A stretch of 64,000 nucleotides of DNA from NCBI GenBank assembly GCA_937925855.1, contig CALAMO010000025.1, positions 1 through 64,000 on the forward strand. Direction: 5' to 3'. Positions 1 through 64,000 of the stretch are shown one piece after another. The stretch's first letter is position 1; every line of letters starts with the position of its first letter. The notes below the pieces were generated by a model. It was given only the letters and a program-made list of their open reading frames with translations. It did not search any database and was not told the origin of the DNA. The position numbers and the translations under genes are program-made. This stretch comes from an uncultured Thiotrichaceae bacterium (GTDB taxonomy: Bacteria > Pseudomonadota > Gammaproteobacteria > Thiotrichales > Thiotrichaceae).

Positions 1-143
1 TTGCCGTGCCGCTGTTTATTATTTTTCTACGTCAGCCCTATCTTGTTACCTGATCTTTGTTTGAAAGTCAATCTAAGCAGCAAATAGAGCGTGCTATTGG
101 TAGAATAATGCATTTAGATACTAGCTGAGGCTTTTACAGACCA

Positions 144-1682
144 ATGACAACACAAGTAGGGGCGTTACGCCGCAAAGCGATTCTGATTATTCTTGACGGT
201 TTTGGGGTGAATCCCAGTAAGAAATATAACGCGGTCTATGAGGCAGATACGCCAAGGCTGGACAGCTATTTTGGGCGCTATCCTCATACGACTTTACAGG
301 CGTCTGGTCTGGCGGTGGGTCTGCCGGACGGGCAAATGGGTAATTCTGAGGTTGGCCATATGACCATTGGTTGCGGTTCGATTCTGAAGCAAGATTTGGT
401 CAGAATCGATGAGGCAATTACTGAGGGTACGCTAGCACAAAATCCGACGCTACTGGCGGCTTTGCAGCGCGCTCAGCAAAAGCAGCGGCCATTACATCTG
501 TTAGGTCTGGTGTCAGATGGCGGTGTACATAGCCATCTGAATCACCTCGAAGCCTTATTGCATACCTGCCACGCCAACGGCGTACAGCCGGTGGTGCATG
601 CGATTACTGATGGGCGTGATACGGCTCCCCGCTGCGCCGGACAGTTCATTGCGCGTTTACAGACCGTGCTCCAACAAACGGGCGGCCAGCTGGCGAGTAT
701 CTGTGGTCGCTTTTATGCCATGGATCGTGATCGGCGTTGGGAGCGGACCCAGGTTGCCTGGGAGGCTTATGTGCACGGGGTGGGGGCATCAGCTGATGAT
801 GGGCTCAGTGCTATCGCCGACGCTTATGCTGCTGATGAGGGTGATGAGTTTATCAAGCCGCGCCTGATGCCTGGTGCCAAAAAAATTCAGGGCGATGACG
901 AAGTTCTATTCTTTAATTTCCGTAATGACCGGCCTCGTCAAATGACGGAAGCTTTGGCGCTGGCAGATTTTAATGGTTTTGCGCGCGGTGATTTTGTGCC
1001 AGCACAGCTCACTACGCTGACGGAATACGATGAGGCTTATCCGTTACCGGTGATGTTTGCGCCGGAGCGCCCCAGCGTAAATCTTGCCTCAACGCTGAGT
1101 GATGCGGGTTTGAAGCAGTTCCACTGCTCGGAGACTGAGAAATATGCGCATGTAACGTTTTTCTTTAACAGTGGTCGGGAAGCGCCGTACGCCGGGGAAG
1201 ATCGCCAGGTGATTGCGTCGCCACAGGTTGAGACCTATGACCTAATGCCCGAAATGAGTGCGCTGGAGGTCGCAGATACGCTAGTGGCCAAGCTTAATAA
1301 GGGCGAGCATGATTTTATCGTAGTGAATTTTGCGAATGGCGATATGGTGGGTCACACGGCGGTGCCAGGTGCCGTCATTAAAGCCGTAGAAACATTGGAT
1401 CGTGAAGTGGGGCGCGTGTTGGCGGCGGCGGAGGCGAATGACTATTCCGTGTTGTTAACGGCGGATCATGGTAACTGTGACGAATATATCGATCCATTAA
1501 GCGGTGAGCCTAATACGCAGCACACGGTTTATCCCGTGCCTTGTCTGTTGATGGATAAAGTGCATTGGCGTTTGTCTACTGGGGCTGGGTTGGCTGATAT
1601 TGCGCCCACGCTGTTGCAGCTAATGGGATTGGAACAGCCGGTGGAGATGAGCGGGCGCAGCATTTTGCTCGAAGCTATTTAG
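144..1682 (+). CDS. gpmI: 2,3-bisphosphoglycerate-independent phosphoglycerate mutase
   Basis: Interconverts 3- and 2-phosphoglycerate in cytosolic glycolysis/gluconeogenesis using two Mn2+ ions. The 512-residue length is normal for GpmI. The N-terminal metal motif LIILDGFG, the phosphoserine loop PDGQMGNSEVGH, the DGRDTAP segment and the C-terminal metal motif LTADHGN are all visible. The ATG at 144 follows a GAGG about 14 bases upstream, a weakly spaced site, but it places the metal motif at the expected distance from the N-terminus. It is a single gene, separated by about 150 bases from rph downstream. Identification is secure. Confidence 0.97.
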   Translation: MTTQVGALRRKAILIILDGFGVNPSKKYNAVYEADTPRLDSYFGRYPHTTLQASGLAVGLPDGQMGNSEVGHMTIGCGSILKQDLVRIDEAITEGTLAQNPTLLAALQRAQQKQRPLHLLGLVSDGGVHSHLNHLEALLHTCHANGVQPVVHAITDGRDTAPRCAGQFIARLQTVLQQTGGQLASICGRFYAMDRDRRWERTQVAWEAYVHGVGASADDGLSAIADAYAADEGDEFIKPRLMPGAKKIQGDDEVLFFNFRNDRPRQMTEALALADFNGFARGDFVPAQLTTLTEYDEAYPLPVMFAPERPSVNLASTLSDAGLKQFHCSETEKYAHVTFFFNSGREAPYAGEDRQVIASPQVETYDLMPEMSALEVADTLVAKLNKGEHDFIVVNFANGDMVGHTAVPGAVIKAVETLDREVGRVLAAAEANDYSVLLTADHGNCDEYIDPLSGEPNTQHTVYPVPCLLMDKVHWRLSTGAGLADIAPTLLQLMGLEQPVEMSGRSILLEAI

Positions 1683-1789
1683 CCACATAGCGCTGATTGT
1701 TTACGGCGCGCTGGAGAGAGACCTGCTGGGGTAGGCCTTTTGTGTGATCACACTTAATTTTGTGTGCTGGTTTCAGCATGGAGTGTGGG

Positions 1790-1795
1790 TATAAT
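1790..1795 (+). promoter_or_regulatory. probable -10 element upstream of rph
   Basis: A perfect TATAAT lies 35 bases before the rph start codon in the 148-base gap after gpmI. I find no convincing -35 hexamer at the usual 17-base spacing, so this is a tentative promoter call. Confidence 0.4.
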
Positions 1796-1830
1796 GGACG
1801 GTTTCGCTGCTCATAACTGAAGGATATTGA

Positions 1831-2583
1831 ATGACCCATTCGGCTGATACTGCCAACCGTTCCGCCCTGCGCCGCCCCAGTGGCCGCAGCTACGATGAAA
1901 TGCGCACGGTTAAGTTTAACCGTCATTACACCTGTCATGCTGAAGGTTCGGTTTTGGTTGAGTTTGGCAACACCAAAGTGTTATGCACCGCCAGTATTGA
2001 TGAGCGTGTTCCGCCCTTTCTAAAAGGCAAGGGGCAGGGTTGGGTGACGGCTGAATACGGTATGCTGCCGCGCTCCACCCATAGCCGTATGCAGCGTGAG
2101 GCTGCTAAGGGTAAACAGGGTGGGCGTACGATGGAGATTCAGCGTCTGATTGGCCGCTCCTTGCGCGCTGTGGTTGATATGGAGGCGTTGGGTGAGCGTC
2201 AGTTAGTAATAGACTGCGATGTGTTACAGGCTGACGGTGGCACGCGCACGGCGGCTATTTCTGGGGCGTATGTGGCGTTACAAGATGCTTGTAACTTCTT
2301 GGTTAAAAAGGGTAAAATTAAAAAAAGCCCCATTCATGGCCAGGTGGCCTCAGTTTCGGTGGGCATCTATAAAGGCAGTGCGGTACTGGATTTGGATTAC
2401 CCCGAAGACTCGAATGCTGAGACGGACATGAATGTGGTGATGAATGAAGCCGGGCAGTTTATCGAGTTGCAGGGAACCGCAGAGGGACACGCCTTTCGCC
2501 GTGATGAGCTGGACGCGCTGTTGTTGCTGGCAGAAAAAGGCATTGGAGAAATTATCAGTGCCCAAAACCAAGCATTAGCGTGA
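1831..2583 (+). CDS. rph: ribonuclease PH
   Basis: Phosphorolytic 3'-5' exoribonuclease that trims tRNA precursors. The 250-residue protein aligns throughout with the Escherichia coli enzyme as I remember it. It has the GRSYDEMR start region, the [11 protein letters not shown] strand, [11 protein letters not shown], the phosphate-binding region around [18 protein letters not shown], and the catalytic-site [14 protein letters not shown]. An N-terminal extension of about ten residues precedes the conserved region. The ATG at 1831 has an AAGGA site seven bases upstream, so I keep it. rdgB follows after 67 bases, a common rph-rdgB pairing. Confidence 0.97.
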
Positions 2584-2650
2584 ACGGCCCCTGCGATCAC
2601 CGTGCTGATGCGGGTGCCTCCAGTGATGGGCCGCTAGGTATGGAGTGTTT

Positions 2651-3277
2651 ATGGCTCGACACAAGATAGATAAAGTGGTGCTAGCCAGCGGTAATGCTGG
2701 CAAGCTGCGCGAATTTGGTCAGCTACTGGCGGAGTCCGGGGTTGAGTTGGTGCCGCAATCAGCGTTAGCCGTGCCAGAAGCCGATGAAACCGGCCTGAGC
2801 TTTGTGGAAAATGCTATCTTAAAAGCGCGTAATGCGGCGCAGTACACTGGCCTGCCGGCGCTGGCGGATGATTCGGGTATTGTGGTGGATGCCCTCCAGG
2901 GTCGGCCTGGGATTTACTCCGCTCGTTTTGCGGGTGCGGCGGCAGACGCAGTGGCGAATAACCGTAAGTTACTGCACGAGATGTGCGACCTGCCAGCCGC
3001 ACAGCGTAGTGCGCACTTTCGCTGCTGCATCGTGTTTATGCGCGCGACGGATGACCCTGTGCCACTCATTGCACAGGCGAGTTGGGAAGGCTATATTTTA
3101 GAACAGCCTGCGGGCGCACAAGGGTTTGGCTATGATCCCCTGTTTTTTGTGCCCTCGCACGGTTGTAGCGCTGCAGAACTAGATGCGGCCGAGAAAAACC
3201 GCATCAGTCATCGTGGTCAGGCGATGCACCGTTTGCAGCGGCTACTGCAAGCAACAAAACTATTATCAAGCGACTAA
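2651..3277 (+). CDS. rdgB: XTP/dITP pyrophosphatase (non-canonical purine NTP hydrolase)
   Basis: House-cleaning hydrolase that removes dITP, XTP and ITP from the nucleotide pool. I see the N-terminal VVLASGNAGKLREF substrate loop, FVENAILKARNAA, the metal-binding LADDSGIVVDAL segment, and the C-terminal GFGYDPLFFVP and KNRISHRGQA motifs. I place the start at the ATG at 2651, five bases after a GGAG. An in-frame GTG at 2645 overlaps that ribosome site and is less likely. The 208-residue product is of normal family length. It sits downstream of rph, a typical gammaproteobacterial neighbourhood. Confidence 0.95.
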   Translation: MARHKIDKVVLASGNAGKLREFGQLLAESGVELVPQSALAVPEADETGLSFVENAILKARNAAQYTGLPALADDSGIVVDALQGRPGIYSARFAGAAADAVANNRKLLHEMCDLPAAQRSAHFRCCIVFMRATDDPVPLIAQASWEGYILEQPAGAQGFGYDPLFFVPSHGCSAAELDAAEKNRISHRGQAMHRLQRLLQATKLLSSD

Positions 3278-3358
3278 GGCCGAGCGTGCTGTGCGCATAA
3301 GGTTATCTTCTCTGTGTCGGGATAGCTGCGGCCATTGTCTGTGTCATCAGGAGTTCGC

Positions 3359-4099
3359 ATGAATATAATCAGAACATTTTGGCTGGGAGTGCGTGCTACC
3401 CTGTTCTGGATGGGTTTTATTCTGACTACACTGGGTTATTTATTGATATTACCGGTGCTGGCTTTCCTGCCTCATCAGACACGCTATCCAGTTTTGTGCA
3501 AGTGGATTGACGTTAATTTGTGGTGGCTTGAATGTTGCTGCGGCGTGAATTATCAGCTGTTGGGTACAGAGAATATTCCGACGGGTTCAGCCGCGATTAT
3601 TATGGCTAACCATCAGTCCGTTTGGGAAACGTTGGCCGTCGCACAAATTTTCCCGCCGTTAACCTGGGTGCTTAAAAAGGAACTGTTTCGTATTCCTATT
3701 TTTGGGTGGGGGCTGAAGATGACCCGACCCGTGGCGATTGATCGTGGTGCGGGGCGCAGTGCGGTCGAACAGGTCAAGATACAGGGTAAAGATCGGTTGG
3801 ATGAAGGTATATGGATTGTCATTTTCCCCGAGGGGACGAGGGTTAAACCCGGCCAGAGGCTCAGCTACCGTCCCGGTGGGGCCATTTTAGCCAATTATTC
3901 TCAATACCCCGTGGTACCTGTGGCGCACAATTCGGGTGCGAGCTGGCCTAAACATTCCTACATTAAAAAACCCGGCACGATTACCGTCAGCATTGGCAGG
4001 CCGATTAAGACGCGGGGGCGTTCAGTCGAAGAAATCTTAGCGCAGGTGGAAGACTGGATCGAGACAGAGAAGACCCGCTTGGTCTTTAAGGAGTGCTAG
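3359..4099 (+). CDS. lysophospholipid acyltransferase (PlsC family)
   Basis: Membrane acyltransferase that probably acylates 1-acyl-sn-glycerol-3-phosphate or a related lysophospholipid. An N-terminal hydrophobic stretch (about residues 10-36) precedes the acyltransferase domain. The catalytic block reads NHQSVWET (H85, E90), that is HX4E instead of the textbook HX4D. I recall the same substitution in other proteobacterial relatives, so it need not mean loss of function. The FPEGTR block is intact. The ATG at 3359 is preferred over the upstream TTG at 3335 because AGGAG lies five bases before it. The product has 246 residues. Confidence 0.88.
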   Translation: MNIIRTFWLGVRATLFWMGFILTTLGYLLILPVLAFLPHQTRYPVLCKWIDVNLWWLECCCGVNYQLLGTENIPTGSAAIIMANHQSVWETLAVAQIFPPLTWVLKKELFRIPIFGWGLKMTRPVAIDRGAGRSAVEQVKIQGKDRLDEGIWIVIFPEGTRVKPGQRLSYRPGGAILANYSQYPVVPVAHNSGASWPKHSYIKKPGTITVSIGRPIKTRGRSVEEILAQVEDWIETEKTRLVFKEC

Positions 4100-4158
4100 C
4101 ACTGTTTTGACGCGGCTCTACCCGCTATGAGCGGCACAGATAGTGTTGCGCAGCGGCG

Positions 4159-4190
4159 AATCGTCTGCTAGCTAGGCTAAGCAGACGATT
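4159..4190. terminator. 11-bp perfect inverted repeat between convergent genes
   Basis: AATCGTCTGCT and AGCAGACGATT form a perfect 11-bp stem with a 10-base loop. It sits between the acyltransferase gene and the convergent outer-membrane protein gene. There is no T-tract on either side, so it may be a factor-assisted or bidirectional terminator rather than a classic intrinsic one. Confidence 0.45.
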
Positions 4191-4233
4191 ACAGCCGTGG
4201 TGATCAACTATGATCAGCGGCAGTCAATAGCAA

Positions 4234-4902
4234 TCAAAAGAAGGAGAAGTTGAGTCCGGCAGAATAAACGTCAACATCGGTCGCCAGCGTGTTGATACGG
4301 TAATCATCAGAATCCTCAATTTCCAGCAAGTGCTCACCTTCGCCTACTTCAAAATAGCGATCCCAGCCTGCTTTCAGCGACATATTGGGGTTCAGTTCAT
4401 ATTCAACCCCGACACCCGCCATCGGGCTGACGCCGCTAGCCTTAGTTTTGCCAGGATAGTCTATCGTTGATTCAACCTCACTGGTCCAACGGAATACACC
4501 TGCCTTGCCGTATATCAGTACTGGCGAGGACTTGCTGAGACGATGGCGTGCCACGCCAGCCAGGGTGAAGCCTGAAGTTTCTTGTTTGACATCGACTGGA
4601 TCGCTGTAATAGTAGTCAGCGGTCGTGCCAAGAACGGCATAACCGGCTTCAACCGCAATGCTGTCGCTCAGTTGGATGCCACCATAAATGTGACCGGCAG
4701 TGTCGCCATCACCAATATTACAGACTTCCTTAGTGCCGTCTGCACTAGCACATAGGCCATGGTCGTCCATTTGGTTTACGTTATTATTGACCTTACTTTT
4801 CCCAATTGTGGCACCCAAATAAAAAGGTGCAGCACCACCTGCAAAAGCGTGAGTGCTAAGAAGGCTAAGGCAGACAAGCGTCGCCAAGTTAAATTTTTTC
4901 AT
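4234..4902 (-). CDS. outer-membrane beta-barrel protein (OmpA/opacity-like)
   Basis: A 222-residue exported protein. A clear signal peptide ends at THAFA (about residue 21). The mature part shows alternating aromatic/hydrophobic strands (FYLGATIGKSKV, GHIYGGIQL, VEAGYAVLG, FTLAGVARH, LIYGKAGVFRW, GVGVEYELN, LKAGWDRYF) and a terminal phenylalanine in AGLNFSFF. These are the hallmarks of an eight-stranded outer-membrane barrel. There is no C-terminal peptidoglycan-binding OmpA domain. A GGAATAGGG ribosome site precedes the start. Its specific function (adhesin, porin, structural) cannot be read from the sequence. Confidence 0.8.
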   Translation of the reverse strand: MKKFNLATLVCLSLLSTHAFAGGAAPFYLGATIGKSKVNNNVNQMDDHGLCASADGTKEVCNIGDGDTAGHIYGGIQLSDSIAVEAGYAVLGTTADYYYSDPVDVKQETSGFTLAGVARHRLSKSSPVLIYGKAGVFRWTSEVESTIDYPGKTKASGVSPMAGVGVEYELNPNMSLKAGWDRYFEVGEGEHLLEIEDSDDYRINTLATDVDVYSAGLNFSFF

Positions 4903-5075
4903 TACCCTATTCCTGAATTTAAGTATAAAAATTTCCTCGCTAAGCGTAGGTACAAATCAGCGTATTCGCCGTTAGCTTCAGGCTAGAAGGGAGGAATTTT
5001 GTGATGAGCGAAAGTCAGTGGGTGACTATTTGTTGCTAAATAGCCGGAATTCATAGGAATTTAAAGCGGTTTGCG

Positions 5076-5081
5076 TATAAT
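5076..5081 (+). promoter_or_regulatory. probable -10 element upstream of typA
   Basis: TATAAT lies 31 bases before the typA GTG start, in the 210-base gap after the divergent outer-membrane protein gene. I cannot point to a good -35. Confidence 0.4.
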
Positions 5082-5112
5082 TCGCATCTTTTGTTGGCTT
5101 GAGTAAAACATT

Positions 5113-6957
5113 GTGATCCAGAATTTGCGCAACATTGCCATTATTGCCCACGTTGACCATGGCAAAACCACACTGGTAGATAAACTGCTGCAACAGTCCG
5201 GCACCTTAGATGCACGCGCGGACGTTGATGAACGGGTGATGGACTCTAATGCGCTAGAAAAAGAGCGTGGAATCACCATTTTGGCAAAAAACACGGCCAT
5301 TAACTGGTTGAACCCAGCGGACAACATTGAATACCGGATCAATATTGTGGATACACCCGGACATGCTGATTTCGGGGGAGAGGTTGAGCGTGTCTTGTCG
5401 ATGGTGGATTCTGTGCTGTTGCTGGTGGATGCGGTCGATGGCCCAATGCCACAGACGCGCTTCGTTACGCAGAAGGCGTTTTCACACGGCTTGAAGCCCA
5501 TTGTGGTCATTAACAAAATTGACCGCAACGGTGCCAACCCGGAAAAAGTAATGGATCAGGTGTTTGACCTGTTCGATAAGCTGGGCGCAACCGATGAACA
5601 GCTGGATTTCCCCGTGGTGTATGCCTCGGCTTTAAATGGCTTTGCGGGGCTTGATGAAAGCGTGAGCGCGGGCGATATGACACCCCTCTTCCAGACGATT
5701 GTGGAACACGTTTCTGCGCCGGATGTGGATCCCAATGCGCCGTTCCGCATGCAGATTAGCCAGCTGGACTATAACCCTTATCTCGGCGTTATTGGAATTG
5801 GTCGCATCAAACAGGGACAGATTAAAAGCAATACACAGATTAAGGCCATCGGCACGGATGGTAAAGTGCGTAGTGGCCGGGTACTGAAAATCCTTGGGTT
5901 TCGCGGGCTTGAGCGGGTCGAGGTGCCGGAGGCACAGGCCGGTGACATTATTGCGTTTAACGGCATGGATGAGCTGAATATTTCAGATACGCTGTGTGAT
6001 CCTGATAAGGTTGAAGCAATGCCTGCGCTTACGGTGGATGAGCCGACGGTCACCATGACGTTTGTGGTTAATACTTCACCGTTTTCTGGTAAAGAAGTGA
6101 AGACAGGCACTTCTTCACGGCGCTTGCAGGAACGCTTGCAGCAAGAACTATTGCATAATGTTGCCCTGCGCGTTGAGCCGACTGATGACCCGGAAAAATT
6201 CCGTGTTTCGGGACGAGGTGAGTTGCACCTTGGTATTTTGATCGAAAATATGCGCCGTGAAGGTTATGAGCTGGCGGTATCTCGCCCAGAGGTAATTATC
6301 CGCGCTGGTGAAAACGGTGAGCGCGAAGAACCCTATGAAAATGTGACCCTAGATGTTGAAGACCAGCATCAGGGTAGCATTATGGAAGCATTGGGCCTGC
6401 GACGCGGTGATTTACAGAATATGGAGCCGGACGGTAAAGGCCGTGTGCGGTTGGAGTATCTGATTCCGTCGCGTGGTTTGATTGGCTTTCAGACTGATTT
6501 TATGACGATGACTTCGGGTACTGGCTTGCTTTATCACACGTTTGATCATTATGGGCCGTATAAGCCGGGTCGTATCGGTCAGCGTGTTAATGGCGTAATG
6601 ATCGCTAATGCCACTGGTAAAGCGCTGGCTTATTCACTGTTTAATTTACAAGAACGCGGTAAGCTGTTTATCGGTCACGCCGAAGAGGTCTATGAGGGCA
6701 TGGTGATCGGTATTCACAGCCGAGACAATGACTTGGTGGTGAATCCGCTAAAGGGCAAGCAGCTGACCAATGTGCGCGCTTCCGGTACGGATGAAAATCT
6801 GATTCTGACTCCGCCAATCCGTTTTACCCTGGAACAGGCGCTGGAATTTATTGATGATGATGAGTTGGTGGAAGTGACGCCAAAAAGCATTCGGATTCGT
6901 AAGCGCCATCTGCTAGAGCACGAGCGTAAGCGTGCAGCTCGCGCAGTCGCAGCATAG
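5113..6957 (+). CDS. typA: ribosome-associated translational GTPase TypA/BipA
   Basis: Ribosome-binding GTPase of the EF-G family involved in stress adaptation and ribosome assembly. The 614-residue protein has the G1 loop AHVDHGKTT at the N-terminus, the switch [14 protein letters not shown], the NKIDR G4 motif, domain II, the EF-G-like domain III and the BipA-specific C-terminal region ([23 protein letters not shown]). The length is slightly above the usual ~605. Translation starts at GTG (5113), because the conserved [16 protein letters not shown] begins right there and no ATG is available. The ribosome site is weak. The gene is monocistronic. Confidence 0.97.
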
Positions 6958-7117
6958 GTGAGTTTTCAGCTATTTAAAGCGAGTACGTAAAAAAACTCAT
7001 TTTTTTTGAACTTTAGTTGAGTTTGCTGCGACTAAGCCCTACACATCGCTTCCCTCGTATGCAATGTGTGTTTATTGACTGGAGTAATGCACCCGTCAGT
7101 AAAAAGCAATTATTTAG

Positions 7118-7148
7118 GCCGCTTTGTTTCTACAGAGCGGCTGTTTTT
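7118..7148 (+). terminator. intrinsic terminator, GCCGCT stem followed by T-run
   Basis: GCCGCTTTG and CAGAGCGGC pair over nine positions (one G-U) around the loop TTTCTA, followed by TGTTTTTC on the plus strand. It lies 160 bases past typA and directly beyond the end of the convergent small minus-strand gene, so it may serve both. Confidence 0.6.
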
Positions 7149-7165
7149 CAGGCTAACCCTGCCAA

Positions 7166-7357
7166 TTATTTCCAATAACCGACTTCTTCTGAGGCCATCT
7201 CGCGTACCTGCGTTGCAATTTCAGTATAGCGTTCGCGATAGTCTTTCCACTCACCAACGTAATAGTCCTCAGCATTGAAGTCACCGGACTGTTCATAAGC
7301 GATGAATTTTTTTTGCATATCGAGCATTTCTGCAATGAGTTCCTGCTTGCTTGCCAT
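7166..7357 (-). CDS. conserved small hypothetical protein, 63 aa
   Basis: A 63-residue acidic, mostly helical protein with many charged residues (starts MASKQELIAEMLDMQKKF, ends EEVGYWK). It has no signal peptide, membrane segment or metal motif. The composition looks like a real gene, and it occupies an intergenic region with no competing frame of quality. I do not recognise a named family. It lies upstream of nothing obvious and ends close to the terminator at 7118-7148. A longer overlapping reading frame on the same strand is a shadow. Confidence 0.6.
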   Translation of the reverse strand: MASKQELIAEMLDMQKKFIAYEQSGDFNAEDYYVGEWKDYRERYTEIATQVREMASEEVGYWK

Positions 7358-7449
7358 GGTGTGATCTCTGCTGTGATGATGTATGCATGATAGACGCTGG
7401 TCGCTTGGGGGTTAATATCCTCTTCGGGTAGGGCTTATGGGAGGGGGTA

Positions 7450-8139
7450 TTATTCGGTCGGCTTTAGGGTTTTAATGCCTTTGTGTGGTAGGAATAAGCC
7501 GCACCCCAGAGCTTTATCCGTACCCAGTCCATATTGCTGCACGTGTACGGAGGCCTCATTATCCAAATCAGCAATCATCAGGTGGCGAGCGAAGCGCGGG
7601 CCGTTTGGTGTGTGTAGATAGTGGCTTTTGCCGCACAGCATTTTTTTTACCTCAAACTGGGCGCTGGTCTGTATGTCAGCGGCGATGCGTTCCAGAAAAG
7701 CGGTTTCTGCTTCGTGCTCATCGGCCAGCACGTAGCGTGCAAAAACTACGGCGGCATTTTGCAATGGCCTAGTTCGACTTGGCCCGAGGGTCAGTTCGTA
7801 GCCTGCAATATCAAGCGTGCTGCCGCTGAGTTGCTGGGCGGCAGGTAGTTGCTGTTGGGTGACTCGTAAGATTAGACGGGTGCGCCGCGAGGGAATGAGC
7901 AGCTGTCCGCTCCCATCTTCCGGCCTGTGCCAGCCGTTAGCATCCGCTGCGACATGGATGCTGTGGATGCCGCTACAGCGGTCTTGTCCAATCCACGGCA
8001 GGTGGGCCTGGATGGCTGTCGCTAATGCCCAGTTATGATCCTGTGGCAGGTACTTGCAGCGTATCGTAAAACTGATGTCTAGAATATCGTCCGGTGCTTC
8101 CCACGGTAATGTTTTGTCTTCGTCTTCCTGCCAGAACAT
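7450..8139 (-). CDS. Cas6/Cmx6-like CRISPR RNA endonuclease, orphan
   Basis: A 229-residue protein that I match to the type I-MYXAN Cas6/Cmx6 RAMP family. The supporting segments, in order, are LDISFTIRCKYLPQDHNWAL, LPWIG, GIHSIHVAADANGWHRP, LLIPSRRTRLILRV, LTLGPSRTRPL, VVFARYVL, the central KKMLCGK, RHLMIADL and the C-terminal glycine-rich RAMP loop GLGTDKALGCGLFLPHKG. In CRISPR systems Cas6 cuts repeat RNA. Here no other cas gene and no repeat array is in the window. Instead the gene is last in an apparent operon with DUF1800 and DUF1501, starting 36 bases after the DUF1501 stop, with AGGT as ribosome site. Family assignment is from memory of the conserved pattern. The actual RNA substrate is unknown. 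Confidence 0.72.
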   Translation of the reverse strand: MFWQEDEDKTLPWEAPDDILDISFTIRCKYLPQDHNWALATAIQAHLPWIGQDRCSGIHSIHVAADANGWHRPEDGSGQLLIPSRRTRLILRVTQQQLPAAQQLSGSTLDIAGYELTLGPSRTRPLQNAAVVFARYVLADEHEAETAFLERIAADIQTSAQFEVKKMLCGKSHYLHTPNGPRFARHLMIADLDNEASVHVQQYGLGTDKALGCGLFLPHKGIKTLKPTE

Positions 8140-8175
8140 AGTGACCTGATGCGTGTGATGTGTTTGTGTTAAGGG

Positions 8176-9327
8176 CTAGACAAAGCCAAGCTGCGGGTGT
8201 GCCCGCCAGACATTGGGCTGCCCCCACCAGCGCTGTGCCAGCGTGGCATAAATAGAGCGAAAGTCCGTAGTATGAGCCACATTGTCATTTTCATCCAGCC
8301 GCTGCAAGTTAGGGGGACGGCCATAAATACCGGCGCGAACAGCTCCTCCCATGACTAAGTTGACCGAAGCCGTGCCATGGTCGGTGCCTTGACCTTTGTT
8401 TTCTTTAATGCGTCGCCCAAATTCCGAATAGGTCACAATCAGCATGCGCTCCCAGACGCCGGTGCGTTTCATCGCTTCGACAAAGGCCGCGAGGTTATAC
8501 CCGACGTGAAAGAGTGCATTGGCGTGTTGGCCGTGTTGGCCGACGTGAGTATCGAAGCCGCTTTGGGTGACTTTATAAACCGGTGCATCAACGCCGTGGG
8601 TGATGAGTTCCGCCACTGACTTCAGACTATGACCTAACACGCCTTTAGGTCTGTGCATCGGTACGTGTTTTGGATTGCCCATTTTTTGGGTAATCTGGTG
8701 GCTGGCTTTATGCAGTTGGTGTTGGGTGCCCGTTATATGCGCCAGCGCAGGTGTGCTCTTATTAACACTGACACTTTTGATGAGCCGGTTCTGGGCGATA
8801 AACGACTTGGGGTTTGCCATGGACAGGCTATTCATATAAGCACCGGACAACGGTCCGAGTGCACTTTGGTCGCGTGTGATCGAAATGCCGTGTAAGCCCT
8901 GTTTTAGACGGGGTAGGACTAAGCTGAGCCAGCCATTGGTAGTATTGTTTTGTGGGATGCCGGAATTCCAGACGTCCATCGAGCGAAAATGTGACAGGAT
9001 GCTGTTCGGGTAGCCAACGCCTTGTACCCAAGCCATATCACCGGCGTCCCAAACGGATTTTAATGGCTGCAGGGAGGCATGCATGCCCATGCCGTCTTTG
9101 AGTGGGATTAATTTGGGTTTTCTAAGGCCGATTTGTGGGCGCAGGTGGTAGTAGTGGTCGTCGTCATAAGGAATCAGCGTATTAAAACCATCGTTGCCCC
9201 CTTTTAATTCAACTAAGACCAGAATCCGACCACGGTACGGCTGCTGCTGTGCGGCGTAGGCAAGTTCGGGCACGGCCCCTAGCATTGCGCTGGCGCCGGT
9301 GAGGTGCATAAAATCCCTGCGATTCAT
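8176..9327 (-). CDS. DUF1501 family Tat-exported protein
   Basis: A 383-residue protein of the DUF1501 family, related to the sulfatase/alkaline phosphatase fold. The N-terminus has a twin-arginine signal (NRRDFMHLTGASAMLG) ending near ELAYA. It is followed by ILVLVELKGGNDGFNTLIPYDD, the SILSHFRSMDVWNSG region, the SGFDTHVGQHGQHA block and a VTYSEFGRR motif, all typical of the family. I choose the second ATG (9327), because AAGGA lies seven bases before it, while the first ATG is only one base from that site. It begins ten bases after the DUF1800 stop, so the two are co-translated. Substrate unknown. Confidence 0.87.
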   Translation of the reverse strand: MNRRDFMHLTGASAMLGAVPELAYAAQQQPYRGRILVLVELKGGNDGFNTLIPYDDDHYYHLRPQIGLRKPKLIPLKDGMGMHASLQPLKSVWDAGDMAWVQGVGYPNSILSHFRSMDVWNSGIPQNNTTNGWLSLVLPRLKQGLHGISITRDQSALGPLSGAYMNSLSMANPKSFIAQNRLIKSVSVNKSTPALAHITGTQHQLHKASHQITQKMGNPKHVPMHRPKGVLGHSLKSVAELITHGVDAPVYKVTQSGFDTHVGQHGQHANALFHVGYNLAAFVEAMKRTGVWERMLIVTYSEFGRRIKENKGQGTDHGTASVNLVMGGAVRAGIYGRPPNLQRLDENDNVAHTTDFRSIYATLAQRWWGQPNVWRAHPQLGFV

Positions 9328-9337
9328 GGTCATATCC

Positions 9338-10633
9338 TTACGTTACCTGATAGGCCGGGTCAAGCACCAGCGCTCTGACATAGCGCTGTCGGCTATCCAT
9401 TGTGTGTGCGATGGGCTTTATCGGATTGACGGCTAATAGCCACTGGCGCAGCTCGGTGTTTGATACCTTCGGCAGACGCAGTTCAACACCTGATTTACGA
9501 CGCCTGGAGTTTAAATTACCTCGGGTCAACAGGGCGAGGAGCGAGGTTCGGCGCAGCAATGAATGCGTGCTGACCCAGGCCTGCCCTGCGGGCCAGCCTT
9601 TAACATTGGGATGATCAAACACCGCCTGCCCCAGATTATTCAAGCCATGTACTAACTGCCCTTTGGCCATACTGTATGGCAGGCTGCGCAAGGTGCCCAC
9701 GGCCAGTTCAATCGGCGATTTAATCAGATTGCCACGGTTGCGCTGATCCCAGAAGGGCTGGCTGGTGAGTACGGTGCGCATCAGGGTTGGAATGTCGTAA
9801 TTTGATCTGCGCAGGATATTTGCCCAATGCTTGATAGTTCCAGGGTCAGGGTGCGACACGCTAATAAATTCCCGCCATACTTTTTCGGCCAGACGCTCTG
9901 CGGTGCGCGGGTGTTTCAGTAGGATGCTAATAATATCATCGCCTTTGAAGCGGCCCTTCTGGCCCAAAAACTGTTTGATACTGTTATCGTGCTGTTGTGG
10001 GTCGAAGGCAAACTTACCGTGTCGATCAATCGTCCAACCGGTGAAGGCGCGGGCGGCCTCCTTAATATCACGCTCGCGGTAGTGCCCCCGTCCAATCGTG
10101 AACAGCTCCAACAGCTCACGCGCAAAGTTTTCATTCAGTTCGCCTTTGCGGTTTTGATAACCATCGAGGTACAACAGCATGGCCGGGTCTTTGGCGACAG
10201 CCCGTAGCATTAAGCCGAAGTTGCCCAATGCATGCTGACGCAGCAGATGGTTCTGGTTCAGTAGCATGGAAGCCATTTTGGTTTTTTGGATAGAGGAGGG
10301 GAAATAGTTATGCCAAAACAGCGTCATGCGCTCCAGAAAGGGGCTGCGGGTCGTTAACATATGAGTGAGCCACCAGTGCTGCAGGCCCTTTTTTTCTGTC
10401 TGTGCGATGCGCATAACCATCTTGCGGCGGCTCATATTATTATTGAGCATGCTCATGCGATGCCAATTAGAAAAATACGGTGCTCGCGGATAGGAGACAT
10501 CCCTATTCTTAAGGATTGAGTCAACGGCCTGTTGCAGCGTCAGCGCTTCAATACGCTGTACCTCATCCCATGCGGCGCCGAAACCGGTACGCATAATCAG
10601 GTGACGCGCCCGCACAAAACCCAGCTTAGACAT
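9338..10633 (-). CDS. DUF1800 family protein
   Basis: A 431-residue DUF1800 protein, the usual partner of DUF1501. Visible family segments are RHLIMRTGFGAAWDEV at the start, LTTRSPFLERMTLFWHNYFPSS, LRAVAKDPAMLLYLDGYQN, GELNENFARELLELFTIG, EAARAFTGW and VKGWPAGQAWVSTHSLLRR. I place the start at ATG 10633 (TAGGT ribosome site six bases upstream), dropping an 11-residue upstream extension. No clear signal peptide is seen. It is the first gene of the operon continuing into DUF1501 and the Cas6-like gene. The function of the family is not established. Confidence 0.85.
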   Translation of the reverse strand: MSKLGFVRARHLIMRTGFGAAWDEVQRIEALTLQQAVDSILKNRDVSYPRAPYFSNWHRMSMLNNNMSRRKMVMRIAQTEKKGLQHWWLTHMLTTRSPFLERMTLFWHNYFPSSIQKTKMASMLLNQNHLLRQHALGNFGLMLRAVAKDPAMLLYLDGYQNRKGELNENFARELLELFTIGRGHYRERDIKEAARAFTGWTIDRHGKFAFDPQQHDNSIKQFLGQKGRFKGDDIISILLKHPRTAERLAEKVWREFISVSHPDPGTIKHWANILRRSNYDIPTLMRTVLTSQPFWDQRNRGNLIKSPIELAVGTLRSLPYSMAKGQLVHGLNNLGQAVFDHPNVKGWPAGQAWVSTHSLLRRTSLLALLTRGNLNSRRRKSGVELRLPKVSNTELRQWLLAVNPIKPIAHTMDSRQRYVRALVLDPAYQVT

Positions 10634-11020
10634 AATATACCTACTTGATTGACACACAACACACAATGCACGGCTCGACAGCCTTTAATTGAGGTGACTG
10701 TTGAGCTTGATATCACACTATAAATCATAGGATGAGAAATCAGACAGTGCAAGCCAATCCTAAGCGCTCACTTGTTTTATGGATTTCTCTATACGGCATT
10801 AATAAGTGACGAAGTACTCAAAATAGACTAATAACCATTTCAGGTCGAATTTTTTTTGTGTGTGTTCCGCTTGCAAAGTCAGCGCTATAAGCGCCATTTC
10901 TCAGAAATTTATAACAGTTTATAGCTTTAATCTTCAGTGGAGAGGGCCTGCTCTGTTATTACTGTAGCGGCCCATTCAAGTCGTGGCTACCCCATAATTA
11001 TAATAATTGAGTGTGATTTT
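10634..11020. promoter_or_regulatory. divergent intergenic region between the DUF1800 operon and a secreted HExxH protein
   Basis: This AT-rich 387-base gap must hold promoters for both directions. I see one short perfect palindrome, GCGCTATAAGCGC (10882-10894), and AT-rich stretches (for example around 10905-10925) but no convincing paired -35/-10. An upstream in-frame ATG at 10937 could extend the right-hand gene, but it would spoil its signal peptide. Confidence 0.4.
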
Positions 11021-11869
11021 ATGCTAGCGATCTGCCGCATACTTATTTTTCTTGCGTTGCTTACACCCGCGTGGACAGCTGCGGCCGAACCGCTGAGTAC
11101 GCTGCAGGTTGAATCGGAGTGGGGCAATGCAAATAGGACTGACGTTAAGGCAGTATTGGATTCGGCCAGTCAGGTGATTGCTGAGCATGTTGGTGATCGT
11201 TTTTTGGGCGATGTCATCATCCGCAATGATGCAAAAGGCCCGATCGCGTTGTATGAGCGCGGCCCCAAAGGCGAGTACATCGTGTTGTTAGATGTTAAGG
11301 GGCGCTACTGGGCGCAATTGGTTTATCAGTTTTCTCATGAGATTTGCCACCTGTTAACCAACTATGATCTCGCGCCAAATAATGTCACTCGCCAACAATG
11401 GTTTGAGGAGTCGCTGTGTGAGGCATTCAGCCTGTTTGTGCTGAAAGCAATGGCCCGGCGCTGGGAAGTGGACGCGCCCTATCCTAATTGGGCGTCCTAC
11501 GCCGTAGAGTTGGAGCGTTATGCTCAGGGGATGCTGCGTCAGGTGCACCGTGGCTATGCGAAAAACCTCAGTCAGTGGTACCAGCAGCACAAACGTGTGT
11601 TGGAAAGTAATCCTTACGCTCAGGAGCGCCGCCTCAATGAAAAATTTGCCACGCACCTCCTTAAGCTGATGCAGCGTCATCCGAAACAATGGGCCGCGCT
11701 TAATTACCTCAATTTAGGCGAACATACCGAGGATCGGAGTTTAAACAGATACTTAAACGACTGGTATCTCAATACGCCGACAAAATACAAGCCATTTGTT
11801 GCTGATATACAACATGCTGTGAGTGATAATGCGTATAAAGCCACAAAGCATTCAATGAATGCGCGATGA
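11021..11869 (+). CDS. putative secreted zinc metallopeptidase-like protein (HExxH)
   Basis: A 282-residue protein with an N-terminal signal peptide (hydrophobic residues 4-20, cleavage near TAAAEP). The motif HEICH (H106, E107, H110) is followed about 20 residues later by WFEESLCEAF (E130/E134), a gluzincin-like arrangement in which a downstream glutamate is the third zinc ligand. The rest (long helices, RYLNDWYLNTP near the end) matches no family I can name. I start at ATG 11021, because the upstream 28 residues would precede the signal peptide. Proteolytic activity is inferred from the motif only. Confidence 0.62.
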   Translation: MLAICRILIFLALLTPAWTAAAEPLSTLQVESEWGNANRTDVKAVLDSASQVIAEHVGDRFLGDVIIRNDAKGPIALYERGPKGEYIVLLDVKGRYWAQLVYQFSHEICHLLTNYDLAPNNVTRQQWFEESLCEAFSLFVLKAMARRWEVDAPYPNWASYAVELERYAQGMLRQVHRGYAKNLSQWYQQHKRVLESNPYAQERRLNEKFATHLLKLMQRHPKQWAALNYLNLGEHTEDRSLNRYLNDWYLNTPTKYKPFVADIQHAVSDNAYKATKHSMNAR

Positions 11870-12031
11870 ATATTCATTGTGTCCCTAAATTAAAACCATA
11901 CACCCATCAGATAAACTTTGTTTTATTGAGGTAATGTGGGATATTTACAACAGCGGATGAACTTTTACACATTTGCTGCATCAGACTTCTTTAAGGAGGC
12001 TACACTTTAAATAATAGAGGGCTTAAAAAAA

Positions 12032-12577
12032 ATGGAAAAACCATTGCTGTTTTTAGGCGCGCTTACCATTTTCATGATGGGCTACTGGGTACCTGAAGAT
12101 CGTCACGTACCGGTGGAAGGCGCGAAACCTTATGACTGGAACCCCGCTTCGTTCTGGTATGTCGGCGGTCAACAAGCGCAGAAAGGCATCAATATCTTCG
12201 CACGTAAAGGCACGCCGGTAGAAGCAACCACCGGTGGCATGGTGGTTTATCGTGAAAATGATCCTGGTGGCGATAATTCTGTTTATGTGCTGGGATCAAA
12301 GTGGCGTGTTCATCATTATGCTAATTTAAACACGGTCGATGTCTCGCCTGGTTCATGGGTAAAAACCGGCGAACAAATTGGTACGGTAGGTCGCTCACAG
12401 ACGTCTGCTACTGCCCGCCCGGCAAATCTGTATTATTCCATTCGCTCGCTGCCACCGCAGGTGTCAGAGTGGGAACCGGAAAAGCCGTTTTGGTTTGAAC
12501 GTGTCTTTTATGTTGATCCCAATAAATTCCTTACTGAATATCAGGCAACCGATACCCAGATCAAGGATAAACACTGA
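12032..12577 (+). CDS. degenerate LytM/M23-like peptidase domain protein, membrane-anchored
   Basis: A 181-residue protein with an N-terminal hydrophobic segment (residues 5-19) and an M23/LytM-like beta domain (KGINIFARKGTPVEATTGGM, HHYANL, KTGEQIGTVG, LYYSI). The zinc-binding HxGxD motif is QKGIN (Q50, N54) and the HLHFE motif is NLYYS, so the metal ligands are lost. Only the His pair H94-H95 remains. It is therefore probably non-enzymatic, perhaps a regulator of a cell-wall amidase as in EnvC-type proteins, or a lectin-like peptidoglycan binder. A GAGGG ribosome site precedes the start. Confidence 0.7.
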   Translation: MEKPLLFLGALTIFMMGYWVPEDRHVPVEGAKPYDWNPASFWYVGGQQAQKGINIFARKGTPVEATTGGMVVYRENDPGGDNSVYVLGSKWRVHHYANLNTVDVSPGSWVKTGEQIGTVGRSQTSATARPANLYYSIRSLPPQVSEWEPEKPFWFERVFYVDPNKFLTEYQATDTQIKDKH

Positions 12578-12622
12578 AAGAGAACACGTATGATGGCTAG
12601 TTCCAAAATCGTTGTGGTATGA

Positions 12623-12655
12623 CGGGGTGCCTAGTTAGCACCCCGTTGTATTTGT
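12623..12655 (+). terminator. intrinsic terminator downstream of the LytM-like gene
   Basis: CGGGGTGC and GCACCCCG form a perfect 8-bp stem with a 7-base loop, followed by the T-rich TTGTATTTGT. It separates the LytM-like gene from polA. Confidence 0.7.
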
Positions 12656-12707
12656 ACTGCTTGCTTTTCTGCTTGCGCTTCTTGCTCACAGCACCTGCCA
12701 CATGGCG

Positions 12708-12713
12708 TATAAT
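12708..12713 (+). promoter_or_regulatory. probable -10 element of polA
   Basis: TATAAT lies 32 bases before the polA ATG. A TTGCTC at 12682-12687 could be the -35, but the 20-base spacing is long. Confidence 0.35.
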
Positions 12714-12745
12714 TGATTTTCCTTTCATAGCCAAAAGTCAGACGC

Positions 12746-15544
12746 ATGAGCACCAACACCGCTAAACCGCTTATTCTCGTTGATGGTTCTTCCTATTTGT
12801 TTCGGGCTTTTCATGCCTTACCGCCGCTGACTAATTCCAAAGGTGAAGCGACGGGGGCGATGCACGGCGTATTGAATATGCTGGATAAGCTGCGTAAGGA
12901 CTATGCGCCTGAGCACATGGTGGTGATCTTTGACGCACCGGGTAAAACTTTTCGGGATGATATGTTCCCGGAGTACAAGGCGAATCGCCCTTCCATGCCC
13001 GACGAACTTCGCAGCCAGATTGAGCCCTTACTCGCGATTATTCGTGCCCAAGGTTACCCGCTGCTGATTGTGCCGGAGGTTGAGGCGGATGATGTCATCG
13101 GGACGCTGGCGACGCGCTATGACGGTAAGGTAATCATTTCCACTGGTGATAAAGACATGGCGCAGCTGGTGACCGATGAGGTGCATCTCATTAATACCAT
13201 GAGCAATACCTATTTCGATATTGCGGGCGTACAGGAAAAGTTCGGGGTGTTACCGGAGCGTATTCGGGATTATCTCGCACTCATTGGCGACAAGGTGGAT
13301 AACGTGCCGGGCGTGGAGAAGGTTGGCCCGAAAACGGCGGTGAAGTGGTTGGAACAATATGACTCGCTGGCGAATATTATGGCACATGCCGCTGACTTTA
13401 AAGGCAAGGTCGGAGAGAACTTGCGCAGTGCACTTAGCCATCTGCCGCTCTCGTTTGAGTTGGTGACGATTAAGTGTGATGTTGCAGTGGACTGTTCGCC
13501 AGAGGCTTTGTCTTTCCTGCCGCAAGATAGTGCTAAACTCGATGAGTTATACAATCGCTTTGAATTTACCACGCGGCTTAAAGCACTGAGGGCGCTGGCC
13601 GGGAACGATGCAGGCCAAACAGCGACTGATACGAGTAAGGGCGGTGTGAGTGTGGGTCAGGCTGAGCCCGCTGAATCAGATGATGGCTTGCTGGCAGGTG
13701 CGGGCGCAACGGATAATACAGATGCTACGCCCAACAGTCAGTATGAAGTGATTCTGACGCAAGCCGCTTTCAACCTGTGGCTGGATAAGTTGCGGGCGGC
13801 TGCGCTATTCGCGTTTGATACTGAAACCACTAGCCTGGATTATATGCAGGCTGAAGTCGTTGGGGTCTCATTTGCGCTGGAGCCGGGGGCTGCTGCTTAC
13901 CTGCCTTTTGGGCATGATTATATTGGCGCACCGGAGCAGTTAAAGCGTGCTGATGTCTTGGCGCAGCTAAAACCGCTGCTGGAAAATCCAGAGCAGCATA
14001 AAGTGGGGCAGAACCTGAAATATGATCGCAGTGTCTTGCTGAATCATGGTATCACGTTGCGCGGAATTGCCCACGACACCATGTTGCAGTCCTATGTGCT
14101 GGATTCAACTGCCAACCGGCACGATATGGATACGCTCTGTCTGAAGCATTTGGGCCAGAGCACGATCAGCTTTGAAACGATCGCTGGTAAGGGGAAGAAG
14201 CAGCTGACCTTTAATCAGATTGCCTTGGAACAAGCCGGGCCTTACGCCGCTGAAGATGCGGATATGACGTTACAGCTGCATCAGCACTTCTGGCCTAAGC
14301 TAGAGGCCTTGGATGCGCAGCGACAGCTATATGAAGCGATTGAGATGCCATTGATCAGCGTGCTGTCAACGATTGAGCGCCAAGGCGTGCTGGTGGACGC
14401 GCACATGTTGGGCAGACAAAGCCAGGAGCTGGTCACCCGTATGGCAACGTTGGTGGAACAGGCTTATGCGGTGGCTGGGGAAGAGTTTAATCTGGCTTCA
14501 CCCAAACAAATCCAGGCGATTTTCTTCGATAAGCTGGGCCTGCCGGTAATTCGCAAAACGCCGAAGGGACAGCCATCGACGGCAGAAGATGTGCTGGAGG
14601 AGCTGTCAGCCCTAGGCCATGAGCTGCCGACTTTGATTCTAGAGCATCGCGGATTGAGCAAGCTGAAATCAACTTATACTGATAAGCTACCGGAGCAAAT
14701 CAGCACGGTGACAGGGCGGGTGCATACCTCTTATCATCAGGCTGTAACGGCGACCGGCAGGCTGTCATCATCTGACCCCAATTTGCAGAATATTCCGATT
14801 CGGAGCGCTGAAGGGCGGCGGATTCGGCAGGCGTTCATCGCCCCGGCGGGCTTTAAACTATTAGCTGCAGATTACTCACAAATCGAGCTGCGTATTATGG
14901 CGCATCTGTCAGGCGATAAGGGGCTGTTGGACGCCTTTGCCGCTGGGCAAGATATACACCGCGCGACCGCCGCTGAGGTCTTCAGTACTGTGCTCGATGA
15001 GGTCACTGGTGAACAGCGCCGCGCCGCGAAGGCGGTTAATTTCGGTTTGATCTATGGTATGTCGGCCTTTGGCCTGGCAAAACAGCTGGGGGTGGAGCGC
15101 AGTGAAGCGCAGCGCTATGTCAATTTATATTTTGAGCGCTATCCCGGCGTGAAAGATTATATGGATAATACGCGCGAACAGGCGAAGGCGCAGGGTTACG
15201 TCGAGACGCTGTTTGGGCGGCGGCTGTACCTGCCGGAAATCAATGCGCGTAATGCGGCGCGGCGACAGTATGCAGAGCGTACCGCGATTAATGCCCCGAT
15301 GCAGGGTACCGCAGCCGATATTATTAAGCGGGCGATGATTGCCGTCCATCAATGGCTACAGGATGAGCCGGATGCCGCCCGAATGATTATGCAGGTGCAT
15401 GATGAACTGGTGTTTGAAGTGCCGGAGGCTGAGGTGGCGGCGGTCGATGCTAAGGTTAAGGCGCTGATGACGGGTGCCGCACAGCTGGATGTGCCGCTGA
15501 TAGTTGACACTGGGGTGGGCATTAACTGGGATGAAGCTCATTAA
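12746..15544 (+). CDS. polA: DNA polymerase I
   Basis: Repair and Okazaki-fragment-processing polymerase of 932 residues with all three domains. The 5'-3' exonuclease domain (start to ~290) has LILVDGSSYLFRAFHAL and the EADDVIGTLA and GDKDMAQLV metal motifs. The proofreading 3'-5' exonuclease is intact, with FAFDTETTSLD, the NLKYDRSVL block and AAEDADMT. The polymerase domain has motif A (LLAADYSQIELRIMAHLSGD), motif B (RRAAKAVNFGLIYGMSAFG) and motif C (QVHDELVFEVPE). Between the two exonuclease domains there is a low-complexity acidic linker. This is a complete, apparently functional gene, transcribed alone. Confidence 0.98.
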   Translation: MSTNTAKPLILVDGSSYLFRAFHALPPLTNSKGEATGAMHGVLNMLDKLRKDYAPEHMVVIFDAPGKTFRDDMFPEYKANRPSMPDELRSQIEPLLAIIRAQGYPLLIVPEVEADDVIGTLATRYDGKVIISTGDKDMAQLVTDEVHLINTMSNTYFDIAGVQEKFGVLPERIRDYLALIGDKVDNVPGVEKVGPKTAVKWLEQYDSLANIMAHAADFKGKVGENLRSALSHLPLSFELVTIKCDVAVDCSPEALSFLPQDSAKLDELYNRFEFTTRLKALRALAGNDAGQTATDTSKGGVSVGQAEPAESDDGLLAGAGATDNTDATPNSQYEVILTQAAFNLWLDKLRAAALFAFDTETTSLDYMQAEVVGVSFALEPGAAAYLPFGHDYIGAPEQLKRADVLAQLKPLLENPEQHKVGQNLKYDRSVLLNHGITLRGIAHDTMLQSYVLDSTANRHDMDTLCLKHLGQSTISFETIAGKGKKQLTFNQIALEQAGPYAAEDADMTLQLHQHFWPKLEALDAQRQLYEAIEMPLISVLSTIERQGVLVDAHMLGRQSQELVTRMATLVEQAYAVAGEEFNLASPKQIQAIFFDKLGLPVIRKTPKGQPSTAEDVLEELSALGHELPTLILEHRGLSKLKSTYTDKLPEQISTVTGRVHTSYHQAVTATGRLSSSDPNLQNIPIRSAEGRRIRQAFIAPAGFKLLAADYSQIELRIMAHLSGDKGLLDAFAAGQDIHRATAAEVFSTVLDEVTGEQRRAAKAVNFGLIYGMSAFGLAKQLGVERSEAQRYVNLYFERYPGVKDYMDNTREQAKAQGYVETLFGRRLYLPEINARNAARRQYAERTAINAPMQGTAADIIKRAMIAVHQWLQDEPDAARMIMQVHDELVFEVPEAEVAAVDAKVKALMTGAAQLDVPLIVDTGVGINWDEAH

Positions 15545-15680
15545 TGGTGCGGCGAGCCGGAGAGTAAGCAGTCTGAAGAAAATGCGTCCTAATTGTTCCG
15601 TTCTTAAAAATACCTTACGCAGTAAACTTTGTGCAGGGCTTCAGAGTCATATCAGGCAAGATTTTATAAAGGGACACACT

Positions 15681-16646
15681 ATGAAATTAAAAATACTGGC
15701 GGGCGGGCTGCTGTTTATGGCCTTGTCGGCTTGTAGTATGCCTGCGATTACTGCCAGCGATAACGTCGTGAGCAGTACCGGTTCTGGCGAGCTGATGGTC
15801 TTGGATCATCATGTGATTCCGGCGGGTACCACCATCGATGGGCTAGAAATCACCGAGCTGTCTGGGCTGGCTTGGGATGAAGATGAGCAGCTGTTGTATG
15901 CTATCTCAGATAAAGGCCGTATCTATCATTTTAAGCTCACGCTTGAGGATGATTTAATTAAAGCGGTAACGCCGGTTTACGGCGCGTGGTTGCGTAAAAA
16001 TAATGGTAAAAAACTGAAGAAGAATAAGCGCGATGCTGAGGGGCTCGCCGTCTGGAATGCCAGCAACGGTAAAAAAGGCGACTCCCAGTTGGTTATTTCG
16101 TTCGAAGGTAAGCCACGCATTGCACGTTTTACGCCGCAGGGGCGGCTGATTGCGGATATAGGGATTCCGGGGCCACTGCGTGATCACCGTCAGTTACGGG
16201 CGTCCAACAGTGGCTTAGAGGCGCTGACCTATCATCCACGCTATGGCTTTATGACCGCCCCGGAAGAATCGATTAAGGGCCAGCCCAAAAACCTGCATAC
16301 CGTATATGCCGCGCAGAAAACGTGGTCGTTTATGGCCTATCCGGCAAAAAACAGCTCGATTACTGCGCTGGAAATGATCCCAGGGACGGATACCCTCCTG
16401 GTGTTGGAACGCGCCTGGTCGGGGTTTCCTAATCCGCTGGTGATTAGCCTGCGTCGGATTGATCTGGCACAGTGCTCTGCGCAGGGCGCCTGTGTCGTAG
16501 AAAATTTGAAAGTCTTTTCCAGCAGTCTGTCCATTGATAATTTTGAAGGCATGACCCCCATTGGTAATAAACGCTATCTCATTGTGAGTGATGATGGCAA
16601 AAGCGATTTGCTGCGCACCCTGTTAACCTTGTTTAAGATTGAATAA
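15681..16646 (+). CDS. esterase-like activity of phytase family lipoprotein
   Basis: A 321-residue predicted lipoprotein. The signal peptide has a lipobox (MALSACSM) with the acylated Cys near residue 17. The mature part (ELSGLAWDEDEQLLYAISDKGRIYHF, DAEGLAVWN, SNSGLEALTYHP, DNFEGMTPIGNKRYLIVSDDGKS) matches the beta-propeller family annotated as 'esterase-like activity of phytase'. The ATG at 15681 follows AAAGGGA at good spacing, and the upstream in-frame extension overlapping polA is discarded. The enzymatic substrate is not predictable. No operon partner is evident. Confidence 0.82.
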   Translation: MKLKILAGGLLFMALSACSMPAITASDNVVSSTGSGELMVLDHHVIPAGTTIDGLEITELSGLAWDEDEQLLYAISDKGRIYHFKLTLEDDLIKAVTPVYGAWLRKNNGKKLKKNKRDAEGLAVWNASNGKKGDSQLVISFEGKPRIARFTPQGRLIADIGIPGPLRDHRQLRASNSGLEALTYHPRYGFMTAPEESIKGQPKNLHTVYAAQKTWSFMAYPAKNSSITALEMIPGTDTLLVLERAWSGFPNPLVISLRRIDLAQCSAQGACVVENLKVFSSSLSIDNFEGMTPIGNKRYLIVSDDGKSDLLRTLLTLFKIE

Positions 16647-16709
16647 AACCCTATTAGGTTTGGCTGTGTGGCCCTAAGACGCGCAGCCTAGTGAAGTGAG
16701 TATTGTGCG

Positions 16710-17834
16710 ATGATGATCAGATCTGTGAGACCATTCCTAAAGCACGGCCTGTTTATTACGGCGGGGGGCTTCCTATGTTGGCTGTTATTATCGCTTTGGC
16801 AACAACCCGCAGTCAGCGAAGCCGTCAAAGCCCGCCAGGTGTCTAAAGCCGCCGCCTTCACCCATGATGAGGAGCGCACGATCCATGTATTTGAGCGCAA
16901 CAGCCCCTCGGTGGTTTACATCGCCACCACGCGGCGGGTGATGGATTTATGGACGCGCAATATTAGTGAGCGCCCCAGCGGCAGCGGCACGGGTTTTATC
17001 TGGGATCGTACTGGGCATATCGTCACCAACTACCATGTGGTTGAAGGTCATCGCAGCGCTAAAGTGCGCTTATCAGATCAGCGTATTTTCGACGCTGAGG
17101 TGGTTGGAGCCAGTCCAGAACACGATCTGGCCGTAATTAAACTAACGGATACCACCAATATTCCGCCGCCAGTTAGGATTGGCAGCAGCCATGATCTCAA
17201 GGTTGGTCAGAAGGTGTTAGCCATCGGTAATCCTTTTGGTTTGGATCACACGCTCACCGTGGGCGTGGTGTCGGCATTAGACCGTAGTATTGACGCCGCC
17301 CGCAGCACCATGGAGGGCCTGATTCAGACCGATGCGGCGATTAACCCTGGTAATTCCGGCGGGCCATTATTGGACAGCTCCGGGCGGGTGATCGGGGTGA
17401 ATGTGGCGATCTACAGCCCATCTGGTGCGTCAGCGGGGATCGGGTTTGCCATCCCAATGGATACGGTGAATCGGGTGATTCCACGGCTGATACAGCATGG
17501 ACGCTATGTGCGACCTATTTTGGGTATCACTATGAATGATGATGTGAGTCGGCAGGTCAGCCAGCGCCTCAATGCTAAAGGCATACTGGTGCTGCGCGTC
17601 CAGCCCGGTTCACCTGCGTTCCAGGCTGGAATTGAGGGCACGGAATTTTCGGCGGCTGGGGACCTGATGTTAGGTGACCTGATACAGTCGATTGATGATA
17701 AACCGGTGCAGAACAACAGCGATTTGACCGCAATTCTGGATAATTACCGGTTGGATGATGTGGTGCGGGTGCGGCTATTGCGTAATGGCAAGCAGGCGCT
17801 GGAGGTACCGGTGCGGTTGACGTTACAGCGTTAA
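16710..17834 (+). CDS. DegS/DegQ-type HtrA serine endoprotease
   Basis: A 374-residue periplasmic trypsin-like protease with an N-terminal membrane anchor (residues ~12-30). The catalytic triad is visible: H109 in TNYHVVEGH, D139 in EHDLAVIKL and S216 in GNSGGPL. A single PDZ domain follows (LGITMNDDVSRQV to the C-terminus). One anchored protease domain plus one PDZ fits DegS/AlgW, which starts envelope-stress signalling by cleaving an anti-sigma factor. DegQ normally has two PDZ domains. No rseA or rpoE is in the window. Two adjacent ATG codons are possible starts. Confidence 0.9.
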   Translation: MMIRSVRPFLKHGLFITAGGFLCWLLLSLWQQPAVSEAVKARQVSKAAAFTHDEERTIHVFERNSPSVVYIATTRRVMDLWTRNISERPSGSGTGFIWDRTGHIVTNYHVVEGHRSAKVRLSDQRIFDAEVVGASPEHDLAVIKLTDTTNIPPPVRIGSSHDLKVGQKVLAIGNPFGLDHTLTVGVVSALDRSIDAARSTMEGLIQTDAAINPGNSGGPLLDSSGRVIGVNVAIYSPSGASAGIGFAIPMDTVNRVIPRLIQHGRYVRPILGITMNDDVSRQVSQRLNAKGILVLRVQPGSPAFQAGIEGTEFSAAGDLMLGDLIQSIDDKPVQNNSDLTAILDNYRLDDVVRVRLLRNGKQALEVPVRLTLQR

Positions 17835-17873
17835 TGGGTTTTTCAGTTAAGGGTTCTCTATCATTTGGGGCAA

Positions 17874-18944
17874 TCAATCCCCAAACAGCCCCAAATTCGC
17901 GCCCTGCTCCGGCACATTGCCCTCTTGACTCACCGGCATATTCAGCCCGAAATACTGCCAGGCATGCCGCGTTGCCACTCGCCCTCGCGGCGTACGCATC
18001 ATAAAGCCCTGTTGAATCAGATAAGGTTCCAGCACATCCTCAATCGTACCGCGCTCCTCCCCAATCGCTGCCGCTAGGCTATCGACCCCCACCGGCCCAC
18101 CGTCAAATTTCTCCAGCATCGCTAGGAGCAAGCGCCGATCCATGTGGTCAAAGCCCTGTTCGTCCACATTCAGCATATTGAGCGCCTTATCCGCCATCTC
18201 ATTGGTAATCAGACCATCGCCTTTAATTTGGGCATAGTCGCGCACCCGCCGCAGCAGGCGATTGGCAATGCGCGGCGTCCCCCGCGCTCGGCGCGCAATC
18301 TCATAGGCACCCGCATCATCAATCGCTACCCCAAGAATCCCAGCGGCGCGAGTAACGATATAAGCCAGGTCGGTGACATTATAAAATTCCAGTCGTTGTA
18401 CAATGCCAAAACGATCCCGCAGCGGTGAGGTCAACAGGCCCGCGCGGGTTGTTGCGCCCACCAGGGTGAACGGCGGTAAATCTAGCTTGATTGAGCGGGC
18501 CGCCGGGCCTTCACCGATCATAATATCGAGTTGAAAATCCTCCATCGCGGGATAGAGGATCTCTTCTACCATTGGGCTAAGCCGGTGAATTTCATCAATA
18601 AACAGTACGTCATGCGGTTCTAGATTGGTCAGCAGCGCAGCCAGGTCACCGGCTTTTTCCAGCACCGGGCCAGAGGTTTGGCGCAGATTGGCGCTCATTT
18701 CCTGGGCGATGATATTGGAGAGCGTGGTTTTACCGAGACCAGGCGGGCCAAAAATCAGTGTATGATCCAAGGCATCACCACGCCCTATCGCTGCGCCAAT
18801 GAAAATTTCCATCTGTTCGCAGACGACGGGCTGGCCGACATAGTCCTTGAGGCGGCGCGGGCGAATTTGCTCATCCACCCGATTTTCTTCAGGGGAACCC
18901 TGTGGTGTAATCATGCGCGCGGTGTCCTCGCTGCTATCGATCAT
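17874..18944 (-). CDS. ruvB: Holliday junction branch-migration ATPase RuvB
   Basis: Hexameric AAA+ motor that drives branch migration together with RuvA. The 356-residue protein shows the [12 protein letters not shown]-terminus, Walker [10 protein letters not shown], Walker B LFIDEIH, the sensor VGATTRAG, the arginine-finger region PLRDRFG, and the C-terminal winged-helix domain ending in [10 protein letters not shown] start further downstream (M11) is possible but the upstream one is kept. Neither ruvA nor ruvC is adjacent on this side; they would lie outside the local plus/minus arrangement. It converges on the HtrA gene with a 39-base gap. Confidence 0.97.
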
Positions 18945-19015
18945 CGCCCCATTCCTGTGATAGCCTCAGCAAGATATTTCATTACAGCGGTGCCTTCCAT
19001 CTTACCCAAATACCC

Positions 19016-19480
19016 TTAGTCCAGTGCTTCAACCAGAAAAGTAATCCCCTCAACGCCGACGACTTTGACCGGTGTGCCCGCAGGCATATCCTTGCCCTGA
19101 ACCCGCCAGTTAGCGTCTACAATGCGCACCGAGCCACGCCCCTGTACGATGGCCTGAGACAGGGTGTATTCTTTGCCGATATAGCTATGCAGCCGGTTAT
19201 TGAGGGTTGGATCAGGCGTGGGTAGGCTATCTTCATTAAAAAAGTGTGACTTACGCCAGACCAAAACGCTAACCCCAGAAACAATGGCAAACACCAGTAG
19301 CTGCCAGCCCAGCGCTAAGTCAGGCAACAGCCACAGCACGAGACCGGTTGCTAGCGCTCCGGCTCCAAACCACATCAGAATGGCACCCGGTGCCATGATT
19401 TCCAGTGCAAGAAATGCAACGCCCAGAATCAACCAGTACCAAAACTGGATTGGCTCATTGAGAAAAGATGAAAGTTCCAT
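19016..19480 (-). CDS. NfeD-family membrane protein
   Basis: A 154-residue protein with three to four hydrophobic segments (WYWLILGVAFLALEI, MWFGAGALATGLVLWL, WQLLVFAIVSGVSVLVW) followed by a C-terminal OB-fold (YIGKEYTLSQAIVQGRGSVRI to FLVEALD). This is the short NfeD1b-type partner of SPFH/stomatin proteins. The ATG at 19480 is chosen, since the upstream in-frame extension reads through qmcA coding sequence. It starts four bases beyond the qmcA stop, so the two form an operon, and the pair probably acts together in membrane microdomain organisation or quality control. Confidence 0.9.
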   Translation of the reverse strand: MELSSFLNEPIQFWYWLILGVAFLALEIMAPGAILMWFGAGALATGLVLWLLPDLALGWQLLVFAIVSGVSVLVWRKSHFFNEDSLPTPDPTLNNRLHSYIGKEYTLSQAIVQGRGSVRIVDANWRVQGKDMPAGTPVKVVGVEGITFLVEALD

Positions 19481-19484
19481 ATGT

Positions 19485-20372
19485 TTACCCCTTGGTATCG
19501 TCCTTAGTGGCTTTCCACAGTTCACTAATGCTGCCAATGGAGCCGATAACGCTGCTGCTGTCCAGGGGCATGAATATTGTCTTCTGTTGATTGGAATCAG
19601 CAAACTTACCCAGGGCCTCCACATATTTTTGGGCCACAAAATAGTTCAGGGCCTGCACATCGCCCTGTGCAATTGCCTCTGAAACCATTTGGGTGGACTT
19701 GGCTTCGGCCATGGCTTCCCGTTCACGGGCTTCGGCGCGCAGGAAGGCTGCTGTTTTTGCCCCTTCGGCTTCCAGAATTTCAGACTCTTTGGCACCCTGA
19801 GCCTCGGTAATTTGCGCCCGCTTTCTGCGCTCCGCCGTCATTTGCAGGTTCATGGCATTAATCAGGTCGGTCGGTGGGTTAATATCCTTAATTTCTACCC
19901 GCAGTACCTTAACCCCCCAGGCGTTCGTGGCATCATCCACAATATTTAACAGACGCGCGCCAATTTCATCGCGCTTACTCAACAGGTCATCTAATTGAAA
20001 AGAGCCGCAGACCGAACGCAGATTGGTCATGGTCAAATTAAGGATCGCATGCTCCAGATTATTTACTTCATAGGAGGATTTGGCCGGATCAAAAATCTGG
20101 TAGAACACGATGCCATCGACCGTGACGTTCGCATTATCGGCGGTGATAATTTGTTGTGGCAGGATGTCCAGCACCTGTTCCATCATATTCACCTTATGCC
20201 CCACGCGATAAATAATGGGTACCAATAGGCCAAGGCCGGGCTGGAAGGTACGTACGTAGCGCCCGAAGCGTTCAATGGTGTAGGCGTAACCCTGGGGTAC
20301 CATTTTCACGCCCATGAAAATTAAGAGAACAATCAGCGCCAGGATCGCAAGTGCAAATGACTGAAACAACAT
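19485..20372 (-). CDS. qmcA: SPFH/band 7 stomatin-like membrane protein (QmcA-like)
   Basis: A 295-residue stomatin-family protein with one N-terminal transmembrane helix (residues 3-20), then the SPFH domain (VPQGYAYTIERFGRY, QPGLGLLVPII, ITADNANVTVDGIVFYQI) and a coiled-coil rich in alanine and glutamate (EAQGAKESEILEAEGAKTAA). It probably scaffolds protein quality-control complexes at the inner membrane. AAGGAG lies seven bases before the start. It is the first gene of a two-gene operon with the NfeD partner, the usual arrangement for this family. Confidence 0.92.
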   Translation of the reverse strand: MLFQSFALAILALIVLLIFMGVKMVPQGYAYTIERFGRYVRTFQPGLGLLVPIIYRVGHKVNMMEQVLDILPQQIITADNANVTVDGIVFYQIFDPAKSSYEVNNLEHAILNLTMTNLRSVCGSFQLDDLLSKRDEIGARLLNIVDDATNAWGVKVLRVEIKDINPPTDLINAMNLQMTAERRKRAQITEAQGAKESEILEAEGAKTAAFLRAEAREREAMAEAKSTQMVSEAIAQGDVQALNYFVAQKYVEALGKFADSNQQKTIFMPLDSSSVIGSIGSISELWKATKDDTKG

Positions 20373-20603
20373 AAAGCAGCTCCTTGTTAAGCTTGAAGAA
20401 AATCAGTGGCCTGATTCGTCGATTTATTATGCTTATTACTGCTGTATTAAAGCATAAAGCGGGCGTAGGCGCTGTATTTCCGCAGCCGTCATCGTTTGAT
20501 TGGCTGTTGCCTATCCCCAGAAACAAACGTGGCTTTAGTCGTTTAGTTTGTCTCAGCGTGCTGTCGGGTTAGAATAGCGCGTTTTATTGCCGGTCAGCCC
20601 ACT

Positions 20604-23600
20604 GTGAGCGATACGTCCAACCCTAATCAACGAGCATTACGTCAAAAACTGTCTGCCTGTATGGGGGCGGATCGTTTTCGATTGCGCCGTGATTTACAGC
20701 GCTTGGAACGTAAGCCGGACGCGGCTAAGTTACAGCAGTGGCTGGAAAAAGTGGCCGCCTCCGCCCAGCGCCGTAGCCTGCGCGAGCAGCATATACCCAA
20801 GCCGGAATATCCCGCTGATTTACCGGTTGCGCAGCGCCGTGCTGAAATCATTAAGGCCATCCGCGAGCATCAGGTCATCGTGATCTGTGGTGAAACGGGT
20901 TCTGGTAAAACCACTCAGCTCCCGAAAATGTGCCTGGATGCAGGCTTGGGCATTAATGGTTTCATTGGCCACACCCAGCCGCGCCGTCTCGCTGCGCGTA
21001 GCGTCGCTGCACGTATCGCCGAAGAACTGCATAGCCCGCTGGGTAAACAAGTCGGTTACAAGGTACGCTTCACCGATAAAAGTGATAAAAACAGCTATAT
21101 CAAACTGATGACCGATGGTATTTTGCTGGCTGAAATTCAGCAGGATCGTTTTCTTAATCAATACGATACGCTGATTATTGATGAGGCACATGAGCGCAGC
21201 CTCAATATCGACTTTCTGTTGGGTTATTTGAAATGGCTATTGCCGCGTCGCCGTGACCTCAAGGTCATCATCACCTCCGCGACCATCGACCCGCAGCGTT
21301 TCTCCAGTCATTTTGACCGTGCACCTATCATTGAAGTATCGGGCCGCACTTACCCGGTTGAACTGCGCTATAGGCCCTTGATTGACGTTGAGGGCGACGA
21401 CGAACGTGATCAGACTGAGGCGGTGCTGGCGGCGGTAGATGAGCTGTGTCGGGAAGGCAACGGCGATATTTTGGTATTTTTGCCGGGAGAGCGGGAGATT
21501 CGTGAGACCGCAGAAGCACTGCGTAAACACCTGCCGCCACATATTGATACCCTCCCGCTGTTTGCGCGTCTGTCGGCTGAGGAGCAGTACCGCGTCTTTG
21601 AAACGCATGCGCGTCGCCGCGTCGTGCTGGCGACCAACGTTGCGGAAACTTCGCTCACTGTGCCTGGAATTAAGTATGTGATTGATGCTGGTACCGCCCG
21701 GATTTCGCGTTATTCCTGGCGCGCCGGTGTACAACGTTTACCGATAGAAAAGGTGTCGCAGGCGTCGGCTAATCAGCGTTCTGGGCGCTGTGGCCGGGTT
21801 TCTTCTGGGATTGCGATTCGGCTGTATACCGAGGAGGACTATCAGGCTCGGCCTGAGTTTACCGAACCGGAAATTTTGCGCACTAATTTGGCCTCAGTCA
21901 TCCTGCAAATGGAGCTGATGCAGCTGGGCGATATAGAACAATTTCCTTTTGTCGAAGCACCGGATGTACGCCTGATTCGCGATGGTTACAAGCTGCTGTT
22001 TGAAGTGGGGGCAGTCGATGCGGATTACCAGCTCACCCAAACTGGCCGCATGTTGGCTAAGCTGCCGATTGACCCGCGTTTGGGGCGCATGCTGCTGACC
22101 GCTGAAAAAGAAAGTGTGCTGCCTGAGCTACTGATTATTGTTTCTGCGCTGGCGATACAAGACCCGCGTGAGCGCCCGCTGGAGAAGCAGCAGGCCGCCG
22201 ATGAAAGCCATGCGCGCTTTAAAACCAAAACGTCTGATTTTCTGAGCTTGCTGCGGCTGTGGAACTATGTGCAGGGCCAGCGCAAGGCGCTCTCGAACAG
22301 CCAATACCGCAAGCTGTGCAAGCGCGAGTTCCTGTCGTGGGTAAGGTTACAGGAATGGTTTGATATTCAGCATCAGGTGCGGTCTACGCTGGCGGAGTTG
22401 GGGCTTGGTGGGAAGGCACTCACTACTTCGCGCCCTGACAAAGAGAAGGAAGCGGGAGACGATGAAGCCCCCGAATTTGACTACAACGGCATTCACCGCA
22501 GTTTGCTATCTGGCCTGCTCGGTAACATCGGCCTTAAAGATGAAGCGAGCGAATACCTCGGGGCTAATGGGCGCAAGTTCCTTATTTTCCCCGGTTCGGG
22601 GTTACGCCGGAAAGCGCCGCAGTGGGTCATGGCGGCGGAGCTCGTCGAAACCTCCAAGCTTTATGCGCGCACGGTTGCCAAGATTCAACCGGAATGGATC
22701 GAAGAATTTGCGGCTCATCTGTTAAAACGCCATTACACCGAACCTCACTGGGAGCAAAAGCCCGCAGATGTCGCGGCATTTGAGCGTACCTCACTCTACG
22801 GTATTACCATCACCGCCAAGCGCAGCGTCAGCTATGGTCGCATCGATCCCAAAACCTGCCGCGAACTGTTTATCCGCCATGCACTGGTGTATGGCGAGTA
22901 CCGCACCCATGCGCCGTTCTTTGCGCATAACGCGCAGCTCGTGTCGGCTATTGAAACGCTGGAGGCGAAGGGGCGGCGGCGCGATATTCTGGTGGATGAG
23001 CAGCTGCTGTGTGATTTTTTTGAGCCGCTGATTCCGGCGCAGGTATATAACAAGCATTCCTTTGAGCGCTGGCGTAAGCAGGCGGAAGCGAAGAACCCGA
23101 AGCTGCTGTTTTTAACCCGTGATTATCTGATGCAGCGTGATGCTGGACTGGAGCGCAGCGGTCAGTTCCCAGACAATATTGCTGTGCAGGGCATGATACT
23201 GCCGCTGCGCTATCATTTTGAACCGAATGCTGAGGATGATGGCGTGACGGTGCGTGTGCCTTTGCTCGCGCTGAATCAGCTCTCGGCGTTGCGGTTTGAA
23301 TATCTGGTGCCAGGGATGCTGGAAGATAAAGTGACCGCGCTGATTCGCGGCCTGCCCAAGCAGATTCGCAAGCAGTTTGTGCCCGCACCGGATTACGCGC
23401 GTGCCTGCCTGGAAGCCATAGCACCCAGTGAGACCGTGCCGCTTGTGCAGGCGGTGAGCGAGCAGCTGCTGCGTATGAGTGGCACCCGCATTGACGCGGA
23501 AGTCTGGGCGCAGGTTGTGCTGGAAGATCATCTACTGATGCGCTTTGAGGTGGTGGATGATGCGGATGTGGTGGTGAAAACGGGTCGCAGCTGGCAGGCG

Positions 23601-24512
23601 TTGCGCAATAAGGTGCAGCAGCAGGCCAAACAGGAATTGCAGCAGCAGCCCGTACAGACGTTTGAACAGCAGGGGCTGAAAAAGTGGGATTTTGGTGATC
23701 TGCCGGACACGCATCAGCTCGATATGAACGGGATGAAGCTGCATGCCTGGCCCGCTTTGCTGGACACCCAACAAACCGTTGCGATTAAGCTATTTGATAA
23801 TCAGGATGCCGCCCTGCGCGCGCATCGTATGGGGGTGCTGCGGCTGTTTATGCTGGCTGCGCCTACTGAGGCGAAGGCGTTGCCGAAACAGATCGCCACG
23901 ATGCAGAAATTGTGTATGCACTACGCCGCCACCGGTAAATGTGAGGAACTGAAAGCAAGTATCACGCACTATGCGTTCCGGCAGGCGTTTGCGGATGCGC
24001 TGGATATTCGGCAGCAGGCCGCGTTTGAAACGGCGCTGGCGGCGGGGCGTAAACAGCTTTTCGCCGAGGCGCAGGCGTTGGGTCGCTTACTGGCTCCGGC
24101 TTTTGAGACTTATCATAGTGTGCGTAAGCAGCTCAAAGGGCGGGTTCAGCCGAGCTGGCTGGAGGCGTTGAATGATATTAACGATCAGCTCGGCCATTTG
24201 ATCTACGTCGGCTTTTTGGTAGAGATGGATAACGAAGCGCTGCGGCATTTGGCGCGTTACCTAAAGGGCATTCAGCGCCGCTTGGAAAAACTGGCGGATG
24301 CGCCAGGTAAAGATCGGGCGCTGCGGGTACAGGTGCAGCCTTACTGGGATCGCTATAAGGCCTTGCGACAGCAGGTGTCGCTGGTTACACCGGAGCTGAG
24401 TGCATACCGCTGGATGATTGAAGAATTTCGCGTGTCTTTATTTGCTCAGGAGTTGGGCACGGCCAAGCCGGTGTCAGCGAAGCGCCTGGATAAGCAGCTG
24501 GGACAGCTATAG
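20604..24512 (+). CDS. hrpA: ATP-dependent RNA helicase HrpA
   Basis: A DEAH-box helicase of 1302 residues, matching the unusually long gammaproteobacterial HrpA. Motifs seen are Walker A GETGSGKTTQLPK, DEAH in LIIDEAHERSLN, SATIDPQRF (motif III), ETSLTVPGIKYVIDAG and QRSGRCGRVSSG (motif VI), then the winged-helix/OB-fold region and the DUF3418 C-terminal region. The start is GTG at 20604, directly before SDTSNPNQRALRQKL, and no strong ribosome site is visible. HrpA acts on stalled ribosomes and in mRNA processing of some fimbrial operons. It is transcribed alone, with no frame disruption. Confidence 0.97.
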   Translation: MSDTSNPNQRALRQKLSACMGADRFRLRRDLQRLERKPDAAKLQQWLEKVAASAQRRSLREQHIPKPEYPADLPVAQRRAEIIKAIREHQVIVICGETGSGKTTQLPKMCLDAGLGINGFIGHTQPRRLAARSVAARIAEELHSPLGKQVGYKVRFTDKSDKNSYIKLMTDGILLAEIQQDRFLNQYDTLIIDEAHERSLNIDFLLGYLKWLLPRRRDLKVIITSATIDPQRFSSHFDRAPIIEVSGRTYPVELRYRPLIDVEGDDERDQTEAVLAAVDELCREGNGDILVFLPGEREIRETAEALRKHLPPHIDTLPLFARLSAEEQYRVFETHARRRVVLATNVAETSLTVPGIKYVIDAGTARISRYSWRAGVQRLPIEKVSQASANQRSGRCGRVSSGIAIRLYTEEDYQARPEFTEPEILRTNLASVILQMELMQLGDIEQFPFVEAPDVRLIRDGYKLLFEVGAVDADYQLTQTGRMLAKLPIDPRLGRMLLTAEKESVLPELLIIVSALAIQDPRERPLEKQQAADESHARFKTKTSDFLSLLRLWNYVQGQRKALSNSQYRKLCKREFLSWVRLQEWFDIQHQVRSTLAELGLGGKALTTSRPDKEKEAGDDEAPEFDYNGIHRSLLSGLLGNIGLKDEASEYLGANGRKFLIFPGSGLRRKAPQWVMAAELVETSKLYARTVAKIQPEWIEEFAAHLLKRHYTEPHWEQKPADVAAFERTSLYGITITAKRSVSYGRIDPKTCRELFIRHALVYGEYRTHAPFFAHNAQLVSAIETLEAKGRRRDILVDEQLLCDFFEPLIPAQVYNKHSFERWRKQAEAKNPKLLFLTRDYLMQRDAGLERSGQFPDNIAVQGMILPLRYHFEPNAEDDGVTVRVPLLALNQLSALRFEYLVPGMLEDKVTALIRGLPKQIRKQFVPAPDYARACLEAIAPSETVPLVQAVSEQLLRMSGTRIDAEVWAQVVLEDHLLMRFEVVDDADVVVKTGRSWQALRNKVQQQAKQELQQQPVQTFEQQGLKKWDFGDLPDTHQLDMNGMKLHAWPALLDTQQTVAIKLFDNQDAALRAHRMGVLRLFMLAAPTEAKALPKQIATMQKLCMHYAATGKCEELKASITHYAFRQAFADALDIRQQAAFETALAAGRKQLFAEAQALGRLLAPAFETYHSVRKQLKGRVQPSWLEALNDINDQLGHLIYVGFLVEMDNEALRHLARYLKGIQRRLEKLADAPGKDRALRVQVQPYWDRYKALRQQVSLVTPELSAYRWMIEEFRVSLFAQELGTAKPVSAKRLDKQLGQL

Positions 24513-24623
24513 GATATCGGTCACAAATTCTGCACATCAAACCATAATATTTCCACATCCCGCGCATTAAGTGCGCACAGCCGCCGCCTATTCTGGTTGT
24601 TAAATCAATGACTGGAGTGCTTT

Positions 24624-26027
24624 ATGTCAGACCCAACACAAGTTAATCATGCGCCGCGCCCGGTGCAACAGCGCTACACCGTAAAATTTATCACGATTGC
24701 CCTGCTGATTTTATTCCTGCTCATCCCACAGGGCTTTTTGCTGAGCCTGATCGGTGAGCGGGCCAATTGGCGGCAGCAGGCGTACGATAGCATTCAGCAA
24801 AGCTGGCCAGGGCGACAGACACTGGGTGGGCCTTTGTTAAAAATCCCCTATGAGATCTCTTATGCGGCGAAGGAGCAGGTGAAAGACGACCGGGGTGGGC
24901 TGCGCGAAATTACCAAAACCCTGCGGCGTAAGGATGTCTTGTATGTCATGCCGCAGCAGCTGGAGATGCAGAGCAAGCTGGCAAGCAGCATGCGCTATCG
25001 CGGTATTTATGAAGTACCGGTGTATACCAATGATTTACAGGTCAGCGGGGTGTTTAGCACAAAGCCACTGCTGGATTTGCTGCGAGCGCACAAGGGCAAG
25101 CAGATCACGTTTGATACACCGCAGCTATCGGTGCTGGTGCGGGATCAGCGGGGTATTGCGCTACCGCCAGTGTTGCAGTGGGGTAATAGTAAGCTGGCGT
25201 TCCAACCGGGCAGTCAGCTGGCAGAGGCGTCGTCCGGCATGCATGCTAAATTGCCCGCTATCAATACTGGGAGCAGGCAGCTCATTGCGTTTGGGTATAA
25301 TCTCACGCTGCGTGGCATGCGCAGCATGGATTTTGCGCTGCTGTCGGAAAACACTGAGGTGCAGCTGATTTCAGACTGGCCGCACCCCCGATTTAGAGGA
25401 GAATTATTGCCGGAACAGCGCGAGGTGACTGCGACGGGTTTCAGCGCAAACTGGCGAGCTTCTGCCTTTTCTTACAATGTGAGTGGAGCGCTGGAGGACT
25501 GCCGCAACGGTCAGTGTAATCATCTGCTGCGGCGCACGGTAGGCTTTGAGCTATTGCAGCCGGTTGATGTCTATCAGCAGTCAGAGCGCAGCATTAAGTA
25601 CGCCCTGTTGTTTATTGTATTGACCTTTGTTGTGCTGATTCTATTTGAGCTATTGAAAAAGCTGCGGGTACATCCGATTCAATATACGCTGGTCGGGATG
25701 GCGCTGACCGTTTTTTATCTGCTGCTGATCTCCCTGTCGGAATACATGAATTTTAAGGTGGCCTATGGGATCGCCGCGCTGGCGAATATCGGTCTGCTGA
25801 CGCTGTATTTTGGTTCGATTTTACATAGCCGCAGGCTGGGGCTGCTGCTGGGAGGCGGTTTGGTAAGTTTGTATGCGGTTCTCTATATTATTTTACAGGC
25901 CGAGGATAAATCGCTGCTGATGGGGAGTGTCTTGATCTTTATCATACTGGCGATGCTTATGTTGGCCACTCGTCACCTGGATTGGTACGCACTGATGCAG
26001 CTGGAAAAGGCCAAGTCCGCTCAATAG
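24624..26027 (+). CDS. creD: inner-membrane protein CreD
   Basis: A 467-residue CreD/CET-family protein with an N-terminal membrane helix (FITIALLILFLLIPQGFLLSLI), a periplasmic domain of about 290 residues, and a C-terminal cluster of hydrophobic helices (YALLFIVLTFVVLILFELL onward). In enteric bacteria CreD belongs to the CreBC regulon and affects envelope integrity and colicin tolerance. Here creBC is not adjacent. GGAG at good spacing supports the ATG at 24624. The biochemical function of the family is unknown. Confidence 0.93.
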   Translation: MSDPTQVNHAPRPVQQRYTVKFITIALLILFLLIPQGFLLSLIGERANWRQQAYDSIQQSWPGRQTLGGPLLKIPYEISYAAKEQVKDDRGGLREITKTLRRKDVLYVMPQQLEMQSKLASSMRYRGIYEVPVYTNDLQVSGVFSTKPLLDLLRAHKGKQITFDTPQLSVLVRDQRGIALPPVLQWGNSKLAFQPGSQLAEASSGMHAKLPAINTGSRQLIAFGYNLTLRGMRSMDFALLSENTEVQLISDWPHPRFRGELLPEQREVTATGFSANWRASAFSYNVSGALEDCRNGQCNHLLRRTVGFELLQPVDVYQQSERSIKYALLFIVLTFVVLILFELLKKLRVHPIQYTLVGMALTVFYLLLISLSEYMNFKVAYGIAALANIGLLTLYFGSILHSRRLGLLLGGGLVSLYAVLYIILQAEDKSLLMGSVLIFIILAMLMLATRHLDWYALMQLEKAKSAQ

Positions 26028-26059
26028 GTTGTAACAGGCTGCAACGGGTGGTACTGGCC

Positions 26060-26938
26060 TTAATAGGCAAACTTACCGTCGCGCAGCAGGTCGGCTTCCA
26101 TCATCGCCACCTCGCGTGCGCCAGAAAGCACAATATCGGGATCAGGCACGTAATCCAGTGTCTGATCCTGTGGTGCGTAGGGCACTGAATTGAGAATGGT
26201 CTTCATCACATTGAGGCGGGCACGGTATTTGTTGTTGGCACGAATCACCGTCCATGGGGCGGCTGAAGTATGGGTGCGTTTTAGCATGCTGTATTTCTGG
26301 TTAGTAAATTCATCCCAGCGCTCCTGAGCCTGCATATCGACCTGGCTGAGTTTCCACTGCCGTAGCGGGTCATTCTGGCGGCGCTCAAAGCGACGGGCCT
26401 GCTCTTCTTGGGTAACGCTGAAGTAGAGTTTGATGAGCACGGTGCCCTGGCGCACGAGGTCTTTCTCAAAACCGGTGACGCCCTTCATGAAGTTTTTATA
26501 TTCCTGTTCGGTGCAAAAGCCGAACACGGGTTCCACCATGGCGCGGTTATACCAGCTGCGGTCAAACAGGACCATTTCACCACCGCGTGGAAATTCACGC
26601 ACATATTTTTGAAAAAACCACTGGGAACGTTCGGTTTCATTGGGTTTGCCCAGCGCGACGACGCGGTACTTTTTTTCATTCATATAGCGTGTCACCCGCC
26701 GAATAGTGCCGCCTTTACCGGAGGCATCACGACCCTCAAACAGTATAATCATGCGCCGCTGGGTCTGGTCGAGGTATTTTTGTAGCCGGATGAGCTCAGC
26801 CTGATAGGGTTTTAGGCTTTGTTCAAGCCGCCGCCGCTTAACCGCTTTTTTTGTGCGGGCGGTCAGGCGAGTCAGGGTGGCTTGTAAGGCGATATTTTCC
26901 TGCGTGAGGCGTTGAATCGTCTGTTCGCAATCGGCCAT
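26060..26938 (-). CDS. ppk2: polyphosphate kinase 2 (PPK2 family)
   Basis: Uses polyphosphate to phosphorylate nucleotides (GDP or ADP) in the cytosol. The 292-residue single-domain protein has Walker A in FEGRDASGKGGTI, the LGKPNETERSQWFFQKYV segment, Walker B-like LFDRSWYNRAMVEPV and the lid RRQNDPLRQWKLS. These place it in class I PPK2. An N-terminal helical segment precedes the core. It is convergent with creD and has no operon partner. No polyphosphate-related gene (ppk1, ppx) is nearby. Confidence 0.92.
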   Translation of the reverse strand: MADCEQTIQRLTQENIALQATLTRLTARTKKAVKRRRLEQSLKPYQAELIRLQKYLDQTQRRMIILFEGRDASGKGGTIRRVTRYMNEKKYRVVALGKPNETERSQWFFQKYVREFPRGGEMVLFDRSWYNRAMVEPVFGFCTEQEYKNFMKGVTGFEKDLVRQGTVLIKLYFSVTQEEQARRFERRQNDPLRQWKLSQVDMQAQERWDEFTNQKYSMLKRTHTSAAPWTVIRANNKYRARLNVMKTILNSVPYAPQDQTLDYVPDPDIVLSGAREVAMMEADLLRDGKFAY

Positions 26939-27350
26939 AGCGTCTCTCTTGATGAACTGATGCAGTGTTGGTGTTGTCTTATACCCAGCGAATGCTATGA
27001 AAACGTATGGGTTACTGATTATGAAGGCGTAGACTTCTATGCTGATTACGGCGCTGTACAGGATGTATCTGATACGTTTTTATCGTTAGTATAGCGGAAT
27101 AATGGACAGAGAGTGCTGGCGCTGATAAATGTCAAAGCATGTGCTCAATGTCGTTGTATACTCTATAACAAACAGTGCCAGGTTCGATGTAGCCGCAGAC
27201 GGGTGAAAAGATAAGCCTCCCCCCTGCGGATTTCCTGGGTTTTTGTTGAGAGTGTAATCCTACTGTTTGCATGGTTGCAGGCTTGCATACCGGAAGGGAC
27301 ATTCCTTTATGCGCGTTACAATAATGTAGTATTTTTTAATGGAGAGTTAA
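26939..27350. other. 412-base intergenic region, no gene supported
   Basis: This region lies between ppk2 (leftward) and the IalB-like gene (rightward). A 60-codon plus-strand reading frame begins inside the ppk2 antisense strand and has no ribosome site, so I do not call it. The stretch GTTGTATACTCTATAACAA at 27153 is an imperfect inverted repeat and might be an operator. Nothing else stands out. Confidence 0.5.
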
Positions 27351-27848
27351 ATGTTTTCAACGTGGAAACAGGCCATGATGCTGGCCGCATTAGCTTTACC
27401 TGTTGGTCTAGTGCAGGCTGGCGGTAATATTCAAGGACAAAAGTACGGTGATTGGGGAGGGCAGTGTGAAGTAGGCCCTGATAATGCTCGGGTCTGTTAT
27501 ATCCAGCAGGTGCTGTCCAAGACCAATGAAAAAACCCCGATGATGATCACTGTCTTGGGCTACGGTAAGGATAAAAAATTCCCAACGGCTATCTTTGAGC
27601 TGCCGAAAGGAATTGATATGAAACAGGGCATACAGCTGCGTGTCGATCGCTATAAGCCGGTAGGTTTTTCTGGCCGCTGTGATAATAAGGGCTGTCGGGC
27701 TGGGTTTACTCTGGATAATCCACTAACTCAGCAATTCAGTAAGGGCAAGCGTGCCTTAGTCGCTTTCAAAAAGCACGGCCAGAAAGAGCCCGTCATTTTC
27801 CCGATTTCATTACGGGGCGTGGCACATGGCTTGAAGATGGCGCGCTAG
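27351..27848 (+). CDS. invasion-associated locus B (IalB) family periplasmic protein
   Basis: A 165-residue exported protein with a signal peptide ending near LVQAGG. The mature part has the IalB signature: YGDWGGQCEV, a Cys-containing CYIQQVLSK strand, CDNKGCRAGF and FSKGKRALVAF. Four cysteines are present in the mature region, probably forming disulfides. IalB was named for Bartonella erythrocyte invasion, but the family is common in free-living proteobacteria and its role there is unknown. GGAG precedes the ATG. A strong hairpin follows. Confidence 0.88.
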   Translation: MFSTWKQAMMLAALALPVGLVQAGGNIQGQKYGDWGGQCEVGPDNARVCYIQQVLSKTNEKTPMMITVLGYGKDKKFPTAIFELPKGIDMKQGIQLRVDRYKPVGFSGRCDNKGCRAGFTLDNPLTQQFSKGKRALVAFKKHGQKEPVIFPISLRGVAHGLKMAR

Positions 27849-27887
27849 GAAAGCTCAAGCAAAGTCAGCACTAAAATCACAGCCCTT

Positions 27888-27927
27888 AAGCAGAGCTAGA
27901 GTGTGTTGCACACTTCTGGCTCTGCTT
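27888..27927. terminator. long hairpin after the IalB-family gene
   Basis: AAGCAGAGC pairs with GCTCTGCTT, and the stem extends with GTGTG/CACAC around a TTG loop, giving an almost complete 18-bp stem with minor mismatches. There is no T-tract, so it may be a bidirectional or factor-assisted terminator. Confidence 0.5.
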
Positions 27928-28040
27928 CATATCCACACCTGTTTTATGCCTCTTTTACGCTTCAGTGGCGTATCGGTGCTGGCTTTTTGTGGATGGCCTT
28001 ACTATGGTAAGGGTCAACCTCAGTTTGTCAGAGAAAAATT

Positions 28041-28517
28041 ATGAAACCCCGCTTTATGAACAACCGGATGTTCCTTTGGTTTGTCGATTTTCGGCATGCC
28101 ATGGTTTGGTTGCGTACGTATTGGCTGCGCAAGTTTTATGGCATGCAGCTGCACCCCAGCGTGCGTATCTCGTTTAAATCACACGTCGACAAAACCAATC
28201 CCAAAGGTGTCATAATAAAAAGAGATACTGTTGTGGCGTTTAACGTCACTATTCTGGCCCATGACTGGGCGACCGAGCGCTATGGCGCTAAAAATGACAT
28301 TACGACTCGAATTGGAGCCAACTGCTTTGTCGGTTGTGGCGCTATTATTATGCCCGGTATTACGATTGGTGATGAGGTGGTTATTGCCTCTGGTTCAGTG
28401 GTCACCAAAGATGTGCCCTCCAATTCACTGATTGGCGGTAACCCCGCAAAAATTATCCGCAGCGGTATCCATACCAAGTCTTATGGGCGTCTGATTGAAA
28501 ACGGTGCCGCGGCCTAA
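28041..28517 (+). CDS. left-handed beta-helix (hexapeptide repeat) acyltransferase
   Basis: A 158-residue transferase of the WbbJ/LacA type. Several hexapeptide turns are visible (VVAFNVTILAHD, TRIGANCFVGCGAIIMPGITIGDEVVIASGSVVTKDVPSNSLIGGNPAK), and the last motif is the typical GNPAKII end of the family. The N-terminus (MFLWFVDFRHAMVWLRTYW) is hydrophobic/aromatic and may sit on the membrane. It probably O-acetylates a sugar or envelope polysaccharide. No glycosyltransferase neighbours give the substrate. It lies 75 bases before the ClC transporter, perhaps without functional connection. Confidence 0.85.
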   Translation: MKPRFMNNRMFLWFVDFRHAMVWLRTYWLRKFYGMQLHPSVRISFKSHVDKTNPKGVIIKRDTVVAFNVTILAHDWATERYGAKNDITTRIGANCFVGCGAIIMPGITIGDEVVIASGSVVTKDVPSNSLIGGNPAKIIRSGIHTKSYGRLIENGAAA

Positions 28518-28592
28518 GCTTAAGGGTTAAGGTGGTATTCATAGGCTTTGCCTAAGTATATACTACGCAAAACAACCACTTAAGGATAGCGG

Positions 28593-30329
28593 GTGCGCAC
28601 CTACATCAGCAAACTGCGTGGCTTTCTGGATCAGCTGCGCTTGCGGCTGGCCAGTCCTGAAGCGCTCATGTTGCTGTCGCTCTTGGGGGTGGTCACCGGC
28701 CTGTTGACCAGTCTGATTGTGGTGTCCTTTCGCTATCTGTTGGAACTGGCGCAAGAAAATCTATTTCCCAGCGGGCGTATCGATGATTTCGAGACGCTGC
28801 CGTCGCTGCTGCATTTTGCGCTGCCGGTGGCTGGCGGGTTGCTGCTCGCGCTGCTCTATCAAAGTACACCTCATCGTTATCGTCAGGTCGGTATTCTGCA
28901 CGTTATCGAACGCATGCAATATCATCAGGGTGTGATGCCCATTATAAATATGCTGATGCAGTTTGTTGGTGCTGGGCTGGCGATACTGAGTGGATTTTCT
29001 GTTGGGCGGGAAGGCCCAGGTATTCATATGGGGGCCTACAGCGGTAGCTGGTTGGGGCAGCGCTTGCGGCTGCCGCATAATAGCACGCGAACGCTGCTAG
29101 CCTGTGGCACAGCGGCAGCGATTGGGGCCTCATTCAATACGCCCCTAGCCGGGATTATTTTTGCCATGGAAGTGATAGTGCAGCAATACACGGTGCAGGG
29201 TTTTGTGCCGGTGATCTTGGCGGCGGTATCGGGCACCTATATGTCGCTGGCCCTGATGGACAAGGAGCTGTTTTTTGAGTTCACGCTCTCCAGTACCAGC
29301 ACCGCCTACGATTGGCCGCTGGTGATGCTATTGGGTATCAGCATTGGCATTTTGTCGGCGCTGTTTAATTATTTGTCTATTAGGCTGACTAAAGGCGTGG
29401 CGAATTATCCGGTTTGGCTGCGTTTCAGTCTCGCCGGTTTATTAATGGGGGGGTTGGCCTGGTGGGTGCCACAGACCATGGGCATCGGCTACGATACGGT
29501 GGATCAGGTATTGAATGCCAAGCTGGGGTTGGAGCTGATGGCGATGATTCTACTAGCTAAGCTACTGGCCACCCTGTTATGTCTGGGGATGGGCATTCCC
29601 GGCGGCGTGATTGGGCCGCTAATGTTTATTGGTGGTTTGGCCGGTGGCGTGCTGGTGACACTGGTTTATTCCTATGATATTAGCGCGCTGATCCCGACGG
29701 AGCCAAAACTTTATCCTCTGCTGGGCATGGGTGCTATGTTTGCGGCCAGTTTACAGGCACCGTTGGCCGGGCTAACAGCCGTGATGGAGCTATCGGGCAC
29801 TACAAATATTATCCTGCCCGCAATGTTGGCAATCGTCTCGGCTAGCCTAACGAATAAAGTGATCTTTAACCATGATTCGCTGTTTCTGAGCCTGCTGCGC
29901 GCCCGTGGCCTGGATCATGTTAGCAATCCGGTGATGCAGCGCTTGCGCATGATTGGGGCTGCCAGTGTGATGAGCCGCAGCTTTATTCTGTGTCAGGATG
30001 CTCAGCCCATCGCGGCGGCTAAACAGCTGGCCCAGCGCGGCGTACAGTGGCTGCTGATTACTGACAGTGAGCGCGAGCCAGAGCAAATGGTACGCCTGTT
30101 GGATTTACAGAGCTTTATTGAGACACATCCCGAGGTGACGACAGTGGTGCTGAGTGAGATACCAGCGACGCGCCTGCAGTTAACCCCGTTGTCGGTGCGC
30201 GCTAGCCTGCAGGAAGGGATGGATCAGCTGAAATCGAATGCGGCGGAAGCCCTGTATCTGCGGCATGATGCGGGGGGCAATATTTACGGGGTGATTACGC
30301 GAGCAGCGCTTGAAAAAGCTTATTTGTAA
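28593..30329 (+). CDS. ClC-type chloride channel/H+ antiporter family protein
   Basis: A 578-residue polytopic membrane protein of the ClC family. The anion-selectivity signatures are visible: GFSVGREGPGIHMG (containing the gating glutamate), GIPGGVIGPLMFIGG and a later AAMFAASLQAPLAG region. The gating glutamate suggests an exchanger rather than a pure channel. The C-terminal ~130 residues (from VMQRLRMIGA) form a regulatory CBS-like region. Translation starts at GTG (28593) after AAGGATAGCG. It may help with acid or osmotic tolerance. Confidence 0.93.
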   Translation: MRTYISKLRGFLDQLRLRLASPEALMLLSLLGVVTGLLTSLIVVSFRYLLELAQENLFPSGRIDDFETLPSLLHFALPVAGGLLLALLYQSTPHRYRQVGILHVIERMQYHQGVMPIINMLMQFVGAGLAILSGFSVGREGPGIHMGAYSGSWLGQRLRLPHNSTRTLLACGTAAAIGASFNTPLAGIIFAMEVIVQQYTVQGFVPVILAAVSGTYMSLALMDKELFFEFTLSSTSTAYDWPLVMLLGISIGILSALFNYLSIRLTKGVANYPVWLRFSLAGLLMGGLAWWVPQTMGIGYDTVDQVLNAKLGLELMAMILLAKLLATLLCLGMGIPGGVIGPLMFIGGLAGGVLVTLVYSYDISALIPTEPKLYPLLGMGAMFAASLQAPLAGLTAVMELSGTTNIILPAMLAIVSASLTNKVIFNHDSLFLSLLRARGLDHVSNPVMQRLRMIGAASVMSRSFILCQDAQPIAAAKQLAQRGVQWLLITDSEREPEQMVRLLDLQSFIETHPEVTTVVLSEIPATRLQLTPLSVRASLQEGMDQLKSNAAEALYLRHDAGGNIYGVITRAALEKAYL

Positions 30330-30395
30330 CCTTTGGGGCGTGAAATTAATTTTAGCAGCGATTGGTTTTTTGCATGCATGCCGCGACATGCTGTG

Positions 30396-30401
30396 TATAA
30401 T
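30396..30401 (+). promoter_or_regulatory. possible -10 element upstream of the 30.6-kb lipoprotein gene
   Basis: TATAAT preceded by TGTG lies in the 283-base gap before the lipoprotein gene, about 210 bases from the start codon. No clear -35 is seen. The rest of the gap has no recognised structure. Confidence 0.3.
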
Positions 30402-30612
30402 GTGGGTGCAATGTTTAACCATTCTGTGCACATAAATTATGCAGAAGGCAGTGCTATTAGGGGGGTTCGGGCCTTGTTTTATATTGGAACCGAGCATCGC
30501 TGACGGGCGGTGCAATACCAGCTTGTCGGGTTAAGTAGCTGGGAATGCACGAAAAATTTAAGATTGTCAGCGTGTCATAAAAATAATAATTAAAACAATA
30601 AATGGTATAGCA

Positions 30613-31749
30613 ATGTCTACGAGAAAACTTGTTTGCTTAGCTGTGATTGCGGGATTGGGTCTGTCCGCGTGCAGCTACAACCCACGCACGACCAGTGCGA
30701 GGGACACGGTAACGGCAAAAACTAATGCTACGCTTACTCCTGGAGTTGGCGCGCTGAATTTGGCACAAACAAATACAGTGGGTTTACCGGTCATCAATCG
30801 CCCTGCACCGGTTCAGATAGCAAAGGCGCTGGATCTCAACTACGGCAGCAACAGCGGCAACGTTAGCCACAGCAGAACGCTGCCACAGGCGCAGCCCATT
30901 AGGGCAGCAGCATTGCCACGTGCCGGGCATTCCATCATCCCGCAACGCCCCGCCTCGCGCACGGCAATGGTTAGCTACAGCCATGCCCGCACTGTCCGTG
31001 GTCAGCAGAGCACCGTGCCCAGTTTATCAAGGGTTGAACTGCGTGCTATCGGCCAGCAAATCTTTGTGAATGAAGGGGGCGGAAATATGCAGCGGCTGGT
31101 GCACTGGAACGTGGGCGAGGACTTCGCCGCGATGGGCATCGGTCATTTCACTTGGTATCCGGCAGGCCGCCGCCAGCGTTTCGGGAATACCTTCCCAGGT
31201 TTGCTCGATTATATGTCCAGCCGGGGGGTTCAGTTACCCGCTTGGTTGCGTCAGGCCCGTCACTCGGGTTCGCCTTGGCGCAGCCGGAACGATTTCCTCC
31301 GCCAGCGGAACTCACCGCAGGTTCGCGAGCTACAGGCGCTGCTATACAATACTCGGGATATTCAGGCCGAATACATTGTCAATCGTGCGCGGCGCGCTAT
31401 GCCGAAGCTGGTCAAAGCGTCTTCCAGCCACTTACAGCAACGGGTAGCACAAAATCTGAATGCGGTGGCAAATACTCCCGGCGGCTGGTATGCGCTGATT
31501 GACTATGTGAACTTTAAAGGCGAAGGTCTAGGCAACGGCGGTTATAGAGGCCAGAGCTGGGGTTTGCGTCAGGTATTAGAGGAAATGCGTCCGAGCCAGC
31601 CGGGACAGCGGGCACTGCATGAATTTGCTGATGCTGCAATGCGGGTGTTGCAGCGGCGGGTGCGCAATTCTGATCCGCGCCGCAATGAAGCGCGCTGGCT
31701 GAGAGGCTGGAGCAATCGAGTGAATACTTACCGGCGTCCCATCGTATAA
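30613..31749 (+). CDS. conserved lipoprotein of unknown function
   Basis: A 378-residue predicted lipoprotein. The signal peptide has the lipobox LSACSY (Cys at about residue 20), then about 110 residues of basic, low-complexity linker. The C-terminal domain from about residue 138 is well structured (IGQQIFVNEGGGNMQRLVHW, EDFAAMGIGHFTWYP, GLLDYMSSRGVQLPAWL, ALLYNTRDIQAEYIVNRARR, GWYALIDYVNFKGEGLG). The glutamate in VNEGGG and the histidine in GIGHFTW resemble the layout of some lysozyme-like folds, but I cannot assign a function. An in-frame ATG pair near 30602 has a weaker context. It is followed by a strong terminator. Confidence 0.7.
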   Translation: MSTRKLVCLAVIAGLGLSACSYNPRTTSARDTVTAKTNATLTPGVGALNLAQTNTVGLPVINRPAPVQIAKALDLNYGSNSGNVSHSRTLPQAQPIRAAALPRAGHSIIPQRPASRTAMVSYSHARTVRGQQSTVPSLSRVELRAIGQQIFVNEGGGNMQRLVHWNVGEDFAAMGIGHFTWYPAGRRQRFGNTFPGLLDYMSSRGVQLPAWLRQARHSGSPWRSRNDFLRQRNSPQVRELQALLYNTRDIQAEYIVNRARRAMPKLVKASSSHLQQRVAQNLNAVANTPGGWYALIDYVNFKGEGLGNGGYRGQSWGLRQVLEEMRPSQPGQRALHEFADAAMRVLQRRVRNSDPRRNEARWLRGWSNRVNTYRRPIV

Positions 31750-31759
31750 GCGTGAGTCT

Positions 31760-31793
31760 GGGGAGCACAGTTTGATGCTCCCCATTTTATTTC
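31760..31793. terminator. strong intrinsic terminator
   Basis: GGGGAGCA and TGCTCCCC form a perfect 8-bp stem with an 8-base loop, followed by ATTTTATTT. It lies between the lipoprotein gene and the convergent FadL-family gene. Confidence 0.75.
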
Positions 31794-31834
31794 CTGTCTA
31801 CTGTGATCCGGCATTTACTATCATGAGCCTAGGC

Positions 31835-33229
31835 TCAGAACTGGTAATTCACTGAAACAGCGACACCCAGTACATCAGAATCGACATCAGCACGGGTGGT
31901 GTAGTCTGAGCTACCCGGTGCGGTATAGTTGATTGAGGCATCAGACGGCTTAACCAGTGACAAACCGGCATCAATGGAAAAACGCTTGTTGATCTGGTAA
32001 GAACCACCGGCTGAAATCCACAGGTTATCCGCACTCGGTGCGCGCGGGGTACGGTTATTCGGGCCGGGCGTTGGCACGGGATCCATCGCAATACCGGTGC
32101 GCAGGCGTATTTTCTCATTCAGCTGATAAGTCGCGCCAACGCCATAGCGTACGGTATCTTTCCACTGCAAATCAGTAACTGAATCGGCAGCTACCGTGTC
32201 GGGGAACTTAATCCGAATTTCTGGAATCGACGACCACTGTGTCCAGGTAACATCACCGTGTACGGTGAGTTTGTCATTCACACTGTGTGCGACGGAAAAT
32301 GAGGCAGAAGCCGGTAACTTAAGCTTTGCTTCTGCATCCTGGTCGTTCAGACCCGCACTGCCGAGAACGGCACTGCCCAGTGCGTTCAGCTTGGGGTTGT
32401 GTGAGAAATCTGCCTCACCTTCCAGCTCCAGCGTCACCGGAGAGCGTAGACCGAGTGACAGGGTGGTAGACGCCATCGGACGATAAACAACACCAAAATT
32501 GGCACCCACGCCCACGCCTTTGGCTTCAATGCTGACCTTACCATCGTCACCGACTTGAGACGAAGCGGTGAGTCCTAGATTTGTACAGGTATTGCCGGGT
32601 AGGGCACCGCCGCTGCCCTGAACAATCAGGGAGCAGGCCAGAAATGAATCAATGGCCCGGCCCAATATTGCGGAACCCACCTGAACATTGACACCCGCAC
32701 CGATCTCAAACTGATCGTTTAGCTTGTACGCCACCGCTGGATTAATATTAATGGCTGAGAGTGCTGATTCAGTGGCTTCATAGCGTGTGAAGCTGTCGTC
32801 GTCATACTCCGTTGAAATACCGAAGGGTACGTTGACACCGACACCGTAGACTAGCCCGTTCATTATTTCGCCGCCGCGATAAAAGAAACTTGGGGTAGCA
32901 GATATGCCGCCGGGCTCGCCAAGATTATTACCTATAATTGGCGTGCCGCCTGCGGCACTTGGCACCGTACTGCCCGTATTGGTGACTTCAACTTCTGTAC
33001 TGAGTAAAGCCGCACCGCCGTTGATCTGCCGGCCATCTAGTGAAAACAACAGCGCCGGATTATAAAACATGGCCGAAGCGTCTTCGGCCATGGCATGGCC
33101 TGTTGCCGCGTTACCGGCCACGCTGCCACTTTGTATGGTGACCCCAAAACCACCCGCATTGACCTGCCCGGTTAGACCTATAAATAGTGCCGCACATAGG
33201 GGATTTAGTAATAAGTTTTTGTTGCGCAT
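31835..33229 (-). CDS. FadL/TodX (OMPP1) family outer-membrane transporter
   Basis: A 464-residue outer-membrane porin for hydrophobic compounds such as long-chain fatty acids. The signal peptide ends near QVNAGGFG. The mature N-terminus (GSVAGNAATGHAMAEDASAMFYNPALL) is the FadL hatch signature, and the protein ends in an aromatic residue (VSVNYQF) as expected for barrel insertion. The ATG at 33229 has an ideal GAGGAG site, so the 22-residue upstream extension is rejected. It is divergent from a secreted alpha/beta-hydrolase lipoprotein, suggesting a common substrate (lipid or ester). Confidence 0.9.
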   Translation of the reverse strand: MRNKNLLLNPLCAALFIGLTGQVNAGGFGVTIQSGSVAGNAATGHAMAEDASAMFYNPALLFSLDGRQINGGAALLSTEVEVTNTGSTVPSAAGGTPIIGNNLGEPGGISATPSFFYRGGEIMNGLVYGVGVNVPFGISTEYDDDSFTRYEATESALSAININPAVAYKLNDQFEIGAGVNVQVGSAILGRAIDSFLACSLIVQGSGGALPGNTCTNLGLTASSQVGDDGKVSIEAKGVGVGANFGVVYRPMASTTLSLGLRSPVTLELEGEADFSHNPKLNALGSAVLGSAGLNDQDAEAKLKLPASASFSVAHSVNDKLTVHGDVTWTQWSSIPEIRIKFPDTVAADSVTDLQWKDTVRYGVGATYQLNEKIRLRTGIAMDPVPTPGPNNRTPRAPSADNLWISAGGSYQINKRFSIDAGLSLVKPSDASINYTAPGSSDYTTRADVDSDVLGVAVSVNYQF

Positions 33230-33345
33230 TGACCGCTCCTCCTCGATAACTATCCGAATACCGGCCAAATTAACGGTATTGCATAACATTAGCAATCGTT
33301 TTTTGTTTGTGTAATTATGCCTTCCTCGGAACAGGAGGAGCTGAC

Positions 33346-34728
33346 ATGTTGACTCAATTGAAATTAATATCCCTTATTATGGTTGCTGCGCTTGGCTTGC
33401 AGGCTTGTGGCGATGATGACTCACGCACGGCCAATGCGCCGCAACAATTATTAAACGTTAATGCCGCGGTGTACGGTCAATTACGCGCCGCTAGTGGAGA
33501 TATTAACGATCTCTTCAATAATTTAGGTGCGACCAATAATGACGGTCTGTGTGACGTAAAAGTGCATCGCATCAGTTTCAATACGGTCGGTGGGGCGGGA
33601 GAGGCCACCACCTCCAGCGGTGTCTTCATGCTGCCGCATGGTACGAGTGCACAGTGTGCGGGTGAGCGCCCAGTAGTGCTGTATGCTCACGGCACCAACA
33701 CTTATAAAAGCTACGATTTATCCCGCTTTGTTCCCGCACCCGACAGCGTACCGAATCCTGCTTCTCAGGAAGGAATGTTATTGTTGGCGGCCTATGCCTC
33801 TAAAGGCTATGCGGTCATCGCGCCGAACTACGCGGGTTACTCTGATTCCTCATTGGATTATCACCCCTACCTGAGTGAAGTCCAGCAAAGTACTGAAATG
33901 ATGAATGCGCTGGATCATGTGCGTGAATATGCCGGTATGCTGGGCGCTAACCTATCCTCAGAGTTGTTTATCACCGGGCTGTCGCAGGGGGGCTACGTGG
34001 CAATGGCGACGCATAAAGCACTGGAAGCCAGCGGTCAAAAGGTGACGGCGTCCATGCCCGTCTCTGGGCCTTATGCCATGTTGGATTTCATCGATTCTGT
34101 TTTTGCGGGTTATGTGAATGGTGGGGCGACTACCTTTGCGCCGATGGCCTTAACCGCGCTGGATAAGTCTGATGACATTTATACGGATCCGAGCGAAGTT
34201 TATGCCACCGCTTATGCGGGTACCGCAGAAAATTCCCTGCCGCGTGCGGGTGGTTTTGGTACGGCAAATTTACCGCCGAGTGCATTATTTAGCGATACCA
34301 GCATGCCGGGCCTGCCTGCGGGCGCTAACCCTGGTGGTTTTGGTGCCAATCATTTGCTAGCGGACAGTTTCCGCAGTGCTTATTTGGCTGACGTGGTCGC
34401 TAATCCTACCAGTCCTGACTATAAGTTTAGGAAGGTCATTCAGTCCATGGACTTACGCAATTGGACGCCAAGTGCACCCATGCTGCTGTGTGGCGCTAAG
34501 AATGATCCTGTGGTGTATTACACGAACACCGAGAAAATGGCGGCTTATTGGCCGGCCTTGGTGACCGGAGGACTGGTCAGAACGGTCGATTTGGCTGCTG
34601 ATCCAAACGGTACATTTGCACAAATGCCTGTTGAAGGCGTCCATGTTGCTACCGGTTTGGCCTGTGCAGGTCTCGGCTTGGGCTTTTTCCAGGCTATTAG
34701 CGCAGGCACGTCTGCCAGCATAAATTAG
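33346..34728 (+). CDS. alpha/beta-hydrolase lipoprotein (putative lipase/esterase)
   Basis: A 460-residue predicted lipoprotein hydrolase. The lipobox is LQACGD (Cys at about residue 20). An alpha/beta-hydrolase core follows: RPVVLYAHGTNTYK (oxyanion region), YAVIAPNYAGYSDS, the nucleophile elbow GLSQGGYVAM, the acid candidate in CGAKNDPVVYY and the base candidate in VEGVHVATG. AGGAGGAG at ideal spacing supports ATG 33346. It is head-to-head with the FadL-like porin across about 115 bases, an arrangement that fits hydrolysis of extracellular esters followed by uptake of the fatty acid. Confidence 0.83.
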   Translation: MLTQLKLISLIMVAALGLQACGDDDSRTANAPQQLLNVNAAVYGQLRAASGDINDLFNNLGATNNDGLCDVKVHRISFNTVGGAGEATTSSGVFMLPHGTSAQCAGERPVVLYAHGTNTYKSYDLSRFVPAPDSVPNPASQEGMLLLAAYASKGYAVIAPNYAGYSDSSLDYHPYLSEVQQSTEMMNALDHVREYAGMLGANLSSELFITGLSQGGYVAMATHKALEASGQKVTASMPVSGPYAMLDFIDSVFAGYVNGGATTFAPMALTALDKSDDIYTDPSEVYATAYAGTAENSLPRAGGFGTANLPPSALFSDTSMPGLPAGANPGGFGANHLLADSFRSAYLADVVANPTSPDYKFRKVIQSMDLRNWTPSAPMLLCGAKNDPVVYYTNTEKMAAYWPALVTGGLVRTVDLAADPNGTFAQMPVEGVHVATGLACAGLGLGFFQAISAGTSASIN

Positions 34729-34750
34729 TCTATATTGCGTTAATGGATAA

Positions 34751-35707
34751 ATGGATAACGACATAAATTATATTGTCTGTGGCGAAGCCCTGTTTGATGT
34801 ATTCATTGAGCAGGGTGTAGCCGCTAACGCAACCGCCGTTCCTCTGGATGCCAGAGTTGGCGGTTCCCCGTTCAATGTCGCGATTGGCCTGGCGCGCCTT
34901 AATCGAAAGGCGGCCCTGTTGGCAGGTGTTTCCAGCGATTTTCTGGGCAGCCGGTTGGTGGCAGTACTTGAATCAGAGCAGGTGTCCACCGATTACATCG
35001 TGCGCAAAGAGGCACCCACAACGTTGGCATTAATTAATGTCGACCAGCAAGGCGTGCCTTCCTATGCGTTTTATGGTGCAGGTGCGGCAGACCGCTCTTT
35101 GTTACCCGCAGATGTGGCTATCGAACCACCGCCAATGACTGCGTTGCATCTCGGTTCTTATTCTATTGTGGCGCAACCCACCGCGGATTCGCTACTCACG
35201 CTGGTGCAGCGCTGTAGCGGTCACTGCTTGATCTCCCTTGATCCTAATATTAGACCGGTGGTCGAGCCAGATATGAACGTTTGGCGTAAACGTCTGGAAA
35301 TCTTGGTACCTTTGGTTGATATGATTAAGGTGAGTGACGAGGATTTGGCAGCGCTTTACCCAGAACATAAGCCGGAAGCAGTGACGGCGAGGTGGCTGGC
35401 GGCAGGCGCTAAATTAGTGGTGCTGACTCGCGGCGGTGACGGCGCTTCGATGTGGAGTCAGCACGGTCATGCCGACATTAGCACGCCTGAGGTGGACATA
35501 GTCGATACCGTGGGCGCAGGCGATACGTTTCAGGCTGCGCTGCTAGACTCCGTAGGTAATTTGTATCAGAAAAACCCCGAATCATGGGCCAAGTCGCTAG
35601 ATGGTGCACAGCTGGCCACTCTGGGTATTTTTTCGGCAGCGGCGGCGGCGATTACTTGTTCGCGCAGTGGGGCTGATCTGCCACGTCGGGATGAAATCGT
35701 GCTGTAA
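34751..35707 (+). CDS. PfkB-family carbohydrate kinase (fructokinase-like)
   Basis: A 318-residue ribokinase-family sugar kinase. The N-terminal sugar-binding GGSPFNVAIGLARLNR and the C-terminal DTVGAGDTFQAALLD (with the catalytic aspartate and anion hole) are the two PfkB signatures. LISLDPNIRPVV is the usual central segment. Fructokinase is the closest match in my judgement, but substrate is not certain. It starts 22 bases after the hydrolase lipoprotein gene and may be cotranscribed. The ribosome site is weak. Confidence 0.88.
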   Translation: MDNDINYIVCGEALFDVFIEQGVAANATAVPLDARVGGSPFNVAIGLARLNRKAALLAGVSSDFLGSRLVAVLESEQVSTDYIVRKEAPTTLALINVDQQGVPSYAFYGAGAADRSLLPADVAIEPPPMTALHLGSYSIVAQPTADSLLTLVQRCSGHCLISLDPNIRPVVEPDMNVWRKRLEILVPLVDMIKVSDEDLAALYPEHKPEAVTARWLAAGAKLVVLTRGGDGASMWSQHGHADISTPEVDIVDTVGAGDTFQAALLDSVGNLYQKNPESWAKSLDGAQLATLGIFSAAAAAITCSRSGADLPRRDEIVL

Positions 35708-35921
35708 CATTCCCTGTGCTGGGCGCTGATGACATTCAAAGCGATCGATAGAAAGGGTCATTACTTTTTGGAAATTGCTTAGAAGTGCCCTAAAGGCCGA
35801 AACGATTCCGGTTTATGGTCATTTTACCTGTAAAGTTGCTAATCTATCATTCCGGGGCCTCATGGCATGCAAGGCAGTGACTTGCTCGCCAAGGACTATT
35901 TAATTAGCAGGTGCAGATGTT

Positions 35922-36404
35922 ATGTCACTTTATCTGAGGGTGTTAACTGTTGGGCTGGTCTGCTTCTGGTTATTGCTGTCTGGCTTTTGGTACAAACCCC
36001 TAATACTCATTCTGGGTCTATTTTCGGTGGCGCTGACCGCTTATCTGGCGATGCGCATTGAGCGTGTTTATTCCCTGCGCTCGGTCACTAAAATTTTTAT
36101 TCGCGTCCCACTGTATATGGTTTGGGTCTCTTGGGAAGTCGTTAAAACCACGTTGGATGTCGTGAAGCGTATCTGGCTGCCCAAACGTTATCCGATTAGC
36201 CCAACCTTGGCTAATGTACCGATGACGCAGCAAACCCGGCTAGGTAAAACGATTTATGCCAATTCGATTACGCTCACCCCAGGCACCGTATCGGTCAGGT
36301 TTGAACAGGACGGCAAGCTATTAGTCCACGCGCTCACCGCTGATTCAATGGATGATCTTAAGGCGGGCGGAATGGATTCCCGCGTTTCTGATTTGGAGGA
36401 ATAA
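35922..36404 (+). CDS. mrpE: Na+/H+ antiporter subunit E (MrpE/MnhE)
   Basis: First gene of the Mrp operon. It encodes a 160-residue subunit with two to three N-terminal membrane helices (residues ~4-45) and a soluble C-terminal part (TLTPGTVSVRFEQDGKLLVHALTADSMDDL), the MnhE signature. The next gene begins two bases after its stop. The Mrp complex exports Na+ in exchange for H+ and supports alkaline pH and salt tolerance. A 214-base gap lies upstream after the sugar kinase, the likely promoter site of the operon. Confidence 0.9.
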   Translation: MSLYLRVLTVGLVCFWLLLSGFWYKPLILILGLFSVALTAYLAMRIERVYSLRSVTKIFIRVPLYMVWVSWEVVKTTLDVVKRIWLPKRYPISPTLANVPMTQQTRLGKTIYANSITLTPGTVSVRFEQDGKLLVHALTADSMDDLKAGGMDSRVSDLEE

Positions 36405-36406
36405 GC

Positions 36407-36685
36407 ATGATGTTTGCTGCGACTTGTCTGGCATTGCTCGTCATCATGGCGATTGCCTTGATTCGCGCCTTTATTGGCCCCAGCGTTTATGATCGGATTA
36501 TGGCGGTTAACATGTTTGGTACTAAGACCGTATTATTTATCGCTGTGTTTGGCTTCTTTAGTGGCCGCCCGGAGTTTCTTGATATTGCGCTGGTCTACGC
36601 GCTGATTAATTTTATTGGTGTGATTGCAGTGCTGCGTTTAGTCGAGCGCGTCACGCATACTGGCACTGGGGCGGGGCCCAAATGA
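36407..36685 (+). CDS. mrpF: Na+/H+ antiporter subunit F (MrpF/MnhF)
   Basis: A 92-residue three-helix membrane subunit (CLALLVIMAIALIRAF, TVLFIAVFGFFSG, IALVYALINFIGVIAVLRL). The conserved GPSVYDRIMAVN segment is typical of MnhF. GAGGAA precedes the start, two bases after mrpE, and its stop overlaps the mrpG ATG. Confidence 0.92.
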   Translation: MMFAATCLALLVIMAIALIRAFIGPSVYDRIMAVNMFGTKTVLFIAVFGFFSGRPEFLDIALVYALINFIGVIAVLRLVERVTHTGTGAGPK

Positions 36686-37011
36686 GTTTGATTATTGATG
36701 GACTGAGCTGGCTACTGCTGATGTGTGGGGCGTTCCTGGGTATTTCTGGGGCGGTGGGCACGGTGCGTTTCCCCGATTTTTATACCCGTGTGCATGCCAG
36801 CAGCGTGGCCGACACGCTGTGTGCGGCGCTGATTATTCTGGGGCTGATTCTGCAAGCCGGTTTTAGCTTGGTGAGCGTGAAGTTAATCTTTATTCTGGCG
36901 TTCTTGTGGTACACCAGCCCAGCGGCTAGCCACGCCATGGTGCGCGCCGCTCACTTTATGAATGTGAAGCCCTATCTGCTGAATAAGGGGAAACCGCCAT
37001 CGAAGCCCTGA
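36682..37011 (+). CDS. mrpG: Na+/H+ antiporter subunit G (MrpG/MnhG)
   Basis: A 109-residue membrane subunit with the MnhG signature GAVGTVRFPDFYTRVHASSVADTL (positions ~24-47) and three hydrophobic helices. The ATGA overlap with mrpF indicates translational coupling. The TGA stop is followed by the open frame of the next subunit without an ordinary start codon at the expected position. Confidence 0.92.
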   Translation: MSLIIDGLSWLLLMCGAFLGISGAVGTVRFPDFYTRVHASSVADTLCAALIILGLILQAGFSLVSVKLIFILAFLWYTSPAASHAMVRAAHFMNVKPYLLNKGKPPSKP

Positions 37012-37031
37012 TTACCACCGTTCTATTCACT

Positions 37032-37979
37032 ATGTTAGCGGCCACGGCGATTGCGGTTATCCGACAGCACAGCCTGTTCGCGATTGTGATGTTATTTGGT
37101 ATATACAGCCTGCTATCCGCCAGTATTTTTGTGGTGCTGGACGCCGTTGATGTCGCCTTTACCGAGGCCGCTGTGGGTGCAGGTATTTCTACCATGTTGA
37201 TGCTGGGTACGCTGGTGATCACCGGCCACCATGAGCGTACGCCAAAGCATGGCCCTGTACTGCCGCTGGTGGTGGTTATGCTGACAGGGGCTGTGCTGGT
37301 GTGGGGCACGCTGGATATGCCGCCGTTTGGCGCGGCAGATAATCCGGTGCACCAACACGTCGCGCCCCGCTATATCGAAGATTCGCCCCAGGAAGTGGGC
37401 ATCCCTAATATGGTCACTTCGGTGTTGGCGAGCTATCGGGCCTATGACACCATGGGGGAAGTCATCGTCGTGTTTGCGGCGCTGGTTGGCGTGCTGGCCT
37501 TAATCGGTATTCGTGAACAGAAATCACCGCGCCCAGTGTCTACGACCGATGATAAGCCGCCGCGCCCTGTGCTACAGGTGATGGCAAAGCTGTTGATTCC
37601 CTACATTATGATTTTTGCGCTGTATGTCCAGTTTCATGGGGAATACGGGCCGGGTGGTGGCTTTCAGGCCGGTGTTATTTTTGCTTCAGCGATTATTCTC
37701 TATGTGCTGACTTTTGGGCTAGATGATGCGTATGCGCTGGTTGCTCCCAGCGTGCTGCGTCCTTTGGCTGCGCTTGGGGTGCTGTTGTATGGTGGCACTG
37801 GAGTGGTCACTATGCTAATGGGTGGGACGTTTCTGAATTACAGTGTGTTGGCAGATGACCCGGTACAGGGCCAGCTATATGGCATTATTGCCATTGAGTT
37901 TGGCGTTGGTCTGACGGTGGCGACGGTGATGATGTTGATCTTTTATGCCTTCATTAGCCGAGGGGAGAAAGCCGCATGA
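37032..37979 (+). CDS. mrpB: Na+/H+ antiporter subunit B with MrpA C-terminal (MbhD/MbhE) domains
   Basis: A 315-residue fusion of the MrpA C-terminal domain (the helix DAVDVAFTEAAVGAGISTML is the MbhD/DUF4040 signature), an MbhE-like linker and the MnhB domain (LLIPYIMIFALYVQFHGEYGPGGGFQAG). It thereby supplies the part of MrpA missing from the shorter antiporter subunits further down. The frame is open back to 36987, and the sequence before this ATG (codons for E-A-L-I-T-T-V-L-F-T) looks like the missing start of the first helix. The true start may be the ATC at 36999 or CTG at 37008. Confidence 0.88.
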   Translation: MLAATAIAVIRQHSLFAIVMLFGIYSLLSASIFVVLDAVDVAFTEAAVGAGISTMLMLGTLVITGHHERTPKHGPVLPLVVVMLTGAVLVWGTLDMPPFGAADNPVHQHVAPRYIEDSPQEVGIPNMVTSVLASYRAYDTMGEVIVVFAALVGVLALIGIREQKSPRPVSTTDDKPPRPVLQVMAKLLIPYIMIFALYVQFHGEYGPGGGFQAGVIFASAIILYVLTFGLDDAYALVAPSVLRPLAALGVLLYGGTGVVTMLMGGTFLNYSVLADDPVQGQLYGIIAIEFGVGLTVATVMMLIFYAFISRGEKAA

Positions 37980-38368
37980 TGCTCGATTTCTTCGACCTCT
38001 ATAATTACTGGGTGGTTATTTTTCTGATGATGGCTGGTTTTTATACGCTTATCGCCTATGACAACCTGATTAAAAAAATTATTGGCCTGAATATTTTTCA
38101 AAGTGCGGTTTTCATGCTTTATATTTCAGTGGGTAAAGTCAGCGGTGGGAGCGAGCCAATCGCTGCGGATAATATCGAGCTGTATTCTAATCCACTGCCC
38201 CATGTGCTGATACTGACCGCGATTGTGGTCGGCGTGGCGACAACTGCGCTGGGCCTAGCGCTGACCATTCGAATTAAAGAAGCTTACGGCACCATCAATG
38301 AAAACGATATTGTGCAGATGAATCGGGATGCTGAAGCTGAGAAAGCACAGGAGTGGGGCCGGGAATGA
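37976..38368 (+). CDS. mrpC: Na+/H+ antiporter subunit C (MrpC/MnhC)
   Basis: A 130-residue NuoK-like subunit with three membrane helices (WVVIFLMMAGFYTLIAY, IIGLNIFQSAVFMLYIS, LILTAIVVGVATTALGLALTIRI) and the expected DPLPH-like segment SNPLPHVLILTAIVVG. It overlaps mrpB by four bases and mrpD by four bases, so the three are translationally coupled. Confidence 0.92.
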   Translation: MMLDFFDLYNYWVVIFLMMAGFYTLIAYDNLIKKIIGLNIFQSAVFMLYISVGKVSGGSEPIAADNIELYSNPLPHVLILTAIVVGVATTALGLALTIRIKEAYGTINENDIVQMNRDAEAEKAQEWGRE

Positions 38369-39843
38369 GCATGCATTTGCCTGCCTTACAGGTGATTATA
38401 CCGCTGCTGTTGGCAGCCGTGATCTTTCTATTTAATAACGCCCGTATTGCTTATATCGTCAGTGTAGCGGCGAGCTGGCTTTGCTTGGCGATTGCGATCC
38501 AACTCCTCCTCCTGGTGAACGACGGCTCGGTCATTGAGTATGCGTTTGGTGGCTGGGAACCGCCCTGGGGCATTGCTTATAATGTTGATCAGCTGAATGC
38601 GTTTGTGCTGGTGATTGTGTCAGGTATCGCGGCGATTATGTTCCCGTTTTCCTGGCGTAGTATTCAGGCTGAGATACCGGCGTCGCTGCACGTTTTGTTT
38701 TATACCGCGCTGCTGCTATGTCTGGCTGGTTTATTGGGTATGACGATTACTGGCGATGCCTTTAACTTCTTCGTGCTGCTGGAAATCTCCTCGCTGGCGA
38801 CATACACCCTGATTAGTTTGGGTAAGGATCGGCGTTCACTCAGTGCGGCTTTCCAGTATTTAATTATGGGCACCATTGGCGGCACATTTATTCTGCTGGG
38901 GGTGGGGCTGTTATATACCCTGACCGGCACCTTGAATATGGCTGATCTGGCGGAACGCATTGGGCCGTTACAGGCGTCGCGTACGCTCCAGGCTGCATTT
39001 GCCTTTCTGGTCGTCGGTATCGGCTTGAAGCTGGCGATGTTTCCGCTACATCTTTGGCTGCCCGGTGCTTATGCCACCGCGCCCTCGGTGGTGTCTGCCT
39101 TTTTGGCGGCGACGGCGACTAAGGTGGCGGTCTATGCACTGCTGCGCTTTATGTTCGGCGTGTTCGGCGCGGACTTTGCCTACGGTGAGATGCACGTCGA
39201 ACTCATGTTGGTATCACTCGCGCTGGTGTCGGTGCTATTTGCGTCGCTGATTGCGTTGTTGCAGCGTGGCGTTAAGCGCATGCTGGCGTACTCCTCACTG
39301 GCGCAGATCGGGTATATGCTGCTTGGGATTGGCTTGGCTAATGTCAGTGGCTTGACCGCAACCTTGCTGCATTTGTTTAACCATGCGCTGATGAAAGGCG
39401 TGCTGTTTCTGGCGTTGGCCATGGTTTTTTACCGTACCGGTGGTTCTTCCATGCGCCATATGAGTGGCTTGGGCAGGCAAATGCCCTGGACGATGGCCGC
39501 GTTTGTGGTCGGTGGTTTGAGTCTAATTGGGGTGCCGTTGACCGTGGGCTTTATTTCTAAGTGGTACCTGATTTTGGCGAGTATTGAACGCGGCTGGTGG
39601 CCGGTGACCGCAGTGATCCTGGTGGCTTCACTGATTGCGGTCATGTATATCTGGCGCGTGGTGGAGGTGGCCTACTTCAAGGAGCGCCCCGCCGACCTGC
39701 CCACTGTTAGTGAAGCCCCGCTGAGCCTACTACTGCCGACCTGGACGCTGGTGGCGGCTAATATTTACTTCGGTATTAACGCCTCTGTCACCACGGGGAT
39801 TGCGCAAAATGTGGCGCAGACTCTGCTCGGAGGTGTGCAATGA
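38365..39843 (+). CDS. mrpD: Na+/H+ antiporter subunit D (MrpD/MnhD), proton-conducting
   Basis: A 492-residue NuoN/M-type antiporter subunit with about fourteen predicted helices. The family core is visible (FNFFVLLEISSLATYTLISLG with the essential glutamate, GIGLKLAMFPLHLWLPGAYATAPS with its lysine and histidine, LAYSSLAQIGYMLLG, LFNHALMKGVLFLALA). I choose the ATG at 38365, which overlaps the mrpC stop, over an upstream GTG at 38353. Confidence 0.92.
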   Translation: MSMHLPALQVIIPLLLAAVIFLFNNARIAYIVSVAASWLCLAIAIQLLLLVNDGSVIEYAFGGWEPPWGIAYNVDQLNAFVLVIVSGIAAIMFPFSWRSIQAEIPASLHVLFYTALLLCLAGLLGMTITGDAFNFFVLLEISSLATYTLISLGKDRRSLSAAFQYLIMGTIGGTFILLGVGLLYTLTGTLNMADLAERIGPLQASRTLQAAFAFLVVGIGLKLAMFPLHLWLPGAYATAPSVVSAFLAATATKVAVYALLRFMFGVFGADFAYGEMHVELMLVSLALVSVLFASLIALLQRGVKRMLAYSSLAQIGYMLLGIGLANVSGLTATLLHLFNHALMKGVLFLALAMVFYRTGGSSMRHMSGLGRQMPWTMAAFVVGGLSLIGVPLTVGFISKWYLILASIERGWWPVTAVILVASLIAVMYIWRVVEVAYFKERPADLPTVSEAPLSLLLPTWTLVAANIYFGINASVTTGIAQNVAQTLLGGVQ

Positions 39844-41306
39844 TACCGCTTGATCAGCTGTTGCCACTGGCCGTGTTTGTGCCGCTGCTGGGAGCGGTGG
39901 GGATCTGGCTCTTTGGGTACGCGCCGAATATTCGCGAAGGGGCGACGCTGTTAACATCACTGGTCTTGCTGCTGGTGGTGGGCGGGTTATTGCCTGCCGT
40001 GCTGGCGGGTGAGCGTCCAACTTGGCTGCTGGTGGAGATGTTGCCGGGGCTAGAGCTGAAGTTTGTGCTGGAACCCCTGGGGATGCTGTTCGCTGGGGTG
40101 GCTGCGCTGCTGTGGCCGGTGGCTTCACTGTATTCTATCGGCTACATGCGCGGTAATAATGAGCAGCATCAGACGCGCTTCTATCTGTTTTTTGCTATCG
40201 CGATTGCTGCCTCTATGGGCATTGCTTTCGCCGGTAACTTAATCACCTTGTTTGTGTTCTATGAAATACTCACGCTGTCGACCTATCCGCTGGTAACGCA
40301 TAAAGGTAATGCTGATGCGCTCAAAGCGGGACGGGTGTATATGGGGATTTTGCTGGCGACTTCGGTGGGCCTGTTATTACCCGCGATTATTTGGACGTGG
40401 CAGGTGGCGGGCACGACTGATTTCGCGGCGGGCGGTATTATCGCTGATAAGCTCGGTGGTCCTATGCTTACTGTGCTGGGCTTTCTGTTTATCTACGGTA
40501 TCGGTAAGGCGGCGCTGATGCCGATGCAACGCTGGCTCCCCGCTGCCATGGTTGCACCAACGCCAGTTAGTGCCCTATTGCACGCCGTTGCGGTGGTAAA
40601 AGCTGGCGTCTTTAGTGTGGTGAAGGTCGTGGTTTATATCCTGGGCGTCGATACCCTAGCCGCTGCGCCGGGGATTGAATGGCTGCTGTATATTGCCGGT
40701 TTCACGATTGTGGCGGCGTCGACCATTGCCCTGCGACAGGATAATCTGAAGCGCCGTTTGGCCTATTCGACGATTAGCCAGTTGTCCTACGTGATCATGG
40801 CGGCGATGATTTTGGCGCCTATCTCTATTGTCGGGGCCGCGTTGCATATTGTGGCGCACGCTTTTGGCAAGATTACGCTGTTTTTTGCGGCTGGGGCCAT
40901 TTATACCGCAGCGCATAAAACCAAGGTGAGTGAACTCAATGGGATCGGCCATCGCATGCCGTGGACAATGGGGGCGTTTACGATTGGCGCACTGTCTATG
41001 ATCGGTGTGCCGCCTGCGGTGGGCTTTATTTCCAAATGGTATATTCTGATGGGGGCGTTTCAGGCCGAACAGAGGGTGGCCGTCGCGGTGATCATACTGT
41101 CGACCTTATTAAATGCGGCCTATTTCATGCCGATTATTTATGCTGCGTTTTTCAAAGCGCCTGCGCCTGGCGACCAACAGGTACACGGGGAGGCGCCGCT
41201 GCCAATTGTGCTCGCCTTAAGCGTGACCGCCGCCGCAACGCTGATCTTATTTTTATTCCCAGAAGTACCGTTTGCATTAGCGCAGGCGATTGGAGTGCAG
41301 CCATGA
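39840..41306 (+). CDS. proton-conducting antiporter subunit (MrpD/NuoL-like), second copy
   Basis: A 488-residue polytopic subunit homologous to MrpD (LITLFVFYEILTLSTYPLVTH with the conserved Glu, AALMPMQRWLPAAMVAPTPVSALLHAVAVVKAG, LAYSTISQLSYVIMAAM, HIVAHAFGKITLFFAAG). Compared with full MrpA it lacks the C-terminal MbhD/MnhB part, which is instead present in the mrpB product of this operon. It starts in a 4-base overlap with mrpD and ends in a 4-base overlap with the next small gene. Confidence 0.9.
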   Translation: MIPLDQLLPLAVFVPLLGAVGIWLFGYAPNIREGATLLTSLVLLLVVGGLLPAVLAGERPTWLLVEMLPGLELKFVLEPLGMLFAGVAALLWPVASLYSIGYMRGNNEQHQTRFYLFFAIAIAASMGIAFAGNLITLFVFYEILTLSTYPLVTHKGNADALKAGRVYMGILLATSVGLLLPAIIWTWQVAGTTDFAAGGIIADKLGGPMLTVLGFLFIYGIGKAALMPMQRWLPAAMVAPTPVSALLHAVAVVKAGVFSVVKVVVYILGVDTLAAAPGIEWLLYIAGFTIVAASTIALRQDNLKRRLAYSTISQLSYVIMAAMILAPISIVGAALHIVAHAFGKITLFFAAGAIYTAAHKTKVSELNGIGHRMPWTMGAFTIGALSMIGVPPAVGFISKWYILMGAFQAEQRVAVAVIILSTLLNAAYFMPIIYAAFFKAPAPGDQQVHGEAPLPIVLALSVTAAATLILFLFPEVPFALAQAIGVQP

Positions 41307-41578
41307 GCGCGAGTGGTAATCAACGAAGTAGGCCATCGCCATCGCGCTGGTCTAAGCGCCGCACCCGCTGGCTGATCGTGGCCGTTTTGCTGGCTTTGGC
41401 GATCGTGCCGGAGTTTTTTGTAACGCACTATGCGCATTTTGAGTCCTTGGGTATTGAGCTCGACGCCCGCTTTGGGTTTTATGCCTGGTATAGCTTCTTC
41501 GCCTGTGGGGCGATGATAGCGATCGCTAAGCTGCTGGGGATTTTTTTAAAACGCCGGGATAGCTACTACGATGAGTGA
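41303..41578 (+). CDS. small membrane protein of the Mrp operon, 91 aa
   Basis: A 91-residue protein with a basic N-terminus, two hydrophobic helices (WLIVAVLLALAIVPEFFV and FYAWYSFFACGAMIAIAKLLG) and a charged tail. The ATGA overlap with the preceding antiporter gene makes it a true part of the operon. I know of similar small proteins in gammaproteobacterial Mrp-like clusters but not of an assigned role. It probably is a structural subunit. A longer in-frame extension upstream runs inside the previous gene and is not used. Confidence 0.75.
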   Translation: MSASGNQRSRPSPSRWSKRRTRWLIVAVLLALAIVPEFFVTHYAHFESLGIELDARFGFYAWYSFFACGAMIAIAKLLGIFLKRRDSYYDE

Positions 41579-41629
41579 ATGCTTGATGTGTCAGTCGTGG
41601 GCTTATCGGTCTGGGAGTGAAGTGGTTTT

Positions 41630-43366
41630 ATGCAGCTAGATGGGTTTATGTTACCTCCTGGTCTGATTCTGATCCTAGGGGCGTTTATCTTACCGCAGGT
41701 CGAAGGCCGGGTGCGGCACGCGCTGTTGCTTGCACTGCCGCTGCTGACGCTCCTAATGGTTTGGCTGATCCCACATGGCAGCCACTTAACGCTGGGGCTG
41801 ATGGAATATGAACTGGAACCGCTGCGTTCCAGTGCAGAGGGGCGTTTATTCGCGACGGTCTTTGCGGTAGCGGCTTTTGCGGGTGGCTGGTATGCGCTGA
41901 ACAAGGCGACGCTATTAGAGCTGAGCGCGGCATTTTTCTATGCAGGTTCCGCCATTGGGGTGACGTTTGCAGGTGATTTAATCACGCTGTTTATTTACTG
42001 GGAGCTGATGGCGTTGGGTTCGACGCTGGTGCTGTGGGCCAACGGCAAGCAAAATCCGCGAGCTTACCCCGCTAGCATGCGTTATCTACTGGTACATCTG
42101 TGCGGTGGTGTGGTGTTGATGGCGGGTATCGCCGGGCATGTCTACGCAACGGGTTCGATTGCATTTAGCAGTATGACCATGACGGATGGTCTTGCCAAAT
42201 GGCTGATCTTGGCCGGATTCCTGGTGAATGTAGGTGCGCCGCCGCTGTCCGCCTGGATTGCGGATGCTTATCCCGAAGCTAGTCCTAGCGGCATGGTTTT
42301 TCTATCGGCTTTTACCACGAAAACGGCAGTTTTCGTCCTCATCGTGGGCTTTCCAGGGACGGAGATACTGATCTACATCGGCCTGTATATGGTGTTCTAC
42401 GGTATTGTATATGGACTGCTGGAAAATAATCTGCGCCGTCTCATGGCTTACAGTATTGTTAGCCAGGTCGGCTTTATGGTAACGGCGGTTGGTATCGGCA
42501 CCGAGCTGGCGCTTAATGGTGCGGCGGCGCATGCTTTTGCGCATATTATTTACAAGGCCCTGCTGCTGATGTCGGCGGGTAGCGTGCTGCTAATGACGGG
42601 TAAGCGTCACTGCACCGACCTCGGCGGCTTGTTTAAGCATATGCCGATAACGGCCATCGCCGGTATCACGGGTGCGCTGGCGATTTCAGCTTTTCCATTT
42701 ACCTCGGGCTTTGTGACGAAATCGCTGGAAACGGCGGCGGCCTATCAGTTTGCGGCCACGGCGAGTGATCCTATGCTACTCGTATGGGTGTGGTTTTTAT
42801 TGACGGCGGCGTCCGCAGGGTCATTCTTATACGTCGGGCTGAAGTTTCCCTGGTTTGTGTTTTTCAATAAGGATGCTGGCCTGCGCCCGACCGATCCAGC
42901 GCCGCATATGCAATATGCCATGTGGTTTTTTGCGTTTCTGTGTATTGCACTTGGCGTGTTTCCTGAGGCTTTATACGCCATCTTGCCGTATCAAAATGAT
43001 CTGCTGGCCCAGCCAAAAAGCTATCAGCAATACACCGCCAGCCATCTGCTAAGTCAGTTTCAACTGCTGTTATTTGCGGGTTTAGCCTTTTTTGCGCTGC
43101 TGCCGCTGCTTAAACAGACGCTGACCATTAGCCTGGACGTTGACTGGATTTATCGGCGTCTGTTTAAAGTGCTTGGGCAGGAGTTCACGTTTAAGGTCGG
43201 GGATTTAGGCGGTAAAACTGAAGCTAAAATTCATGGGCGAATTAAGCGCTTAATCGCCCATATGCACGGGCCATCTGGCCCAAGGATCCACTGGCCCAGC
43301 GGGTTTATGGTGCTGTGGGTGGCGGTATTACTGGTTGGTGCGTTGGGGTTGTATTATTTACGCTAG
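41630..43366 (+). CDS. proton-conducting antiporter subunit (MrpD/NuoL-like), third copy
   Basis: A 578-residue antiporter-like subunit, the last of the operon. It has the family core (LITLFIYWELMALGSTLVLWA with the essential Glu, LVNVGAPPLSAWIADAYPEASPSG, MAYSIVSQVGFMVTAVGIG, HAFAHIIYKALLLMSAGSVLL) and a longer C-terminal part with a soluble loop (KTEAKIHGRIKRLIAHMHG) before a final helix. Three MrpD-like subunits in one operon are unusual for the textbook seven-gene Mrp system but I recall this layout in gammaproteobacteria. A weak ribosome site precedes the ATG at 41630. Confidence 0.88.
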   Translation: MQLDGFMLPPGLILILGAFILPQVEGRVRHALLLALPLLTLLMVWLIPHGSHLTLGLMEYELEPLRSSAEGRLFATVFAVAAFAGGWYALNKATLLELSAAFFYAGSAIGVTFAGDLITLFIYWELMALGSTLVLWANGKQNPRAYPASMRYLLVHLCGGVVLMAGIAGHVYATGSIAFSSMTMTDGLAKWLILAGFLVNVGAPPLSAWIADAYPEASPSGMVFLSAFTTKTAVFVLIVGFPGTEILIYIGLYMVFYGIVYGLLENNLRRLMAYSIVSQVGFMVTAVGIGTELALNGAAAHAFAHIIYKALLLMSAGSVLLMTGKRHCTDLGGLFKHMPITAIAGITGALAISAFPFTSGFVTKSLETAAAYQFAATASDPMLLVWVWFLLTAASAGSFLYVGLKFPWFVFFNKDAGLRPTDPAPHMQYAMWFFAFLCIALGVFPEALYAILPYQNDLLAQPKSYQQYTASHLLSQFQLLLFAGLAFFALLPLLKQTLTISLDVDWIYRRLFKVLGQEFTFKVGDLGGKTEAKIHGRIKRLIAHMHGPSGPRIHWPSGFMVLWVAVLLVGALGLYYLR

Positions 43367-43540
43367 TGCTATTGTTTGAATGCCTAGACGAGTCCGCAGG
43401 CTATATTCATCATAGAATGTGAGCTAACGACCGGTGCGTAAAATTGGGAATTGTAATGAGTCATCTATTCCTAAAAAGGATATTTCGGATACTCCGTGTT
43501 GTGGGTGGGGCAACCCTGTGCTTTCCCGGCTTAGGCGACC

Positions 43541-43996
43541 TTAAAGCGCGGCGGGTATGACCGCATCCACCGCAATTTCTACCATCATGCCCGGTGTTGT
43601 CAGTCCGGCTTCCACACCAGCAGTCACTGGATTAATGCCGCGAAACACTTCGCCGTGTGCGCGCACAAAATCAGCGCCGCCCGCCGCCATATCGCTTAGG
43701 TACACCGTGGTGCGCACCACATGCTTGAGTTCGGCATCGACCTCAGCCATTGCTTCCTCAATGCGGCGCAGAATATAAAGTGTCTGCGCATAAGTATCGC
43801 CCGGCGCATGGAGCTGACCACTCGGTTCAATGGCGGTGGTACCGGCTACATACACGAGTGGCCCAACGCGCTTCACCCTGGAATAGCTGCCGATTGCCTC
43901 AAAGCGGCCACCGCTGAAAACCGTGCTAATGGCTACGCCGGATTCCTCGGTAGTTTCAGTATGCAGTGGCGCCGCTGTTGCGCTTGCCGGTTTCAT
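43541..43996 (-). CDS. Rid (YjgF/YER057c) family protein, BMC-associated, lacks catalytic Arg
   Basis: Last gene of the BMC operon; a 151-residue Rid-superfamily protein (RVGPLVYVAGTTAIEPSG, HVVRTTVYLSDMAAGGADFVRAH, VEAGLTTPGMMVEIAVDAV). Canonical RidA enzymes use Arg105 in the FPARSCVEV segment to hydrolyse reactive enamines/imines. The matching segment here is NPVTAGVEAG, with threonine in place of that arginine. It therefore belongs to a Rid subgroup of uncertain activity. An N-terminal extension of about 20 residues (KPASATAAPLHTETTEESG) precedes the fold and might aid packaging. It overlaps the malate dehydrogenase gene by four bases. Confidence 0.85.
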   Translation of the reverse strand: MKPASATAAPLHTETTEESGVAISTVFSGGRFEAIGSYSRVKRVGPLVYVAGTTAIEPSGQLHAPGDTYAQTLYILRRIEEAMAEVDAELKHVVRTTVYLSDMAAGGADFVRAHGEVFRGINPVTAGVEAGLTTPGMMVEIAVDAVIPAAL

Positions 43997-45180
43997 TGGG
44001 CAGCCCCTAGGCGCACTTTAATGGCAGCCGCAGCCTGTTGCAGTTGGCTCAGTTCCTGTGCGGACAGGGGGAGTTCTTCCACCACGAGCAGGCCAGACTG
44101 ACCCAAGTGGCAGGGCACGCCCAGTACGACGTCATCAATACCGTATTCACCTTCTAGCAGCACAGAGACCGGCACCGTGCCGATACGCGCACTGCGAATA
44201 TGGTCAATCACCTCAATACAGGCATGGGCTGGCGCAATGGTTGCTGAGCCGGTTTTTTTGAGCTGTACGACCTGACCGCCGCCGCCAATCGCCGCTTGCA
44301 CGCACTGCTGAATTTGTTCCGGGTTCAGCCAGGCATCCAGTGGCCGTCCTTTAATGCGTGAATGTGACACAATCGGTGCCATTTCTGCACCATGTGAGCC
44401 TAGTGTTAGCGCCTCCACATCGCGTACTTCAACGCCAGCAGCCAGCGCCAGTGCCGTGCGAAACCGACTGGTATCTAGCGTGCCCGCCATCCCCAGCACC
44501 TGCTGGCGGGGAAAACCGGTGACGTCCAACATGGCCTGTGTCATTTCATCCAGCGGGTTGGTGATGACAATAACAATCGCCTGTGGCGCGTGCGTGGCAA
44601 TGGCACTGCCGGTGCTGTGAATAATGCGCTGATTAATGTCGATCAAATCGGCCCGTGTCATTCCAGGGCCACGGGCACGACCAGCACTGACGACCACAAT
44701 ATCGGCGCCAGCAACCAACGATAAGTGAGTGCCGCCCTCGGTTCGACTGCGTGAGCGACTCACGCCTGCGGCGTGGTTTAAATCCAACGCGGTCGACTCG
44801 GCTAAGCCGGGTGCAATATCAATCAGACTGATTTGTTCCGCCATATCCCGGTTAGCGGCGAGGTGGGCGATGTTGGTTCCGACGCCGCCTGCGCCGATCA
44901 GTGCCAGTTTGCCTATCCGCATTGGAGTACGTGCCGTCACCTGTTTGGGGGCGACCCAGCGTGGACTGCGTCGCCATAAGGCACGCCGAGCGGCGGTTGC
45001 ACCATCCGTGACAACTGGGGCGGGGCGCTCAAATGGCCCAAGTTCTAGCCGGATACCTAGACGCTCGGCCATTTCCTGAGCTTCGGTGGTGACAATATCA
45101 TCGGGCAGAATTTCCACCCGGCGGCGGGCGCGGTCGCGCGCTGCGATAATGTGTTCGGCGGCTATAAGTCGGCGCGGCAT
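43993..45180 (-). CDS. malate/lactate dehydrogenase with EutQ-like N-terminal domain (BMC-associated)
   Basis: A 395-residue fusion. Residues 1-50 (PRRLIAAEHIIAARDRARRR and then DDIVTTEAQEMAERLGIRLE) resemble the start of EutQ (KLITANDIRAA and IITPEAREVAELLG), a BMC protein. A linker follows. From residue ~90 comes an NAD-dependent dehydrogenase: LIGAGGVGTNIAHLAA, an aspartate in SLIDIAPG favouring NAD, the substrate arginines in GRARGPGMTRADLIDIN, ITNPLDEMTQ, MAGTLDTSRFR and the catalytic histidine in LGSHGAEMAP. The first of those arginines points to malate/oxaloacetate rather than lactate. It probably reoxidises NADH inside the shell. Confidence 0.85.
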   Translation of the reverse strand: MPRRLIAAEHIIAARDRARRRVEILPDDIVTTEAQEMAERLGIRLELGPFERPAPVVTDGATAARRALWRRSPRWVAPKQVTARTPMRIGKLALIGAGGVGTNIAHLAANRDMAEQISLIDIAPGLAESTALDLNHAAGVSRSRSRTEGGTHLSLVAGADIVVVSAGRARGPGMTRADLIDINQRIIHSTGSAIATHAPQAIVIVITNPLDEMTQAMLDVTGFPRQQVLGMAGTLDTSRFRTALALAAGVEVRDVEALTLGSHGAEMAPIVSHSRIKGRPLDAWLNPEQIQQCVQAAIGGGGQVVQLKKTGSATIAPAHACIEVIDHIRSARIGTVPVSVLLEGEYGIDDVVLGVPCHLGQSGLLVVEELPLSAQELSQLQQAAAAIKVRLGAAQ

Positions 45181-45244
45181 GCGATAAACCCTCTAACGTG
45201 CTGCGGTTTTCTGCTGCATTGGCGGTAGCGACACAAGACGCCCG

Positions 45245-45865
45245 TCATGCACTTTTCCCTTCGATGGCTTCAATCGCCTGCGTCGCAGCGACTATCGCAG
45301 TTTTGACATTCTCTTCATCCCCACAAATAAAAAGTCGCCCAAAGCGACCCACAGCGCGCACCTCTACAATATCGATGTCCGCCGATTTTTCCGCTTCATT
45401 CGTCGCAATAGCGATATAAGCCGCCGGTGCGCATTCCACAATCCCAACCGTTTGTCCCGGCACAATGAGTGCGCCTTTGCGCCACTTATTGAGCAGTTGT
45501 GCCTGATAAGGCTCGATGCTGGTAATAATCTGGGTGGAAGCCATCTCGGGTTTAATCCGATCTGCTAGGGATTGGCCCAGCTCAGCCAGAATGGCCTCTC
45601 GTGCCGCAGTGACTTCTGCGTTGGAGTGCGAGCGCAGGATAAAAAAGCCAAATTCGCGCTCAACAATCTGTGAGGTGGTTTCGACCGAGCTGGCTTTCAG
45701 TGCCCGATCAATCAGGGTGAAAACCCCATTTCCCGGTGCGAACTCACCGATTAGCACCGTATCGCCTGCCATGGGAATAGAGCCTTGCACGGTTGCACCA
45801 TTGTAAGCCGCAAACTTAGGCTGAAGGTTGTCGATTTGTAGTAGTGCGCGAATGGTAATCGCCAT
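45245..45865 (-). CDS. BMC-T (tandem-domain) microcompartment shell protein
   Basis: A 206-residue protein with two fused BMC domains, forming pseudohexameric trimers in microcompartment shells. Domain one runs to about residue 100 (ALLQIDNLQPKFAAYNG, EFGFFILRSHSNAEVTAARE); domain two follows (ALIVPGQTVGIVECAPAAYIAIATNEAEKSADIDI, GRFGRLFICGDEENVKTAIVAA). Trimers of this class often carry larger pores that pass cofactors or bigger metabolites. It starts two bases after the aldehyde dehydrogenase stop on the same strand, inside the operon. It is the only BMC-T gene present. Confidence 0.92.
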   Translation of the reverse strand: MAITIRALLQIDNLQPKFAAYNGATVQGSIPMAGDTVLIGEFAPGNGVFTLIDRALKASSVETTSQIVEREFGFFILRSHSNAEVTAAREAILAELGQSLADRIKPEMASTQIITSIEPYQAQLLNKWRKGALIVPGQTVGIVECAPAAYIAIATNEAEKSADIDIVEVRAVGRFGRLFICGDEENVKTAIVAATQAIEAIEGKSA

Positions 45866-45867
45866 AA

Positions 45868-47247
45868 TTATTCCCCATAAACCTCATAAATATCGCGCCA
45901 GGGCCGGTTTTCATAGGCGACCCGCTTAATATTAATCAGATGCAGCGCGGTGACATTATCGGATGTGATCGAGCCTGACCACGTTCCAGTGCCCAGCATA
46001 AAACTTGGTTCCAGGTCAGTCGAAAACCCCATGCCTCCCATAATGGCGGGTGTATTAGCCAGCACGCGCCCCACCGGAATCCGTGAAAATGCGGAGACGA
46101 TTTCTGGCTCGTTGGCATGTACTACCGCTGAGTGACCCCAGCCTTCAAAGCGCGCAATACGATCCGCCAGTTGCAGACCGTGTTCGCTGTCTTTGGCCTG
46201 ATAAAACGCTAGCACTGGATTTAGTTTTTCCGCCGACAGCGGGCGCTGCCAGCCAATCTCGCTTTCCTCTGACACCAAACAGCGGGTGCGCGGTGGAATG
46301 GAAAAACCGGCTTTATCAGCTAAGACCTGTGGGCTCTGTCCAACATGATTTGGGTTCATCGCCTGCTTGCCGGTGAAAATCACCTGTGCCAGCCGCTCGG
46401 CCTCGGCGGGCGTACAGAAGTAGGCGCCCCGCAGTTTGAGCTGGTGGCGTAATTCACGCGCAATGGACTGATCCGCAATCACGGCCTGCTCTGATACGCA
46501 GGCTGTGCCGTAGTCAAAGGCTTTGGACGTGATAATCATCTCCGCCACTTCATCCAGCTCGTCGGTTTTGGAGGCGTGGACATAACACGGCACATTACCC
46601 GCCCCCACCGCTAGGGTTGGCTTACCGGATGAATAGGCCGCTTTGACCATTGCGGGGCCGCCGGTCGCCATCACAATGGAGGTGCGGCGATGTCGCATCA
46701 ATTCGGCAGTGCCTTCTAAAGTGACCTGATCCAGACACTGAATCAGTCCCTTGGGTGCGCCCATCTGTTCGGCCACATCCGCCATGATTTTGATGGTTGC
46801 CTGGCCACACCGCAGGCCGCGCGGATGGGGTGCACAGACAATCGCATTACCCGCTTTCACTGCGGATAAGACTTTATAGATAATGGTCGACGTTGGATTA
46901 GTCACTGGAATCAGCGCGGCTACCACGCCCATCGGCACGCCCAGTGCTGCAATTTTGGCGCGATCATCACGCCATAGCACGCCTAGCGTCGTCACATCGC
47001 GCAGATAGTCCGCCACCGACAGCGCATTAAATAGGTTCTTAACGCGCTTATCGGCCACATTACCATAACCCGTTTCCGCCACCGCCAGCTCGCCCAACCG
47101 TTTGGCTTCTGGCTCAATTGCCCGCGCCATGGCCTGTACGATGTCATCAATCTGCTGGGGGTCGGTATGTAGAAAACGGTTATAGGCTTCCCAGGCTTTT
47201 TCGGTAGCCCGGCGGGCGCTGGCGATGGATTGCAGGTCTTTATCCAT
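45868..47247 (-). CDS. CoA-acylating aldehyde dehydrogenase (BMC-associated)
   Basis: A 459-residue dehydrogenase of the EutE/PduP/AdhE/SauS branch, which converts an aldehyde plus CoA and NAD+ to acyl-CoA. Signature segments are AETGYGNVADKRVKN, GVVAALIPVTNPTSTIIYK, GNAIVCAPHPRG, TGGPAMVKAAYSSGKP and the catalytic cysteine C250 in FDYGTACVSEQAV. The pattern is nearer to AdhE or sulfoacetaldehyde dehydrogenase than to PduP. GGAGG five bases before ATG 47247 fixes the start, overlapping the preceding stop by eight bases. Its helical N-terminus (DLQSIASARRATEKAWEAY) may also be an encapsulation helix. No phosphotransacylase gene is seen nearby. Confidence 0.9.
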   Translation of the reverse strand: MDKDLQSIASARRATEKAWEAYNRFLHTDPQQIDDIVQAMARAIEPEAKRLGELAVAETGYGNVADKRVKNLFNALSVADYLRDVTTLGVLWRDDRAKIAALGVPMGVVAALIPVTNPTSTIIYKVLSAVKAGNAIVCAPHPRGLRCGQATIKIMADVAEQMGAPKGLIQCLDQVTLEGTAELMRHRRTSIVMATGGPAMVKAAYSSGKPTLAVGAGNVPCYVHASKTDELDEVAEMIITSKAFDYGTACVSEQAVIADQSIARELRHQLKLRGAYFCTPAEAERLAQVIFTGKQAMNPNHVGQSPQVLADKAGFSIPPRTRCLVSEESEIGWQRPLSAEKLNPVLAFYQAKDSEHGLQLADRIARFEGWGHSAVVHANEPEIVSAFSRIPVGRVLANTPAIMGGMGFSTDLEPSFMLGTGTWSGSITSDNVTALHLINIKRVAYENRPWRDIYEVYGE

Positions 47248-48457
47248 AGGTGCCTCCGTGCTGCGCCGCTGCGCCGCTGACAATACGTTCGATAGCCGAG
47301 CGGGCGTCGTCGATATTGTCGGCCTGTATGCCGATATTATCTAAGCGCCGCCCGGCACTTTGTAAGTCGCCGTCGAGTAAGGCTGAACCCAGCTGGATCA
47401 TGGATTGGGTCAGGGGCGTTGCGATACCGGCTAATGCGGCGGCGGAGACTAGCGGGGCGAGTGAGCCGATAATGGCTGAGCGCAACATCGCATGGCTTTC
47501 CGCCACGCTGGGTACGGCACGCATGCCTTCGCCCTGAGCGGTACCGGCATATTGATCCAGTAATGTCTCCACCGCTGCTAAGTCGCGCACGCCATAGGCC
47601 TGTGCAATGCGACAGCGTTCCTGCCAGAGTGCGGTGATTAGGCTGATATGTCCGTCTCCAAGCAGGTTACGGAAGTTATGGTTCTGCGCCAGTGCTACGC
47701 CGCCATAGGGCACCTCTGGCCCACCGCTAGGTAAGGCGCACCCACCCAGGAGTAGGGCGGGTGCATCCACGACGGAGGAACCATCATGAAAACCACTGTG
47801 TAACGCGGAGTGTACCGCAGTAAGATTCGGAAAAATCGCCGCCAAGCCGCTGAGTACGGCTTTATTTTGCGCGGGTAAACAGGCCGCCGCGACCGCACTT
47901 CTGCGCGCTAAATGCAACGCGCCGTTTTGCTCATTCACCCAAAAGGGTAAACCCGGAATATCTACCAGGGTGACAGCAGCCTGACAGCCGCCTATGCGCA
48001 GCAGCCAAGCGACCTCAACGCAGCCAAATGTGCGCGCATTCGGTAATACGACGACCTGACCTTCATGCAGGTGATCCGCTAACACCATCGCGTACGTTCG
48101 CTGCTTATGCACCGGGCCGGTGAGGATAATCACCTCGGCCGCGTTAATCGCAGTATCCAGCTCAGCGCTGGTCTGAATCGACGGGCCGCTGCTTTGATCG
48201 ACATGAAAGCTGCCAATCGGGCCTGCACCACGCAGGGTGATGGCTCCTCGGCTACGGAGGGCGGCCAGCTCACTGCCATAGGCGGAAAAAAGACTCACTT
48301 CCAAGCCAGCCGCGAGTGCGACTGCCGCCAGCATGCGTGCTTCCGCATCCCCGCCCAGAATAGCGATTTTCCGGTAGTGCGGCATTGTGGCTAGGGGGCG
48401 GTCGGGGCGGCTGCGACTGACCGCAGCAGCAAACTGCTCAAATTCTCCGGTACTCAT
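47240..48457 (-). CDS. opine/octopine dehydrogenase-like protein, BMC-associated
   Basis: A 405-residue protein with a Rossmann N-domain (KIAILGGDAEARMLAAVALAAGLEVSLFSAYG) and a helical C-domain (LHSGFHDGSSVVDAPALLL, DGHISLITALWQERCRIAQAYG, then a long helix bundle), the build of opine dehydrogenases that reductively join an amino acid and a 2-oxoacid. The dinucleotide loop is GGDAEA instead of GGGNGA, so cofactor binding is uncertain. Residues 1-24 (MSTGEFEQFAAAVSRSR then PDRP) form a short amphipathic helix plus linker, like a BMC encapsulation peptide. It lies 33 bases after the BMC-H gene. Confidence 0.72.
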   Translation of the reverse strand: MSTGEFEQFAAAVSRSRPDRPLATMPHYRKIAILGGDAEARMLAAVALAAGLEVSLFSAYGSELAALRSRGAITLRGAGPIGSFHVDQSSGPSIQTSAELDTAINAAEVIILTGPVHKQRTYAMVLADHLHEGQVVVLPNARTFGCVEVAWLLRIGGCQAAVTLVDIPGLPFWVNEQNGALHLARRSAVAAACLPAQNKAVLSGLAAIFPNLTAVHSALHSGFHDGSSVVDAPALLLGGCALPSGGPEVPYGGVALAQNHNFRNLLGDGHISLITALWQERCRIAQAYGVRDLAAVETLLDQYAGTAQGEGMRAVPSVAESHAMLRSAIIGSLAPLVSAAALAGIATPLTQSMIQLGSALLDGDLQSAGRRLDNIGIQADNIDDARSAIERIVSGAAAQHGGTYG

Positions 48458-48490
48458 GGTGCGGCTTAACCTCTATCTAATCCACCTCAA

Positions 48491-48799
48491 CTAACTTGCC
48501 GAACCCACCAGATTATTAATCAGCGTTTCTGTCTCGCTGTCTGGGCGTGGAATAATGTGTACTGCCACGAGTTCGCCCACTTTATTCGCTGCTGTTGCAC
48601 CTGCGTCTGTGGCCGCTTTCACCGAACCGACTTCGCCGCGCACCAGCGTAGTAATGAGGCCGCCACCGGCTTTTTCCTGGCCGATAATAGTAACGTTAGC
48701 AGCTTTCACCATCGCATCCGCTGCTTCAATCGCAGCGACGATGCCACGGGTCTCGATCATGCCCAGTGCGGTTTGACCTGGGGTTGGTTTTGTTGCCAT
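48491..48799 (-). CDS. BMC-H microcompartment shell protein (hexamer-forming)
   Basis: A 102-residue single-BMC-domain protein that forms the hexameric tiles of the shell facets. Visible segments are [60 protein letters not shown] and VAVHIIPRP. The pore loop is AGGGL where PduA has GSG. It is the only BMC-H gene in the window, so facets would be made of one hexamer type plus the BMC-T trimer. GGAG in the ACAGATG upstream region is replaced by AAGGAGCAACAG, a good ribosome site. Third gene of the operon. Confidence 0.96.
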
Positions 48800-48865
48800 C
48801 TGTTGCTCCTTGGAAGCGTTGTTTCGCTAGATTCTCTGGGTTTTAACTGTTTTTTGGGGGACGCT

Positions 48866-49132
48866 TTATCCGTTCTCTACGCGATCAATAATCGCCACCA
48901 GACAAGCGTCCACTGGTCGGCCAGCGACGCTACTGACGACCCGCGCCGAAGAGCCTTCTACCAGCACGCACAAATCGCCGACACCGGCACCACAGGCATC
49001 CGCAGCCACAATGCTTTGTGTCAGCACTTTACCGCTGGCATTTTCAATATCAGCGAGCAGCAATTTCTGTGAGATCAAGCTGCTATCCCTAACGGTTGCG
49101 GTGAGCGTGGCGGTGACACGGGCGAGGCGCAT
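48866..49132 (-). CDS. BMC-P (EutN/CcmL) microcompartment vertex protein
   Basis: An 88-residue pentamer-forming vertex protein of the EutN/CcmL family: MRLARVTATLTATVRDSSL, KLLLADIENASGKV, AADACGAGVGDLCVLVEGSS, then the conserved SAR and PVDACLVAIIDRVE. It closes the corners of the icosahedral shell. Its ATG overlaps the TGA of the glutamine-synthetase-like gene by one base (TGATG), showing tight translational coupling. A 66-base gap follows before BMC-H. Confidence 0.95.
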   Translation of the reverse strand: MRLARVTATLTATVRDSSLISQKLLLADIENASGKVLTQSIVAADACGAGVGDLCVLVEGSSARVVSSVAGRPVDACLVAIIDRVENG

Positions 49133-50424
49133 CAGAGGTTCCCCATATACCGGTCAAGTTCGACCTGAGTCACCTGATTCGCCATAAATTCCAGTTCACG
49201 TTCCGCCTGTTGGGCGAGGATTTCAAAGCGGTGCTCACCAATAACGGTTTTCATGAAATCAGAACCCCGCGCCAGTGCCAGCGCAGTTGGCAGGTCAGCC
49301 GGAATCGCTTCGGCATCTTCCAGCTCATAGGCATTGCCCAGGCAGGGCTCACCGGCCTGCATATTCTGCTCAATCCCATCCAGTCCGGCAGCAATCTCAG
49401 TCGCCAGCAGGTAATAAGGATTACAGTCAGCGGAACCGTCGCGTTTCTCAATGCGCACCGCGTTGTCTTTGCCCTCAATCACACGCAGGCCAACGGTACG
49501 GTTATCGTAGCCCCAGGCGGTGTTAATCGGGCAAAAGGTGTAAGGTTGGCGACGACGGTAGGCGTTGGGCGTGGTTGAGTTCGCCAGTGCCATTTCGGCC
49601 ATACGCTTTTGCAGGCCAGCGAGGAAGGCTTTACCAGTGTCATTGAGTTTGCCACCGTCAGCGAAAGCGTTTTTGCCGTCTTTCCATAAGGAATAATGGG
49701 TGTGGAAGCCGTTACCGGATTCTTCGATAAAGGGTTTGGCCATAAAGGTCGCCATATAACCCTGGGACTGGGCCAGTTCACGCACCAGATTTTTGAACAT
49801 AATGACCCGATCGGCGGCCTGTAGCGCTTCGCCGTAGCGGATATTCACTTCGACCTGACCCGCTGCATATTCCGGGTTGGATTGTTCTATCGGGATGCCC
49901 ATGTCGTTAATATCGCGCCGGATGGGGCCAAGTACGTGTTCCAGCTGGGCGGCACGGTCTAAGCCGTAGACCCCAATGCCCCGATCACGCGGCTGTTTGG
50001 TTTCTGGGTCAAGCAGATAAAATTCCAGTTCAGTGCCGACATTGACTTCGTAGCCCATGGCTTGAGCGCGTTCGACCTGAATTTGTAGCGCCTGACGCGG
50101 ATCAATTGGCACCGGCTTGTGATCTTTATCAACGCTGTACGCCATGCAGAAGGCAACTCCCGCTTCCCACGGCACAGCGACTGGCTGGGTCAGCGGCATG
50201 AAGTGAGCGTCGGGATAGCCATTGTCAAAGTTTACATAGGGGGTATCCCAAACATCACAAGTCATATCGATGGCGAATAAGGCGCAGGACATGGCGATGC
50301 CATCTTCACAGACAGCAGGCCAGTGGCTGGCTGGAATACGTTTACCCCGCATAATGCCATTCATATCGCCGATGCCCATGACGACGGTATGGGTACCCAC
50401 AGGCAGAGAGAAATCAGTGCTCAT
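49132..50424 (-). CDS. glutamine synthetase-family ligase (PuuA/GlnT-like), BMC-associated
   Basis: First gene of the BMC operon: a 430-residue ligase of the glutamine synthetase fold. N-terminal MGIGDMNGIMRGKRIP is PuuA-like. The active-site segments are GTELEFYLL, NPEYAAGQVEVNIRYG, NGFHTHYSLWKDG, TTPNAYRRRQP and VRIEKRDGSADCNPYYLL. It has no C-terminal adenylylation loop of housekeeping GlnA and is linked to shell genes, so gamma-glutamylation of an amine (as PuuA does to putrescine) is more likely than ammonia assimilation. AGGAGGA directly precedes the ATG. A palindromic operator lies 29 bases upstream. Confidence 0.9.
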   Translation of the reverse strand: MSTDFSLPVGTHTVVMGIGDMNGIMRGKRIPASHWPAVCEDGIAMSCALFAIDMTCDVWDTPYVNFDNGYPDAHFMPLTQPVAVPWEAGVAFCMAYSVDKDHKPVPIDPRQALQIQVERAQAMGYEVNVGTELEFYLLDPETKQPRDRGIGVYGLDRAAQLEHVLGPIRRDINDMGIPIEQSNPEYAAGQVEVNIRYGEALQAADRVIMFKNLVRELAQSQGYMATFMAKPFIEESGNGFHTHYSLWKDGKNAFADGGKLNDTGKAFLAGLQKRMAEMALANSTTPNAYRRRQPYTFCPINTAWGYDNRTVGLRVIEGKDNAVRIEKRDGSADCNPYYLLATEIAAGLDGIEQNMQAGEPCLGNAYELEDAEAIPADLPTALALARGSDFMKTVIGEHRFEILAQQAERELEFMANQVTQVELDRYMGNL

Positions 50425-50452
50425 TAATCCTCCTCCAAAAGAATGTGCTTTT

Positions 50453-50469
50453 CTGTATACAGTATACAG
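50453..50469. promoter_or_regulatory. palindromic operator upstream of the BMC operon
   Basis: CTGTATACAGTATACAG is a perfect palindrome with 8-base arms around one central base. It begins 29 bases before the ligase ATG. The heptamer GTATACA is repeated, then followed by GTATCAG. The same 15-bp core occurs upstream of the FAD oxidase at 55365-55379. The TGTATACA half-site resembles those bound by GntR-family regulators, but no such regulator is in the window. Confidence 0.75.
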
Positions 50470-50672
50470 TATCAGCTAAATTTCAAGTATGGGTTTAAAA
50501 AAATCTGACCGGGGTGCGGTATGGCGGCTGGAATGCTTTGGGTGCAGCGTTAGTTTTTGGATAAGGGCGCATGTTAGAATGCTGCGCAGCACGTTATGCC
50601 GACCTTGTGGTATATCGTATCGATCATCGCATTTTATGCCATCCAATGTTGCACCAAATTCTGGGAGTTGCT

Positions 50673-51335
50673 ATGCCGTTACTACCTGCTGTTGAAATCG
50701 AACCGCCCGTGCCCGCTACCGCCAGTGTGATCTGGCTGCATGGTCTGGGGGCAGATGGCCATGATTTTGAGCCGGTGGTGCCCCATCTTGGCCTGCCACA
50801 AGACGCGGGGGTGCGTTTTATTTTTCCGCATGCGCCGAAGATCCCAGTAACGATTAATAACGGCTTTGTTATGCCCGCTTGGTATGACATCTTAGAAATG
50901 AACCTAGACCGGAAGGTTGATGTGCCGCAGTTAGAGGCCTCGGCGGCGGCGGTGCATGCGTTTATCGAGCGCGAGATTGCGCGAGGTATCCCCGGTGAGC
51001 GGATTATTATTGCTGGATTCTCTCAGGGTGGCGCGGTGGCCTATCAGGCGGCATTGACTTATGACAAACCGCTGGGCGGATTGCTGGCGCTGTCTACCTA
51101 CTTTGCGACAGCGGAGTCGATTGAGGTGCATGCTGCGAATAAGGCGCTGGCGATTCGGATTATGCATGGCACAGCGGATGGCGTGGTGCCGGAGAGTCTG
51201 GGACGGACGGCGCAGGCTTTGCTGACGGAGATGGGTTATGCCCCTGAGTATGTGACCTACGCGCTGGAACACAGTGTCAGCATGGAGGAGCTACAGGATA
51301 TTGGAGGCTATTTACGGGCGTGGTTGGTGGATTGA
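50673..51335 (+). CDS. carboxylesterase/phospholipase of the APT1-like alpha/beta hydrolase family
   Basis: A 220-residue serine hydrolase. The catalytic triad is Ser in AGFSQGGAVAYQ, Asp in HGTADGVVPE and His in LEHSVSMEEL. The N-terminal SVIWLHGLGADGHDF and FPHAPKIPVTINNGFVMPAWYDI segments are typical of the bacterial EstB-like carboxylesterases. I choose ATG 50673 because GGGAG lies five bases before it. A longer in-frame extension upstream has no matching family sequence. It is divergent from the BMC operon and could share its operator region, though nothing links its function. Confidence 0.9.
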   Translation: MPLLPAVEIEPPVPATASVIWLHGLGADGHDFEPVVPHLGLPQDAGVRFIFPHAPKIPVTINNGFVMPAWYDILEMNLDRKVDVPQLEASAAAVHAFIEREIARGIPGERIIIAGFSQGGAVAYQAALTYDKPLGGLLALSTYFATAESIEVHAANKALAIRIMHGTADGVVPESLGRTAQALLTEMGYAPEYVTYALEHSVSMEELQDIGGYLRAWLVD

Positions 51336-51421
51336 TAAACGAAGCATGATGTCTATCAAAAACACCTGTGAGCCGTGTTGAGGAATAGGCGCTATGTGAT
51401 CAAGCTTAAACAGAGCTCAAA

Positions 51422-52099
51422 TTAGTTACTCATTATTTCATCTTCTGGTGCGTACATTTCCAGGCGTGCATTTTCGATTTGATAGCCCGCTTGCGCTAGG
51501 TCTGTGGTTACCGGCTCAACTTTGATTTCGCCAATCACCCATACCGGCTGGTAAATATCCGACATTGGGATGCTTTTACCTTCCTGCGGTTTAACTAAGA
51601 CGGTTTGATTAATCGGTGGCGGCGGTGAATGAATGCAACTGCCGAAATAGGGCACTAGCAGAAACTCGCCGACGACGCCGTTGTTCTCATCCAGGGGGGA
51701 CACAAAGCCGGGGATTTTAACCGTTTTACCCGCCAGGGTTGCATCGGTAGGCGCGCGGTTAAACTCGTTTTTGATTTTAGTGAAGAGTTCGATTTCCTCT
51801 GGCGAACCTTCTTCGATGGCATCAATTTGGCTGCGGTATTTGGCGATTATGGCGTCTGGGCGGAAACCCTCGGGCACCAAATCTTCCCACATAATGTTAT
51901 TAATTTCCGTAGTCGCCTCCGTTGAGGCTGTTTCAGCGGCGGGAGCAGGCTGGATGACATCTTTAATGTCAGTCCCTATTGCGGGCGCGTTCTCCGGCAG
52001 GCTGTTAGTGGCGGAGACGGTTTGGATAGACGTATAGCCATAGGCACCTAGCAAGAGGGTGGCCGCTAGGCCAGCAACGAGGAACAATTTTATGCGCAT
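51422..52099 (-). CDS. DUF3299 protein, ZrgD-like, exported
   Basis: A 225-residue protein with an N-terminal membrane anchor or signal peptide (FLVAGLAATLLLGAYGY) and a DUF3299 domain: MWEDLVPEGF, KTVKIPGFVSPLDEN, EFLLVPYFGSCIHSPPPPINQ, YQPVWVIGEI. It is the last gene of the zur-zrg operon, five bases beyond the permease stop. In Vibrio cholerae a DUF3299 protein belongs to the ZrgABCDE zinc-acquisition system. The role of the domain itself is not known. A conserved Cys-His pair in SCIH may bind metal. Confidence 0.85.
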   Translation of the reverse strand: MRIKLFLVAGLAATLLLGAYGYTSIQTVSATNSLPENAPAIGTDIKDVIQPAPAAETASTEATTEINNIMWEDLVPEGFRPDAIIAKYRSQIDAIEEGSPEEIELFTKIKNEFNRAPTDATLAGKTVKIPGFVSPLDENNGVVGEFLLVPYFGSCIHSPPPPINQTVLVKPQEGKSIPMSDIYQPVWVIGEIKVEPVTTDLAQAGYQIENARLEMYAPEDEIMSN

Positions 52100-52104
52100 T
52101 TTTT

Positions 52105-53364
52105 TTAAACCTTGACGGTTAATCCGTCCTGTAGAGAGCGTTTATAAGCGATCCAACCCGGAATGATGCTGAACAACATCGCTAATAAAATGACTAGTGC
52201 GAGCAGCAGCCAGTCAGCGCTTTGCGGCAGCCAATAATTTAAGTATAAGCCATACGCATCAGCAATCCAGGGTTGAGCGAAGCCTACTACAAACCCGGTG
52301 ATCAGCATGCCGCCTAGCCCGCCTAGCACGGCGATAATGCACGCTTCCAAGATGAACAGCAAAAAGACCTGGCCGGGATAAGCACCGACGGCGCGCAGTA
52401 TCGCCATTTCGCGCCGTCGCTCATTCAATGTCGATAATAGCGTAGTCAGCATACCCAATAGCCCGGCAATGAGGACAAAAACCGTGATAATCCTGAGCAC
52501 AATTTCAAACTGCCCCAGCGCATTCCACAGCTCGGCCAGTGCGACCCCTGGAAGGGTGGCAAGCAGGGCTTCGCGCCGGTAATCATTAATTTCACGTTGC
52601 AGCCGAAAAGCCGCACTGCGAGTTTTCAAGCCGGTCAGAAAAGCGGTAATCACTTTGGGTTGCAAGTCCATTTTAGCCACGCTGGCCGCTGGTAAATCCA
52701 ATTCAGGCGCGATTGCACCATCTTCCCAGCCAACGTGAATCGCCTCAATGCCTTGCAGCGAGACGTGCACAGTACGATCGACGGGTGTGCCGGTGGGCTT
52801 CAAAATACCGGTGATGGTAAACGGCTTATTCTCATGTTTGGTAAAGCTGGTGGGGCCAGCCCCATGGGCTAATATAATCGTGTCACCGACTTTATAATCC
52901 AGCTGGGTCGCGACCTCAGCGCCAACGACGGTGTCAAAAACGCTTTGAAAGGGTGCGCCGGACTGAAAGGTGAGATTTTGCTTATTGGCGTAGCGGTAGT
53001 ACTTAAAGTAATCGGTGTTGGTGCCCAGAACGCGGTAACCCCGGTGCGAATCGCCCAGCGACAGCGGCACCGTCCACTTGACCCATTTATGCTGCGCAAA
53101 GTGCTGGTAGCTGTCCCAGCTAATATTATTGGTAGCATTGCCAATGCGGAACACGCTATAGAGCAATAGCTGTACTGGCCCACTGCGGGCACCGACCACC
53201 AGATCCGTACCGCTGATGGTGCTCATAAAGCTGTTGCGCGCTTCTTTCCGAATGTATTCGACGCCTAATAATAGCGCGATACTAATCGCGACTGAGAGCA
53301 GCGTCAGCAGCAGACTGACGCGCCGATTCCATAAACTTCGCCAGGTGAGCTTGAGTAATATCAT
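52105..53364 (-). CDS. ABC transporter permease (FtsX/MacB-like), Zrg system
   Basis: A 419-residue permease with the MacB-type plan: one N-terminal helix (VSLLLTLLSVAISIALLLG), a large periplasmic domain, then three C-terminal helices (VLRIITVFVLIAGLLGMLTTLL, VFLLFILEACIIAVLGGLGGML, WLLLALVILLAMLFSIIPGWIAY). The segment NERRREMAILRAVGAYPGQV is the FtsX signature. It overlaps the ATPase gene by four bases. MacB-type transporters usually move substrates out or move lipoproteins; here its role with the zinc-binding ZrgA is by analogy with Vibrio. Confidence 0.88.
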   Translation of the reverse strand: MILLKLTWRSLWNRRVSLLLTLLSVAISIALLLGVEYIRKEARNSFMSTISGTDLVVGARSGPVQLLLYSVFRIGNATNNISWDSYQHFAQHKWVKWTVPLSLGDSHRGYRVLGTNTDYFKYYRYANKQNLTFQSGAPFQSVFDTVVGAEVATQLDYKVGDTIILAHGAGPTSFTKHENKPFTITGILKPTGTPVDRTVHVSLQGIEAIHVGWEDGAIAPELDLPAASVAKMDLQPKVITAFLTGLKTRSAAFRLQREINDYRREALLATLPGVALAELWNALGQFEIVLRIITVFVLIAGLLGMLTTLLSTLNERRREMAILRAVGAYPGQVFLLFILEACIIAVLGGLGGMLITGFVVGFAQPWIADAYGLYLNYWLPQSADWLLLALVILLAMLFSIIPGWIAYKRSLQDGLTVKV

Positions 53365-54035
53365 GCCTGATTGACCTCGGCCAGTTCGATCACACGTGGG
53401 AAATGGGTGGCGATATGCGGATCATGACTGACAAAAACTACCGTGCTGTTTTGCGCATCGGCCTGATCAAACAGCAATTTGAGGAAGGTATCACGGGTAT
53501 CACTGTCCAAGGCGGAAGTCGGTTCATCCGCCAGGATAATCTCCGGTTGGCCGATGAGCGCCCGCGCCACGGCAACGCGCTGCTGCTGGCCGACGCTCAG
53601 CTCAGTGACCGGTTTTTGCTGTAGCGCTGCATCCAGCTTCAGGTGGGCTAACAGTTCGGTGGCGGTGGTTTGCACATTAGCGGCGCGTTCCCTACGACGC
53701 GCAGAGAACTGACAGGGTAGAACGACATTTTCCAGCGTCGATAAATACGGCAGCAGGTTAAACTGCTGGAAAATCACTCCCATATGTTGGGCGCGGAAAC
53801 GATCTCGTGCCGTGGCGCGCATCGCATGTAAGGGCTGTTCCAGCAGGCGCAGTTCACCGCGGGTGGGCGATAAAATGCCCGCCAGCAAATTTAACAGCGT
53901 GGTCTTGCCGCTGCCGCTAGCACCGCGCAGAAAAGCATGTTCTCCGCGCTGAATGGCTAGCTCAGGAATATGCAGCGTGTCCTGTGTTTGTTTAGGCCAG
54001 CGGTAAGTCAGCTGGCGCAGTTCAATGACGTTCAT
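53361..54035 (-). CDS. ABC transporter ATP-binding protein, Zrg system
   Basis: A 224-residue MacB/LolD-type ATPase. Walker A is GASGSGKTTLLN, the Q-loop region is MGVIFQQFNLLPYLSTLENV, the signature is LSVGQQQRVAVARAL, Walker B is IILADEPTSALD and the H-loop is VFVSHDPHIA. It pairs with the permease encoded next, with a four-base overlap. It begins 24 bases after the zrgA stop. Confidence 0.93.
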   Translation of the reverse strand: MNVIELRQLTYRWPKQTQDTLHIPELAIQRGEHAFLRGASGSGKTTLLNLLAGILSPTRGELRLLEQPLHAMRATARDRFRAQHMGVIFQQFNLLPYLSTLENVVLPCQFSARRRERAANVQTTATELLAHLKLDAALQQKPVTELSVGQQQRVAVARALIGQPEIILADEPTSALDSDTRDTFLKLLFDQADAQNSTVVFVSHDPHIATHFPRVIELAEVNQA

Positions 54036-54059
54036 GGCTGAGGTTTTATCGGCTGATGG

Positions 54060-54704
54060 CTAGGGCTTTAGGCTAACGGTGCCGTCTTGTTCCAGCTCAG
54101 CCTTACCCGCATTGGAAGCGGTCACCCATTCAACGTCAATCTCCTCAAAACCCTGTGGAAACGCACTGAATAGTTTAACGTTGACGCTGTCAATGGCCGC
54201 TGGTTGAGCGCAGTGATAGGCCCAGGTCGCGTCGACGTCGCTGTGCGTGCTCTTGTCAGCGGCATGCTTATCATGGTCGTGCTCGTCGTGCTTCTCAGCC
54301 TTGTCATGGTCGTGCTCGTCATGCTTCTCGGCATCATGGCGGGTGGCTATAGCAGACTCGACGTTGGCACTTTCTAGTTTACAGGCCGCCGCGTCGTTGA
54401 TAGCGAAGAGCGCTGCGCCGTCTTGCAGGGTTTCTAGCGCGGCATGCACGACCTCATGCTCGGCTTCGCTCTTGGCGTTATGCTCAAAGCCAAAGACGTT
54501 AGCGGCCGGGGATTCCAGCATAATCTCTAGGCCATCTTCGGTGGCGGCGATTGTCAGGCGGGCAACACCGTGTTCATGGCTGCCGTGTTGTTCCATGTCA
54601 TGCCCATGTTTTTCTGCCAGCGCAGTCTGAGAAGCAAGGGCGATTAGTAGTGCAGCGGCAAGCGGTACAAGCTTCCGCCCGTTGTGATGGGCTTGGGTTG
54701 GCAT
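54060..54704 (-). CDS. zrgA: ZrgA-like DUF2796 zinc-binding periplasmic protein
   Basis: A 214-residue exported protein (signal peptide ending near TALAEK). It begins HGHDMEQHGSHEHGVARL, the DUF2796 signature, and carries a central His/Asp/Glu-rich segment (HDEHDHDK repeated) that presumably captures zinc. The encoding DNA has two imperfect 33-bp tandem repeats at 54268-54333. The ATG at 54704 is preferred to an upstream in-frame start because it places the signal peptide at the N-terminus. It follows zur and precedes the ABC genes, as in the Vibrio zrg system. Confidence 0.88.
   Translation of the reverse strand: MPTQAHHNGRKLVPLAAALLIALASQTALAEKHGHDMEQHGSHEHGVARLTIAATEDGLEIMLESPAANVFGFEHNAKSEAEHEVVHAALETLQDGAALFAINDAAACKLESANVESAIATRHDAEKHDEHDHDKAEKHDEHDHDKHAADKSTHSDVDATWAYHCAQPAAIDSVNVKLFSAFPQGFEEIDVEWVTASNAGKAELEQDGTVSLKP
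54268..54333. repeat. two 33-bp tandem repeats in zrgA
   Basis: Two adjacent 33-bp units (54268-54300 and 54301-54333) differ at a few positions and encode AEKHDEHDHDK twice. They lengthen the metal-binding histidine stretch. Such units may vary in number among strains. Confidence 0.8.
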
Positions 54705-54727
54705 GGTGGTTTTAAATCCTATGGCAA

Positions 54728-55177
54728 TTATGGGGAGGTTGCGAAGCACTGTTCACACAGGCATTTCATCTCAAGCTGCGAGCTGGTTAAGTGAAAGCCT
54801 GCCTCGCTTATATTTTTGTGCAGGTCGCTGATGGTCGATGGATTGATATTGATTTCCTTAACGCGCTGACACTGGCTGCAAATCAGAAACTGAGTGACAT
54901 CATGACCGTGGTTACAGGTAATGTGGGAGCAGGCGACATATTTATTATTCGAGCTTAATTTATGGACGAGATGCTCCTCATCGAGGAAGTCCAAAATCCT
55001 GTACACCGACATGGCGGGCATGGTATTTCCAAATTCACCTTTACAGTAATCTGCAATTTCGTAGGCGGACATGGCTCGTGCGGACTGGAGTAGGCCAGAG
55101 AGCACCTGTTTCCGCTTACGGGTGAGATTCAGTCCCTGCTGTTCGACGTGTTGCAGGGTTGCTTGTACGTTGCTCAT
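54728..55177 (-). CDS. zur: Fur-family zinc uptake regulator Zur
   Basis: A 149-residue Fur-family repressor. The N-terminal winged helix has LTRKRKQVLSGLLQ and MSVYRILDFLDEEHLVHKL. The metal-binding half has HITCNHGHD, ICSQCQR and CLCEQC, the cysteine pairs of a structural zinc site. Its placement ahead of zrgA and three transport genes indicates Zur rather than Fur. A candidate Zur box 37 bases upstream suggests autoregulation of the whole operon. Confidence 0.9.
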   Translation of the reverse strand: MSNVQATLQHVEQQGLNLTRKRKQVLSGLLQSARAMSAYEIADYCKGEFGNTMPAMSVYRILDFLDEEHLVHKLSSNNKYVACSHITCNHGHDVTQFLICSQCQRVKEININPSTISDLHKNISEAGFHLTSSQLEMKCLCEQCFATSP

Positions 55178-55213
55178 AGACGTTTACAGTGTCAGTTGTT
55201 TTAAGAATACAGG

Positions 55214-55236
55214 GAAATGATACATCATATCTTTTC
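55214..55236. promoter_or_regulatory. candidate Zur box
   Basis: GAAATGATA and TATCTTTTC are 9-base arms with one mismatch around CATCA. The 23-bp site agrees at about 17 of 22 defined positions with the gammaproteobacterial Zur consensus as I recall it (GAAATGTTATA, N, then its inverse). It lies just upstream of zur and would let Zur-Zn repress zur-zrgABCD. Confidence 0.65.
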
Positions 55237-55364
55237 TGGCGTCAGCATGTCATTCGGCCAAATCTTCGCCGCAGCCAGAGGATTGCAGCGGTGATAAGCC
55301 GCCATGGCCGCACAGTGTCTGCGCGTTTGTTCGGCCCCACCTTTTATTGCACTCCCGTCAAATT

Positions 55365-55379
55365 TGTATACAGTATACA
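55365..55379. promoter_or_regulatory. palindromic operator upstream of the FAD oxidase, identical core to the BMC operator
   Basis: TGTATACAGTATACA is a perfect palindrome with 7-base arms. It is the same 15-bp core as the one upstream of the BMC ligase. It ends 32 bases before the oxidase ATG, where a repressor would block a promoter. Immediately to the right both copies also share TCAGCTA on the plus strand. Confidence 0.75.
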
Positions 55380-55411
55380 GAAGTCAGCTATCACAACTGT
55401 AGGCTAAGCCC

Positions 55412-56551
55412 ATGCGTAAAACCGAAGTCATTGTTGTCGGAGCCGGTATCGCCGGTAGCATGTCTGCACTCGCGCTGGTGCGACAGGGCCACCGCGTCAC
55501 CCTGATTGATCGCTGGGAACCCGGCCATGCTCGCGCCTCTTCTACCGACTATAACCGTATTATTCGTTCGATCCACGGGCGCGATGAGTTCTACACCCAA
55601 TGGGCGCGGGATTCGCGTCTGCGCTGGTTGGAGCTACAGGAGGAGACGCGCCAGAAGCTGTATTACGAATGCGGTTCGATTATTCTGGCGACTGTGGGGC
55701 ATTGTGACTGGGAGGATGCGACGGCGGAAACCTTCACCAAAATGGGGGTGCCGTTTAATCGCTTCGCACCGCACGAGCTACCAGCGCGCTTTCCGCAGTT
55801 TGAGGCTACGAATATTGCCTATGGCCTGTACGAACCCGAATCTGGGATGATTATGGCGCACCGGGCGGTGATTACCACGGTGCAGCTGTTCCAAAGTCTT
55901 GGTGGTCGCGTCGAGCGCGGCAGTGTGACCACTGATGCGGATGAGCGGCTGCTGCTGGCCGGTAAACCGCTGGAGGCGGATCTGATCGTGGTCGCCACCG
56001 GGCCGTGGATGGGGGAGATGTACCCGCGCACGGTGAAGCCGATTAGCACGGTGATTGGGGTGAATGTGCTGTATACCTCGACCCCAGAGGGCAGCGACCA
56101 ATTCGACCAGAGCCGCATGCCCTGCTGGATTGACCATGGCGAGGGCTCGTTTGGGTTGCCGTCGGTGGAAGGCAGCGGCGTGAAAGCGGCGGTGGTGATC
56201 CCGGATAAGATTGATTTGGATAATGACGAGCGCCTGATTAAAAAGGCGATGTTGGGGCGCACGCGGCAGTATATTAAGAAGCGGCTGCCGGGCCTTGTGG
56301 GTGAGAAGGTGGTGGATTCCAAGTTTAATCAGATCATTATCACCCCGGATACGCATTTTATTCTGGACTGGCATCCTGCCTATGACAACGTGCTGCTCGC
56401 GGGCGGATGTTCGGGCCATTTATTTAAGCATGGGCCGGTCTTTGGCGAGTTTGCCGCCGGGGTCGGCACGCAGCAGTTCGGCACGCCGGATCGGTTTAAA
56501 TTAGGGCCACGCCGGAAATTATCACCGAAAGAAAGTCCATCGGGGCGTTAA
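55412..56551 (+). CDS. FAD-dependent amine oxidase/dehydrogenase (DAO family, sarcosine-oxidase-like)
   Basis: A 379-residue flavoprotein similar in length and plan to monomeric sarcosine oxidase and N-methyltryptophan oxidase. The FAD-binding dinucleotide fold is VIVVGAGIAGSMSALAL with the acidic VTLIDRWEPGHARASS, and the C-terminal FAD segment is LLAGGCSGHLFKHGP. The covalent-flavin cysteine of MSOX is replaced by N306, so FAD is probably held non-covalently. It likely oxidises a secondary or glutamylated amine to an imine/aldehyde. The shared palindromic operator ties it to the BMC operon. Confidence 0.87.
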   Translation: MRKTEVIVVGAGIAGSMSALALVRQGHRVTLIDRWEPGHARASSTDYNRIIRSIHGRDEFYTQWARDSRLRWLELQEETRQKLYYECGSIILATVGHCDWEDATAETFTKMGVPFNRFAPHELPARFPQFEATNIAYGLYEPESGMIMAHRAVITTVQLFQSLGGRVERGSVTTDADERLLLAGKPLEADLIVVATGPWMGEMYPRTVKPISTVIGVNVLYTSTPEGSDQFDQSRMPCWIDHGEGSFGLPSVEGSGVKAAVVIPDKIDLDNDERLIKKAMLGRTRQYIKKRLPGLVGEKVVDSKFNQIIITPDTHFILDWHPAYDNVLLAGGCSGHLFKHGPVFGEFAAGVGTQQFGTPDRFKLGPRRKLSPKESPSGR

Positions 56552-56583
56552 TGGTTTGCGCCGCATACTTAAAGCGTGCTTGA

Positions 56584-58161
56584 TTAAAAACCGCTGGTAT
56601 CAGCCTTAAACATTATGCGGCCAATCATTTTGCGCCAGAGGGTTGAATAGTGCCGCTTTTCTTTGATCTGTACGGCCCGTACGCACAGCCATATAGCTAG
56701 CCATACGCCGGAAAATAAGAGGGCGGTTTTAAATAAGGCGGAGCCACTGAAGCCCTGGAAACCGATGTAAATTGCAAAACACAACAGAATAATAGATTGT
56801 AATCCAACGGTAATATAGGCCGATTTTTTTCTTATCCAGGTGAGGATTTTAGTGGATTCAGGGGGTGCAGCATTTTGCTGTTGGCCCAATCGCCGATAAA
56901 GCTTGGCAAATTCAAAGGTTGCCGCTGTATCCTCATTACCGCCAACAATTTCAAAGTCAGTGGGCATATTGCCAGGGGAGTATTCCTGTGTGCGCTGAAT
57001 AATGCGATCAAACACCGTGACATGAATACGTGGCAGGCTGTTTAATTGTTTAACCGCATGATTATTCTTCGATAGTATTTTATTGCGCTCTGGCGTGGTT
57101 TCATTGATTAATTTTCTTATATCGCGCACTTCATAGGCATAGTAGGCCGCTATACCGGCGCGTGAATCATAAAGTCGATCATGCACGTCTTTGTTTTCAC
57201 GAAATTGCCATTTGTCCTCATCCACAAACACCAGTCCGGCTTTCTCAGCCTCCGCCATCATCCAGACCAAGGAGGTCCAGGCCATACCCTGTTTGGGGTA
57301 GCCGCCCCCGACATTGGCGTGCACCCCGGCGAACCAGACCTGTTGAATGCGGTCATGGTCGTTCGCATAGGTTTCTTCCCACAGCACCGGGATGAACACG
57401 CGACGCTGGTCATCGATGGACAGGGCGTGGCGTGCGATTAACACCTTATCGCAGAGCGTGCGGTCATGGTTGCGGAACGAGGTATTAATCACAGCATCAA
57501 AGGCTCTGGCTAGGCGGTCACTGGGAATACCATAAGCATCAACCGTGTCCCACACGCCGATAAAGGCGATCTGCTGGCTGTCTTCATGCGCGCTATAAGA
57601 CTGGAGGATATGGTCGGGCTGCATGTCAGGCTGGAGCAGGAAGTGGAAAAAATCGGCCAGGGTACGCAGGTGGCGGTAGCTATCCGGTGAGGAATCAATT
57701 TTCTTAGCTTTCTGCTTGTCTTTGTATTTCTCAAATAAGGCGTTGACGACCTGCTGTAAATCCTGATCTGACTGATGGGTAAAGTCCGACTTTTTAATAA
57801 TGCCAAAGGTGGTAATCATCCCCGCCAGCAAGCGCACGGTATAAGCGCCACGGCTAAAGCCAAATAAATAAACGCGATCACCGGGTTCATAATTATTCAC
57901 GAGGAATATATATAAATCTTTTATTATCCGGTCGAGGCCAATGCCCACGGCTCCGCCCATAATGCGCCATATTTTATTATCATCGGTGCCGACCCCATCG
58001 TGATAGTAGGCGACCTGTTTTAATTCATCGGGGTTATCTTTATGTTTCTGTCGCTCAATCGCCGTATGTAAACGCCAGACATTGGAATCATACTTGCGGC
58101 CACCCGCATTACCGGTGCCATCCGATGATAATATAATATTTTTGGGTCGGGTGCCTGCCAT
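56584..58161 (-). CDS. DUF2235 alpha/beta-hydrolase with C-terminal membrane helices
   Basis: A 525-residue protein with the DUF2235 domain: N-terminal NIILSSDGTGNAGG, YYHDGVGTD, the nucleophile elbow LFGFSRGAYTVR (S103), and GVWDTVDAYG and FAGVHANVGGGY further on. Two hydrophobic helices near residues 445-500 anchor it in the membrane. The family includes Tle1 phospholipases delivered by type VI secretion and many uncharacterised proteins. There is no immunity protein or VgrG gene here, so an effector role is unsupported. It is divergent from the TIR gene, 119 bases apart. Confidence 0.85.
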   Translation of the reverse strand: MAGTRPKNIILSSDGTGNAGGRKYDSNVWRLHTAIERQKHKDNPDELKQVAYYHDGVGTDDNKIWRIMGGAVGIGLDRIIKDLYIFLVNNYEPGDRVYLFGFSRGAYTVRLLAGMITTFGIIKKSDFTHQSDQDLQQVVNALFEKYKDKQKAKKIDSSPDSYRHLRTLADFFHFLLQPDMQPDHILQSYSAHEDSQQIAFIGVWDTVDAYGIPSDRLARAFDAVINTSFRNHDRTLCDKVLIARHALSIDDQRRVFIPVLWEETYANDHDRIQQVWFAGVHANVGGGYPKQGMAWTSLVWMMAEAEKAGLVFVDEDKWQFRENKDVHDRLYDSRAGIAAYYAYEVRDIRKLINETTPERNKILSKNNHAVKQLNSLPRIHVTVFDRIIQRTQEYSPGNMPTDFEIVGGNEDTAATFEFAKLYRRLGQQQNAAPPESTKILTWIRKKSAYITVGLQSIILLCFAIYIGFQGFSGSALFKTALLFSGVWLAIWLCVRAVQIKEKRHYSTLWRKMIGRIMFKADTSGF

Positions 58162-58280
58162 CTGTGTCGCTCGGGTGTTGAAGTAAATTAATATCCTAAA
58201 GCAGAACTAGGCGTTGTACTAGAGGTGGTTTGCGATATTATTGGGTTGATTTCTTATTTCCCTCCCCGCAAGGATTTACA

Positions 58281-59000
58281 ATGTCACAAAAACGTTTCCA
58301 GGTTGCCTTGTCTTTTCCCGGTGAGCATCGGGATTATGTGCTGCAAGTGGCAGAACGGCTGGTGGAAACTTTGGGGCACCCCGCGATTCTTTATGATGCT
58401 TGGTATAAGGCAGAATTTACGCTTATCGATCTTGATACCTATCTGGCAGAGCTTTATCACAAGCAGTCCAAGTTGCTCGTACCCTTCTTATGCACGGCAT
58501 ATAACGAAAAGGAGTGGTGTGGCCTGGAATGGCGGGCGATTAAAGACTTACTCAAGCAAAAGCAGTATCCGCCTCTGGCGGCCAACAGCAAAACCAAACT
58601 CCTACGCCACTGGCTCAACCAGCATCAGGAAAGCATCGGCAACTACCTCATCTGGTCGTTCTACTCGCAAGGTACTTCCGACCGCAAACAAGTCTCCGCC
58701 ACCCCGCTATTTACTGAGGCGGGGGAAATGCGTTTGCATAGGGTGGATTATCACTTGGAGATGGTGCGGTTGCTCACAACACCCTCACCCCAACCCCTCT
58801 CCCTCAAAAGGAGAGGGGCTAAAGATTATGGCACGTCTCCCCCTCGCCCTATCAGGGAGAGGGGGCCGGGGGGTGAGGGTAATGCGCAGCATCACTTCGC
58901 CGAAGCCGAACGCTTAATCACCCAAACGGGTTATCACCGCCGCCGCTCCGAACTAGCAAATCTTCGCGCGACACTTGAGCAATCTCCCGGTGCCCAATAA
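58281..59000 (+). CDS. TIR-domain protein with remnant C-terminal TPR segment and inserted repeat
   Basis: A 239-residue protein. Residues 1-~110 are a TIR domain (FQVALSFPGEHRDYVLQVAE, ILYDAWYKAEF, LLVPFLCTAYNEKEWCGLEW), with E83 as the probable NADase glutamate. Residues ~152-165 (RLHRVDYHLEMVRL) and ~201-235 (HHFAEAERLITQTGYHRR) resemble a TPR hairpin from the C-terminus of TIR-NTPase-TPR proteins. Between them a GC-rich palindromic repeat is read through in frame. The start ATG 58281 has AAGGA before it. It overlaps the convergent lldD-like gene by 83 bases. It may be a degraded immune-type protein, with no NTPase domain. Confidence 0.7.
   Translation: MSQKRFQVALSFPGEHRDYVLQVAERLVETLGHPAILYDAWYKAEFTLIDLDTYLAELYHKQSKLLVPFLCTAYNEKEWCGLEWRAIKDLLKQKQYPPLAANSKTKLLRHWLNQHQESIGNYLIWSFYSQGTSDRKQVSATPLFTEAGEMRLHRVDYHLEMVRLLTTPSPQPLSLKRRGAKDYGTSPPRPIRERGPGGEGNAQHHFAEAERLITQTGYHRRRSELANLRATLEQSPGAQ
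58782..58879. repeat. 98-bp GC-rich palindromic repeat inside the TIR gene
   Basis: The element starts CCCTCACCCC and ends with its near inverse GGGGTGAGGG. It holds an inner perfect hairpin CCCCTCTCC/GGAGAGGGG and another CCCT/AGGG hairpin. Sequences with this CCCTCACCCC/CCCTCTCCC pattern are common intergenic repeats in proteobacteria as I recall. Here it sits within a coding frame and encodes proline- and arginine-rich residues. Confidence 0.75.
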
Positions 59001-60084
59001 ACGCCATAGTCAATTCCGCTTCCTCATGGAATAGCTCCAGCATCCGCGTCACCCCCGCTTCGCCCAGCGCGCCCAGCCCATAAACCAGCGGACGCCCGAC
59101 CATCACCGCTGTCGCGCCCATGCCGCGCGCGCGGATAATATCCTGGCCGGAGCGGACGCCGCCGTCCATCCAGACTTCAATGTCGTTCCCCACCGCCGCC
59201 GCAATCTCCGGTACGACCGAAATCGCCGAGCGTGCGCCGTCGAGCTGGCGACCCCCGTGATTCGATACCACCAGCGCCTCAGCGCCGAGTTTGACGCATT
59301 CCTGCGCATCGCTGCTTTCCATGATGCCCTTAATAATCAGCGGCCCGTCCCACAGGTCGCGGAAGCGTTTAATATCATCCCAGTTCAGCTGCGTATCAAA
59401 GCTGGCCCCGACCCATTTCATCAGGTCATTCATATCCTCGACAGCGGCGGCGCTGCCTTGGATATTACCGAACTCGCGGTTTTTAGTGGCCAGCATATTC
59501 AGCGCCCAGCGCGGGCGGCGCGCGATGTCGATAATATTCGGCAGCGTGAGGCGCGGTGGTGCAGTCATGCCGTTGCGATAATCCGCGTGGCGCTTTCCGA
59601 TCATCTGTAAATCCAGCGTCAGCACCAGCGCAGAACACTCCGCCGCCTTCGCCCGCTCGACCAGCTGCTTAGTGAACGCACGGTCTTTCTGCACGTAGAG
59701 CTGAAACCAGAACGGCGCCTGCGTGGCCTTAGCCACGGTCTCAATCGAGCAGATGCTCATGGTCGAGAGCGTGAACGGCACGCCAAACTTCTCCGCCGCC
59801 CGCGCCGCATGAATCTCCCCGTCGGCGTGCTGCATGCCTAATAAACCCACCGGTGCCAGCGCCAGCGGCATTTTCGACTTTATCCCCGCCAGGGTCGTTT
59901 GCAGCGTGCGCGGTTCCAAATCGCGGGCCACCCGCTGGCGAAAGCGAATGGCCTGAAAATCACTCATATTCTCTGCCAGCGTCTGCTGCGACCATGAGCC
60001 GGATTCACAGTAGCCCTGAAACATCTTGGGGACGCGACGGTGGTAGAGTTTTTGTAGATCCGCTAACTCGCAAATAATGCTCAT
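58918..60084 (-). CDS. FMN-dependent alpha-hydroxy acid oxidoreductase (LldD family)
   Basis: A 388-residue TIM-barrel FMN enzyme, similar to L-lactate dehydrogenase LldD. Segments seen are LAPVGLLGMQHADGE, FTLSTMSICSIETVA, FWFQLYVQKDR, TLDLQMIGKRHADYRNG, GPLIIKGIMESSDAQ, the catalytic histidine in VSNHGGRQLDG and the FMN-phosphate loop WMDGGVRSGQDI. It passes electrons from lactate or a related hydroxy acid to quinone or oxygen. ATG 60084 with a GAGG site is chosen over an upstream extension. No lactate permease or lldR is adjacent, so substrate is open. Confidence 0.9.
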   Translation of the reverse strand: MSIICELADLQKLYHRRVPKMFQGYCESGSWSQQTLAENMSDFQAIRFRQRVARDLEPRTLQTTLAGIKSKMPLALAPVGLLGMQHADGEIHAARAAEKFGVPFTLSTMSICSIETVAKATQAPFWFQLYVQKDRAFTKQLVERAKAAECSALVLTLDLQMIGKRHADYRNGMTAPPRLTLPNIIDIARRPRWALNMLATKNREFGNIQGSAAAVEDMNDLMKWVGASFDTQLNWDDIKRFRDLWDGPLIIKGIMESSDAQECVKLGAEALVVSNHGGRQLDGARSAISVVPEIAAAVGNDIEVWMDGGVRSGQDIIRARGMGATAVMVGRPLVYGLGALGEAGVTRMLELFHEEAELTMAFIGHREIAQVSREDLLVRSGGGDNPFG

Positions 60085-60307
60085 GGGCTGGCCTCGGACT
60101 GGAAAGAGAAAGGAAGCCTGATTTTGCCACTCCCCTAGCCTGTCCGACAATAGCGCATCTGCGGTTGGGTCGATGGGCGGTGCCACACTTTACGGTTGGG
60201 CCATGCCTTATTGGGTCGGCTACGCCTTATTTATGTCTAGCTGATTGCGTGTATGAGCCGTGCACTCTAGAATCGCGTCATCTTTCCCACGAGGCGCGCA
60301 GTATCCC

Positions 60308-61492
60308 ATGACAGCTAACGTTTTTCTGAAAAAAGGCCGCGATAAAAACGTGCGCATGCGCCACCCCTGGGTATTTTCCGGTGCGATCCAAAACGTTGAG
60401 GGCCAAGCGGCGCTGGGCGAGACGGTCGCCGTGCGGGCGGTTAACGGTGATCTATTGGGCATGGGTGCTTACTCGCCGGAGTCGCAGATTCGGGTGCGCA
60501 TGTGGTCGGTGGGTAAGGCGGTGATCGACGCGGCCTTCTTTGCGGGGCGTATCGCCGCCGCGCTCCAGCAGCGCGCCGAGATCGGTATTGCGGATCATAA
60601 TACCGGCTACCGCCTGCTGAATGCCGAGGCGGATGGCCTGCCCGGCGTGGTCGTCGACCGCTACGGCGACTGGCTGGTGCTGCAATGCCTGACCGCCGGG
60701 GCGGAATACTGGAAGCAGACCCTGGCGGATGTGCTGCTGGAACAGACGGGCTGCCGGGGCGTCTATGAACGCTCCGATGTTAGCGTGCGCAAGAAAGAGG
60801 GTTTGGCCGAGGCGGTTGGCCTCCTAGCAGGCACGCCGCCGCCCGCGTATATCGATATCGTAGAAGCCGGGCGGCATTTCCGCGTCGATGTGCTGCGCGG
60901 CCACAAAACCGGTTTCTACCTCGACCAGCGTGATAACCGCAGCCTACTCGCCACGCACGCCAAAGCTAAAACCGTCCTCAACTGCTTCGCCTACAGCGGC
61001 GGCTTCGGTATCGCGGCTTTACAGGGTGGCGCACAGCACGTCACTAACATCGACGCCTCCCAGCCCGCCCTCGATTGGGGCCAGCAGGCGCTGGCGCTCA
61101 ACGGTTTTGCGGCAGATACGGTAGAAGATGTTTGCGGCGACGTGTTCCAGCAGCTACGCCAATACCGCGACGCAGGCCGCCAGTTCGACCTGGTGGTACT
61201 CGACCCGCCGAAGTTCGCCGAGAACCGTAACCAGCTCAATAAGGCAGCACGGGGTTATAAGGACATCAACCTGCTCGGCTTTAATCTACTCAAGCCGGGC
61301 GGACTGCTGTTCACCTTCTCCTGCTCTGGCCTGATGGAGAGCGCGCTCTTCCAGAAGATTGTGTCCGATGCCGCGCTGGATGCGGGGTGTGAGGCGCAGA
61401 TTATCCGTAAGCTGGGGCAGGCGACGGATCACCCGACCCGGCTGGCGTTTCCTGAGGGGTATTACTTAAAGGGGCTGGTGTGCCGGAAGTGA
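60308..61492 (+). CDS. rlmI: 23S rRNA (cytosine-C5) methyltransferase RlmI family
   Basis: A 394-residue class I rRNA large-subunit methyltransferase. The N-terminal PUA domain (FLKKGRDKNVRMRHPWVFSGAI) is followed by the EEHUD-like region (GLPGVVVDRYGDWLVLQ), then the SAM-dependent fold with VLNCFAYSGGFGIAALQGG, the VVLDPPKF motif and TFSCSGLM carrying the catalytic cysteine region. It is the E. coli YccW/RlmI type that methylates C1962. The ATG at 60308 is followed by the conserved PUA start, so the 16-residue upstream extension is dropped. Confidence 0.92.
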   Translation: MTANVFLKKGRDKNVRMRHPWVFSGAIQNVEGQAALGETVAVRAVNGDLLGMGAYSPESQIRVRMWSVGKAVIDAAFFAGRIAAALQQRAEIGIADHNTGYRLLNAEADGLPGVVVDRYGDWLVLQCLTAGAEYWKQTLADVLLEQTGCRGVYERSDVSVRKKEGLAEAVGLLAGTPPPAYIDIVEAGRHFRVDVLRGHKTGFYLDQRDNRSLLATHAKAKTVLNCFAYSGGFGIAALQGGAQHVTNIDASQPALDWGQQALALNGFAADTVEDVCGDVFQQLRQYRDAGRQFDLVVLDPPKFAENRNQLNKAARGYKDINLLGFNLLKPGGLLFTFSCSGLMESALFQKIVSDAALDAGCEAQIIRKLGQATDHPTRLAFPEGYYLKGLVCRK

Positions 61493-61534
61493 GCTAAGTC
61501 TCGGCTGCGCTCCGTCTGGAGCGCAGCCCAAGGG

Positions 61535-62593
61535 CTATTCCCCCGGTGTCAGCACAATATCCACCACCGCCCGTAAGCCGCCCTCGGTATGCTGCACATC
61601 CACCGCCGTAATATGGCCTTTATCGCGCGCTACAATCACGCTAATCCCATCGCCGAGGCGCGCTTTATTGCGCACGTTACGGGTATATTTATCCAGCTGG
61701 CGCGGGTCGATGCTGGCGCTGTCACTCATATCGAGTCCGGCCTGTTCGCGCACGTCGTTGAGTAATTCACTGGCCTGTGCTTCACCGATGAAATGGTTGG
61801 ACAGATCACGAATTTGGCCCAGCGACAGCTCATCATCGCCGGATAGGCTGGCTTCTAGCTTTTGGTTAAATTCCAGCGCTTTATCGACATCGTCCACTTG
61901 ATCAGACACCGCTTTCAGGAAGTCACCGGCGGCTTTGGCGTTAGTCTTGGGTGTTTCACTGAGGGCTGCTTTGAGAAAGGCATTCATCCAATATTTGGTC
62001 TTCTGGCCCAGCGCATCGATCACGTAGACCTGTTTGCTGCCGGAGAGGGTGAGCGCGCCTTTCTGGATGCGCTCCATCGAGATGCCGATGCGGTCGATAA
62101 CGGAGAGCGAGCCGTCGCTGTCCTGGACGTCGAGGTAGTCGCTTTTGCCTTCGATACGAAAGAAGCCGAGCGCCTGCGTTGGCTCATCGTTGACCACTAG
62201 GCCATCGAACAGAATGATAATAAATTCGCCGCCGCCAATATTAGGATGGGTGGAGACGCTGTAGAGGTGCTTGGCGATGCTTTGGCTGTGCAGGTTGAAC
62301 TGCTCAGGCGCGTCAAAGATTAGGCTGGAAAAGTGATAAATCGTGTTGAGCGACAAATCAGACTCATGAAAGAACTCATAAGAATTGCCCAGACGCAGGC
62401 TAGGTAACAGATAGCTACGCAGCAGCAGCTCGTCCAGCGTCGCCGAGCGCTGGGCCTCAGCCGGAGACAGGGTATAGCCTTCTTCCCGATTTTGATTGCC
62501 GATATGGTGGACAATCAGTTTGCTGATGCTGGCTTTGCTGGTATCGATCACGTCGGTTATCTCATCGCTAAAAAGAGAGGCAGATTCTAGCAT
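61535..62593 (-). CDS. nucleoid-associated protein NdpA/YejK family
   Basis: A 352-residue cytosolic protein of the YejK/NdpA family. Segments include ISKLIVHHIGNQNREEGYTLS, LRSYLLPSLRLGNSYEFFHES, GGGEFIIILFDGL, FFRIEGKSDYLDV and GSKQVYVIDALGQKTKYWMNAFL, near the C-terminus RLGDGISVIVARDKG. It is a nucleoid-bound DNA-binding protein of unknown precise role. It is convergent with rlmI over a 42-base gap. A weak ribosome site precedes the ATG. Confidence 0.88.
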   Translation of the reverse strand: MLESASLFSDEITDVIDTSKASISKLIVHHIGNQNREEGYTLSPAEAQRSATLDELLLRSYLLPSLRLGNSYEFFHESDLSLNTIYHFSSLIFDAPEQFNLHSQSIAKHLYSVSTHPNIGGGEFIIILFDGLVVNDEPTQALGFFRIEGKSDYLDVQDSDGSLSVIDRIGISMERIQKGALTLSGSKQVYVIDALGQKTKYWMNAFLKAALSETPKTNAKAAGDFLKAVSDQVDDVDKALEFNQKLEASLSGDDELSLGQIRDLSNHFIGEAQASELLNDVREQAGLDMSDSASIDPRQLDKYTRNVRNKARLGDGISVIVARDKGHITAVDVQHTEGGLRAVVDIVLTPGE

Positions 62594-62655
62594 GTTGATT
62601 TACTGTAAAGCAGCGCGAGTGATGTGTTAGGGTAGCTTTTTTGAGGTAATAATTT

Positions 62656-63285
62656 ATGCATGATTCACTCCAGCCGCTGAGCGATAGTCTTGCGGGTATT
62701 GACCTCACCGGTCATCCGCCGTTGGAACAATGGCACCCCGTCTACGAGGGTGAGATTGATATTGTGATTAAAGCCGACGGTACGTGGCTGCATGAGGGCC
62801 GGGGCTTTCAGCGCACCCGGCTGGTACAGCTGTTTGCCAGTATCTTGTGGTTTGAAAACGGTCAGCATTACCTCAAGACCCCGGCAGAGAAAATGCAGAT
62901 TACAGTCGAGGATGCGGCATTTTTTATACCGACCTTAACCGTATTGGCGGCGGGAACGGCACAGCAACAGCTGGTTTTTACCAGCAGCTACGGTGATCGG
63001 GTGCTGGCCGGAGTGGATCATCCGCTGTGGGTGGAGGAAGCTGAGGCAACGGGAGAACCCCGGCCTTATCTGGGCATGCGCTATGGGATGCGCGCCAAGC
63101 TATCGCGCAGTGTGTTCTATCAGCTGGCGGAGTTGGCGACCTTAAGTGTAGGCGCCGCCGCTGCTAGTGACAGCACTTCAAACGACGACGTTCCGACGGC
63201 TGAAACGGCTGGCGATGCGCTCAATAAGGAGTGTTGGGTCGTGCACAGCGCGGGCCAAGCTTTTGTGTTGGGTGAGGCGGAGTAA
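62656..63285 (+). CDS. DUF1285 domain protein
   Basis: A 209-residue cytosolic protein of the DUF1285 family, common in gammaproteobacteria. Segments include PPLEQWHPVYEGEIDIVIKADGTWLHEG, RTRLVQLFASILW, YLKTPAEKMQITVEDAAFF and the end PRPYLGMRYGMRAKLSRSVFYQLAELA. The C-terminal 40 residues are a serine/alanine-rich tail specific to this protein, ending VVHSAGQAFVLGEAE. GAGGTAA precedes the ATG. Function unknown. Confidence 0.85.
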   Translation: MHDSLQPLSDSLAGIDLTGHPPLEQWHPVYEGEIDIVIKADGTWLHEGRGFQRTRLVQLFASILWFENGQHYLKTPAEKMQITVEDAAFFIPTLTVLAAGTAQQQLVFTSSYGDRVLAGVDHPLWVEEAEATGEPRPYLGMRYGMRAKLSRSVFYQLAELATLSVGAAAASDSTSNDDVPTAETAGDALNKECWVVHSAGQAFVLGEAE

Positions 63286-63296
63286 GCAGCCTGTCT

Positions 63297-63851
63297 TCAG
63301 ACCGCTGTCAGCACCATGATTTCCACCGGCAGGCGATTACCGTCGTTTAAAATCAGCTGGCCGTTGATGACAGGCACCTGACTATTCAGCCGCAGATGGC
63401 GCGCTACGACTTGATTGCCTTCATAAAACACGGGGTGAGTACAGCCATCATATTCGATCCCAATCACCGGCACCGGATAATCCTTTGCCTCGCCAATAAA
63501 CACCGAGTCGCGCCGGGATTGCGCCCTGTCTGGCGCATGCGGGCGCGGCATACGATCCGCCACGCCACGGACTTGACGCGGTCTGTTTGGGTCTGCGGTT
63601 GTCGTGTCCACCCGTCGGTGCTTGGAAGCTATCGTGGGTTTTTGCTGATGTTTGCCGCTAAGTTGGTTAATAAAGTGATGCGCGACGCGACGCATACAGT
63701 GGGAAAGCGTGTTGTGCTGGGGTAATACCTGCCCTTGAAATAAATAGGGGTAGTGTTTTTTTACACGCCCGACAACAGGTACAGCGCAGCGTGTTTTCTG
63801 CCGCCCCAGTGCTTTCAGGCTGTGTTGTCCACTAGATAAAGAAATAAACAT
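63297..63851 (-). CDS. unrecognised hypothetical protein, 184 aa
   Basis: A 184-residue basic protein. The N-terminal two-thirds is histidine- and arginine-rich (QHNTLSHCMRRVAHHFINQ, HAPDRAQSRRDS) and looks disordered, while the C-terminal third is structured (VFIGEAKDYPVPVIGIEY, VFYEGNQVVARHLRLNS, GQLILNDGNRLPVEI). No signal peptide or membrane helix is clear. I use ATG 63851 (AGGAAA upstream) rather than a TTG seven codons earlier. I do not recognise the family. It converges on the DUF1285 gene with an 11-base gap. A plus-strand frame on its antisense is less convincing. Confidence 0.5.
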   Translation of the reverse strand: MFISLSSGQHSLKALGRQKTRCAVPVVGRVKKHYPYLFQGQVLPQHNTLSHCMRRVAHHFINQLSGKHQQKPTIASKHRRVDTTTADPNRPRQVRGVADRMPRPHAPDRAQSRRDSVFIGEAKDYPVPVIGIEYDGCTHPVFYEGNQVVARHLRLNSQVPVINGQLILNDGNRLPVEIMVLTAV

Positions 63852-64000
63852 TTGGTATTTCCTGTGCCCCAATACTTAAAACCTAACAAATGCTGATTGC
63901 CACATCGTCTTACAATTTGCTGTCAGGGCGCAGTGACAGAGGGATAACTGTGAGGGTATCCCCGACAAATTAATCAATCTGGTTCAAAAAAAACGACAAA

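Follow-up and report, generated by a model that had tools for sequence, protein, structure and literature searches.

In the N-methylglutamate (GmaS-MgsABC-MgdABCD) pathway, as described in the available portion of PMC6237917, GmaS produces gamma-glutamylmethylamide, N-methylglutamate synthase produces N-methylglutamate, and a dehydrogenase yields glutamate and formaldehyde. The order of these steps is unsettled even for methylamine, because N-methylglutamate synthase can take methylamine and glutamate, according to the accessible part of PMC5023235. The EUT, PDU and MIC/MUF metabolosomes combine BMC-H, BMC-P and BMC-T shell proteins with an acylating aldehyde dehydrogenase in one operon; the excerpted text of PMC4207490 also places a lactate/malate dehydrogenase in the MIC1 metabolosome and describes the MIC and RMM types as having less than the full core. 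The Puu gamma-glutamylputrescine pathway relies on a glutamine synthetase (GS)-like enzyme, a DAO-family oxidase and an aldehyde dehydrogenase (PuuA, PuuB and PuuC) and, in the form presented in the sections of PMC9397018 at hand, does not include mgsABC. On the regulatory side, E. coli NanR is a GntR-type repressor that binds three short repeats, (GGTATA)3, cooperatively (PMC8012715, excerpt). For the GntR family, the available sections of PMC4494728 give the FadR-subfamily site consensus as GTM-N0-1-KAC, report additional, weaker boxes at 7-12 nt from the centre of a site, and describe similar A/T-rich sites as common to many GntR-family proteins.

We analysed a stretch of 64,000 nucleotides from an uncultured Thiotrichaceae bacterium (hereafter the window), in which two copies of a 15-bp palindrome precede a BMC operon and a distant FAD oxidase gene. 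The features are as follows.

43541..43996, minus strand: Rid-family protein, possible imine hydrolase (PF01042)
43993..45180, minus strand: malate/lactate dehydrogenase-family enzyme with an N-terminal extension of about 90 residues (PF00056/PF02866)
45245..45865, minus strand: BMC-T shell protein, CcmP-like (PF00936; NF053796 at 202.5 bits, cut-off 340)
45868..47283, minus strand: CoA-acylating acetaldehyde-type dehydrogenase (TIGR02518 at 495 bits, cut-off 620; 5j78)
47240..48457, minus strand: opine-dehydrogenase-family enzyme; helix resembling an encapsulation peptide at the N terminus, then a loose linker (1bg6 by sequence and fold)
48491..48799, minus strand: BMC-H shell protein (PF00936; EutM-like at 114 bits, cut-off 133)
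48866..49132, minus strand: BMC-P shell vertex protein, EutN/CcmL family (PF03319)
49132..50424, minus strand: GS-like protein, probably a gamma-glutamyl-amine ligase (PF00120 and PDB relatives; predicted substrate), first gene of the BMC operon
50454..50468, plus strand: predicted operator of the BMC operon (core 15-mer TGTATACAGTATACA), GTATAC units at 7-bp period, 29 bases from the GS-like start (50424, minus strand)
55365..55379, plus strand: predicted operator of the FAD oxidase gene (core 15-mer TGTATACAGTATACA), 32 bases from the start (55412, plus strand)
55412..56551, plus strand: FAD-dependent oxidase, MSOX/MTOX-like (PF01266; without the MSOX flavin-linking Cys)

The operon has the gene set of a metabolosome, with BMC-H, BMC-P, BMC-T and an aldehyde dehydrogenase all present, and in this respect it resembles the EUT, PDU and MIC/MUF systems. 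Unlike them, it carries GS-like and opine-dehydrogenase-like genes, and has no ammonia lyase, diol dehydratase or phosphotransacylase. Neither a phosphotransacylase nor an alcohol dehydrogenase was matched in the operon, and the malate/lactate dehydrogenase-family gene may stand in for this missing part of the core.

The first-pass annotation of this DNA had placed the palindrome at these two positions, 29-32 bases from start codons, with no third copy in the window and with an esterase and a zinc operon in between, and all of this is borne out. Both copies are exact, there is no third exact copy in the 64-kb window, and the single further match (with up to 3 mismatches allowed) is a weak one at 27155; the intervening genes are the esterase and a DUF3299/ABC/ZrgA/Fur-family cluster. 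None of 100 shuffles of the window matched the observed count. The 3.57-Mb draft genome contains four exact copies versus approximately 0.004 expected (0.02 if the DNA is taken as 60% AT), and the reversed-pattern control gave no match in the same genome at up to 2 mismatches; therefore, the sites are beyond chance. The annotation had suggested that a genome-wide scan might reveal a GntR-like regulator and transport genes under the site, and both were found there. It had also named numerous unrelated copies as the outcome that would speak against it; all four exact copies precede units of the proposed regulon, namely the BMC operon, the FAD oxidase, an ABC transporter and a GntR/mgsABC locus, at distances of 25-41 bases from start codons. 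Two weak sites with 2 mismatches (C14:32084 and C16:109219) were left as near-chance and not taken as regulon members. Judged by eye from the translation only, the former sits 40 bases before an ORF resembling a TRAP binding protein, and the latter falls inside an ORF resembling a biotin carboxylase.

The motif TCAGCTA, which had been noted to the right of both window copies, does adjoin both, but it is shifted by one base between them and, seen from the two genes, falls on different sides. Neither of the genome's two further sites has the motif, and none of the 140 site clusters from relatives has it within 25 bp. We therefore rejected it as a second common element, and its presence beside both copies is most likely a coincidence.

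The 15-mer lies within a longer array in which the unit GTATAC, in itself a palindrome, recurs at intervals of 7 bases. The site is better seen as this array at 7-bp period. Among relatives, 140 site clusters were collected with up to 2 mismatches allowed; 5 of the 15 core positions are invariant in them, and 81 clusters contain at least two overlapping matches, typically 7 bp apart. Compared by eye, GTATAC fits the FadR-subfamily consensus as given in the consulted portion of PMC4494728, and the element looks like an ordinary GntR-type operator. The arrangement is similar to that of NanR, in which a GntR-type regulator acts at short repeats less than a helix turn apart and at several catabolic promoters (PMC8012715, excerpt). 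The difference is that the unit here is GTATAC at a 7-bp period, with each unit palindromic.

The two remaining exact copies lie on other contigs. On C58, the site stands between a gene for a GntR/FCD regulator (41 bases) and a three-gene operon (25 bases). The regulator matches PF00392 at 68.9 bits and PF07729 at 88.7 bits, both above gathering, which correspond to the GntR HTH and FCD domains. The operon encodes a class-II glutamine amidotransferase domain, a GXGXG protein and an FMN glutamate-synthase domain (Pfam GATase_6, GXGXG and Glu_synthase), which is the layout of the three-part mgsABC (N-methylglutamate synthase), and by this domain layout we assign it as mgsABC-type. A second mgsC-like gene (56%) is on C19. 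No mgdABCD genes were found among the genes examined in the four operons. On C22, the site lies 41 bases before the second of two possible starts of a fused LivM-LivG gene; the first possible start is 24 bases from the site, and reading from it runs into a stop after six codons. The fused gene is followed by genes for a branched-chain-type binding protein, LivF and LivH.

It could be argued that the four sites arose by chance or belong to a repeat, mobile or structural. Repeats can multiply as identical copies, this genome carries a palindromic repeat family of about 103 bp, and the transporter and mgsA sites also share flanking letters up to the ribosome-binding region. However, the operator is the sole sequence common to all four sites, all of them lie at a similar distance before starts, and the same genes keep the site across alpha- and gammaproteobacterial loci. 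Given the excess over expectation, the start distances and the conservation in relatives, we rejected this explanation, which is almost certainly wrong.

One shared regulator is very likely to act at the sites, as the first annotation had proposed, and the GntR protein adjoining mgsABC is the candidate predicted to bind them. The placement of the sites 25-41 bases before starts suggests repression that would be relieved by an inducer. No sigma-70-like promoter turned up in a simple scan, either beside the GS site or on the plus strand beside the oxidase site.

For comparison, a scan with the GS protein, taking one genome per species, yielded 188 confirmed loci, of which the best 80 were used. 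The BMC class comprises the 57 of these 80 loci that have a visible shell gene or an orthologous oxidase; since the class is defined partly by the oxidase, some of the linkage counts below are not fully independent, and one member (L028) shows only the oxidase and GS before its contig ends. The usual gene order is oxidase on the minus strand, followed by GS, BMC-P, BMC-H, opine-dehydrogenase-like, aldehyde dehydrogenase, BMC-T, malate/lactate dehydrogenase and Rid genes on the plus strand. Wherever both oxidase and GS are visible (56 loci), the two genes diverge, and in 55 of these loci the operator lies in between; the 57th BMC-class locus (L088) begins inside GS. The proposal that the oxidase joins the BMC pathway is supported by this constant neighbourhood, although its description as PuuB-like fits only in part, the protein being MSOX/MTOX-like instead.

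Sites with up to 2 mismatches occur somewhere in the fetched DNA of 55 of the 57 BMC-class loci, the exceptions being L088 and L065, where the locus is present with no site at this threshold. Such sites were also found in 5 of 5 loci with GntR and without BMC, versus 1 of 18 loci with neither. In the same DNA, at up to 1 mismatch, shuffled palindromes (8 counted of 20 made) gave 0-1 matches each versus 173 for the real one, a number that includes overlapping positions.

The mgsC gene is visible in the fetched DNA of 32 of the 57 BMC-class loci, usually with GntR beside it; in the 39 loci with at least 8 kb upstream, mgsC is within the flank in 26 and GntR in 24. Of the 25 loci without mgsC in the fetched DNA, 21 were tested (L026, L028, L029 and L030 were left out), and an mgsC orthologue with 83-90% identity was found outside the fetched stretch in 20 of these genomes. 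Most of the alignments span one stop codon, probably the gene's own end. In the one exception (G077), neither an mgsC match (E<=1e-120) nor a site (up to 1 mismatch) was found. A site with up to 1 mismatch lies 1.65-1.77 kb upstream of mgsC, approximately where mgsA starts, in 16 of the 20 genomes; of the other four, G059 has its contig start at that point, and no such site passes this threshold in G065, G071 or G075. Overall, 20 of the 21 tested genomes contain sites with up to 1 mismatch, compared with one match in all for the reversed control.

A regulator other than the GntR adjoining mgsABC could bind the four sites, and two observations are compatible with this: similar A/T-rich sites are used across many GntR-family proteins (PMC4494728, portion available), and GntR is outside the flank in 15 of the 39 BMC-class loci with at least 8 kb upstream. 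This explanation is improbable, however, because GTATAC fits the FadR-subfamily consensus of the same source, the site separates GntR from mgsA here, as it does in many relatives, and among 38 related genomes a GntR match was found in only 2, and the exact site in none. The mgsABC-adjoining GntR is therefore retained as the candidate.

A Liv-type transporter stands behind the BMC genes in many relatives, mostly about 25-40% identical to that on C22, and clear orthologues (54-74%) adjoin the locus in L019, L033, L050, L079 and L094. Four BMC-less loci (L019, L050, L079 and L094) contain GntR, Rid, the transporter, mgsABC and GS; L050 and L094 also have, near the same operator type, a DAO-family oxidase together with an aldehyde dehydrogenase that scores strongly with Pfam Aldedh. 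By analogy, such loci would fit the same pathway logic with a soluble ending. Because relatives often keep the units together in one locus, the genome studied here appears to hold a dispersed version, each piece with its own operator.

We compared 57 genomes, the host's own and those of 56 taxonomic relatives (8 from its genus, 27 from its family and 21 from its class), and no GS match at E<=1e-100 and no exact operator site was found in any of the 56. Sites with 1 mismatch occur once each in three relatives, compared with four in three relatives for the reversed control. Of 38 related genomes, two have a GntR match at E<=1e-20 (31% and 29% identity). In six same-genus genomes, matches to the zinc genes, the esterase and the antiporter lie, where found, on separate contigs, so that the boundaries of an insertion cannot be set.

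The GS-like protein is under the cut-off in all four GS models listed: it scores 222 bits with TIGR03105 (GmaS; cut-off 470), about equal to type I, and 190 bits with the PuuA model NF045547 (cut-off 650), which is lower than both. The methylamine ligase 9qur matches it at 1e-31 and ranks under ordinary GSs; consequently, the protein is, by sequence comparison, not clearly GmaS. The best models for the oxidase are N-methyl-L-tryptophan oxidase (182.6 bits, cut-off 257) and soxA (170, cut-off 480), its nearest proteins being monomeric sarcosine and N-methyltryptophan oxidases, and no PuuB model is among the best 25 of 35 models; assignment to the PuuB family is thus unsupported. Its Asn306 aligns with Cys315 of MSOX, which we take to be the flavin-linking residue. 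The aldehyde dehydrogenase scores 36 bits with the PuuC model PRK09847 (cut-off 850). Its listed start is TTG, and an ATG 12 codons in is likelier; a search for this enzyme among plasmids returned 18 records, every one with less than 60% identity.

The opine-dehydrogenase-like protein matches 1bg6, an N-(1-D-carboxylethyl)-L-norvaline dehydrogenase, with E of 8.9e-17 by sequence and at Foldseek rank 1 (TMt 0.82) by fold; its Octopine_DH Pfam score of 29.4 bits is just under the gathering value of 30. In the structural model (mean pLDDT 90), residues 3-14 form a helix of their own at the N terminus, joined to the Rossmann fold by a loose linker; confidence for helix and linker is low to moderate (block mean pLDDT 67 and 52). 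Across 34 aligned sequences (its own and those from the ORFs of 33 of 52 relatives), F6, F9 and A12 are nearly invariant and the linker is variable. A helix with conserved residues followed by a variable linker is what we take to be the anatomy of an encapsulation peptide, and the enzyme may be cargo of the shell.

The combination of a GS, a DAO-family oxidase and an aldehyde dehydrogenase recalls PuuA, PuuB and PuuC (PMC9397018, sections at hand). In a Puu-like route, the GS would form a gamma-glutamylamine and the FAD oxidase would convert it directly to a gamma-glutamyl-aldehyde, with mgsABC as a side branch or for nitrogen transfer. In many alphaproteobacterial loci, moreover, a class-I glutamine amidotransferase gene follows mgsC. 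Against this, the PuuA and PuuC models are far under their cut-offs; the amidotransferase is PF00117, its best homologue in this genome being 50% identical, on C2 and without the site; and the operator is common to MgsABC, with mgsC so highly conserved in 20 of the 21 BMC genomes tested. This route is therefore unlikely, though less so than a different regulator. Of the Puu equivalents that the first annotation had listed, the three enzyme types are present, and it is the model scores, the acylating nature of the dehydrogenase and the inclusion of mgsABC in the regulon that separate this system from Puu.

The N-methylglutamate pathway is a parallel in that a GS-like ligase and a three-part MgsABC are found here under one operator type, with glutamate as carrier of the amine, and the presence of mgsABC points to an N-alkylglutamate route. 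The differences are that a FAD oxidase, an opine-dehydrogenase-like enzyme and a BMC are found here in place of mgdABCD among the genes examined in the four operons and that GS is not closest to GmaS. We consider it likely that a FadR-type (GntR/FCD) regulator, most probably the one divergent from mgsABC, uses the palindromes as operators, and that these serve an amine-to-acyl-CoA BMC pathway. The C58 GntR would control its own gene and mgsABC, the branched-chain-amino-acid-type ABC transporter, the GS-BMC operon and the FAD oxidase, repressing them until an inducer relieves repression. An amine, imported or formed, would be converted by the GS-like ligase to a gamma-glutamylamide and by MgsABC to an N-alkylglutamate. 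The FAD oxidase and/or the opine-dehydrogenase-like enzyme would then release glutamate and an aldehyde, which the acylating dehydrogenase inside the shell would convert to acyl-CoA. Possible further roles are NADH recycling for the malate/lactate-type dehydrogenase and imine hydrolysis for the Rid protein. Amines are the likely food of this compartment type, and a C2-C3 alkylamine is a plausible substrate because the dehydrogenase is of the acetaldehyde type. More tentatively, with the odds somewhat against it, the locus could represent a metabolosome class with a glutamate handle, in which the GS-like ligase and MgsABC load the amine, and an encapsulated opine-dehydrogenase-family signature enzyme splits the N-alkylglutamate in the shell, passing a small aldehyde straight to the acylating dehydrogenase.

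None of the matches listed from the open-access literature describes this system. Glutamine synthetase, pfam00120, pfam02317 and pfam01266 go unmentioned in the main texts of the 2014 and 2021 BMC catalogues (PMC4207490, PMC8217296), in the portions available, and this BMC type is not recognisable in them, though the supplements may list the locus without an assigned function. As far as searched, the link of mgsABC, the transporter, the oxidase and the regulator to this BMC locus is new among the listed open-access matches.

The common operator, together with linkage across alpha- and gammaproteobacteria, connects this type of BMC locus with mgsABC, a GS-like ligase, a transporter and two enzymes that may release the aldehyde. 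The operator is also a sequence tag for locating scattered parts of the pathway in fragmented genomes. An orphan organelle is thereby turned into a testable hypothesis of amine catabolism.

Genes following mgsC were found on contig C58 of this genome, which carries the GntR regulator and the mgsABC operon (fetched as L010), and in a relative represented by L090:

L010:12410-13456 (C58), 348-aa ORF directly 3' of mgsC
L090:7630-8328, and equivalents in many alphaproteobacterial loci, class-I glutamine amidotransferase-like gene after mgsC

The 348-aa ORF matched nothing in Pfam and NCBIfam searches; its homologues were detected in 6 of 11 selected BMC-class genomes and in none of the six related genomes tested, and it is a possible accessory of the amine pathway. 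The amidotransferase-like group has 27 members, one in each of 27 of the 80 loci compared (the best 80 of 188 confirmed GS-like loci), three of these loci being non-BMC. Its top homologue in the genome under study (50%) lies on contig C2, where a search for the operator found none.

The surroundings of the oxidase gene and of the C58 and transporter operons contain the following features:

Window 56584-58161, T6SS Tle1-like phospholipase-domain gene
Window 58778-58880, G+C-rich palindromic repeat of ~103 bp
L010:14943-17863, CU044_2847-family gene, then a large protein
L009:4097-5263, MAD3-like AAA ATPase (score below cut-off)
L009:10911-11568, PIN-domain gene with a small ORF preceding it

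The phospholipase-domain gene and the FAD oxidase gene are arranged tail to tail. The repeat is REP- or MITE-like: in genome matching, upwards of 20 copies, some of them complete and others partial, came up on both strands throughout this genome, and a single one in each of two same-genus genomes, and a strong hairpin is predicted (z -5). The large protein on C58 has regions resembling a protease and, at a score below cut-off, FxSxx_TPR; the gene pair resembles a defence or conflict module. The transporter operon (L009) is flanked by the ATPase on one side and the PIN-domain gene on the other; by eye, the sequence of the small ORF looks like that of an AbrB-type antitoxin.

Operator-like sites also occur outside the main regulon units:

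L011:6085-6099 (C14:32084, this genome), site with two mismatches
L050:13004-14615 and L094:12725-12739 (non-BMC relatives), sites close to genes for aldehyde dehydrogenases and DAO-family oxidases

The L011 site, which may be a chance occurrence, is 40 bases upstream of an ORF resembling a TRAP binding protein and adjoins another that resembles a D-amino-acid dehydrogenase (both named by eye). The placement of the sites in L050 and L094 suggests a soluble version of the pathway.
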